A stretch of DNA of 36,282 bases from Clostridia bacterium. Its GTDB lineage: Bacteria; Bacillota; Clostridia; Oscillospirales; Acutalibacteraceae. The notes beneath the pieces were generated by a model. That model saw only the letters and a list, made by a program, of their open reading frames with translations, did not search any database and was not told the origin of the DNA. Positions within the stretch are counted from its first letter, which is position 1; each line of letters opens with the position of its first letter. The DNA is taken from assembly GCA_017454485.1 (NCBI GenBank), contig JAFTCX010000014.1, positions 1 through 36,282 on the forward strand, given 5' to 3'. Both the position numbers and the translations under genes were made by a program. This document shows positions 1 to 36,282 of this stretch, piece after piece.

Positions 1-94
1 CGACGTCTGATAAAGCTTACCCGAACGGTGAAAGTTTTCCACGGTTTGGGTGTCTTTTAACACTTGGTTGTCTATACTTCTACGTTCTCTTCAT

Positions 95-134
95 TAAAAA
101 CCGAGCGCGCTGCAAATCTTATTTTGCAACGCGC
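95..134 (-). terminator. Rho-independent terminator after the esterase gene
   Basis: Arms 105-116 and 123-134 pair over 12 positions with one mismatch around a 6-nt loop. Read on the minus strand the stem is followed by TCGGTTTTT. It lies about 100 nt past the stop of the lipoprotein gene and is the only terminator-like structure there. No gene is seen in 1-231. Confidence 0.65.
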
Positions 135-231
135 CCTTTCGTTTCCCCTTTCGCCGTCAGGCTACGAAGGTTCCGCACGGACCGGTTTGGTCCCCGCAGC
201 GGCGTTGTTGATACTTTTGTCTCAAACCTTG

Positions 232-2040
232 TTACGCAAGGCAGGCCTGCACCCACGCGACAAAGTTATCCGTGCTGCTGCCGGTACGTTCCGCCTCCAC
301 GTGACCCTGCGCCCAGACCGTCTCAAAGTCCACACTTTCCACGCCGTCATAGCTTTCGAGCGCCAGCGCAAGATTGACTTCGGTGGTCAGCGCTGTGTCG
401 CTTTGTGCAATGCCGGTGCGGATTCGCCAGTACTTTGCCACGGTGGAGGTGCCATAGCCCTCTTCGGATGCAAGCAGGTAATAGAGCGGAGAATACATCG
501 CAAGGCGCTGCGCCGCAACGGAGCCTGCGCTGTCGGTTTTTTGCAGATCGACGGCATAATCATCCGCGTAGTCGCTGCCGAGATCGGCGAGAATCTGCGC
601 AAGCGCTGCGTCAAAGTGGGCGCCGCTGCCGTCGCCGTAACCGAAAAGCGTGTTTTCGCCCTGACCGCCGTCGAGCTGGTCAAACGCGCCGAGATTCTTG
701 GATGCCTGCTTCATCGCCTGTACAAACGCGTCGATGCTTGTGATAGAGGCAGTGTTACTGTCTGCGTCATAGGTCACCCACGCGCCGGTTTCGTTCAGTG
801 CGTCAATATAATCCTGCGCCGTTTCATAGGTGCCCGACAGCGACAGGCCGCCGCTTGTCTCATTGCGTGTGATGTTGTCCATGTCCTCGATCTTTGTAGT
901 ATCCGCTGCATCGTCGCCGTCCGGTTTTCCGAAGCCCTGCAGCTCGCCGTTCTCGATCTTTTCTTTCAGATCGTCCGGCAACTCTCCGTCAAAGTCGCCC
1001 TGTCCGCCGCCGGGTCCGCCCATCCCGCGGCCGCCGCCGGACGCGGAGGATGCCGTATAGGGGAAGGATGTATCAGACAGGAAATTGTTAAGCGACGTTT
1101 CGATGACCGATTTGAGATAGTCATAGTAGCTGCCGGATTGATAAATGCCGCTCTCGCTTTCTTCGAGCGTCAGCACGTTGCCGCTTTCATCCCGGATACC
1201 GGCGCTGTTGATATAGGCCGCAAACTGTGCGGCCAGCGCGTCGGAGATGGCCTGTCCGTCGTCCGAAAGGCCGCTTCTTGTGCTGCCCATCATCCATTCA
1301 TACGCCGCGTCCGCGGAATCCAGGTTCGTGATCGGGCACCAGTCCATGGAACCGCACACAGCGTCGCTGACGCCCATGACCGCGCCGATCTGTTCCAGAT
1401 ACGGCGTATACAGATCGCTGTCGCCGGTGGCGCCCATCAGCGCGGACTGCGCACCGCCGCCGCTCATGCCGAAGGTGAAGATGCGTTCCGCATCGCCGGC
1501 GCAGACGTCATCGGTATACCGCAGAAAGCGCACCGCCGCTTTCAGGTCGGTCACACCGGCCGGTGCACCTGCATCGCGTCCGCGGCAGCCGGCGTGAACA
1601 TAGACGAATCCGGCGTCCGTATAGTCTTTCGCACCGCTTGCATAATCTGTCAGCGCCGCCATGGCGGAGTAGCCCGGCGTATTGATCGGCATGACGATCG
1701 GCGCTGTTTCGGCGGTAAAGCCGTTGACCGTCTGGGTTGCCAGTTCGCAGGTGTAGGTGCCGTCACCGTTGTCGGTGCCAAGAAAGTATGCGCCCGGCAC
1801 AAAGACCGCCAGCGTTTCATTTGCCGCGTCTGCCGGCGTCTCACAATAGGCAATGTCGATTTGATAATAAACGTTGTCATCGGCGTTGTATTGCCATTTT
1901 GTCATATCGATCTTTGCAAGATTTGTCATGACCGCACCTTCTTGTGTTTGTGTTTCTGTAGATTCTGTTTTTCCGCCGCACGCCGCAAGCAGGCAGACGA
2001 GCGACAGCGCGAGCAGAATGGCTGTTGTTTTTCTGAACAT
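232..2040 (-). CDS. Secreted lipoprotein esterase, subtype B tannase / feruloyl-esterase-like
   Basis: 602 residues. The N-terminus is a lipoprotein signal with a lipobox ending in LAAC (Cys21), so the protein is probably lipid-anchored outside the cell. The body is an alpha/beta-hydrolase: FTFGMSGGGAQSALMG carries the GXSXG nucleophile elbow, and the surrounding text (repeated Asp-Ala-Ala-Tyr-Glu, tail TDNFVAWVQACL) resembles bacterial tannases, which cleave gallate and other phenolic esters. A Gly/Asp-rich low-complexity insert lies at about residues 330-390. A ribosome site GGAGGG precedes the ATG by 7 nt. The gene stands alone, with a -10 box upstream and a terminator downstream. The substrate is inferred from family resemblance only; a general acyl-ester hydrolase is the alternative. 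Confidence 0.75.
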   Translation of the reverse strand: MFRKTTAILLALSLVCLLAACGGKTESTETQTQEGAVMTNLAKIDMTKWQYNADDNVYYQIDIAYCETPADAANETLAVFVPGAYFLGTDNGDGTYTCELATQTVNGFTAETAPIVMPINTPGYSAMAALTDYASGAKDYTDAGFVYVHAGCRGRDAGAPAGVTDLKAAVRFLRYTDDVCAGDAERIFTFGMSGGGAQSALMGATGDSDLYTPYLEQIGAVMGVSDAVCGSMDWCPITNLDSADAAYEWMMGSTRSGLSDDGQAISDALAAQFAAYINSAGIRDESGNVLTLEESESGIYQSGSYYDYLKSVIETSLNNFLSDTSFPYTASSASGGGRGMGGPGGGQGDFDGELPDDLKEKIENGELQGFGKPDGDDAADTTKIEDMDNITRNETSGGLSLSGTYETAQDYIDALNETGAWVTYDADSNTASITSIDAFVQAMKQASKNLGAFDQLDGGQGENTLFGYGDGSGAHFDAALAQILADLGSDYADDYAVDLQKTDSAGSVAAQRLAMYSPLYYLLASEEGYGTSTVAKYWRIRTGIAQSDTALTTEVNLALALESYDGVESVDFETVWAQGHVEAERTGSSTDNFVAWVQACLA

Positions 2041-2072
2041 AAAAAGTCCCTCCGTTTCGGTTTGTTGTCTGT

Positions 2073-2078
2073 ATTATA
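2073..2078 (-). promoter_or_regulatory. -10 box upstream of the esterase gene
   Basis: Minus strand reads TATAAT 33 nt before the start codon. No good -35 hexamer is visible at 16-18 nt, so the promoter is weak or activator-dependent. The rest of 2079-2336 holds no supportable gene. Confidence 0.4.
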
Positions 2079-2336
2079 CTAGCGACGCTTAAAAAAGTCT
2101 GAAACAATTAGAATACAACGTGCAACCTTCGATTTGTAAAAAGGAAAGTCGCCGTGTGTTTCGGTGACTTTTTCTTTTGTAACGTGTGCGGTTTATCGCA
2201 AGTAACAGAAAACGGTTTCGGACAAAGAGATAAACTCTCACAATCGTCTTGTAATGCACATCAATCCGATAAAGCATCCTTTAAATCCACTTATCAGGAC
2301 TTATTTTGCACAAATGTTCTTTTTGTTTCAGACGCC

Positions 2337-2365
2337 TTGATTCCCGTAAATCGATATGCTATATT
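2337..2365 (+). promoter_or_regulatory. SigA-type promoter of the Cas12a remnant
   Basis: TTGATT (2337-2342), a 17-nt spacer, then TATATT (2360-2365). A ribosome site AAAAGGAG follows about 9 nt before the ATG at 2397. The expression signals look intact although the gene behind them is not. Confidence 0.55.
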
Positions 2366-2396
2366 TAAAAAAACACGGGAAAAGGAGTTGCTTAAT

Positions 2397-2549
2397 ATGC
2401 TGCATAGCTTTACAACTCTATATTCTCTATCCAAAACCTTGCGCTTTCAACTAATCCCGATCGGCAAAACAGAGCAAACTTTTCAGCAGAAAAACCTGCT
2501 GGCACAGGACGAAGAATAGGCGAACAACTACAAGCTAGTGAAAGGCTAA
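2397..2549 (+). pseudogene. cas12a: Cas12a (Cpf1) N-terminal remnant
   Basis: From the ATG at 2397 the frame reads 40 residues that match the conserved Cas12a amino terminus: the block LYSLSKTLRFQLIPIGKT corresponds to YSLSKTLRF-x-IP-x-GKT of known Cas12a proteins, followed by NLLAQDEE. The frame stops at TAG (2517-2519). Read-through gives ANNYKLVKG and then TAA (2547-2549). That continues the Cas12a pattern (DEKRAxDYKxVKK), so the first stop sits where an Arg or Lys codon is expected. Intact Cas12a is about 1,200-1,300 residues, so more than 95% is missing, including the RuvC and Nuc domains. Promoter and ribosome site are retained. No repeat-spacer array, cas1, cas2 or cas4 is seen. A functional 40-residue product cannot be excluded but is unlikely. 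Confidence 0.85.
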
Positions 2550-2566
2550 ACCAACTATCAAACAGG

Positions 2567-2606
2567 AACAGCAGCCGCCGCGATCCGTTTGGGTCGCGGC
2601 TGTTTT
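2567..2606 (+). terminator. Hairpin with T-tract after the Cas12a remnant
   Basis: CCGCGATCC (2578-2586) pairs with GGGTCGCGG (2591-2599) with one G-U, loop GTTT, then CTGTTTT. It is 18 nt past the second stop of the Cas12a stub. It may also slow transcription arriving from the glutamate synthase operon on the other strand, but its minus-strand tail is not T-rich. Nothing else is seen in 2607-2725. Confidence 0.5.
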
Positions 2607-2725
2607 CTGCTATTTATGCAATCGCTTTGCCGGAAGAGATGTCTTGAATATAACCCTTTAACCAAGAGAAAGATTTATTCAAGATTCATCTTTCAGATTC
2701 CCATTTTGCCCCGGAACCGATTCGT

Positions 2726-3448
2726 TCAGTTGGCCGCATACAGTTGCCGGAACGGGTTGGCGCTGTCCGGGGTTACAACAAAGAACGGAACACCCGTCAA
2801 TGCTTCTTGCGAGACGCCGAACTTTGCGCAGTATCTTTGCAGCAGCGGACGAATTCCGGTCAGCTCCGCTTCACTCGCTGCATCCACATGGACACCCTTC
2901 GGAAAGCGGACACCATCCATCTCGCCACGCAAAAAGACTTTGCCGCCGTGCATGCCAGTACAGGGAAAGTTCCCGACGATCGGCTTGCCGTCTTGATGCA
3001 ATCCCAGAACAACGATCACGCCGCCGGCCTGGTATTCGCCTAAAAAGCTGCCTGCCCGACCGCCGATCACCATCACCGGCACCTTGTCGCGGTACGCTTT
3101 CATGTGGATGCCGGCACGGTATCCCGCGTTACCTTTCACAAAGATTGCACCGCCGCGCATGGCATAGCCCGCCGCGTCGCCGATATTCCCGTGCACCGTG
3201 ATTTCTCCTTCGTTCATCGTGTCACCCACCGCATCCTGCGCATTGCCGCAAACGGTGATACTGCCGCCGTTGAGATAGGCGCCGAGCGCGTTGCCCGGCA
3301 CACCTTCAATTGTCAGTTCGATCTGCGACATGCCTGCCGCAAGGAAACGCTGACCGCAGCAGTTCTGCAGCGTGCAGGGCTGTTTTTGCGTGCGCAAAGA
3401 ACGGTTCAGCGCTTGGAAATCCTGATTTGCCGCATTGAGATATTTCAT
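2726..3448 (-). CDS. Glutamate synthase GXGXG-domain subunit
   Basis: 240 residues forming the right-handed beta-helix domain that ends large-subunit GltB, here a separate polypeptide. The repeated glycine pattern is visible (GVPGNALGAYLNGG, GNAQDAVGD, GNIGDAAGYAMRGG, GNAGYRAGIHM, GGRAGSFLGEYQAGG). In GltB this domain packs against the FMN domain and has a structural role. It is the last gene of the split glutamate synthase operon. Its ATG overlaps the TGA of the preceding gene by one base (TGATG), implying coupled translation. Similar domains occur in formylmethanofuran dehydrogenase FwdC, but the neighbours make glutamate synthase the likely role. Confidence 0.85.
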   Translation of the reverse strand: MKYLNAANQDFQALNRSLRTQKQPCTLQNCCGQRFLAAGMSQIELTIEGVPGNALGAYLNGGSITVCGNAQDAVGDTMNEGEITVHGNIGDAAGYAMRGGAIFVKGNAGYRAGIHMKAYRDKVPVMVIGGRAGSFLGEYQAGGVIVVLGLHQDGKPIVGNFPCTGMHGGKVFLRGEMDGVRFPKGVHVDAASEAELTGIRPLLQRYCAKFGVSQEALTGVPFFVVTPDSANPFRQLYAAN

Positions 3449-4695
3449 CAGACTGCGCCTCCAAATGCTTTCTTTCGTGTCTCTTTTGAAAACGCCGCCG
3501 TGGTGGGCGTTTGTTTTAACCGGTCAAAATCCAGCGTGTGCAGCGGTATCTGTCTGCGAATCAGCGACGTATAAATCCCGGCGCGCGCAGTGTCGCCGAT
3601 CAGCATAAAGCCGGTCAGGTTGTCGTCTTTGAGAAACAGACGCTTGAGATGCTGCCCGTCACTTTCCTCATAAACTGCACCGCCGGGTTCGTCCGACCGG
3701 TCGCTGCCGGCGCTCAGTGCATGCAGACCGAAAAAGCCGATGGCATTCATCGGAATCGCATTGTCAAACACCTTCGTGCCGCCCGCCATATTCACACCGG
3801 CGCAAAAGCCCTGCAGGTTCGCGTTCGGTAAAACGGCAAGCACACGGGAACTGCCGCAGGAAATATCCATCCCTTCGGCGCAGTCTCCGGCGGCATAGAC
3901 GCCTGGCAGAGATGTGCGCATCTGCGCATCGACCAAAATGCCGCGATTTATTTTGCCGCCGCTTTCGCGCACAAGCGCAGTGTTCGGTCGCACACCGATT
4001 GCAAGTACCAGAACGTCAAACGGTATTTGTTCGCCGCTTTGCATGATGGCCGTGTTGCCGTCAAACCGCGCCGCCGTGTCGGACAACAGAAACCGGATGC
4101 CGTGTTGTTCCAACACCGTTTGCATCCGTGCGGCGCAGGCGTTGTCTAAAATACTCGAAAGTACCCGATCCGCCAGATCGCAGACCGTGATGCTTTTTGC
4201 GCGTGTAGACAATCCTTCCGCGCATTTCAGACCGATCAGACCGGCACCTACGATCAGTACGCGGCTGTCCGGTGTGACAGCCTGCTCCAAAGCAAGTGCA
4301 TCGTCCAGCTTTAAAAATGTGTATTTTTTTGCAACCGTTTCAAGCCCGGGAATCGGCGGCACAAACGGTGTTGACCCTGTTGCAACGCACAGCGCGTCAT
4401 AAGAAAGGGTCTGTCCGTCGCTGAGCGTCACGGTCTTTTGCCGTACTGAAAGATGGACGGCTGTTTTTCCATACAGCACAGTGCAGCCATTCGTTTCATA
4501 GAAATCGTCCGGGCGGTACTGCATCCGGTTGCGATCGGTTTTGCCCTCCAGATAATAGGAAATCAGCGGACGGCAGTAGGCCGGATATAGTTCTTCGGAA
4601 ACAATGGTGATCGGCGTTTTTTCGTCTATGCTGCGAATCCCTTCCACACAGCTGACTGCCGCCGTACCGTTGCCGATAATGACATACTGCTTCAT
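3448..4695 (-). CDS. NAD(P)/FAD-dependent oxidoreductase of split glutamate synthase
   Basis: 415 residues of the pyridine nucleotide-disulfide reductase-like fold, closest in look to the NirB N-terminal/rubredoxin-reductase group. An FAD-binding GNGTAA motif lies at residues 8-13, an NAD(P)H-binding VGAGLIGLKCAEGL at about 147-160, and the second FAD motif GVYAAGDCAEG near 265-275. In this operon it would accept NAD(P)H electrons and pass them through the polyferredoxin to the glutamate synthase core, replacing GltD. The start overlaps the upstream ferredoxin gene by 4 nt (ATGA) and the end overlaps the GXGXG gene. The electron donor is not readable from the sequence. Confidence 0.85.
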   Translation of the reverse strand: MKQYVIIGNGTAAVSCVEGIRSIDEKTPITIVSEELYPAYCRPLISYYLEGKTDRNRMQYRPDDFYETNGCTVLYGKTAVHLSVRQKTVTLSDGQTLSYDALCVATGSTPFVPPIPGLETVAKKYTFLKLDDALALEQAVTPDSRVLIVGAGLIGLKCAEGLSTRAKSITVCDLADRVLSSILDNACAARMQTVLEQHGIRFLLSDTAARFDGNTAIMQSGEQIPFDVLVLAIGVRPNTALVRESGGKINRGILVDAQMRTSLPGVYAAGDCAEGMDISCGSSRVLAVLPNANLQGFCAGVNMAGGTKVFDNAIPMNAIGFFGLHALSAGSDRSDEPGGAVYEESDGQHLKRLFLKDDNLTGFMLIGDTARAGIYTSLIRRQIPLHTLDFDRLKQTPTTAAFSKETRKKAFGGAV

Positions 4696-5132
4696 AAGAC
4701 CGCGCTCCTTTCTTCAAAGACGATCGCGCGGTTCGGGCAGCCTTTGACACACGCCGGTTCCCCGCAACTGTTCTGCAGACAAAGCTCACATTTTTGCATG
4801 ACGCCGTTTTCGTTCGGCGCCAGCGCCCCATAGGGGCAGACCAGCACACAGGTCAGACACCCGACACAGCGGCTTTGGTCAACGGTGATCACGCCGTCTT
4901 TCACCTGCAGCGCGCCGGCGATGCAGCTTTTGACGCACAGCGGGTCTTCGCAGTGGCGGCAGGACACCGCATAGCAGATTTTGTCGCCTTCTTCAATATG
5001 AATGCGCGGAAACAGCGGCTTGCCCTTCAGTGCGGCGGCCATATCCGCTTCGCCGGAATTTGCAAACGCGCAGTTGTATTCACACAAGTGACAGCCGAGG
5101 CACCAGTCCTCGTTGACATAAATCCGTTTCAT
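4692..5132 (-). CDS. Four-cluster polyferredoxin subunit
   Basis: 146 residues with four Cys groups of the ferredoxin/DmsB-HycB type: CLGCHLCEYNC, CRHCEDPLCVKSC, CVGCLTCVLVC, and CELCLQNSCGEPACVKGC. These can bind four [4Fe-4S] clusters. It is a soluble electron-transfer subunit, placed between the glutamate synthase core gene and the FAD oxidoreductase gene, so it probably wires the two. The ATG follows a clear GGAGG site 14 nt after the upstream stop, and its stop overlaps the next start by 4 nt. Such ferredoxins also serve other oxidoreductases, so the specific role rests on context. Confidence 0.85.
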   Translation of the reverse strand: MKRIYVNEDWCLGCHLCEYNCAFANSGEADMAAALKGKPLFPRIHIEEGDKICYAVSCRHCEDPLCVKSCIAGALQVKDGVITVDQSRCVGCLTCVLVCPYGALAPNENGVMQKCELCLQNSCGEPACVKGCPNRAIVFEERSAVL

Positions 5133-5146
5133 GGCGCACCTCCTTC

Positions 5147-6652
5147 TTATTCGCCGGCATGCATGATGCCGAGAATCGACAGTTCTTTTTCGCTCAAACC
5201 GATTCCGCGCAGCATCAGCCGGTTGCCGCGCAAGGTTTCAATGGAGTTGATGCCCATGCCGCCCATGATCTCCATGATTTCGTGGCGCCACGCAGTCATC
5301 AGATTGCAAAGGCGCTCTTTGCCGATTTCAGGGTTCAGCCGCTTGACAAGGTCTGCGCGCTGGGTGGCGATGCCCCAGTTGCATTTGCCGCTCTGGCAGG
5401 TACGGCACAGATGGCAGCCGAGCGCGAGCAGCGCCGCTGTTGCGATATAGCACGCGTCCGCGCCGAGCGCTACCGCCTTTACAACGTCCGCCGCCGAACG
5501 GATGGAGCCGCCGACGACCAGAGACACGTTGTTGCGGATGCCTTCGTCCCGCAGCCGCTGGTCCACCGCCGCCAAAGCCAGCTCAATCGGGATGCCCACA
5601 TGATCGCGGATGCGGGTCGGCGCCGCACCGGTGCCGCCGCGAAAGCCGTCGATGGCAATGATATCCGCGCCGGAGCGCGCCACGCCGCTGGCGATGGCTG
5701 CAATGTTATGGACGGCCGCCACTTTTACGATGACGGGCTTTTTGTAATCGGTCGCTTCCTTGAGTGAATAGACCAACTGCCGCAGGTCTTCAATCGAATA
5801 GATGTCATGGTGCGGCGCCGGAGAGATCGCGTCCGTTCCTTCCGGAATCATCCGCGTGCGCGAGACGTCACCAACGATCTTTGCGCCGGGCAGATGGCCG
5901 CCGATCCCGGGCTTTGCGCCCTGGCCCATTTTGATCTCGATGGCGGCGCCGGCGTTCAGATAGTCTTCATACACGCCGAACCGTCCGGACGCCACCTGCA
6001 CAATGGTGTTCGCGCCGTAGCGGTAAAAGTCCTCATGCAGTCCGCCTTCGCCCGTGTTATACAAGATTCCGAGTGCTTCGGCCGCCGCGGCAAGCGACGC
6101 GTGCGCGTTGTAGCTGATGGAGCCGTAGCTCATGGCGGAAAACATCACCGGCATGGAAAGCGAGAGCTGCGGCTCCAGATCCGTCAGCAGCTTTCCGTCT
6201 GCGCCGCGCCGCAGCACGTCCGGCTTTTTGCCGAGAAAGACGCGCGTTTCCATCGGCTCGCGCAGCGGGTCGATGGGCGGATTGGTCACCTGCGAAGCGT
6301 TGATCAGGATCTTGTCCCAATACACCGGCATCGGTTTGGGGTTGCCCATCGAGGACAGCAGCACACCGCCGGTGTTCGCCTGCTTATAGATTTCTTTGAT
6401 TGTGGCGTTCTGCCAGTTGGCGTTTTCGCGCAGCGTGCAGTTGTTTTTCACGATTTTAAGCGCGTGGGTCGGGCAAAGGGACACGCACCGCTGGCAGTTG
6501 ACACACCTGATCTCGTCGCTGCGCAGCACCCCGCGTGTTTCGTCAAAACTATGTACCTCGTTCGCGCACTGGCGCTCGCAGACGCGGCAGGCAATGCAGC
6601 GGTTTTCATTGCGCACAACCTCGAATTCGGGCGTGATATACAGTTCATTCAA
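5147..6652 (-). CDS. Glutamate synthase core (FMN/Fe-S, GltB2-type)
   Basis: 501 residues. The N-terminal 70 residues carry two ferredoxin motifs (CIACRVCERQC and CVNCQRCVSLC). The rest is the glutamate synthase synthase domain, a TIM barrel that binds FMN and turns 2-oxoglutarate plus ammonia into glutamate. MSYGSIS, GEGGLHEDFYRYG, KMGQGAKPGIGGHLPG and DGFRGGTGAAPTRIRDHVG are family signatures. The C-x5-C-x4-C-type pattern in GCHLCRTCQSGKCNWGIATQ fits its [3Fe-4S] cluster. It lacks both the glutaminase domain and the GXGXG domain, which are separate genes on either side. It overlaps the glutaminase gene by 4 nt. This is the split layout known from archaea and some Clostridia. Confidence 0.92.
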   Translation of the reverse strand: MNELYITPEFEVVRNENRCIACRVCERQCANEVHSFDETRGVLRSDEIRCVNCQRCVSLCPTHALKIVKNNCTLRENANWQNATIKEIYKQANTGGVLLSSMGNPKPMPVYWDKILINASQVTNPPIDPLREPMETRVFLGKKPDVLRRGADGKLLTDLEPQLSLSMPVMFSAMSYGSISYNAHASLAAAAEALGILYNTGEGGLHEDFYRYGANTIVQVASGRFGVYEDYLNAGAAIEIKMGQGAKPGIGGHLPGAKIVGDVSRTRMIPEGTDAISPAPHHDIYSIEDLRQLVYSLKEATDYKKPVIVKVAAVHNIAAIASGVARSGADIIAIDGFRGGTGAAPTRIRDHVGIPIELALAAVDQRLRDEGIRNNVSLVVGGSIRSAADVVKAVALGADACYIATAALLALGCHLCRTCQSGKCNWGIATQRADLVKRLNPEIGKERLCNLMTAWRHEIMEIMGGMGINSIETLRGNRLMLRGIGLSEKELSILGIMHAGE

Positions 6653-7782
6653 AGCTTGGCACCTTCTTTCACACGCACGATCACCGGCTCGCCGCCGGCG
6701 GGCGACCAGATGTTTTCGGCGTCCGGCGCCATCACGCGGATGGCGGACTCCTCGCTGGCGATGAAGACCTTGTCGTCCTTTTCGCCAACCACCATTGACC
6801 GCAGCTTCAACCGGTCATTGAGCGCCATCAGTCCGCCGTCAAACGCAAACACGATGGAAAACGGCCCTGTGACCAAAAGGCTCGGAAAAACCATGCGCAA
6901 AAACGCGTACTGCTCGCGCTCCCGGGCGTCCGTCTTTGCTTCAATCGTGCTCCAGAACGGCGCAGCAATCACGGCGGCGGCCTCCTGCAGCGTCAGTCCT
7001 TTGCGGCGCAGCAGATAGTCCATGATATAGGTGATGACCTCGGTGTCGGTCTGCAGCGTGCAGTGGTAGCCGAACATTTCAATAAACCGGCGATTCGCGT
7101 CATAGGAGGAGATCTCTCCGTTGTGGACCACGGAAGCGTCCAAAAGTGAAAACGGATGTGCGCCGCCCCACCAGCCAGGTGTGTTGGTCGGATAGCGGCC
7201 ATGTGCCGTCCAGCAGTAGCCCTCGTATTCGTCCAGCCGGTAGAACTCGCCGACGTCTTCAGGATAGCCGACCGCCTTGAAGCAGCCCATGTTTTTGCCG
7301 CTGGAAAACACATAGCAGCCGTTCTTTTCGCTGTTAATCTGCATCACGGTGCGCATGACATATTCCTTTTCGTCCACCTGCATGGCGGCGACCGCCGACG
7401 GCAGCGGCGCAAGGAAATAGCGCCAAATCATCGGCTCGTCTGTAATCTGCGGAATCTTTCGTGTGGGCATGCGCTCAGCATGGACAATTTCAAACCGTTC
7501 TCTCAAAAACGCCTCGCAGTCTTTGCGCACGTCGCGCGAATCAAAAAACAGATGAAACGCATAGAAGTCCCGGTACTGCGGATAGATGCCGTAGGCCGCA
7601 AAGCCGCCGCCGAGCCCGTTGGAGCGTTCATGCATCGGCACCATCGACCGCACGATGCCGTCGCCGTTCATGCGCTTGCCTTCTTTGGAGATCACAGCCG
7701 CAATGGCGCAGCCGGAGGGGATGCGGATTTCGCCCTCTTTTTTCAATCCAATCGCCGCCTTTCCAAAAAGAAAAGCGCTCAT
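6649..7782 (-). CDS. Glutamate synthase glutaminase (class II amidotransferase) subunit
   Basis: 377 residues of the Ntn-hydrolase glutamine amidotransferase fold. It would release ammonia from glutamine for the adjacent synthase core. TAHGRYPTNTPGWWGGAHPF and DASVVHNGEISS match the glutamine-binding site of PurF/GltB-type domains. The likely nucleophile is Cys25 in PSGCAIAAV, which is internal, so either a propeptide is removed or the true start is further in. The annotated ATG has only a weak ribosome site (CGCAAAG); a TTG 33 nt downstream sits behind GGAAAGGCGG and is an alternative. It is the first gene of the operon, 50 nt below a consensus promoter. A 5-bp hairpin (GCGGC/GCCGC) lies just before the ATG. 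Confidence 0.85.
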   Translation of the reverse strand: MSAFLFGKAAIGLKKEGEIRIPSGCAIAAVISKEGKRMNGDGIVRSMVPMHERSNGLGGGFAAYGIYPQYRDFYAFHLFFDSRDVRKDCEAFLRERFEIVHAERMPTRKIPQITDEPMIWRYFLAPLPSAVAAMQVDEKEYVMRTVMQINSEKNGCYVFSSGKNMGCFKAVGYPEDVGEFYRLDEYEGYCWTAHGRYPTNTPGWWGGAHPFSLLDASVVHNGEISSYDANRRFIEMFGYHCTLQTDTEVITYIMDYLLRRKGLTLQEAAAVIAAPFWSTIEAKTDAREREQYAFLRMVFPSLLVTGPFSIVFAFDGGLMALNDRLKLRSMVVGEKDDKVFIASEESAIRVMAPDAENIWSPAGGEPVIVRVKEGAKL

Positions 7783-7829
7783 CTTTGCGGCGGGGCCGCG
7801 TCAGATGAACGCCATTGCTCTTTTTCTGC

Positions 7830-7858
7830 ATTATAGCGCGTTGGGTTCCCATTGTCAA
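7830..7858 (-). promoter_or_regulatory. Consensus promoter of the glutamate synthase operon
   Basis: On the minus strand, TTGACA (7853-7858), a 17-nt spacer and TATAAT (7830-7835): both hexamers are perfect consensus. The -10 is followed by GCAGAAAAAG, nearly identical to the start region of the divergent glutamine synthetase promoter 40 bp away. The five glutamate synthase genes lie directly downstream. Confidence 0.8.
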
Positions 7859-7896
7859 GCGCGAAAAAAATTTTTTGAAAAACTTTGCAAAAGGGG

Positions 7897-7925
7897 TTGA
7901 CTTTTGTGCTTTGAAGCGCTATAAT
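7897..7925 (+). promoter_or_regulatory. Promoter of the glutamine synthetase gene
   Basis: TTGACT (7897-7902), a 17-nt spacer and TATAAT (7920-7925), followed by GCACAAAAAGGCAA. Transcription would begin near 7932, leaving a leader of about 170 nt. Its sequence from the -10 on mirrors that of the divergent promoter. Confidence 0.8.
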
Positions 7926-7940
7926 GCACAAAAAGGCAAC

Positions 7941-8085
7941 GGGGTCTTTGGGCAAAACGCTCAAAGACCTCGCTTTATATCAGGACAGGCAATGGGGTCT
8001 TTGGGCGTGTACCAAAGACCTCTCTCATTTTAAGGCAACGGCGTCTTTTGCATTCTGTGCGAAGACGCCGTTTCTCATTTTTTTC
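7941..8085 (+). promoter_or_regulatory. Three-hairpin leader of glutamine synthetase, probable attenuator
   Basis: Three stems in a row. The first is 7941-7971, an 11-bp core with loop AAAAC. The second is 7994-8022, GGTCTTTGG pairing with CCAAAGACC. The third is 8037-8072, CGGCGTCTT pairing with AAGACGCCG and flanked by AA/TT. Each begins with the same module, AGGCAAYGGSGTCTTT. The third is followed by TTTCTCATTTTTTT and then directly by the ribosome site GAAAGGAAG, so it can act as a terminator just before the gene. The 3' arm of the second stem (CAAAGAC) can also pair with GTCTTTTG of the third with one bulge, giving a possible antiterminator. No known riboswitch consensus was recognised. 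Confidence 0.6.
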
Positions 8086-8102
8086 AGAAAGGAAGTCAAA
8101 GT

Positions 8103-10196
<2,094 letters not shown>

Positions 10197-10204
10197 TCTT
10201 CGAC

Positions 10205-10289
10205 AATAACCGTCGGCTTGCGGAAAAGGACCGGGTCTGACTTCCCCGACGTATGACACCCCTTGTCGGCGGTTATTCTTTGTTTTTTT
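10205..10289 (+). terminator. Long-armed terminator between glutamine synthetase and amt
   Basis: AATAACCGTCGGC (10205-10217) pairs with GTCGGCGGTTATT (10265-10277) over 13 bp including two G-U pairs, then CTTTG and seven T. The 47-nt interior also holds G/C-rich segments. The amt ribosome site begins right after the T-run, so this can either end the glutamine synthetase transcript or attenuate read-through into amt. Confidence 0.65.
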
Positions 10290-10305
10290 GAGAGGAAGGA
10301 TTGTT

Positions 10306-12066
10306 ATGATTTCAGATAGTCTCTTACAAACGGTGCAGGAAGCGGTCGGCTCTCAAGTGTTTGCCGTCTGGTTTCTGATCGGTGCAGCGCTTGTATTCTG
10401 GATGCAAGCCGGATTTGCCATGGTGGAGGCCGGGTTTACCCGCGCCAAAAACACAGGCAACATCATTATGAAGAATCTGATGGATTTCTGCATCGGTACC
10501 GTTGTTTTTATTGTAATTGGTTTCGGTCTGCTGATGGGCGAAGATTTGGTCGGCTTCATCGGCAAACCGGGGTTCGACCTGTTTACAGCGTATGAAAGCT
10601 TTGACTTTTCCTCGTTTGTGTTCAATCTCGTCTTCTGCGCTACAACGGCAACCATCGTGTCCGGCGCGATGGCGGAGCGAACGAAGTTTTTGTCCTACTG
10701 CATCTATTCCGGCGTGATCTCGGCGCTGATCTATCCCATCGAAGCGCACTGGATCTGGGGCGGCGGCTGGCTGAGCGGGCTCGGCTTCCACGATTTTGCC
10801 GGCTCCTGTGCCATCCACATGGTCGGCGGCATTTCAGCGCTGATCGGCGCAAAAATCCTTGGTCCGCGTATCGGCAAATTCAAACACGACGAGCGCGGCA
10901 AAGTTGTTAAAGTCAACGCCTTTCCCGGCCACAGCATCGCGCTCGGCGCGCTGGGTGTGTTCATCCTGTGGCTCGGCTGGTACGGCTTCAACGGTGCGGC
11001 GGCAACGAGCGTGCAGCAGCTCGGCTCCATCTTTTTGACCACCACCATAGCGCCCGCCGTGGCAACCGTGGTCTGCATGATCTTTACGTGGCTGAAATAC
11101 GGCAAACCTGACGTGTCGATGTGCCTCAATGCCTCGCTCGCCGGTCTGGTGGCAATCACCGCGCCGTGTGATGTGACCGATGCGTTCGGCGCCATCTGCA
11201 TCGGCGCTGTGGCGGGTCTGCTTGTGGTGTTCGGTGTGTGGCTGCTCGATCACAAGCTGCATATCGACGACCCGGTCGGTGCGGTCGCCGTGCATTGCCT
11301 CAACGGCATCTGGGGCACCATTGCCGTGGGTCTGTTTGCCACCGACAAAGCGCCCGGCTATTCCATTGCGGACGCTGCCGGCAGCACGCTCACCGGTCTG
11401 TTTTACGGCGGCGGCGTCAAACTACTTTCCCTGCAGCTGCTCGGTTTTGCGTCGGTCGCCGCCTGGACGGCGATCACGATCACCGTGACGTTTTTGACCA
11501 TCAAAAAGGTTGTGGGTCTGCGCGTCTCCAGAGAAGAGGAACTGCTCGGGCTCGATCAGACCGAACACGGTCTGCCGTCGGCCTATGCCGGCTTTTCCAT
11601 GCTGCCGGAATCCATTGATGAGGAGCTTGTGCCTGTGGCTGTTACCGGCGACGTGCCGGTTGCCGAAGCCGTGCCGGTCAAAAAAGTGCCGGCGTTTGAC
11701 GAAGGCGCGCCGAAGTTTACCAAGATCGAGATCGTCTGCAAAGAAGCAAAGCTCGAAGCGCTCAAGGACGCCATGCTGCGCATCGGCATCACCGGCATGA
11801 CGGTATCCCATGTGCTCGGCTGCGGCGTGCAGAAGGGCAAACCGGAATACTACCGCGGTGTGCAGGTGGAGGCGACGCTGTTGCCGAAGGTGCAGGTAGA
11901 CATCGTGGTCAGCAAAGTGCCTGTCCGCACGGTGATCGAAACAGCGAAACGGGTTTTGTATACCGGTCACATCGGCGACGGCAAGATCTTTGTCTATGAC
12001 GTGGAAAACGTGATTAAGGTGCGTACCGGCGAAGAGGGCTTTGACGCATTGCAGGACGTGGAATAA
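10306..12066 (+). CDS. amt: Ammonium transporter with fused C-terminal PII domain
   Basis: 586 residues from the ATG at 10306, behind AGAGGAAGG; an in-frame TTG at 10288 lies inside the terminator T-run and is not a credible start. Residues 1 to about 410 form an Amt/Rh channel: WFLIGAALVFWMQAGFAMVEAG, AMAERTKF, and the twin pore histidines in CAIHMVGG and VAVHCLNG. After a charged linker, residues 470-586 are a complete PII protein (IGITGMTVSHVLGCGVQKG, YYRG, LPKVQVDIVV, TGHIGDGKIFVYDV, IKVRTGEE). Gln39 and Lys58 equivalents of GlnB are kept, but Tyr51, the uridylylation residue, is Val. The covalent PII should thus gate its own channel by ATP/ADP and 2-oxoglutarate, without uridylylation. 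In most bacteria GlnK is a separate protein. Confidence 0.93.
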   Translation: MISDSLLQTVQEAVGSQVFAVWFLIGAALVFWMQAGFAMVEAGFTRAKNTGNIIMKNLMDFCIGTVVFIVIGFGLLMGEDLVGFIGKPGFDLFTAYESFDFSSFVFNLVFCATTATIVSGAMAERTKFLSYCIYSGVISALIYPIEAHWIWGGGWLSGLGFHDFAGSCAIHMVGGISALIGAKILGPRIGKFKHDERGKVVKVNAFPGHSIALGALGVFILWLGWYGFNGAAATSVQQLGSIFLTTTIAPAVATVVCMIFTWLKYGKPDVSMCLNASLAGLVAITAPCDVTDAFGAICIGAVAGLLVVFGVWLLDHKLHIDDPVGAVAVHCLNGIWGTIAVGLFATDKAPGYSIADAAGSTLTGLFYGGGVKLLSLQLLGFASVAAWTAITITVTFLTIKKVVGLRVSREEELLGLDQTEHGLPSAYAGFSMLPESIDEELVPVAVTGDVPVAEAVPVKKVPAFDEGAPKFTKIEIVCKEAKLEALKDAMLRIGITGMTVSHVLGCGVQKGKPEYYRGVQVEATLLPKVQVDIVVSKVPVRTVIETAKRVLYTGHIGDGKIFVYDVENVIKVRTGEEGFDALQDVE

Positions 12067-12073
12067 ACAAGCG

Positions 12074-12100
12074 CCGGGCAGTCACCGCTGCCCGGATTTT
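12074..12100 (+). terminator. Hairpin terminator after amt
   Basis: CCGGGCAG (12074-12081) pairs perfectly with CTGCCCGG (12088-12095), 6-nt loop, then ATTTTC. The T-run is short, so some transcription may pass into purF, whose ribosome site GGAGGA starts a few bases later. Confidence 0.6.
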
Positions 12101-12113
12101 CATTGGAGGAGCT

Positions 12114-13544
12114 ATGGCAATTCAGGAAGCATGCGGCGTGTTCGGCGTGTTTGCAAACCGCAAAACCGACGTTGCCGCCGATACGTATTACGGGCTGTAT
12201 GCCCTGCAACACCGCGGGCAGGAAAGCTGCGGGATTGTGGTCAATGAAGACGGTCTGTTTTATTCTCACAAAGACCTCGGTCTTGTATGCGACGTGTTCG
12301 CGGCGCGGGAACTCGCCGCTTTGCCGCCCGGCACCATAGCGGTCGGTCACGTGCGCTACGGCACCACAGGCGGCAACAGCCGCAGCAACTGCCAGCCGAT
12401 GGAGGTCAACCACCAGAAGGGCAGACTCGCGCTGGCACACAACGGCAATTTGAGCAACGCCGCTGCGCTGCGCGACAAATTGGAAAAAAGCGGCGCGATC
12501 TTTCATTCCACAAGCGACACCGAGATCATCGCCTATGTTGTTACCCAGCAGCGGCTGCGCACCGCGTCGATCGAAGACGCGGTGTCGGCGGCGATGGATC
12601 TGCTGGAGGGCGCCTATTCTCTCGTTTTGATGTCGGCGCAAAAGCTGCTGTGTGCCCGCGACCCGTTCGGGTTCCGGCCGCTGTGTTTCGGTCAGATGCC
12701 GGACGGAGCCTATGTCGTCGCGTCGGAAAGCTGCGCGCTGCGCGCCGTCGGCGCTGTGCCGGTCCGTGATGTGGAACCCGGCGAGATCCTTGTTTTCAGC
12801 AAAGAAGGTGTGGTGTCGCGCAAAGAGCACTGTCTGACGCAGCCCCGGCGTCTGTGTGTGTTCGAATACATCTATTTTGCCCGTCCCGATTCTGTCGTCG
12901 ACGGGTTGTCGGTGCATGCGTTTCGCATCAGCGCCGGCAAAGCATTGGCAAAGCAGCACCCGGTCAAGGCCGATCTTGTGATCGGTGCGCCGGATTCGGG
13001 GCTGGACGCGGCGCTCGGCTTTGCGCGGGCGTCCGGCATCCCCTACGGCATCGGCCTCATCAAAAACAAATATATCGGACGCACCTTTATTGCGCCCGGA
13101 CAAAGAATGCGCACCGACAGCGTGCGGATCAAGCTCTCGGCGGTGGAGGAGAGTCTGCGCGGCAAGCGCGTGGTACTGGTCGACGATTCCATCGTGCGCG
13201 GCAACACGATGCGCAGGGTTGTGTCGCTTTTGCGCGACGCCGGTGCAACCGAGGTGCATGTGCGCATCAGTGCGCCGCCATTTTTGCATCCGTGCTATTA
13301 CGGCACGGACATCGACTCCACAGAAAATCTGATCGCCTGCCGCTGTTCGGTTGACGAGATCGCCCGGCAGATCGGCGCGGATTCGCTCGGCTTTTTGCCG
13401 CTGACGGCGCTGAAAGCGCTGGTGCCGGGCGAAGGGTATTGCAGCGCGTGCTTTTCCGGTCGTTACCCGACGGACGTTTCCGCCGCCAATGTCAAAAACC
13501 GCTTTGAGCAACGACTGCAAAGGGAAGATACGTCAATGGTATAA
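12114..13544 (+). CDS. purF: Amidophosphoribosyltransferase
   Basis: 476 residues. It catalyses the first step of purine synthesis, PRPP plus glutamine to phosphoribosylamine. The N-terminal Ntn glutaminase starts at Cys7 (EACGVFGVF) after a six-residue propeptide. HRGQESCGIV and GHVRYGTTGGNSRSNCQP are glutaminase signatures. The phosphoribosyltransferase part has the PRPP loop VVLVDDSIVRGNTMR. Cys in CVFEYIYFARPDS, CRCSVDEI and CSACF match the four [4Fe-4S] ligands of the Bacillus-type enzyme, so it is likely an oxygen-labile Fe-S form. No other purine gene is nearby; its place behind amt makes glutamine use the shared theme. Confidence 0.95.
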   Translation: MAIQEACGVFGVFANRKTDVAADTYYGLYALQHRGQESCGIVVNEDGLFYSHKDLGLVCDVFAARELAALPPGTIAVGHVRYGTTGGNSRSNCQPMEVNHQKGRLALAHNGNLSNAAALRDKLEKSGAIFHSTSDTEIIAYVVTQQRLRTASIEDAVSAAMDLLEGAYSLVLMSAQKLLCARDPFGFRPLCFGQMPDGAYVVASESCALRAVGAVPVRDVEPGEILVFSKEGVVSRKEHCLTQPRRLCVFEYIYFARPDSVVDGLSVHAFRISAGKALAKQHPVKADLVIGAPDSGLDAALGFARASGIPYGIGLIKNKYIGRTFIAPGQRMRTDSVRIKLSAVEESLRGKRVVLVDDSIVRGNTMRRVVSLLRDAGATEVHVRISAPPFLHPCYYGTDIDSTENLIACRCSVDEIARQIGADSLGFLPLTALKALVPGEGYCSACFSGRYPTDVSAANVKNRFEQRLQREDTSMV

Positions 13545-13557
13545 AATCATTGGATGA

Positions 13558-13794
13558 TCTCATACCAACCTGAAGTCGCTGAACTGTACCGCCATTTACG
13601 CACACTATGCCGAACCGCGGGAAGTGCTGGCCGAAGCAGAGGATGAGATTCTTGCCCGAACGGCAGAGTATATCCAAAAGATCGGTGCTCAGCCGAAAGG
13701 CGTCGGAAAAGATTTTATCGCTTCTTTTCTTCGCTACATCCGGGAAAACGACAAGACCTTTCGGGTACTGCTGGTGACTGCCGCGGATCCATGA
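13558..13794 (+). pseudogene. TetR-family regulator remnant
   Basis: An open frame of 78 codons without a start at the right place. It reads like the end of a TetR helix-turn-helix and the start of its ligand domain: AIYAHYAEPREVLAEAEDEI, then DFIASFLRYIRENDKTFRVL. The recognition-helix part upstream is degraded and runs into the end of purF. The frame stops just as it meets a GNAT remnant on the opposite strand. The intact gene would be about 190-200 residues, so over half is lost. Confidence 0.6.
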
Positions 13795-13956
13795 CACACT
13801 CCGGACCATAGGATTGTTTGGACTCCAACAGCTCTTTCACATGAATGCTCGCATCTTCCTTTTTCCACGGATCGTTCCACGGCTCTCCGGAAAACGCGGC
13901 AGCGTAGATTTCACCATAGCGTTCGATATTTACATGCCGCCGTCAAAGTCGGTCAT
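13788..13956 (-). pseudogene. GNAT acetyltransferase N-terminal remnant
   Basis: Minus strand from 13956 reads MTDFDGGM, then shifts frame at 13930 and continues NIERYGEIYAAAFSGEPWND and KKEDASIHVKELLESKQSYG up to about 13790. The phrase AAAFSGEPWNDPW followed by an Asp-Ala pair is typical of the first helices of small GNAT N-acetyltransferases. The acetyl-CoA-binding half is missing where the sequence joins the TetR remnant. The region 13957-14047 holds no recognisable gene. Confidence 0.55.
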
Positions 13957-14047
13957 CTGACCTTCCGCACGGTACGTTCACCGACCGAAAAAAGCCGCGC
14001 GGCACAGTCCGCCGCAGGGAAGCAGCACACCGGCAATCTCAGACACC

Positions 14048-14075
14048 AAAAAGAAAAAGCGCCGCCGTAGCGACG
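14048..14075 (-). terminator. Terminator of the toxin-antitoxin operon
   Basis: On the minus strand CGTCGC pairs with GCGGCG (one G-U) around a 4-nt loop, followed by CTTTTTCTTTTT. It begins 10 nt after the toxin stop codon. Confidence 0.7.
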
Positions 14076-14084
14076 CCGATTCGT

Positions 14085-14408
14085 TCAGTCCTCTTCTGAT
14101 TGCCCAAACAGAATCCGCATAAAGTCTCGTCTGCCATATAAAACACGGGAGACATAAATGATTCCGTTTTCATAGCGATAAAAGGCGGTGTAATTTCCGC
14201 ATGAAAGGTACCGATGATCCGTATCGAGATTCACAATGCTCGCAAGCGGTGCGCCGGATTGTGGAAAATCGGCAAGGCGACGCAAACTGCCTGTGATTTT
14301 TGAAATCGTATGAAGAGCCGCTGTCTCGTTGCACAGTTCCTCAGCGATATAGGATTTGATCTTCTTCAGATCCTCGATTGCCTCCGCAGACAACTTGATT
14401 TCAGCCAT
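14085..14408 (-). CDS. RelE/ParE-family toxin
   Basis: 107 residues. The pattern LSAEAIEDLKKIKSYIAEEL at the start, LADFPQSGAPL in the middle and RYLSCGNYTAFYRYENG, VLYGRRDFMRILF at the end is that of RelE/ParE superfamily toxins. These either cleave mRNA on the ribosome or poison gyrase; the sequence does not decide which. It overlaps the antitoxin gene by 8 nt (ATGGCTGA), the standard coupled layout. The open frame looks intact. Confidence 0.85.
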   Translation of the reverse strand: MAEIKLSAEAIEDLKKIKSYIAEELCNETAALHTISKITGSLRRLADFPQSGAPLASIVNLDTDHRYLSCGNYTAFYRYENGIIYVSRVLYGRRDFMRILFGQSEED

Positions 14409-14655
14409 GGATCACACCCAGTTCCTTTTCGGCCTTTGCAAGATCAGTCCAGCCCTTTTCCTTCCCGGATTGTTCGCCGCGGGCAATTTCTCCCATCAGT
14501 TTCAGAACCGCTTGTGTTCTCTCATACTCTTCCATATCGACAATGGCATATCTGCCTCTGCCGTTTTTGGTCAGAAACACCGGTTCCCCAACGGCAATAT
14601 CGCGCAAAACTTCGTTGTAGTTTCGCAGATCAGATACCGGTTTGATATTCGGCAT
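14401..14655 (-). CDS. Phd/YefM-type antitoxin
   Basis: 84 residues from the ATG at 14655. An in-frame GTG at 14664 overlaps the ribosome site AAAGGAG and is less likely. KPVSDLRNYNEVLRDIAVGE followed by PVFLTKNGRGRYAIVDMEEY is the Phd/YefM DNA-binding fold; the C-terminal part (WTDLAKAEKELGV) would wrap the toxin. It should neutralise the RelE/ParE-type toxin encoded next and repress the shared promoter. Confidence 0.88.
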   Translation of the reverse strand: MPNIKPVSDLRNYNEVLRDIAVGEPVFLTKNGRGRYAIVDMEEYERTQAVLKLMGEIARGEQSGKEKGWTDLAKAEKELGVIHG

Positions 14656-14674
14656 ATCGGACACTCCTTTCTGT

Positions 14675-14693
14675 TGATACTAATATTGTATCA
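14675..14693 (-). promoter_or_regulatory. Operator palindrome of the toxin-antitoxin promoter
   Basis: TGATAC and GTATCA are inverted around 7 bp. The right arm overlaps the -10 box, so a bound antitoxin-toxin complex would block transcription. Autoregulation is inferred from how Phd/YefM systems work. Confidence 0.55.
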
Positions 14694-14713
14694 CAATTTA
14701 TCTTAAAATTCAA
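14685..14713 (-). promoter_or_regulatory. Promoter of the toxin-antitoxin operon
   Basis: Minus strand TTGAAT (14708-14713), 17-nt spacer, TACAAT (14685-14690), placed 30 nt before the antitoxin start. Confidence 0.7.
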
Positions 14714-14817
14714 CTGTAAATTTTACGAATTTTATGGTATCCTCTTGCGACGATTTGACGCGCCATTTTACATGGCCTTTGCAAGTCGAAGGCGGATTAA
14801 CGAAAGGAGGACTTTCA

Positions 14818-15216
14818 ATGGGAAAAGTCCAAAAGAAGCGGTCATACAGACTGCAAGGTATGTTCCCGTTTCCGGCAACAACGGCAACAACGGGAACATT
14901 CCGCAACGCACAAGGAGCGTCAGAGTATTCCATTTTGTTCCAATTTGTGATGGCTTATTCCAAAAGGCAGGAGGTTGTTCTTCCTCTTGCCTTTTGTTTG
15001 TTTTGTTTTTGCGTTTTGTCCTTCAGACGCCTGCGGTGCAATCATCGCACACTATTTATGCAGCCCGAACAGGGCAACTATCATATTTTAGGCAAGAAGT
15101 CAACTAAAAAAGCTTTTTGGAATCCACACTTTCAATTTGCCCGCATCCTATTGGTGATGGATATGGCTAGTTTAATGCCTAAAAAGATTAAAAAGCATTC
15201 TAAAGAACTCTACTAA
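14818..15216 (+). CDS. Doubtful small ORF with strong ribosome site
   Basis: An ATG at 14818 lies 10 nt after AAAGGAGG, a very good ribosome site, and the frame runs 132 codons. The product (MGKVQKKRSYRLQGMFPFPA at the start) is not recognised. The frame crosses the 70-bp repeat and its hairpin and then overlaps the 3' end of the convergent leucine-rich-repeat gene. So only the first part, if anything, is likely to be an old reading frame. A 9-bp inverted repeat (GTTCCCGTT/AACGGGAAC) lies inside it. Listed because of the start signals only. Confidence 0.2.
   Translation: MGKVQKKRSYRLQGMFPFPATTATTGTFRNAQGASEYSILFQFVMAYSKRQEVVLPLAFCLFCFCVLSFRRLRCNHRTLFMQPEQGNYHILGKKSTKKAFWNPHFQFARILLVMDMASLMPKKIKKHSKELY
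14928..14997. repeat. 70-bp direct repeat, copy 1
   Basis: Matches 16776-16845 at 66 of 70 positions in the same orientation. It starts TTCCATTTTGTTCCAATTTG and ends with a stem, 14961-14974 paired with 14983-14996 (CAAAAGGCAGGAGG with CCTCTTGCCTTTTG, one G-U). The following T-rich stretch makes it a possible plus-strand terminator. Confidence 0.9.
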
Positions 15217-16656
15217 CCAGTCATACCAATGGCTTCCACTGTTGGCGGATTGTTGGGGTTTGGACTGCGTTTCATCTTTGATGTGCGCATTGCAGCGGTC
15301 GCATTGTCCGTCGCCGTTCGCATCCATGTGTCCGAGCGCAACTCTTTTTTCAAAAATCGTTTCATCACACAGAATACAAATGCCGACAGTTGTGCCGCCG
15401 ATACACATATTCCCATCCGTCCATTCCCAGGCTTCAACATTATGCTTACACTCTGGAAGTGATCCGAGAGAAACAAAAGAATACCCATAAGCTTTTGCCA
15501 GTGCTTCCGCTGAGGATCCGGTATATCCATGAATCGTTGCATTAAGCGATATTGCATCCTCTGCAATTGAACACTTTCTGCTGCGGATCGTAATGTCCTT
15601 CAGCGCAATGTCAGGAAAGGAAAGACTTTCAATCTCTTTTACAGCCGCTGGCAAATCAACAGCAGCGAGCGATGAGCAACCATAAAAAGCATTTTCTCCA
15701 ATAAACTGAACTTTTTCGCCAAAGGTTACGCTCGATAGTGAATCGCACCTAGAAAATGCGTCAGGACTAATGATGGTTACGCCATTTCCGATATCAACTT
15801 GCGTTAGCGAACTGCATTCTGAAAAAGCATAGAAGTCGATTTCATTCACGCTGTCCGGGATTGTGTACTTTGTCCTGTCGTTTCCAATTGGGTACTGAAC
15901 CAAAAGTGTTTTATCTTTATTGTATAAACAACCACTATCGTCAGTTAAGTAATATAAGTTTCCTTCATTTACCAAAATACTCTCAAGTGAAGTGCAACCC
16001 TGAAAAGCACCAATGTCAATACTCATAACACTGTTTGGAATTGAAATATTCTTTATCGATCTACAGTCTTCAAATGCGTATCCACCGATACTATTCAAAC
16101 TGTTTCCGAGTTTAACAGTCGATAATGATGTGCAGTTAGAAAACGCTTGACTTTCAATACATTTTACTCCGTTTCCAATCTTAACACTAGACAGATCATA
16201 ACAGCTCATAAAAGCGATTGTGTAAATACTATTCACGCTGTCTGGAATAGTAATGTTGGTCAGAGATTTACAGAGATAGAACGCACCCTCGCCTATGGTG
16301 GTTACACTATCTGAAATGTCAACGCTTTTCAATGAACTGCATCCCGAAAAGGCATAAGACCCGATGCTAGTCACACCTTTACTTATTACAATGGATTCTA
16401 TCTCAGAATAGTACTTTCCCCATGGTGCACTGCTCGCAAATATGCTGTTTGCGCTGTTATAGTATGTGTTACTATACATTCCCATTTTTCCCTTGCCACT
16501 TATCTCAAGGGTGTATGCACTATCAAGGGACCACGAAAGGTTGCCGCTTATGCCGCTGTCAATAACATAGGGAGTCTCTGCAAAAGCAAGAGGAGCAGTA
16601 GAAATAAAAAGAACAGCAGCGATTAATAAAACAACAATTTTCTTTTTGACCATCAT
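15172..16656 (-). CDS. Secreted BspA-like leucine-rich-repeat protein
   Basis: 494 residues from the ATG at 16656, 8 nt after AAAGGTGG; an upstream GTG lies within that ribosome site. A Sec signal peptide (MMVKKKIVVLLIAAVLFIST) comes first. About ten LRR_5 repeats of the Treponema/Bacteroides BspA kind follow (units like IPDSVNSIYTIAFMSCYDL). The C-terminal part has paired Cys (CILCDE, DANGDGQCDRCNAH), resembling a small metal-binding module. The last 20 residues are an aromatic amphipathic stretch (HWYDWLVEFFRMLFNLFRH) and there is no LPXTG. BspA-like proteins are surface adhesins; the ligand is unknown. The gene sits alone between two 70-bp direct repeats in a mobile-DNA zone and is lower in GC than the nitrogen genes, which suggests acquisition. 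Confidence 0.85.
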   Translation of the reverse strand: MMVKKKIVVLLIAAVLFISTAPLAFAETPYVIDSGISGNLSWSLDSAYTLEISGKGKMGMYSNTYYNSANSIFASSAPWGKYYSEIESIVISKGVTSIGSYAFSGCSSLKSVDISDSVTTIGEGAFYLCKSLTNITIPDSVNSIYTIAFMSCYDLSSVKIGNGVKCIESQAFSNCTSLSTVKLGNSLNSIGGYAFEDCRSIKNISIPNSVMSIDIGAFQGCTSLESILVNEGNLYYLTDDSGCLYNKDKTLLVQYPIGNDRTKYTIPDSVNEIDFYAFSECSSLTQVDIGNGVTIISPDAFSRCDSLSSVTFGEKVQFIGENAFYGCSSLAAVDLPAAVKEIESLSFPDIALKDITIRSRKCSIAEDAISLNATIHGYTGSSAEALAKAYGYSFVSLGSLPECKHNVEAWEWTDGNMCIGGTTVGICILCDETIFEKRVALGHMDANGDGQCDRCNAHIKDETQSKPQQSANSGSHWYDWLVEFFRMLFNLFRH

Positions 16657-16687
16657 AGAATATTCCACCTTTGCTTTCTTATTTTAT

Positions 16688-16716
16688 ATTATACCACAGG
16701 ATTTCAAGTTTTACAA
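16688..16716 (-). promoter_or_regulatory. Extended -10 promoter of the leucine-rich-repeat gene
   Basis: Minus strand TTGTAA (16711-16716), 17-nt spacer ending TGG, and TATAAT (16688-16693). The start codon is 31 nt downstream. Confidence 0.75.
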
Positions 16717-16775
16717 GTATGCTCTGCTCTAAATGAATGAGGGCGTTCCAATTTGCCCTCATTTGTTCTTTTTTG

Positions 16776-16845
16776 TTCCATTTTGTTCCAATTTGTGATG
16801 ACTTATTCCAAAAGGCAAGAGGTTGTTTTCCCTCTTGCCTTTTGT
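16776..16845. repeat. 70-bp direct repeat, copy 2
   Basis: Second copy of 14928-14997. The stem here is perfect: CAAAAGGCAAGAGG (16809-16822) with CCTCTTGCCTTTTG (16831-16844). It begins at the stop codon of the integrase remnant and probably served as its terminator. Just to its left, several TTGTTCC/GTTCCAATTTG units recur at about 10-bp steps (16745-16795). Confidence 0.9.
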
Positions 16846-16994
16846 CACTTCTTCATTTGAATCCTGTCTTTCTTTTGCGTCTTCTGCGCAATCACGTCAA
16901 GCGGATTGTGCGAATCAAAGCCGTTCTGTAAATCCTTGCCGAACAGCGCAACATACTCTTTCACCATCTCCATGCTTGAATGGCCGAGAGTTGA
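16845..16994 (-). pseudogene. Tyrosine integrase C-terminal remnant
   Basis: 49 codons ending in TGA at 16845. STLGHSSMEMVKEYVALFGK holds the LGH box and the catalytic Tyr (KEYV) of phage-type tyrosine recombinases, and DLQNGFDSHNPLD follows as in many Clostridia integrases. Everything before the LGH box, including the catalytic Arg residues, is missing: the frame joins unrelated sequence at about 16995. It points to a former integrative element here. Confidence 0.8.
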
Positions 16995-17089
16995 TTTGAA
17001 TATAAAACACCGCCCGCAAAAGGCCCCGAAAAGAGGCGCACGATTCTGCGAAAACCCGCAAAAAATCGTACCTACCTGAAAACAGACAC

Positions 17090-17129
17090 AAAAAAACAGA
17101 TAAGTCCTTGCAAATCAAGGGCTTATCTG
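17090..17129 (-). terminator. Terminator downstream of the tRNA 3' end
   Basis: Arms 17097-17110 and 17116-17129 pair over 14 positions with one mismatch; the minus strand continues with seven T. It lies 12 nt past the CCA of the tRNA-like end, as a normal tRNA terminator would. Confidence 0.75.
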
Positions 17130-17140
17130 CTTTTTGAATA

Positions 17141-17163
17141 TGGCGGAGAGCAAGGGATTCGAA
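17141..17163 (-). other. tRNA 3'-end fragment, probable attachment-site scar
   Basis: Minus strand reads TTCGAATCCC then TTGCTCTCCGCCA, the T-loop, T-stem 3' arm and acceptor 3' strand with CCA of a tRNA, most like tRNA-Ser. The matching 5' parts (acceptor GGAGAG, D and anticodon arms) are absent at higher coordinates. Such 3' ends are typical integration sites for tyrosine integrases, and an integrase remnant lies 147 bp away. The rest of 16995-17371 holds no gene. Confidence 0.6.
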
Positions 17164-17371
17164 GTCCGGCCAGAGGGTAAAAAAACGTGCAAAAAAGTGC
17201 AAAAACCGTTGATTTTATTGACTTTTTTCATTTTTACTCTTTTTTCTAAAAACGCAAGAAAAGAACAATAAGAATAAAATTCTGAACAATAAAACGGGGC
17301 GTGACAGCAGCTTTTTCTTCTCCTCTCTCAGCCATTTTTTTGACTTACATTTTTTTAAGGAGGCTATCAGA

Positions 17372-17746
17372 ATGAACATCACTTACACGAAAAAAGGCGA
17401 CTTTTACTACCCCGATCTCGTCTATTCCAAAAACGACTACCCGCCCCTCGGCAAGTACGGGATGCTGCGCAAGACGTATCTGCAGGAGCATCGCAAGGCG
17501 TTGTACAGCAAGATGCTGCTGTGTGACGAGCTATGGCCGCACTTGCTGGAAGTTGACGAACAGGCACACGCGATGGTGGAAATGATGGTTACGCAGATGG
17601 CAAAAACCGAAGGTGTGACGGAATCGCTGAAATCGACCGACCCGCTGCGCTGGGTGGGGCTGATGAACAACTTTAAAAGCGCTGCGGAGGAGATCATCCT
17701 GCGGAAGGTGGTGTATCGAGCGTCCTGCACGCCATCTTCGGATTAA
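17372..17746 (+). CDS. tnpV: TnpV-family transposon-associated protein
   Basis: 124 residues behind AAGGAGG. MNITYTKKGDFYYPDL, GKYGMLRKTYLQEHRKALYS and the end AEEIILRKVVY match the TnpV family, small proteins found in Tn4451-like and other Firmicute mobilizable transposons. Their function is not well established. No transposase, resolvase or relaxase accompanies it, so it looks like an orphan. The last ten residues after VVY depart from the family and may reflect a damaged end. Confidence 0.75.
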   Translation: MNITYTKKGDFYYPDLVYSKNDYPPLGKYGMLRKTYLQEHRKALYSKMLLCDELWPHLLEVDEQAHAMVEMMVTQMAKTEGVTESLKSTDPLRWVGLMNNFKSAAEEIILRKVVYRASCTPSSD

Positions 17747-17844
17747 ATATCAAAGTTTTAGACAGTCCGAAAAAAGGTAAAGAAAATAAAGCCGCTTCTT
17801 TTCAGAAACGACTTGGTTGATATATATGATTACGGGCCGAAAAC

Positions 17845-17890
17845 AAAAAAGCCGCCATGTTCCCTGAATCAGTCAGCTATGGCGGTTTGA
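17845..17890. terminator. Bidirectional terminator between tnpV and the histidine kinase
   Basis: CCGCCAT (17852-17858) pairs with ATGGCGG (17879-17885). It is flanked by AAAAAAG on the left and TTTGATTTT on the right, so each strand gets a T-tract. It closes the nine-gene minus-strand cluster. Confidence 0.7.
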
Positions 17891-17921
17891 TTTTATCAGA
17901 AAAACAGAGTGTTCGTGATCC

Positions 17922-19295
17922 TTATGCATGATGATTCAGCAAAATCGACGCGGTAAATACATCATCCCTGAACTGGAACGAGCAAGCCCCGTTGTAGCGT
18001 TTCACGATGTTGCGCATGGACGCAATGCCGACGCCGCTGCCCTTGTGTTTGAGAGAACGGAACGTACCGTCGTCCAACCTTTGCGGCTCAATACCGTAGC
18101 TGTTTTCAACGATGAGCGCCAGAGTGGTGTTGCCTGCGGTCGGTTTGACGAGATTGCCTGTAACGCGAATGAACGCGCCCGTGTTCATGTGGCTGCAGGC
18201 CTCCACCGCGTTTTCCAGCAGGTTGCCGAACAAAACGGTCAGATCCGGTTTGGTGACGAACAAGTTCTGCGGCAGATCAAGCTTGACGGTGTACCTGGCG
18301 CCCTGTTTTTCTGCCTGCTCGGCAAAATAAGCAACAATTGCGTTGACTGTTTCGTTTTGGCAGTATACCAAAGGGTATTCCAATGATTCCAGCGCCGGAT
18401 AGCTTTCCAAAAGCTGATCGAGCGCTTCAAGATCGCCGCTTTTGCGAATGTTGTGCAGCAAAAGCAAATGATGGCGCAGGTCGTGGCGCGATTGCCGGAT
18501 CTCATCCATACGGCTTTTCAGGTTTTCGTACTGCATATTTTGCACGGAAAGCATGTGCTTTTCTGCTTGCAGGAGCTGATTCTGTTCCTGCAATGCAACC
18601 AGTTTCACAACCGTGCGATAAATCAGAATAGACCCCAAATCAATCAGCAGCAGATAGCCTGTGTTCAGCGGGTCGAGCGCGTTTTCCAGGGAGGATTGCC
18701 CAGAGTTGTAAAAATGCTGCATCCAGATCAGATAGAACACGCCGGGGATCAGCCACAGGAAACGCCACATGTAAACTGCGGCGTCGGACACCTGCTCCGG
18801 CATCTCATCCTCTGTCGTTTGCAGCCGGATGACCCGAAAAATCAAGAAATACGTCAGCGGCAACAGGATGCACAATACCGGCAGCATCATCAGCGGATAG
18901 GTCCAGTGATAACCGATCAGCGCTTCTTCGGGAAAAAACAGACCTTCAAGACACTTGGACGCGACGACCGCAAGATTGCCAAGGTTCATCAGCACCAGCA
19001 CCGTAAAGACCAATTCACCCACCGGCGCACGCACGGCAAGGAAGATAAACCCGATATACAGGAGTGAAAACGCCACATCGATCAGTGGGTTCCCCGGCGT
19101 ATCCAAAAACATCCGCAGCGCATTGCCTGCAGTCATAATGAGTGTGACCGCCGCCAGCAACAAATAGGTGATACGTTTGGAGCAGCGCCATCTTTGCCGA
19201 AAGGAGAACAGCACGAGCACCATATAGGGAAACGAATTGAGAAAGGCATACAGCAGCGTTTCCCAAAATGTATAGGGCTTCTCTACAAAGAACAT
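17922..19295 (-). CDS. Membrane GHKL histidine kinase (AgrC/ComD-like, HPK10)
   Basis: 457 residues. Six or seven hydrophobic segments fill residues 10-225. A coiled region (LQEQNQLLQAEKHMLSVQN) follows, then the phospho-acceptor box SRHDLRHHLLLL near residue 270, the N box NLLENAVEAC and the G box GSGVGIASMRNIV. This is the layout of AgrC, ComD and BlpH, receptors for secreted peptides. It is the last gene of the cluster, 24 nt after the phosphatase gene with AAGGAGG before the ATG. No LytTR response regulator is present in the window. Its position behind a C39 peptide exporter suggests it may sense the exported peptide, which is inference. Confidence 0.85.
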   Translation of the reverse strand: MFFVEKPYTFWETLLYAFLNSFPYMVLVLFSFRQRWRCSKRITYLLLAAVTLIMTAGNALRMFLDTPGNPLIDVAFSLLYIGFIFLAVRAPVGELVFTVLVLMNLGNLAVVASKCLEGLFFPEEALIGYHWTYPLMMLPVLCILLPLTYFLIFRVIRLQTTEDEMPEQVSDAAVYMWRFLWLIPGVFYLIWMQHFYNSGQSSLENALDPLNTGYLLLIDLGSILIYRTVVKLVALQEQNQLLQAEKHMLSVQNMQYENLKSRMDEIRQSRHDLRHHLLLLHNIRKSGDLEALDQLLESYPALESLEYPLVYCQNETVNAIVAYFAEQAEKQGARYTVKLDLPQNLFVTKPDLTVLFGNLLENAVEACSHMNTGAFIRVTGNLVKPTAGNTTLALIVENSYGIEPQRLDDGTFRSLKHKGSGVGIASMRNIVKRYNGACSFQFRDDVFTASILLNHHA

Positions 19296-19319
19296 TTCAA
19301 AACCTCCTTATACAAGGCG

Positions 19320-21176
19320 TTAAACTTCTCCCAAATACCGAATACAAAGCATTGTGATATCGTCTGACTGCTCTGCGTCGGCGCTGAACGCTGTAACGGC
19401 CTCACTCACGCGGCTGCACAAAGCTTCCGCCATGCCGTTCATCCGGTTGCTTTCCGCATTTTCGCCGCTGATTGAGAGCAGTTTTTGCAGCCTCACTTCG
19501 CCAAACAATGCCCCGTCGGTATCCATTGCCTCCGTCACACCGTCTGTGTAAAGATACAAAGCATCTCCCTTTTGCATTTGCAGTGTATGTGTATGAAAGC
19601 GGATACTGTCCATGACCGCAAGCATCAGGTCTGGCTTGCGTTTGACATATTCTGCCTTACCGTCACGAACGAGGAGCGGAGGATTATGGCCGGCGTTTGT
19701 GAAACGTACAAGACCCGTTTTGAAATCCAGATAACCGAGCCATGCCGTAACGAACATCTCCGCCTCGTTGTTTTCGCAAAGCTTCTCGTTTGCAACCGTC
19801 AGCACCTCGTCGGGCGGCAGCCCGCGTTCCGCGAGATTTTTGATCAGGGTTTTCGCTGTCATCATAAACATGGCACCCGGGATGCTTTTGCCCGAGACAT
19901 CGGCAATCAAGAAGCCAAGCGTACTCTCATCAAGCAGGTAAAAATCATAAAAGTCGCCGCCAACCTCTTTCGCGGCACACATGGACGCGAACAGTTCAAA
20001 CTCCCTGTGTTCCGGGAACGCCGGAAACACAGAAGGAAGCATGGAGCTTTGAATCGTTTTTGCGGCCGAAAGCTCAACATCAATGCGCGCAGCAGCTTCC
20101 GCAATATACGCTTTCAGCCTGTCAACCGTTGCGTTAATGTCATCGGACAGCATACTGAATTCAAGGGTATCGCGCACCTCCACTTTTTCGTTCAGATTTC
20201 CCTCGGTGATTGCCGCCAGCGAACGGTTGACCGCAGAAAGGTTTTTGACCACCTGTTTTCTCAGCAGTACCTTCAAAGCGGCAAACAGAATGGAAAACAT
20301 CACAAGATCCAGCAAAAGCGTCATCAGAAGGGAAGCGTTTGTGCTTTCAGCAGCCTCACTTTTCGGCAGCACGCCAATGACAAAGAAGCCCTTCATGTAA
20401 TTCACAATGACAAAACTAGGTACGGAAAACACTTCCGTCTGCAGTTCCTTGTAAGTATAATCCTCATTATCGCAGATGGCAATACCGGTATCCTCGATAT
20501 TCTTTCCGGTGTAATGATTGTGAAAGCTGTTGATGACGGACATCTCCTGGTTGCAGATCAGAAGATAGCCTGTTTCTCCGATGTGGCGGTTGGTTGCCGC
20601 AGTCTGCATCTGAAGCAATATGGAGTCATAGTATTCATCTTCCGAAAACCCGATTTGTAAAAAACCGCTTCCGTCCGAAAAACGTTTTCCGCCATACTTC
20701 ATCAAGTGCGAATTGTCATAAGAGATTGCGGACATGTCCTGCACAAAAGTCTCCGTACTGCCATCCAAAAGCACCAGAAAGGCGGCGGACTGTTCCCCGG
20801 AGTGCATATCAAACCCAACATAGTCTGAATTCGTGGAATAGGTGATCATCCCGTTTTTATCAACAACGTTGATCTCCACGCCGTAATTGTTATAGAACGA
20901 TTTCAGCGTTCGCAGTAATTTTTCCGGATCGGCCGGATTTGCAGAAGGTATCGCGTGCGCAATCAGGTCTTCTGCAGTCGCAATCAATTCATCGTCCGTG
21001 ATCTCTTTGATGTCGTTGCTGATGTCTTCCACATGCTGACGCACAAGCGTCATATAATGCTTTTCGGAACGCTTTGTCAGGACAAAATAGGTAACAATTT
21101 CCGAAACCGCGCAAACGGCAACAAGAATGACAACCAGCCAGATCGTAATCACCGTTTCGATCTTCTTCTTTTTCAT
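19320..21176 (-). CDS. Membrane sensor PP2C (SpoIIE/RsbU-type) phosphatase
   Basis: 618 residues. One membrane segment at 8-33, an extracellular sensor of about 240 residues (dCache-like, with GFLQIGFSEDEYYDSI and HIGETGYLLICN), a second membrane segment near 285-310, a HAMP linker, then a PP2C domain from about 370. Metal-binding Asp lie in EVGGDFYDFY, FLIADVSGKSIPG and SDDITMLCI. In RsbU and SpoIIE this domain removes phosphate from a STAS antagonist, freeing it to bind its kinase. Both partners are encoded in the same cluster. Its start is 3 nt after the upstream ABC gene. An extracellular signal is expected but its nature cannot be read. Confidence 0.9.
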   Translation of the reverse strand: MKKKKIETVITIWLVVILVAVCAVSEIVTYFVLTKRSEKHYMTLVRQHVEDISNDIKEITDDELIATAEDLIAHAIPSANPADPEKLLRTLKSFYNNYGVEINVVDKNGMITYSTNSDYVGFDMHSGEQSAAFLVLLDGSTETFVQDMSAISYDNSHLMKYGGKRFSDGSGFLQIGFSEDEYYDSILLQMQTAATNRHIGETGYLLICNQEMSVINSFHNHYTGKNIEDTGIAICDNEDYTYKELQTEVFSVPSFVIVNYMKGFFVIGVLPKSEAAESTNASLLMTLLLDLVMFSILFAALKVLLRKQVVKNLSAVNRSLAAITEGNLNEKVEVRDTLEFSMLSDDINATVDRLKAYIAEAAARIDVELSAAKTIQSSMLPSVFPAFPEHREFELFASMCAAKEVGGDFYDFYLLDESTLGFLIADVSGKSIPGAMFMMTAKTLIKNLAERGLPPDEVLTVANEKLCENNEAEMFVTAWLGYLDFKTGLVRFTNAGHNPPLLVRDGKAEYVKRKPDLMLAVMDSIRFHTHTLQMQKGDALYLYTDGVTEAMDTDGALFGEVRLQKLLSISGENAESNRMNGMAEALCSRVSEAVTAFSADAEQSDDITMLCIRYLGEV

Positions 21177-21179
21177 GTG

Positions 21180-23372
21180 TTATTCCACCTCGTCAATGTC
21201 TATGCGCTGCCGTTGCACAAGCTCGGCAAAAATGCCGTTTTTTTCAATCAGCGTCTCGTAGTCGCCGTCCTCCATGATCTTTCCGCTGTCAAGCACAAGG
21301 ATGCGGTCACAGTTGCGGATCGTGGAAAGTCGGTGTGCGATAACGATGCGCGTACACTTCAACTTATCCAAAGCGTCGGATACCGCCTTTTGCGTCAGAT
21401 TGTCCAACGCGCTGGTCGCTTCGTCAAACATCAGAATCCGCGGCTTGGACACTACAGCACGCGCAATCATCAGCCGTTGCCGCTGCCCGCCCGAAATACC
21501 ACCGCTCCCTTCGGTCAGCAGCGTTGCCATTCCCATCGGCATTTGACGAATATCGTCTGCAATCCCGGCCGTTTCCGCCGCCGCCCAAGCGTCTTCCAGC
21601 GTCAAGCGCGGATTGGCGACGGTGATATTCGCGTATATATCGCCCTGAAAGAGCTTTCCGTCCTGCATCACAACACCGATCTTGCGCCGCAGAGAACGCA
21701 GGTCGATTTTGTTCAAATCTTTGCCGTCAAAGTAGATTGCTCCTTGCTGCGGTTGTTCAAAGCCCAGCAACAGCCGCAGCAGTGTTGATTTTCCGCAGCC
21801 GGTTTTTCCAACAACGGCAACATACTGTCCCGGACGAATTTTCAGGGATAGGTTATCAATAACCTTCGGCTGATCTGCCTGATAGCCAAAGGAAACATGG
21901 TTCAGCTCAATTCCTCCTGACAGCCGCTCAATCACCTGCTTGTCCAGTGCCACCTCCGGCAGAGTTGTTAAAATCGGCTCAGCCATCTCCATGACCGGAC
22001 GAATCTCGGCAATTGTGAGCGCAACACTTGAAAGGCTGAGAAAAGCGCCTGCGATCATGGCATAGGCCGTGTTGAAAGCATAATAATCCGAGACGGATAT
22101 CTCACTTTTGGCTGCAAAATAATAGATTGCCAATGTGCCGGCAAGCGACAAAGCAAGCGAGATTGCGCCGTTGAGCTGCAGCAACCGCGGCGGATGATAA
22201 GTGAGCTCCGCGCTTTTCGCATAAAGCTCGCCCCAACGTGCAAACACTCTTTTTTCCGAACCTGACAATCGAATCTTCTGTATACCGGAAATCATGGCAA
22301 AGCCCATGCCGCTCGCTTTTGCAGCAAGCGTCAACTTTTTTCGGCTGACTTTTATCTGTGCAAAAAAAGACGCCACTGAAAACAAAAAGGTCAGCCCCGA
22401 AACAATAGCCGTAGGCAGGATAAGCGCCCTTGCATAGACCACGATCTGTGAAAAGTAAATCAGGGAAAAGAGCGTCGTCAGTCCCGTTTCCAACACCGAC
22501 CGGGAAATCAGTTCGCAAAGCCTTCCGATCGCTTCCATGCGGGAAGAAAGATCGCCCGCGCTGTATTGCTTGAAAAACGAAGGCGGCAAAGACAGCACGC
22601 GCATCATAGATGCAGCCTGCACTGTGACGCTCAATTTTGTTTGGGAGCGCGACAACAGCAGCCCCCTCACTGCAGTTGCAATGTGGTGACTGAGCGTTGC
22701 CGAAAGGAGAAAAACAGCCGTTGTGATCAAAAAACGCATGCTGCCCGACGCAAGCACATCGGAAAACAGGATGCTGTTAATATAAGGCAGCAGCAAACCG
22801 ATCGCCGTCACAGCCAATGCAGCGGCAGTCGCGCTGACAACGTCCGCTTTGGAAAGGCAGGACGCCATAAAATGCAGAAGCTCCCGCATTCCGATCTCTT
22901 CGAGCGGAAACGGTTTGTAAAACACGAACGCTTCGTCTTCAAAAGCGGCAGCATTCTTTTTTGTGACGGACACATGCTTGCCTGTGCTTCTGTCTAAAAA
23001 ACAATAATGTGACACGCCTTTGGGAAGCAGAGCGACCACGCTGTTGTCTGCTTTTCTGACGCCGAGCATCGGTCCGATCGCATCTTGAAACCATTTTTCG
23101 CCGAGCTTCACGGTTCTGCGCATGATGCCGTTCGGACGCAGGAGGTATTCCAGTTGATCATCACGGCTTTTGATGCTCTCAGGAACCTCGCGCGTTTTGG
23201 CGTTATAAAAAGATAAGATCTCTTCCATCGCGTCCAGCGTCATACGCCTGTCATCCATAGCAGCATCCAGTTTTTTCCCCATGACAGCGCCGGCAATTTT
23301 CACAAAGGATTCATCAAAAACGTCCGCATCCGCCTGCATTCGCTGCCTGAGCTGTTCGTCGAACCAGCTCAT
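21180..23372 (-). CDS. NHLM-type exporter, second ABC transporter (no peptidase)
   Basis: 730 residues. A 150-residue N-terminal cytoplasmic region without a C39 peptidase (starts MSWFDEQLRQRMQADADVFD) is followed by a six-helix ABC exporter membrane domain at about 170-450 and an ATPase: Walker A GKTGCGKST, signature ISGGQRQR, Walker B RILMFDEATSAL, H-loop IAHRLS. This shape matches the second ABC subunit of NHLM bacteriocin export systems, which pairs with a peptidase-bearing subunit, here the upstream gene 17 nt away. The two probably form a heterodimer or act in series. Confidence 0.87.
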   Translation of the reverse strand: MSWFDEQLRQRMQADADVFDESFVKIAGAVMGKKLDAAMDDRRMTLDAMEEILSFYNAKTREVPESIKSRDDQLEYLLRPNGIMRRTVKLGEKWFQDAIGPMLGVRKADNSVVALLPKGVSHYCFLDRSTGKHVSVTKKNAAAFEDEAFVFYKPFPLEEIGMRELLHFMASCLSKADVVSATAAALAVTAIGLLLPYINSILFSDVLASGSMRFLITTAVFLLSATLSHHIATAVRGLLLSRSQTKLSVTVQAASMMRVLSLPPSFFKQYSAGDLSSRMEAIGRLCELISRSVLETGLTTLFSLIYFSQIVVYARALILPTAIVSGLTFLFSVASFFAQIKVSRKKLTLAAKASGMGFAMISGIQKIRLSGSEKRVFARWGELYAKSAELTYHPPRLLQLNGAISLALSLAGTLAIYYFAAKSEISVSDYYAFNTAYAMIAGAFLSLSSVALTIAEIRPVMEMAEPILTTLPEVALDKQVIERLSGGIELNHVSFGYQADQPKVIDNLSLKIRPGQYVAVVGKTGCGKSTLLRLLLGFEQPQQGAIYFDGKDLNKIDLRSLRRKIGVVMQDGKLFQGDIYANITVANPRLTLEDAWAAAETAGIADDIRQMPMGMATLLTEGSGGISGGQRQRLMIARAVVSKPRILMFDEATSALDNLTQKAVSDALDKLKCTRIVIAHRLSTIRNCDRILVLDSGKIMEDGDYETLIEKNGIFAELVQRQRIDIDEVE

Positions 23373-23389
23373 GGTCTGTCCCTCCTTCC

Positions 23390-25570
23390 TTATTCATTCG
23401 ATACCAGCGCTGTATAATAACCGCCGCGCCGATACAATTCTTCGTGTGTTCCGCGTTCCACAACCTCGCCATGATCCAAAACGATGATCTCGTCGCAGTC
23501 ACGGATCGTGGAAACACGGTGCGCAATCACAATGCAGGTGATCTCTCGTCGATTGATCGCATGAACGACCTCATGCTCCGTCTTCGCGTCGAGCGCCGAC
23601 GTCGCTTCGTCCAGGATCATAATGGTCGGATCGGCCGCAAGCACGCGCGCGATTTCCATTCGTTGGCGTTGCCCGCCGGAAAAGTTCTTTCCGCCTTCTG
23701 TGAGTCTTTCATTGTAACCGCCGTTGCGCTGCATAATGTCTTCGTGCAAGCTGGCGTCGCGGGCAGCCATGATCACTTCAAAATCTTCGATCGATGCATC
23801 CCACATCCGGATGTTGTTGGCAACCGTATCCTCAAAGAGAATCGTATCCTGATCAACAACAGCCAGCGAGCCCGTAAATACTGTGCGATTGATTGCGGTA
23901 ATCGGCTGGCCGTCAAACAGGATTTCTCCACTCCACGGCTGATACAACCCGGAAATCAGCTTGGCCACGGTCGATTTTCCGCTGCCTGACGCTCCGACGA
24001 TGGCCACCCTGCTGCCCGGTTCCAGAGAAAGGTTGAAGTTTTTGAGCAGCGGCGGCTTCAGCTTCGCATAGCCGAAGGTAACGTTTTTAAGCTCCACGCG
24101 GCCGGAAAGCTTGTCATAAGATACATCACCGTCAATGCGTTCATCCTCCGGAGAAAACGCTTCCGGGTATTCCATAACGTCTTCTACGCGTTCCATCTCC
24201 GCGCGCATTTCCTGCAGCGTCTTTCCAGCCTGCGCAAGTGCCTGGGTCGGCCTTGTCAAGCATTGCAAAAGCCCTTGAAACGCAAGAATCATACCGACAG
24301 TGAATTTGCCGTGAAAAGTCAGCACGACACCGAGCGTGATGATCAAAACTTCAGCAGCGGCGGAAACAACCGCCGGCAGCGCGCCCAATGTCTGATTCAG
24401 CCCGGTATAGCGCACGTTTTGCGTATTCGCGCCGGCCTGATAGCCTGCCCAGCGTTCGAAAAAGCTGTTTTCCGCACCGCCGGCTTTGATCGTTTCAATC
24501 ATTTCCATCCCCGCGACTGTCTGTCCGAACATCTTTGCTTCATCGCGCATCTGCAAGCGGATCAGGTTGACGCGTTTCTTTGAAATCAACTGATTAAGCA
24601 GCAAGTCCAAAGCAATCGACGCCACGCCGATCATCGTCAGCAGCACACTGTAGCGCAGCATGACCGCAAGATAAAACACCAGCATAAACAGGTTCAACAG
24701 CAGCGGCGCAAATACGTTGACCAGTCGTTCGGCGATCATCTCATTGGATTGCTGCCTGCGTAAAATATCACCAGCCGTGCGTTGCGAAAAAAATGCCATC
24801 GGCATACGCAGCACCTTCCATAAAAAGGTAGTTGTGGACACAACGGCAAGCCTTCCGTTCATACGCAAAGCGTAAACGGCTTTCATACAGGCGGCAATAA
24901 GTTCAATCAACGCAACGACAGCGAACAGCAGTAAAAACATGGAAAGCTGGGCGTCGCTTCTGCCTTCAAGAATCACATCCAGGAACACGCGCGAAAATAC
25001 CGGGTGGATCAGTTCGATGATTGCGGCAATCAATGAAACCAAAAACACGAAAAGCACGGCAGACTTTGCTTTATTCAGCCGTTTTTTCGCAAAAGAAAGC
25101 ATGCTCTTGGGTCTGCCGGATGGAACGAAGTCGGCGCTCGGCGCAAAATCCAAACAAACGCCTGTAAACGCTGCGTCAAACTCCTCCATGCTGACCCTGC
25201 AGTCGCCTCTTGCAGGATCATTGAGGTAGGCATAATTACCCTTGAATCCTTTTAGAACCACAAAATGGTTAAAATTCCAATGGACGATACACGGAAACCT
25301 TCCTTCGCGTTTCAACGTTTCCGGTTCAAAGCGCAAACCACGGGCGTCAAGGCCATAGTTTCGGGCGGCAAGCACCATATTTTTTGCGCTGGAGCCGTCT
25401 TTGGAAACGGCGCAATCCAGCCGAACCTGCTCAAGCGGCAGCCATTTCCCATAATAGGCAAGAATCATCGCTAACGAAGCGGCGCCACACTCCACCGTTT
25501 CCATCTGCAACACAACGGGAACCTTTGCAACGCCTTTGTTCTGCGGGCGACGCGCTGTTTTCATCTTCAT
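23390..25570 (-). CDS. NHLM-type exporter with C39 leader peptidase
   Basis: 726 residues. The N-terminal C39 domain has catalytic Cys28 (METVECGAASLAM), His102 (NFNHFVVLKG) and Asp118 (YLNDPARGD). It cleaves leaders after Gly-Gly at the inner face of the membrane. Six membrane segments follow at about 165-430, then the ATPase with GASGSGKST, FSGGQRQRMEIAR and TIMILDEATSALD. All key residues are present, so a working peptidase-exporter is expected. The best substrate in view is the 50-residue Gly-Gly peptide encoded five genes upstream in the same cluster. Confidence 0.92.
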   Translation of the reverse strand: MKMKTARRPQNKGVAKVPVVLQMETVECGAASLAMILAYYGKWLPLEQVRLDCAVSKDGSSAKNMVLAARNYGLDARGLRFEPETLKREGRFPCIVHWNFNHFVVLKGFKGNYAYLNDPARGDCRVSMEEFDAAFTGVCLDFAPSADFVPSGRPKSMLSFAKKRLNKAKSAVLFVFLVSLIAAIIELIHPVFSRVFLDVILEGRSDAQLSMFLLLFAVVALIELIAACMKAVYALRMNGRLAVVSTTTFLWKVLRMPMAFFSQRTAGDILRRQQSNEMIAERLVNVFAPLLLNLFMLVFYLAVMLRYSVLLTMIGVASIALDLLLNQLISKKRVNLIRLQMRDEAKMFGQTVAGMEMIETIKAGGAENSFFERWAGYQAGANTQNVRYTGLNQTLGALPAVVSAAAEVLIITLGVVLTFHGKFTVGMILAFQGLLQCLTRPTQALAQAGKTLQEMRAEMERVEDVMEYPEAFSPEDERIDGDVSYDKLSGRVELKNVTFGYAKLKPPLLKNFNLSLEPGSRVAIVGASGSGKSTVAKLISGLYQPWSGEILFDGQPITAINRTVFTGSLAVVDQDTILFEDTVANNIRMWDASIEDFEVIMAARDASLHEDIMQRNGGYNERLTEGGKNFSGGQRQRMEIARVLAADPTIMILDEATSALDAKTEHEVVHAINRREITCIVIAHRVSTIRDCDEIIVLDHGEVVERGTHEELYRRGGYYTALVSNE

Positions 25571-25580
25571 TCGGCACCTC

Positions 25581-26057
25581 TCAATTCAACAGGAAAGATA
25601 GCGGCGAAGTACTGCTTTTCAGCACATAGACACTGTAGTAGCCGTTCGGCAGACCGGCGTGTGCAAAGGCACAATAAACCCAGGCGTCCTCAGACAAATT
25701 TGAAAGATGAAGCGTGTATTCATCCATCACTTGCCCTGCCTTCTGCGGTCGCTCGTTGACAGAATCCAAAATGAACTCCATTCCATCCACACGCACAACT
25801 GTACCGGCATTGACCTCTGCGTCCATGTCATCCTCGCAAATAAAACAGGAAAGCGTGCCGTTTTCGCAATAAGCAGCACAGAAAAAGCCTGTGTCCATGT
25901 GGCCGAAAAAGCCCCACGCGCAAAGGCCTGCCAAAAAGCAAATGAGCAGCGCCAGCACCAGCCAAACGCTGACATTGGCGACCTTGATATAATCATTTAA
26001 TTGCTCCGGTGAAGTGATTTTGTCTAAGCTTTTCTTTCTGAAAATTCCGTTGCTCAT
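25581..26057 (-). CDS. Short HlyD-like secretion protein of the NHLM exporter
   Basis: 158 residues. The start (IFRKKSLDKITSPEQLNDYI) matches NHLM-system HlyD proteins, followed by one membrane helix at about 32-52 (VWLVLALLICFLAGLCAWGF). Beyond it is a short beta-rich outer part (DDMDAEVNAGTVVRVDGMEF) without the long coiled coil or second lipoyl half of usual HlyD proteins. It lies 11 nt behind the anti-sigma kinase gene and 10 nt before the C39 exporter. The N-terminus makes the assignment; the short form suits a single-membrane cell. Confidence 0.75.
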   Translation of the reverse strand: MSNGIFRKKSLDKITSPEQLNDYIKVANVSVWLVLALLICFLAGLCAWGFFGHMDTGFFCAAYCENGTLSCFICEDDMDAEVNAGTVVRVDGMEFILDSVNERPQKAGQVMDEYTLHLSNLSEDAWVYCAFAHAGLPNGYYSVYVLKSSTSPLSFLLN

Positions 26058-26068
26058 AGTCTGCCTCT

Positions 26069-26485
26069 TTATCGTATCGTTTTTTGTATGGTGAATCTGT
26101 TTTGCCCGTCTTCATAACAATAAGCAACAGCATCCATACTGTTTTTTACAATATATATACCCAGCCCACCGACCTGCCGTTCGTTGCCCGGCAAATCAAG
26201 CGCCGGCTCCTTCGCCCGCAAGGGATTAAAGGCTTTTCCCTTGTCAATAAAAGTCAAATGCAAGCAAAGCGGCGATTCGGTGAACTGCGTGCGCACCATT
26301 ACACTGCCTTTGCCGCCGTCATAGGCGTATTTTGCAATATTTACAAAAATTTCTTCCGCCGCAACATCGAGCTGCACCCTGGTTTTGCGCGGGCAATCGC
26401 ACAAGGCAAGCTGCTCGTTCAAAAAGTCAATCAAGATGTCAGTGCAGTCGGTCGCTGCCTCAAGCACAAGCTCTTTTGCTTCCAT
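26069..26485 (-). CDS. RsbW/SpoIIAB-like anti-sigma kinase
   Basis: 138 residues of the HATPase fold. The N box is AAEEIFVNIAKYAY, the G1 box FIDKGKAFNPL and the G2 box VGGLGIYIVKNSMD. Such kinases hold a sigma factor (or another target) inactive and phosphorylate a STAS antagonist with ATP. The antagonist gene is directly upstream and a matching phosphatase lies four genes downstream, so the partner-switching set is complete except for its target. The ribosome site GAGGAG precedes the ATG. No sigma factor gene is in the window. Confidence 0.88.
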   Translation of the reverse strand: MEAKELVLEAATDCTDILIDFLNEQLALCDCPRKTRVQLDVAAEEIFVNIAKYAYDGGKGSVMVRTQFTESPLCLHLTFIDKGKAFNPLRAKEPALDLPGNERQVGGLGIYIVKNSMDAVAYCYEDGQNRFTIQKTIR

Positions 26486-26542
26486 TGATTTCTCCTCGGA
26501 TCATTTCGTTCGGCACAAAACGCAAACGCGATTGTCTCCGGT

Positions 26543-26839
26543 TTACTCCAAATTGAACACTTCAACCAGATTGGTCATTTCAAACAGATCCATTGCTTCT
26601 TCATTGGCGTTTCTGAGCACCATTCTTCCCTGCTTATGCATCACCTTATGCGCCGAAATCAGCACACGGATGCCCGCCGATGAGATGTAGTCGACGTCTG
26701 CAATATCAACCACAAGCAGCTCGTTTTCTGCAACACTGCATTTCAGCTCCGCTTCCAACTGCGGCGCAGTTTTAATATCGAGCCTTCCGCTGAGGATCAG
26801 CGTCAGTTCCCGTCCGTTTTGCTTTTTTTCAATCGTCAT
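26543..26839 (-). CDS. STAS-domain anti-sigma factor antagonist
   Basis: 98 residues covering a whole STAS domain (SpoIIAA/RsbV type). DYISSAGIRVLISAHKVM holds the phosphorylatable Ser and the helix that contacts the kinase; GRLDIKTAPQLEAEL is the first strand-helix unit. Unphosphorylated it would bind the RsbW-like kinase and free its target. GGAGGG lies 6 nt before the ATG. It follows the subtilase gene by 24 nt and precedes the kinase gene by 57 nt. Confidence 0.9.
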   Translation of the reverse strand: MTIEKKQNGRELTLILSGRLDIKTAPQLEAELKCSVAENELLVVDIADVDYISSAGIRVLISAHKVMHKQGRMVLRNANEEAMDLFEMTNLVEVFNLE

Positions 26840-26863
26840 ATTTGCCCTCCGTTCTGATCGGTT

Positions 26864-28225
26864 TCAAGCGATCAGTGATGTAAATAATGCGCGTATGCGC
26901 GCAAGGATGCTGTTCAGCCACTGCAGCAGGAACTGAAACGGGCCCGTCTTCGCAGGCTCCGTCTCCCCTGCATTGTTAGAATCCTGAGGCGCTGCCTCCT
27001 GCAGATTGTCCTGTGTATGGTCTTGCGGATCGTCCTGCGAATCTGTTTGATGCGAATCTGCTTGCTGCGAATCGGCGTGTGTACCGCCGGTTTGCGTTAC
27101 GGCAGCAAAAACATCCAGTACTGCTCCGTTTTTCACATAAGGCTCCAGCGTTTCGATTTGCTTGGCATTGGTCAAAACTGTGTTCTTTGTCTGCATAAGC
27201 GTATTGTCCGTCAGACAGGAATGGACAAGTGCCAAAGACGCCGCAACAAACGGCACGGCCATAGACGTGCCGGTCATGTACTCATAGCCGCTCTTACTTG
27301 TACTCGTGCTGTAAATCTGTGTACCCGGAGCTGCAATGTCCACAAGATTGGCACTGTAGTTCGAACTGTAATGCAGCGTTCCGTCACACTGCAGGTTGCC
27401 GACGACGACCACATTATCCAAGCCAAAGCACGCCGGAAAGCGGTAGGATTCGTCAAGGTTGACTCCCTTGCTCTCTCCGTTGCAGGCAGGTACTACAAAC
27501 AGCATATTCGCGTTTGCCATCGCATCATACAGTTCACGGTTATACTTTTTGACGCCGAGGCTCATGCTGCAAATATCCGCCCCGTTTGCTTCGGCATATT
27601 GAATGCCCTTGATGAAATCGGCGATGGTGCCGCCGCCGTTGTTGCCGCCAACGACTTTGATCGGCATGATTCTGACTGATGAAACGCCGCCCGCGACGCC
27701 CACGATCTCATTCGGATTGTTTGCGCACATCAAACCGGCGCAGTGCGTGCCGTGCGCGTCCTCGGAATAGCTTCGAGCATTATACAGAACATTGTTGTCG
27801 TTGTAAAAGTTCCAGCCATGGACATCGTCAACAAAACCGTTCTCGTCATTGTCAATGCCGTCGTCGGGAATCTCGTCTTCATTTGTCCAAATCGCCTGTG
27901 CAAAATCTGGGTGATCGATCTTTACGCCGGTGTCAAGCACCGCAACCGTCACGGTGCGTTCATACGTGATCGGCTCGCTGCGCAGCGGCAGAATGTTGAT
28001 ATCCACACCGGCGATCGACGTCACAAAGCCGATTTCGCCGAAGGCCGAGCCGATGTTGTCTTCATAATAAAAACTTCCGTCATTGAAAAATGCCCAATCC
28101 TTTTTCACCGGCTCATCGGCGGCGTATACCGTCAAAGAAGCAAAGCCGAGCGAAAGCAGCAAAACGGGAAGCAGCCCGATCGCAAGCGCAGATCGGGCTT
28201 TTTTCTTGAAGTGCAAGCGTTTCAT
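26864..28225 (-). CDS. Secreted subtilisin-like serine protease (S8)
   Basis: 453 residues. A Sec signal ends near residue 36 (TVYAAD) and a short 55-residue pro-region follows. The catalytic triad is complete: Asp98 (AVLDTGVKIDHPDF), His158 (DAHGTHCAGL) and Ser321 (TGTSMAVPFVA), with oxyanion Asn249. A Gln/Asp/Thr-rich linker (about 385-425) leads to an amphipathic tail (LQWLNSILARIRALFTSLIA), with no LPXTG. The ATG directly follows the TAA of the Gly-Gly peptide gene and has no clear ribosome site, so translation is probably coupled to the peptide. It could mature the peptide after export or process the giant surface protein; the substrate is unknown. Confidence 0.92.
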   Translation of the reverse strand: MKRLHFKKKARSALAIGLLPVLLLSLGFASLTVYAADEPVKKDWAFFNDGSFYYEDNIGSAFGEIGFVTSIAGVDINILPLRSEPITYERTVTVAVLDTGVKIDHPDFAQAIWTNEDEIPDDGIDNDENGFVDDVHGWNFYNDNNVLYNARSYSEDAHGTHCAGLMCANNPNEIVGVAGGVSSVRIMPIKVVGGNNGGGTIADFIKGIQYAEANGADICSMSLGVKKYNRELYDAMANANMLFVVPACNGESKGVNLDESYRFPACFGLDNVVVVGNLQCDGTLHYSSNYSANLVDIAAPGTQIYSTSTSKSGYEYMTGTSMAVPFVAASLALVHSCLTDNTLMQTKNTVLTNAKQIETLEPYVKNGAVLDVFAAVTQTGGTHADSQQADSHQTDSQDDPQDHTQDNLQEAAPQDSNNAGETEPAKTGPFQFLLQWLNSILARIRALFTSLIA

Positions 28226-28378
28226 TTACACTTTATCTTTGATTTTATCATCAATCGGCTGTTCGGGAACGCGCTCATACTGTGCAAACGGGTTTGCGCC
28301 GCCGGAGACCTGATCCAACTCATCGAGATCAAGCTTCTTTTTTTCTTCCGGGATAACAGTTTCTTTTTTGTCGTTCAT
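28226..28378 (-). CDS. Double-glycine leader peptide, likely exporter substrate
   Basis: 50 residues from the ATG at 28378, behind GAAAGGAAAG; an in-frame ATG at 28411 lies upstream but has no ribosome site. The leader is hydrophilic and ends LDLDELDQVSGG, the classic L-x-x-[DE]-L-x-x-[IV]-x-GG pattern cut by C39 peptidases. Cleavage after Gly27 would release a 23-residue core starting ANPFAQYERVPEQP and ending in a charged DKIKDKV. The core has no Cys, Ser or Thr, so lanthionine or thiazole chemistry is not possible, and no modifying enzyme is nearby. It lacks the hydrophobic stretch of pore-forming bacteriocins and could be a signal peptide. The C39 exporter is encoded in the same cluster. 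Confidence 0.75.
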   Translation of the reverse strand: MNDKKETVIPEEKKKLDLDELDQVSGGANPFAQYERVPEQPIDDKIKDKV

Positions 28379-28413
28379 GGTTCTTTCCTTTCTGCCCGAA
28401 CGGGCGGTCATGC

Positions 28414-28441
28414 CCTGCGTCCCCGGGAATAGGGACGCAGG
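28414..28441 (-). other. Perfect 10-bp hairpin between the giant gene and the peptide gene
   Basis: CCTGCGTCCC (28414-28423) pairs with GGGACGCAGG (28432-28441), 8-nt loop. There is no T-run on either strand, so it is not a standard terminator. It could protect or separate the downstream peptide-exporter mRNA from the giant-protein message. A second small stem (GCCCG/CGGGC, 28394-28405) follows before the peptide ribosome site. No convincing promoter is seen in 28442-28496. Confidence 0.5.
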
Positions 28442-28496
28442 ATCGATTTTACGTTGATCTTGACGATACAGTCTGCTCTTTGAACTGCATCATCAA

Positions 28497-31400
28497 TTAC
28501 TTCTTGAACGGATTCTTAAGAGCGACCGCAGTCTTGATGGAGTTGAATGTTTTCTGCACAAAGTGAACGACCGTGTGAAGTACCTTCACAAGGAAGCGAA
28601 CGAGGAAGAACGAGTGATTCTCGTTTTTCTCGTACCAATCACACAGACTGCAGCGGAACTCGTTTGCTTCTGCAGAATCATCAGTCGACTTGCTCGTGCC
28701 CTTGACAGATACCGTGATCGCAGTCGCGGCACTGTACGGATACGCATACGCCGTTACGGTGGTTTCGCCGCCGCCGACCGCCACGAGCTTGCCGTCTTCA
28801 ATCGTAACAACGCTGTTGTCGGAAGAAACGAACATCGGGCTGACGTCGTTAAGGAAGTCGGATGTCGCGTAGTCGAGCGCAACGTCAAGCACATCGCCTT
28901 CTGTCATTGCCACATTTTTGCCGTCGTTGATTGTCAGACCTGCCGGCTGCTGCATAAACACGGAGTCGCTTTCGGAGGCATAGGTTTTCTCATTGTCAAC
29001 AATTCTGGTCAGCACGTCAATGAAGCCGTACTTCTCAAACGCCGTTGCCGGCACGTTCAGTTGAATTGTGAAGTTCGCGCTCTCGCCGGGTTCCAGACTG
29101 AGCATTTCGAAGCCGAGAATCGGATCGTCAATGCCGTAGTTCGCTGCGGAGAGATACGGGCCGTTGAATGCAAGCTCCAGCTTGTCGCCGTCTTTGGACT
29201 TCACGTTGCCGGTGTTGGTAAGGATAACATCGGTGTAGAACGCGCCGTCCATGCCCTGATAGCTGTCGTTGGCGTCGATTCGGTAATCCGGTGCGGAGAT
29301 AAAGGTTTCGCCGTCCTTGGTGTTGACGCCCTGAACATCGTTTTCCTTCACGGAAACATAGATGCTGCTGCCGACAGTGTAGGCATTCGCCTTGAACGTG
29401 AATCTGTACTGCGCAGTCTGCGTCGGGATCAGGCTCTCAACGTGATTATAGGTTTCCAGCAGCTTGGTGGAACCGTTGGCCGCTTTTCTGTAGATGCTCG
29501 CGGTGAAGCCGTTCTTCGTTGCAGTCAGACCGGTGTTTTCAAACGTGACGGTCACGTCCACATCCTGTCCTTCAACCGGCGTCAGATCGGAGTATTCGAT
29601 CTTTGTCGCTTCCACAGAGCAATACGGCTCAAACACGCTCGAGCAAAGCTGCAGATCGTTGGTCGTCATCGTTTCGGTATCCATGTCGAATTTGTTGAAC
29701 ACCATGACCATCTGGCCGTCATCCGCGATCGCAAGCGCGGGCTCGTCGCAGAACATGCCGAAGTCGGTAAGCTGATTCGCGTCGGACCACGTCTTGTTTG
29801 TATCATCCTCGCCGTCGCCGTTCAAGTCCTGAATCTCGCTTTCGATCATTGCCGCCGCAAAGATCTCCTGATTCGGGTCGCTCGTGCCGTCGGAGGTGTT
29901 TTGCACCCAGATGACATACAGGTTGTCATCGTTGTCCACGGCCACCTGATAGTCGCTGTAAGACGCATGGGTGTTTTCCGCCTTCATGTAGGTCGTGACC
30001 TGGTTGATGCGGAACATGTAGCTCGCCTTTGCCTGTTCTTCCGGCGTCAGCGCGTCGAATTCGTCATCCGTCATGCCGCTGTCCGGCTCTTCTTCGTCGA
30101 ACTTCTCAATAGCGGAATCCAGAATCTGGCCGTTCTCATCCACGCCGTACTTCACAAGGCTTGTCACGTCGATGTACTTGAGTAAGTTGTCGCTCATCCA
30201 GAACAAATAGGTCGTGCCGTCTTCGTCGCTGCCGTTGCGCACAAGCTGCGGCATGGCGTCAGCCAGTGCATCATCCGTGATACGGATGGGCACATAAGTC
30301 GAACGGGTCTCGAAGTCATAAAGCTGCAGGAACAGGTCGCGATCCTCGTCGGTGTCCGCGTTCATATCCTTGTCGATCGTGTAAGCAAACACGCCGATGC
30401 CGTTGTAGCCGATGGCATGGAAGTCCGCGATCAGCGGGTCTTCCCTGTTGATGTCTTCGTCCTTGATCGGCGAAGAGAGCAACCGCTGGCCGCCCAAGGC
30501 TGCAAGCTGCGCCGCATACGCTTCGTCGCTGACGGAATCGGGCTTTTCATTTGGCGCATATTCCGTTGTCAGCCAGCCCTTGCCGTTTTCATACACACGG
30601 TAGGCAATGACGGAATAGGTGTTGCCGGAAGCGTTCATCGGGTTGGCAAGATCGACCGCTTCGGCAGTCGTTTCGGTATCCTCCGCCGACTTGATGAAGT
30701 AGACGTTGTAATCGCCGCTGGCGCTGTCATAGACCGCATAGGGCAGCGCGTCATAGTAATCATCGTTCGTCAACTGCACGATCGCGTTTTGATCGATGGC
30801 GCTTCCCGCCGCAAGATCGGCCTTGGCAACGGTCAGGCAGAAGACCTCCTGCGCTTTCAGGTAGTTCGCTTCATAGTTTTCATCCGACAGTCTGCCTCTT
30901 TCGCGCGCGGGATCGCTGGAGATCCAGGTGATGATCACATTGTCACCCGCATCGGCAACGCTCGGCTGGAAGTCGGCGGTGTTGTCCGTCTGGATGATGA
31001 CCGGGTCGCTGTAAACGCCGTCTTTGAAGACGGAGTAGCTCAGCGCGGTGCGCTCGGAGTCGCTGCGGTGTTTGTCGTCCTGCAGGAAGAGCATCAGCGT
31101 GCCGTGCTCGCCCATTTCGATGAGTGTTGCATCCGGGCGGTCATAGCCGTCGGAAAGCAGGGTAGCGGTGTTCTTCAGCTTGTAGGTCGCCATTGTGTTC
31201 ACTTCGTCCGGCGCATAGGATTTCACCTTGCCGGTCCACTTCGACGGCGTATTGTCGCGTGCTTTCAGCTCGTAGTTGATCGCCGTCGGCTCTTCGATAC
31301 GCAGCAGTTCTTCAAGATCGTCAACCTCGTCGTTCTTTGCGGGCGCTTTCTTGCCGGTGTTGCGTTCCGTGCCCTTCAGAAGATCCTTCAGTTGTGTCTC

Positions 31401-34400
31401 ATTCTTATCCTTCAGTTCGGCATACTGCTTGAGGAGCTTGTAATCGAAGCGCGCAAGCTCGAAGGTGAACGGGATCGTGAACAGCAGCAGGTCGATCCAA
31501 ATGCCTGCGCTGACACCCGCCGAGAAACCATAGGGATCAAAGTAGCTGTTGTAATAGGAGAGCATCGGCTCCATGATGAACTCAAAGTCAAACTGTACGC
31601 CGCCGCGCACGCCGAGCGTGCCGCAGATGCCGACGCCGCAGTAAACCTGAACGGTTGCGGCAATGGCGCTTGAAAGGTCAAAATGCAGCGTCGTGGTGAG
31701 GTCGTGCGTGGTGGTCAAGAACGTATCGTAGTCCGGGCCGAGGTTATCGGCAGTCGTGACTTCGTCCTTGGTGGAAACGCTGGTTGAAGCGCCGATGTTG
31801 GCGGAAACCGTCAGTTCACCCGAAACGCCGAAGTAGCACGGGATGAAGACCACGGGCAGCAGCGAATACCAGGCAAGGGAGAAATTCCCCTTGAGGCCAA
31901 TCATGATACCACCGCCGTTGCAAATGAATTTTTGGGTGGTTTCTGTGCTTCCTTTCTGCCGAACCGTCTTCATTGCAAAGTCGAGATAGAAGCCAACGCA
32001 GGGCATGAGACCCCATTTCGACGAACCCATCGAAGCCGTTCGTTTTGCGGCGCTCTTGTAGCCGTTGTATTTGGCGTCGTTGCGGCGCGTCATGATGCTG
32101 TTTGCAGCCGTTCTGAACGAGCCCTTGAGGTTGCCGATTTTTTTCAGGAAGTTGCCGTAATTCACGCCGTCGTCGGCAAGATCTTCGTTGTCGGAGCCGA
32201 TGGAGGTTGCGTCAAAGAACAAGTCCATACCGGCGGAGATGCGCGTGCCGACAACGTTTTTATGGTCGTCATAAAGCTGTGAAATCTTCAAACTGACCGG
32301 GCCGAAATTCATGTTCGCGTTGAAATTGCCGACCAGCGGCAGACCGGAAAGGCCCTCGAGCGCCGCAACGTCCAGCGTATGCACCGGCGGATCGGAAAGT
32401 CTGCCTTCAATCGCAAGCGTATAACCTGTGTTCACGGGCGCATACGGAGTTTGCTCGAGCGCTTCTTTTTGTTCCGCCGTCAAGGTTACAACCGTTTTTC
32501 CGTCCTGAAGCGTCTGCGTGTCGGAAAGCCTGCTCTCATTGGTAACAACCTGAACATAAATCAAGTCGCCTTGATCGTATTCGTTGATTTCGCTGCCGTC
32601 GCTCATGAACGTTTTGGTCATGGTGTAATCATTGCCCGAAATGCCGGACTTTACGCCCGGAATAACGGTCTTTTCCTCAAAGGTTTTGGCGTCCAGAATC
32701 AGGAAATTGACTTTCTTGATCCCATAGGTTGCACCGGACGGAAGATTCACACCGACTTTAATGGTCGTTGGCAAATCGTTCATCATGACGTTTTTGGAAA
32801 CGGCGGTTCCGTTCGTTGTCTCAATCCCTGTGATCTGCGGGCCTGCGGCGCTGTTCACATTGATTTTCATGACGCCTTGATCTGTGATGATGGCGTTCAC
32901 AACAGACGTGCCGTTGCTGACCTTCGCGGTTGTGCCCGAAAGGTTGATCGCAATGTCTTCGTTTTGCGAAACATTCCCGCCGGCAATCGTCAATCTGGTG
33001 TTGAGCTGCGGGTTGCTGCCGAAGGTCACGGTTTTGCCTGCCACGGTGACAGATTCCACCGGACGGAAGGCCGGAGTCTGCACAACGCCTGTTTCGTCGG
33101 GCGCGGCAAACAGTCCGGAAAGAGTCAGATAGCCGTCTTTCGCGGGAAGCACCGGATTTCCGGTCTGTTTGCTGTTGAGCAACCAGTTGTCATAATACAG
33201 CTTTGCCTTAACCGAAACATATTTGCTGGTGGATTCTTTTCCGGCATAAAGATAGAGCACATTCAAAACGCGCTTTTCTTTCGCCTCATAGTCAAACAGG
33301 TTCGTCTGGTAATAGTTTGCGTCGTTCGTTTCCTTCCAAACGGGCTGATAACCGGCTTTCGGCGTCACGGCAAACTGGAATTTCTGCCCCGCGGCAAGAT
33401 TAACATCCTTGCCGTTTGACTTATATTTCGTGCCGACCACAGTGATCAGATAATAATCGCCCGAACGTTCCGCCGCGTTGATGTTCGCGTCAGTCAGGAT
33501 ACCTGTATGTTCAAACTTTGCCAGATCGTCCTTGTGAATCTTGACGCGGATGATGTTGTTGTTCTCCGAATACAGCGGCGTCAGATAGATTCTATCAATG
33601 GTGGTGCTCAAATACAGCGAGCAGGTTCCGTTGCGGAGCACCCGCTCATCCGTCACGTTTTTACCGAGGTTCTTGTCGTAATATTCAATGCGCACCTTGC
33701 TCGGAATATAATCACTTGCCGTCGAATTGATCGACAGCGTCAGCGTGTCGCCGCAATGATAAGTCAGCTCTTTGTTGGAAGCATTCGACGGTGTGCCGAC
33801 ATTGATTGCGCTGCCGTTGATGCAAAGCGTGCCGGTGAAGGTATTGGTGTCTGCGTTGGCTGTGATCGTGTTCGGCTTGACCGTTACTTTTGTATTGATC
33901 GTGCTGAAAATGGGCTGCAGCTTCACATCGCCGTAGAGTCTGCCGTTGCCGCGGTCAAGGAAATCCACATAGTTGTGATATTGGCTGATGAAATAGTTGT
34001 TGACCGTCAGCGTGATCGTGCTCGAACCGTTTGAGCTGTAATCATAGCCTCCGTCTGCGGCGATGACCGCGCTTTGACCTTTGCTGTTCACGATCTTAAG
34101 GCCCGTGAGGTTAACACCCTCTGTGCCTGTGCTTCTGATCACAATCTTATCGCCTCTGTAAACAATGCGATATCTGTCGTTGCCGGAATCGACGATCTCG
34201 GCGCCCGGCGTCACCGATCTCGTGTTGCTGCCGTTGCCGGTTAAAAACTTCACCGAGTCCGCGGTTTTCAGGCTGATTTTGAACGGGCGCAGGATCGGTG
34301 TCAGCTCACCGACATCCATACGCAGCTTTTTACCGCTGTCTTTATAATTCCATACGTCAAAATATATTCTTTGAGCTTCAATCTGTCCGAAGTTCGCTTC

Positions 34401-36026
34401 ATAAGCCGTCTGGCTTGTCGGGATGTTATCCGTATTAATTTCCCAGAGATTTTTATTATGACCGTTTGCATTTAAACCGACGACCATGTTCTGATATCCG
34501 CGGTGATTGCTGTCAATGCTCCATCTGACGCCGTCGTAAACGTACTGAACGCTGTAGTCGCAGTTTGTCCAGCTCTGCTCCAAAGTTAAATAGATATATG
34601 TACTGAGGCTGCCGCGGTATGTTTCCATTCTGAGACGATGGTTCCAATTGCCGTTTCCTGCATCGTAGGCAACGTGTCCGACCCAGCCTTCGTGACCGTT
34701 GTTCCAACAGTAGTCACAAATGTTTTGGCCGCCGTCCTGCGCGTAAATCACATACCAGCCGTTTGGAGCGTAAACAGTGTCGTTCAAGCCCTGCGTTTTT
34801 ACTTCGGGCTCTTTTTCTGCTGCTTCGCCGGTCGGCTTCACGGTCACGCTCGCCGTGCCGATCTTGCCGATGGAAGTGCCCGCTTCGGGTTCCAGCGTCA
34901 GCGAGAACGCGGCGTCCTTTTCAAGATAGGAGCCGTCGGTTTCGATCTCGAGCTTGCGCTCCGTCACACCGAACGGGAACACGACCTGCGCGTCCACGGG
35001 CGAAAACTCAATGCCGGAGCGCGCCGAGCCGGAATTCGACTTCATCTTCACGGAAACGGTCTGTTTCAACGCCTTTTCGCGCTTGACAACCACGGTCAGC
35101 TTGCCGTCGGCAGCAGTATACTTTGCGTCTTCAAACGAGACGACCGCCAGCTCCTCGGGCTCGTCGTCCTTGATGGTGAAGATGCCTTCCGACACCATGC
35201 TGTTGGTGTAGCCCTCGGAGGGCTCGGACAGCGTGATATAGAACAGACGGTCGCCGTCGCTCTTGTGGTTGTCGCGCAGGATGATCTGGATGTCCTTTTC
35301 TTTTTCGCCCGGCGCAAAGTCCACTTTCAGCGTGGCGCCCTGCACCGTCGAGGTGATCGAGTTCGCAGACTCCGACAAAACGCCGAGCAAATCCTCTTTG
35401 GAGGAGGTCACGGTGCCGCGGTCGGATTCTTCGCCGGTCATCGCTTCCTTCGCCGCCTTCAGCGGGTTTTCGGACGCGGTCGCCTCGGTGTCGGCCTCGT
35501 CGGCTTCCTCTGCGGCTTCGGCGGCCATTTCGCCAAGCTCGGCATAGGCCTGCTGCATGGCTACGGCCTGTTCTTCTTCGGTGCCGAGCGGCGTTTCGGT
35601 CTGCAGCGCGCGGTTGTCCTCGATCATGTCGAGCAGCGAATCGTTGCCCCACGGATCGTCCGCTTTGATCACGTCGCCTTCCGCCTTGTAGCTGACCTTG
35701 TAGTCCTTGCCGTAGCTCGCCGTCACGTCGGACATCTTGAGCACGACGCTCGCCGCATCCGCAGCGTCGCCGCCGCGCCCGACCTTGAGCAGATAGGCGC
35801 CCGTATAGTCCTCGGCGAGGTCCGCAGACGTTGTGCCGATATAGAACGTGTCGGCGCTCAAAATCTCCTCGGGCATCGTTGCCGCTTCAAGATACTGCGG
35901 GGGCTGCTGCTCTTTTGCGCTTGCGGGCAGTGTGATGACCTGCACGGACATCAGCAGCACAAGGAACACCGCAAGGCAGCGTCTGAGTTTGGTTCGAACA
36001 TTGGGTAAATGGTTGTTTGACGTCAT
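28497..36026 (-). CDS. Giant secreted multidomain surface protein
   Basis: 2,509 residues. A Sec signal lies at 1-37 (CLAVFLVLLMSVQVITLPASA). Calx-beta-like segments come next (about 60-120 and 225-395), split by a very acidic Glu/Ala insert (about 140-205). A long beta-rich middle follows, including a glycine-rich stretch and several hydrophobic strands near 1,400-1,500. After it come propeller-like repeats (DATLIEMGEHGTLMLFLQDD and similar), an EF-hand-like DLNGDGEDD, a CARDB-like domain (VEGQDVDVTVTFENTG) and a BIG2 domain (VSSDNSVVTIEDGKLVAVGG). It ends in a basic amphipathic tail with no LPXTG. The start follows AAAGGAG. It is probably an adhesin or cell-surface scaffold. It lies 118 nt upstream of the peptide gene in the same direction. 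Confidence 0.85.
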   Translation of the reverse strand: MTSNNHLPNVRTKLRRCLAVFLVLLMSVQVITLPASAKEQQPPQYLEAATMPEEILSADTFYIGTTSADLAEDYTGAYLLKVGRGGDAADAASVVLKMSDVTASYGKDYKVSYKAEGDVIKADDPWGNDSLLDMIEDNRALQTETPLGTEEEQAVAMQQAYAELGEMAAEAAEEADEADTEATASENPLKAAKEAMTGEESDRGTVTSSKEDLLGVLSESANSITSTVQGATLKVDFAPGEKEKDIQIILRDNHKSDGDRLFYITLSEPSEGYTNSMVSEGIFTIKDDEPEELAVVSFEDAKYTAADGKLTVVVKREKALKQTVSVKMKSNSGSARSGIEFSPVDAQVVFPFGVTERKLEIETDGSYLEKDAAFSLTLEPEAGTSIGKIGTASVTVKPTGEAAEKEPEVKTQGLNDTVYAPNGWYVIYAQDGGQNICDYCWNNGHEGWVGHVAYDAGNGNWNHRLRMETYRGSLSTYIYLTLEQSWTNCDYSVQYVYDGVRWSIDSNHRGYQNMVVGLNANGHNKNLWEINTDNIPTSQTAYEANFGQIEAQRIYFDVWNYKDSGKKLRMDVGELTPILRPFKISLKTADSVKFLTGNGSNTRSVTPGAEIVDSGNDRYRIVYRGDKIVIRSTGTEGVNLTGLKIVNSKGQSAVIAADGGYDYSSNGSSTITLTVNNYFISQYHNYVDFLDRGNGRLYGDVKLQPIFSTINTKVTVKPNTITANADTNTFTGTLCINGSAINVGTPSNASNKELTYHCGDTLTLSINSTASDYIPSKVRIEYYDKNLGKNVTDERVLRNGTCSLYLSTTIDRIYLTPLYSENNNIIRVKIHKDDLAKFEHTGILTDANINAAERSGDYYLITVVGTKYKSNGKDVNLAAGQKFQFAVTPKAGYQPVWKETNDANYYQTNLFDYEAKEKRVLNVLYLYAGKESTSKYVSVKAKLYYDNWLLNSKQTGNPVLPAKDGYLTLSGLFAAPDETGVVQTPAFRPVESVTVAGKTVTFGSNPQLNTRLTIAGGNVSQNEDIAINLSGTTAKVSNGTSVVNAIITDQGVMKINVNSAAGPQITGIETTNGTAVSKNVMMNDLPTTIKVGVNLPSGATYGIKKVNFLILDAKTFEEKTVIPGVKSGISGNDYTMTKTFMSDGSEINEYDQGDLIYVQVVTNESRLSDTQTLQDGKTVVTLTAEQKEALEQTPYAPVNTGYTLAIEGRLSDPPVHTLDVAALEGLSGLPLVGNFNANMNFGPVSLKISQLYDDHKNVVGTRISAGMDLFFDATSIGSDNEDLADDGVNYGNFLKKIGNLKGSFRTAANSIMTRRNDAKYNGYKSAAKRTASMGSSKWGLMPCVGFYLDFAMKTVRQKGSTETTQKFICNGGGIMIGLKGNFSLAWYSLLPVVFIPCYFGVSGELTVSANIGASTSVSTKDEVTTADNLGPDYDTFLTTTHDLTTTLHFDLSSAIAATVQVYCGVGICGTLGVRGGVQFDFEFIMEPMLSYYNSYFDPYGFSAGVSAGIWIDLLLFTIPFTFELARFDYKLLKQYAELKDKNETQLKDLLKGTERNTGKKAPAKNDEVDDLEELLRIEEPTAINYELKARDNTPSKWTGKVKSYAPDEVNTMATYKLKNTATLLSDGYDRPDATLIEMGEHGTLMLFLQDDKHRSDSERTALSYSVFKDGVYSDPVIIQTDNTADFQPSVADAGDNVIITWISSDPARERGRLSDENYEANYLKAQEVFCLTVAKADLAAGSAIDQNAIVQLTNDDYYDALPYAVYDSASGDYNVYFIKSAEDTETTAEAVDLANPMNASGNTYSVIAYRVYENGKGWLTTEYAPNEKPDSVSDEAYAAQLAALGGQRLLSSPIKDEDINREDPLIADFHAIGYNGIGVFAYTIDKDMNADTDEDRDLFLQLYDFETRSTYVPIRITDDALADAMPQLVRNGSDEDGTTYLFWMSDNLLKYIDVTSLVKYGVDENGQILDSAIEKFDEEEPDSGMTDDEFDALTPEEQAKASYMFRINQVTTYMKAENTHASYSDYQVAVDNDDNLYVIWVQNTSDGTSDPNQEIFAAAMIESEIQDLNGDGEDDTNKTWSDANQLTDFGMFCDEPALAIADDGQMVMVFNKFDMDTETMTTNDLQLCSSVFEPYCSVEATKIEYSDLTPVEGQDVDVTVTFENTGLTATKNGFTASIYRKAANGSTKLLETYNHVESLIPTQTAQYRFTFKANAYTVGSSIYVSVKENDVQGVNTKDGETFISAPDYRIDANDSYQGMDGAFYTDVILTNTGNVKSKDGDKLELAFNGPYLSAANYGIDDPILGFEMLSLEPGESANFTIQLNVPATAFEKYGFIDVLTRIVDNEKTYASESDSVFMQQPAGLTINDGKNVAMTEGDVLDVALDYATSDFLNDVSPMFVSSDNSVVTIEDGKLVAVGGGETTVTAYAYPYSAATAITVSVKGTSKSTDDSAEANEFRCSLCDWYEKNENHSFFLVRFLVKVLHTVVHFVQKTFNSIKTAVALKNPFKK

Positions 36027-36079
36027 TGATCATTCTCCTTTCGTTCACGTCAAATGAATTTGTTAAACAGGTGCCGAGA

Positions 36080-36094
36080 ATGGAAACGGTTTCT
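36080..36094. promoter_or_regulatory. Candidate cre/LacI-type operator before the giant gene
   Basis: ATGGAAACGGTTTCT fits the CcpA cre pattern WTGNAANCGNWNNCW at every fixed position and contains an inverted GAAAC/GTTTC. It lies between the upstream partial gene and the giant gene, 54 nt before the latter's ATG. No clear promoter is seen beside it, so the role is uncertain. Confidence 0.35.
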
Positions 36095-36096
36095 GC

Positions 36097-36282
36097 TCAA
36101 GCAACGGCGTTGAGCGTGAACACATTGCCGTCCGCAAAAGACAGCGTCAGCGTGTTTCCGGAAATGGAATAAGAAGCTGTCTCGCTGTCTTCGGAGCTGC
36201 CGAAGTGAATGGTCATGGAGCCGTCCGCAGCTTCATAGGTAAACGGTGTGCCCGTTCCGGTCGCCGGATCTTCGTTGCTGCC
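36097..36282 (-). CDS. 3' end of an unknown gene, truncated by the window
   Basis: 61 codons then TGA at 36097, open to the window edge. The product is beta-strand-like (SMTIHFGSS, YSISGNTLTLSFADG, NVFTLNAVA), like the C-terminal end of a small lipocalin-type or DUF lipoprotein domain found in Clostridia, but no family is assigned. It points the same way as the giant gene, whose start is 71 bp downstream, so they may share a transcript. Confidence 0.65.
   Translation of the reverse strand, partial: GSNEDPATGTGTPFTYEAADGSMTIHFGSSEDSETASYSISGNTLTLSFADGNVFTLNAVA

What the first reader, a model, noticed from the sequence alone, without database searches (positions are those of the whole stretch)
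17922..28378. Peptide exporter fused into one transcript with a full partner-switching module
Nine same-strand genes with gaps of 0-57 nt combine five parts: a Gly-Gly peptide, a secreted protease, a STAS antagonist with its kinase and sensor phosphatase, an NHLM-type C39 exporter with a second ABC subunit and HlyD protein, and a GHKL peptide-receptor-type kinase. Seen: gene order, spacing, motifs. Known: C39/ComA exporters work with HPK10 receptors in ComCDE and Blp systems; PP2C-STAS-RsbW sets control sigma factors. Inference: a peptide signalling or toxin system whose output goes through partner switching. I know of no described system with this exact set.
Basis: partly seen in the sequence, partly recalled or inferred. 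Interest (0 to 1): 0.85.

Follow-up and report, generated by a model that had tools for sequence, protein, structure and literature searches.

The report
Giant surface protein with exported micropeptide
A bacterial genome, probably of the Clostridia, carries one gene array that joins a phosphatase-kinase switch to a peptide pump, a protease, a giant surface protein and a conserved tiny peptide, and the same parts recur together, in shuffled order, in distant relatives, which points to an undescribed cell-surface system.

Summary
The nine genes are real, same-strand, 0-57 nt apart, with intact catalytic motifs. The exporter is the NHLM type: both ABC subunits pass NCBI's curated cut-offs. Its link with partner switching recurs: of 80 related exporter loci 45 carry a STAS, RsbW or PP2C gene (23, 18 and 18 of the 35 loci with about 10-kb flanks); within 1.5 kb it is 28 of 80 against 0 of 24 other ABC exporters. 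It is common, not obligatory: 10 of 35 have none of the three.

A tenth gene, for a 2509-aa surface protein, lies just upstream of the peptide gene, and the peptide's exported 23 residues (NPFA..RVP.QPIDD type) are conserved. A peptide-only search found 7 new places; in 6 of 6 testable ones (five genomes) a homologous giant gene is adjacent, 25-56 nt away; 5 of the 6 genomes carry a C39 exporter, against 5 of 117 relatives. I read it as a surface system: giant by Sec, micropeptide by the C39 exporter, meeting outside, with partner switching as frequent control. The peptide's action is inferred, not shown. My ten searches of the held library found no paper on it.

The parts
28497..36026 (-). 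giant secreted surface protein, 2509 aa: signal-like N-terminus, Calx-beta domain at 294-395, long conserved middle, amphipathic C-terminal tail where relatives have S-layer homology domains
   Evidence: translation; Calx-beta 64 bits; alignment A6 with 9 relatives, 25-31% identity; SLH in relatives; tails
28226..28378 (-). micropeptide precursor, 50 aa: leader ending LDLDELDQVSGG, then ANPFAQYERVPEQPIDDKIKDKV
   Evidence: exported part 30-52% identical to that of nine relatives; leader just under the cut-off of TIGR01847 bacteriocin_sig (14.2 vs 15.7 bits)
26864..28225 (-). secreted S8 subtilase, 453 aa, amphipathic C-terminal tail
   Evidence: 159 bits; catalytic motifs; subtilases of L196 and L198 carry an SLH domain, that of L199 does not
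26543..26839 (-). STAS antagonist, 98 aa, phosphorylatable-serine motif YISSAG
   Evidence: motif SSAG (ASAG in L088) in 37 of 37 relatives in which it can be read, ORFs of 135 aa or more left out
26069..26485 (-). RsbW-like serine kinase, 138 aa
   Evidence: HATPase_c_2 63 bits; nucleotide-binding boxes in all 26 aligned relatives
25581..26057 (-). short HlyD-like accessory protein of the exporter, 158 aa
   Evidence: TIGR03794 N-terminus only; alignment A3 of 58; A3 matches in 29 of 394 genomes of the order
23390..25570 (-). NHLM ABC1: C39 peptidase-permease-ATPase
   Evidence: 911.8 bits, over cut-off; catalytic residues
21180..23372 (-). NHLM ABC2: permease-ATPase
   Evidence: 713.4 bits, over cut-off
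19320..21176 (-). membrane PP2C (SpoIIE-type) phosphatase, 618 aa, with an unclassified N-terminal part and a HAMP-like stretch
   Evidence: SpoIIE 173 bits; invariant metal-site Asp columns in A2; no sensor family found
17922..19295 (-). GHKL sensor kinase, no LytTR gene beside it
   Evidence: HATPase_c_5 56 bits; H-box RHDLRHH; LytTR genes elsewhere
28379..28496 (-). two strong RNA hairpins between giant and peptide genes, no U-tract on this strand
   Evidence: -47.6 kcal/mol, z -5.3, folded 28379-28499

Best explanation
The array encodes a cell-surface assembly system of Clostridia. The giant protein leaves through Sec and is fixed to the surface. The 50-aa precursor is cut after its double glycine by the C39 domain and pumped out by the NHLM exporter as a 23-residue micropeptide. 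Because the two leave by different routes they can meet only outside; there the micropeptide most likely binds the giant protein and completes, activates or locks it. The subtilase, present in some of the loci, matures one of the two. The PP2C-STAS-RsbW switch decides when this is made: an outside signal makes the membrane phosphatase dephosphorylate STAS, which then captures the RsbW-like kinase and frees its target; in relatives that target is probably the ECF-type sigma factor encoded in the same array, in the window one encoded elsewhere. Shown: gene content, intact motifs, conserved co-location, conserved exported core, giant-peptide adjacency, genome-wide co-occurrence with a C39 exporter. 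Inferred: Sec export and anchoring, binding to the giant, role of the subtilase, sigma output, cotranscription.
For: Peptide-only profile search (A4) found 7 non-training places at E<1e-6 in six genomes, out of 394 order and 391 class genomes; in 6 of 6 testable places (five genomes; two places are in G786) a homologous giant gene lies 25-56 nt away, the 7th contig ends. From the exporter side 8 loci have a giant (window, L074, L190, L191, L196-L199); 7 of 7 testable have a double-glycine peptide with a 22-23-residue core next to it, L196 and L198 being close kin. Of the 6 genomes found by peptide alone 5 have a full-length C39 exporter, against 5 of 117 non-own relatives (Fisher p 7e-6; 3e-5 without the 33 congeners), also on another contig (G348) or megabases away (G632). 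Exported core 30-52% identical to the window's, leader 26-41%, giants 25-31%. Same parts in permuted order: window; L191+L254; L249; L197+L253; L199. Switch genes within 1.5 kb: 28 of 80 exporters vs 0 of 24 controls. Giant and core distances correlate (Mantel r 0.63).
Against: No binding, secretion or expression was tested. The distance correlation is also expected from plain shared descent of linked genes. The core of L254 lacks the RVP/PID motif and those of L253 and L074 show only part of it, so the motif holds for one main group. The window GHKL kinase fits a pheromone reading. No giant has a segment resembling the peptide. No STAS, RsbW or PP2C hit lies in the stretches held around the pair in L196, L198, L248/L265, L250, L251/L266 and L252, and L247 has only a 66-bit STAS hit 5 kb away, so the switch is not part of the core. 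Sigma and RsbW genes go together only slightly (RsbW in 6 of 9 sigma loci, 12 of 26 others).
Confidence: 0.45

Rival explanations
1. Peptide signalling: the 23-mer is a pheromone exported by the C39 exporter and sensed by the GHKL kinase, with the partner switch and giant protein as regulated output.
For: GHKL kinase in the array; LytTR regulators in 27 of 80 and GHKL in 8 of 80 loci; peptide short and hydrophilic.
Against: The window kinase is an orphan: 8 of 8 loci with this kinase have a LytTR gene, the window has none, and the genome's two LytTR genes sit with their own GHKL genes. The core is conserved across families, unlike most pheromones (recalled). No GHKL hit lies in the stretches held around the peptide in L249 or L252.
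Confidence: 0.2
2. Bacteriocin or modified peptide: the exporter secretes an antimicrobial, as its NCBI name implies, and the giant protein is only a linked surface protein.
For: NHLM exporter over cut-off; related loci carry double-glycine peptides (32 of 80) and radical SAM genes (19 of 80).
Against: The window core has no Cys, Ser or Thr, is hydrophilic and conserved; no modifying enzyme among the window proteins scanned; one member of this peptide family in the genome.
Confidence: 0.12
3. The STAS protein controls the pump directly, as MlaB does for its ABC ATPase (recalled), rather than a sigma factor.
For: In 10 of 25 loci with a switch gene within 100 nt upstream of the exporter the nearest one is STAS, and in L036, L060, L080, L083, L096, L098 and L111 no RsbW or PP2C was found in the stretch; weak MlaB match of the window STAS (24.5 bits, cut-off 90).
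Against: The serine motif is kept also in those STAS proteins, which argues for phosphorylation control; the MlaB score is far under its cut-off.
Confidence: 0.12
4. Neighbours without shared function: a horizontally gained island in which exporter, switch and surface protein merely travel together.
For: GC 0.50-0.52 in the array against 0.57-0.59 in six of seven 2-kb bins to the left; full-length exporter in 0 of 33 other genomes of the genus; TnpV gene at 17372-17746; order varies between loci.
Against: Same parts recur in permuted order in other families; 28 of 80 vs 0 of 24 control; the giant-peptide pair stays together when the exporter is elsewhere.
Confidence: 0.11

Closest known systems
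NHLM/NHLP exporter systems (TIGR03793-TIGR03797; Haft, Basu, Mitchell 2010, PMC2887384; passages found by term search seen)
   Same: Both ABC subunits pass the curated cut-offs; double-glycine peptide; clustered export genes.
   Different: No NHLP or Nif11 leader in the window peptide, no modifying enzyme seen, shortened HlyD, conserved instead of hypervariable core, giant surface protein and partner switch; 'stas', 'sigma' and 'anti-sigma' do not occur in that paper.
BtrU-BtrV-BtrW partner switch of Bordetella type III secretion (review PMC8256260; passages seen)
   Same: PP2C, STAS and RsbW-like kinase tied to a secretion system.
   Different: Different secretion machine; there, per the review, BtrV acts on translation and BtrU/BtrW on secretion; here the output is unknown.
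RsbU-RsbV-RsbW / SpoIIE-SpoIIAA-SpoIIAB sigma control (recalled)
   Same: Same three activities with intact motifs.
   Different: No sigma gene on the window's contig; ECF-type sigma in 22 of 80 related loci.
ComCDE / Blp / Agr peptide signalling (recalled)
   Same: C39 exporter, double-glycine peptide, GHKL kinase.
   Different: No LytTR partner in the array; peptide paired with a giant surface protein.
MycP mycosin, subtilase of type VII secretion (TIGR03921)
   Same: Secreted subtilase beside a secretion system; 108 bits.
   Different: Far below the cut-off 278.75; no type VII parts seen.
SLH-anchored surface proteins
   Same: Relatives of the giant carry SLH domains.
   Different: Window giant and subtilase have amphipathic tails instead; profile positions about 421-2151 of the giants match no solved structure at E<=1.

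Membership tests
NHLM exporter | ABC1 over TIGR03796 cut-off | tested here: met
   911.8 vs 853.3 bits
NHLM exporter | ABC2 over TIGR03797 cut-off | tested here: met
   713.4 vs 709.4 bits
NHLM exporter | HlyD subunit over TIGR03794 cut-off | tested here: not met
   29.8 vs 156.2 bits, N-terminal 42 positions only
NHLP / Nif11 precursor | leader matches TIGR03793 or Nif11 | tested here: not met
   neither is listed for the window peptide
Double-glycine (C39) peptide | leader with GG before the core, gene beside a C39 exporter | tested here: met
   LDLDELDQVSGG; TIGR01847 14.2 bits, just under 15.7; C39 catalytic residues
Partner-switching module | PP2C, STAS with phosphorylatable serine, RsbW with ATP boxes | tested here: met
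   (sequence only)
Sigma partner switch | target sigma factor in the cluster | tested here: not met
   none of the 11 sigma-70 region-2 matches in the genome lies on this contig
ComCDE/Blp-type signalling | LytTR regulator beside the GHKL kinase | tested here: not met
   two LytTR matches in the genome, on other contigs with their own GHKL genes
ComCDE/Blp-type signalling | peptide activates the kinase | not testable with these tools
   needs bench work
Giant-micropeptide pair (defined here) | giant homolog adjacent to a double-glycine peptide with an F..RVP..PIDD-type core | tested here: met

The most novel reading that the evidence does not exclude
A two-route surface assembly system: a 22-23-residue peptide, sent out through its own C39 exporter, is a dedicated extracellular partner of a giant Sec-exported surface protein, so that assembly is possible only outside the cell, and a serine phosphorylation switch that senses the outside sets its timing. 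I know of no peptide exported by a C39 transporter that serves as a structural partner of a surface protein (recalled).
Probability: 0.35. Interest if true: 0.88.

Novelty: new variant of a known kind. Interest (0 to 1): 0.72.

Why it matters
NHLM exporters are named bacteriocin exporters, but in this clostridial branch at least one cargo is a conserved micropeptide wedded to a giant surface protein. If the inference holds, it gives double-glycine peptides a third role beside killing and signalling, explains a set of uncharacterised giant surface proteins, and offers an output for PP2C-STAS-RsbW modules whose targets are unknown. The recurrent ECF-type sigma with its small leader-like partner makes the question of what such switches control directly testable.

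Tried and rejected
Sigma factor in the window: none; none of the genome's 11 sigma matches has an f13 hit within the 1.5 kb held on each side. Solo STAS as a degenerate, MlaB-like regulator: not favoured, the serine motif is kept. Peptide mimicking part of the giant: no. Sensor part of the PP2C: no Pfam or clear PDB relative apart from the HAMP region and the phosphatase. Short HlyD: no solved relative (best E 0.06). Peptide outside the class: of 398 phylum genomes (which include the own genome and class members) only the own genome scores under 1e-6; four others have weak matches, mostly to the leader. Plasmid search with ABC1: the 5000-record limit was reached, all under 60% identity. Terminator between giant and peptide: hairpins but no U-tract on that strand. 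The giant of L139 is not a homolog of the window giant (E 0.006, tail only). The giants of L190 and L191 match weakly (68 and 59 bits); L191 was followed to its end (L254), L190 is cut by the contig.

Biases: the 80 loci were the best 80 of 563 confirmed, picked by closeness to the exporter alignment; they hold near-duplicates (L045/L047, L093/L105, L113/L114), and 45 have shorter flanks. In one search, 27 of the 30 places were examined (own, G072 and G076 had been seen) and 5 dropped before the count (L187, L189, L204, L205, L207: no single ABC1 frame over 700 bits); L187 and L189 do carry switch genes, L204 and L205 weak STAS hits. Family profiles were built from the same loci, so scores of their own members are by construction. 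Background densities are my hand sums over the tables, with rounded genome sizes. A4 was built from peptides found beside exporters, so only its 7 non-training hits count as independent; the line at E 1e-6 was set after seeing the list (next hits 7e-5 to 6e-4, mostly leader matches). The 117 relatives are drawn nearer to the window than the genomes found by peptide. The 24 control loci are the other ABC exporters returned, two or more cut by contig ends.
Full report
The observation. Nine minus-strand genes lie at 17922-28378 with gaps of 0-57 nt, each starting with ATG. Both ABC subunits pass NCBI's curated cut-offs. All catalytic motifs looked for are intact. The 'HlyD' gene is a short form of 158 aa, which proves typical of this exporter branch (family hit in 78 of 80 loci; 66 ORFs of 137-180 aa; profile matches in 29 of 394 genomes of the order, 20 of 169 genera). 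The window is a whole contig of a 2.42-Mb, 90-contig genome.

Is the exporter-switch link real? A scan of genome contigs with an alignment of five exporters gave 80 loci, nearly all from uncultured Clostridia-type genomes by their titles, 58-65% identical. By profiles made here, 39 of 80 carry STAS, 26 RsbW, 31 PP2C; 45 of 80 have at least one. Of the 35 loci of 22 kb or more (about 10 kb on each side) the numbers are 23, 18 and 18; 10 of 35 have none. By the tables these families give about 64 (STAS), 131 (HATPase_c_2) and 70 (SpoIIE) matches in about 55.7 Mb of 25 related genomes (my sums), so 0.025-0.05 is expected per 22 kb. At matched +-1.5 kb, 28 of 80 exporter loci but 0 of 24 other ABC exporters have a switch gene (Fisher p 2e-4). 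In 25 of 80 loci a switch gene ends within 100 nt upstream of the exporter genes on the same strand. On the exporter tree the trait is spread over the branch with at least 7 changes (quick tree). A second sample, found in 394 genomes of the order by the short HlyD, gave 22 counted loci (27 examined): STAS 10, RsbW 7, PP2C 9, at least one in 12.

The switch looks functional by sequence: the serine motif of STAS is kept in 37 of 37 relatives in which it can be read, solo STAS proteins included, and the RsbW boxes in 26 of 26. Many loci also hold an ECF-type sigma gene (22 of 80), in 20 of 22 with a 60-70-aa gene, f13, beside it that ends like a C39 leader (LSDDDLE.VSAAG or AAGG) and often overlaps or abuts the sigma start. 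L044, L068 and L042 hold LytTR, GHKL, STAS, PP2C, RsbW, exporter, f13, sigma and double-glycine peptides in one stretch. So the window is a version without its own sigma and LytTR genes.

The gene before the peptide, 28497-36026, codes for a 2509-aa protein with a signal-like start and a Calx-beta domain. In L074, a distant relative, a homologous giant (27% over 1428 aa) is likewise followed by a double-glycine peptide and, further on, the exporter. In the order sample giants lie by the exporter in 6 of 22 loci and a subtilase in 3. Between subtilase and giant in L196, L198 and L199 sits a small gene whose exported part matches the window peptide: window ANPFAQYERVPEQPIDDKIKDKV; L196 and L198 DDPFANTDRVPEQPIDDELRNDG; L199 GNPFARLPRVPTQPIDEDMRNKG.

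Independent test. A profile of these four peptides, which knows nothing of giants, was run over 394 genomes of the order and 391 of the class. At E<1e-6 it found the training genomes and seven further places in six genomes: G171, G348, G649, G467, G786 (two), G632. In six of the seven, in five genomes, a giant homologous to the window's (260-771 bits) lies directly beside the peptide gene; the seventh contig ends. From the exporter side 8 loci had a giant, and 7 of 7 testable ones have a double-glycine peptide gene next to it. Of the six genomes found by peptide alone, five carry a full-length C39 exporter at E<1e-150, two of these five over the family cut-off (G632, G467), in two cases not linked to the pair (G348 on another contig, G632 megabases away). 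Among 117 non-own relatives five do: Fisher p 7e-6, or 3e-5 if the 33 congeners are left out. In 398 genomes drawn from the phylum only the own genome scored under 1e-6. The pair is thus rare: 6 of 394 and 5 of 391 genomes, own genome included in both.

Order. Window: giant, peptide, subtilase, STAS, RsbW, HlyD, ABC1, ABC2, PP2C, GHKL. L191/L254: HlyD, ABC1, ABC2, giant, peptide, STAS, a 552-aa gene, a PP2C gene whose end looks RsbW-like. L197/L253: STAS, PP2C, RsbW, HlyD, ABC1, ABC2, giant, peptide. L249: STAS, HlyD, ABC1, ABC2, f13, sigma, subtilase, peptide, giant. L199: PP2C, HlyD, ABC1, ABC2, f13, sigma, subtilase, peptide, giant. L265/L248 and L266/L251: a lipoprotein-like gene, a HlyD-like gene (both by eye), a more distant ABC1-ABC2, giant, peptide, without switch hits. 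L196 and L198: exporter and subtilase-peptide-giant diverging, without switch hits. The same parts in permuted order argue for a functional unit; exporter, giant and peptide are the core and the switch a frequent regulator.

Surface anchoring. Pfam finds SLH domains in 4 of 4 complete relatives of the giant that were scanned (L198, L248, L249, L252); five more (L247, L251, L253, L255, L074) end in SLH-like sequence by eye and L254 in a sortase-like tail. The window giant ends in an amphipathic tail instead. Subtilases of L196 and L198 have an SLH domain, that of L199 none; the window subtilase ends in an amphipathic tail. So the tail sits where relatives have a surface anchor.

Mechanism. I propose that the giant and the micropeptide leave by separate routes and meet outside. 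The exported core is 30-52% identical to the window's over nine relatives, the leader 26-41%, the giants 25-31%; F and D of the core are invariant in 10 and R, V, P, I in 90%. Core and giant distances correlate (r 0.63, none of 20,000 permutations as high), though shared descent alone can do that. The peptide's action, the subtilase's target, the sigma output and cotranscription are inference. Lower G+C of the array, absence of the full-length exporter from 33 of 33 congeners and a TnpV gene next to it suggest horizontal gain.

Literature. Ten searches of the held library listed no paper on this combination, judged by titles and abstract starts; the lists showed 20 of 127, 20 of 36 and 10 of 98. 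Two papers on NHLP systems and one STAS review were seen as term-search passages only. Most subscription papers and all bioRxiv-only preprints are outside that library.

Noticed in passing
window 15172-16668 (LRR), 26864-28225, 28497-36026; L139:332-6055, L141:11952-12866, L149:8264-9535 of the same genome: Several secreted proteins of this genome end in an amphipathic aromatic-basic tail (such as LNFFERLIQMILNFFAKLFGR), which stands where relatives carry SLH domains and may be a surface anchor. A crude rule gave 5 of 22 signal-bearing and 2 of 42 other long ORFs, but it missed several tails seen by eye and two of the five look like membrane proteins, so it is no real test.
   Followed up: partly
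L044:11696-11917 and 19 more; L249:7266-7466: f13: a 60-70-aa gene with a FDYQ.F-like motif and a C39-leader-like end, overlapping or next to an ECF-type sigma gene in these exporter loci; perhaps an anti-sigma that reports on the exporter.
   Followed up: partly
L139:7509-9265, L142:8878-10645: Partner-switch modules outside exporter loci hold a STAS-APH kinase-like fusion; in L139 an HD_4 protein is beside it, in L142 a similar one by eye.
   Followed up: no
L083, L098, L100, L106: Exporter loci with double-glycine leaders in front of LysM domains, suggesting C39 export of wall-binding proteins.
   Followed up: no
L110:5600-9481, L037:6815-10742, L058:16493-20846: Long arrays of double-glycine precursors with varied, often Cys-rich cores; L110 and L037 also have a radical SAM gene.
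   Followed up: no
window 17372-17746: TnpV gene ending 175 nt short of the last gene of the array, with a G+C drop to 0.42-0.45 at 14-18 kb.
   Followed up: no
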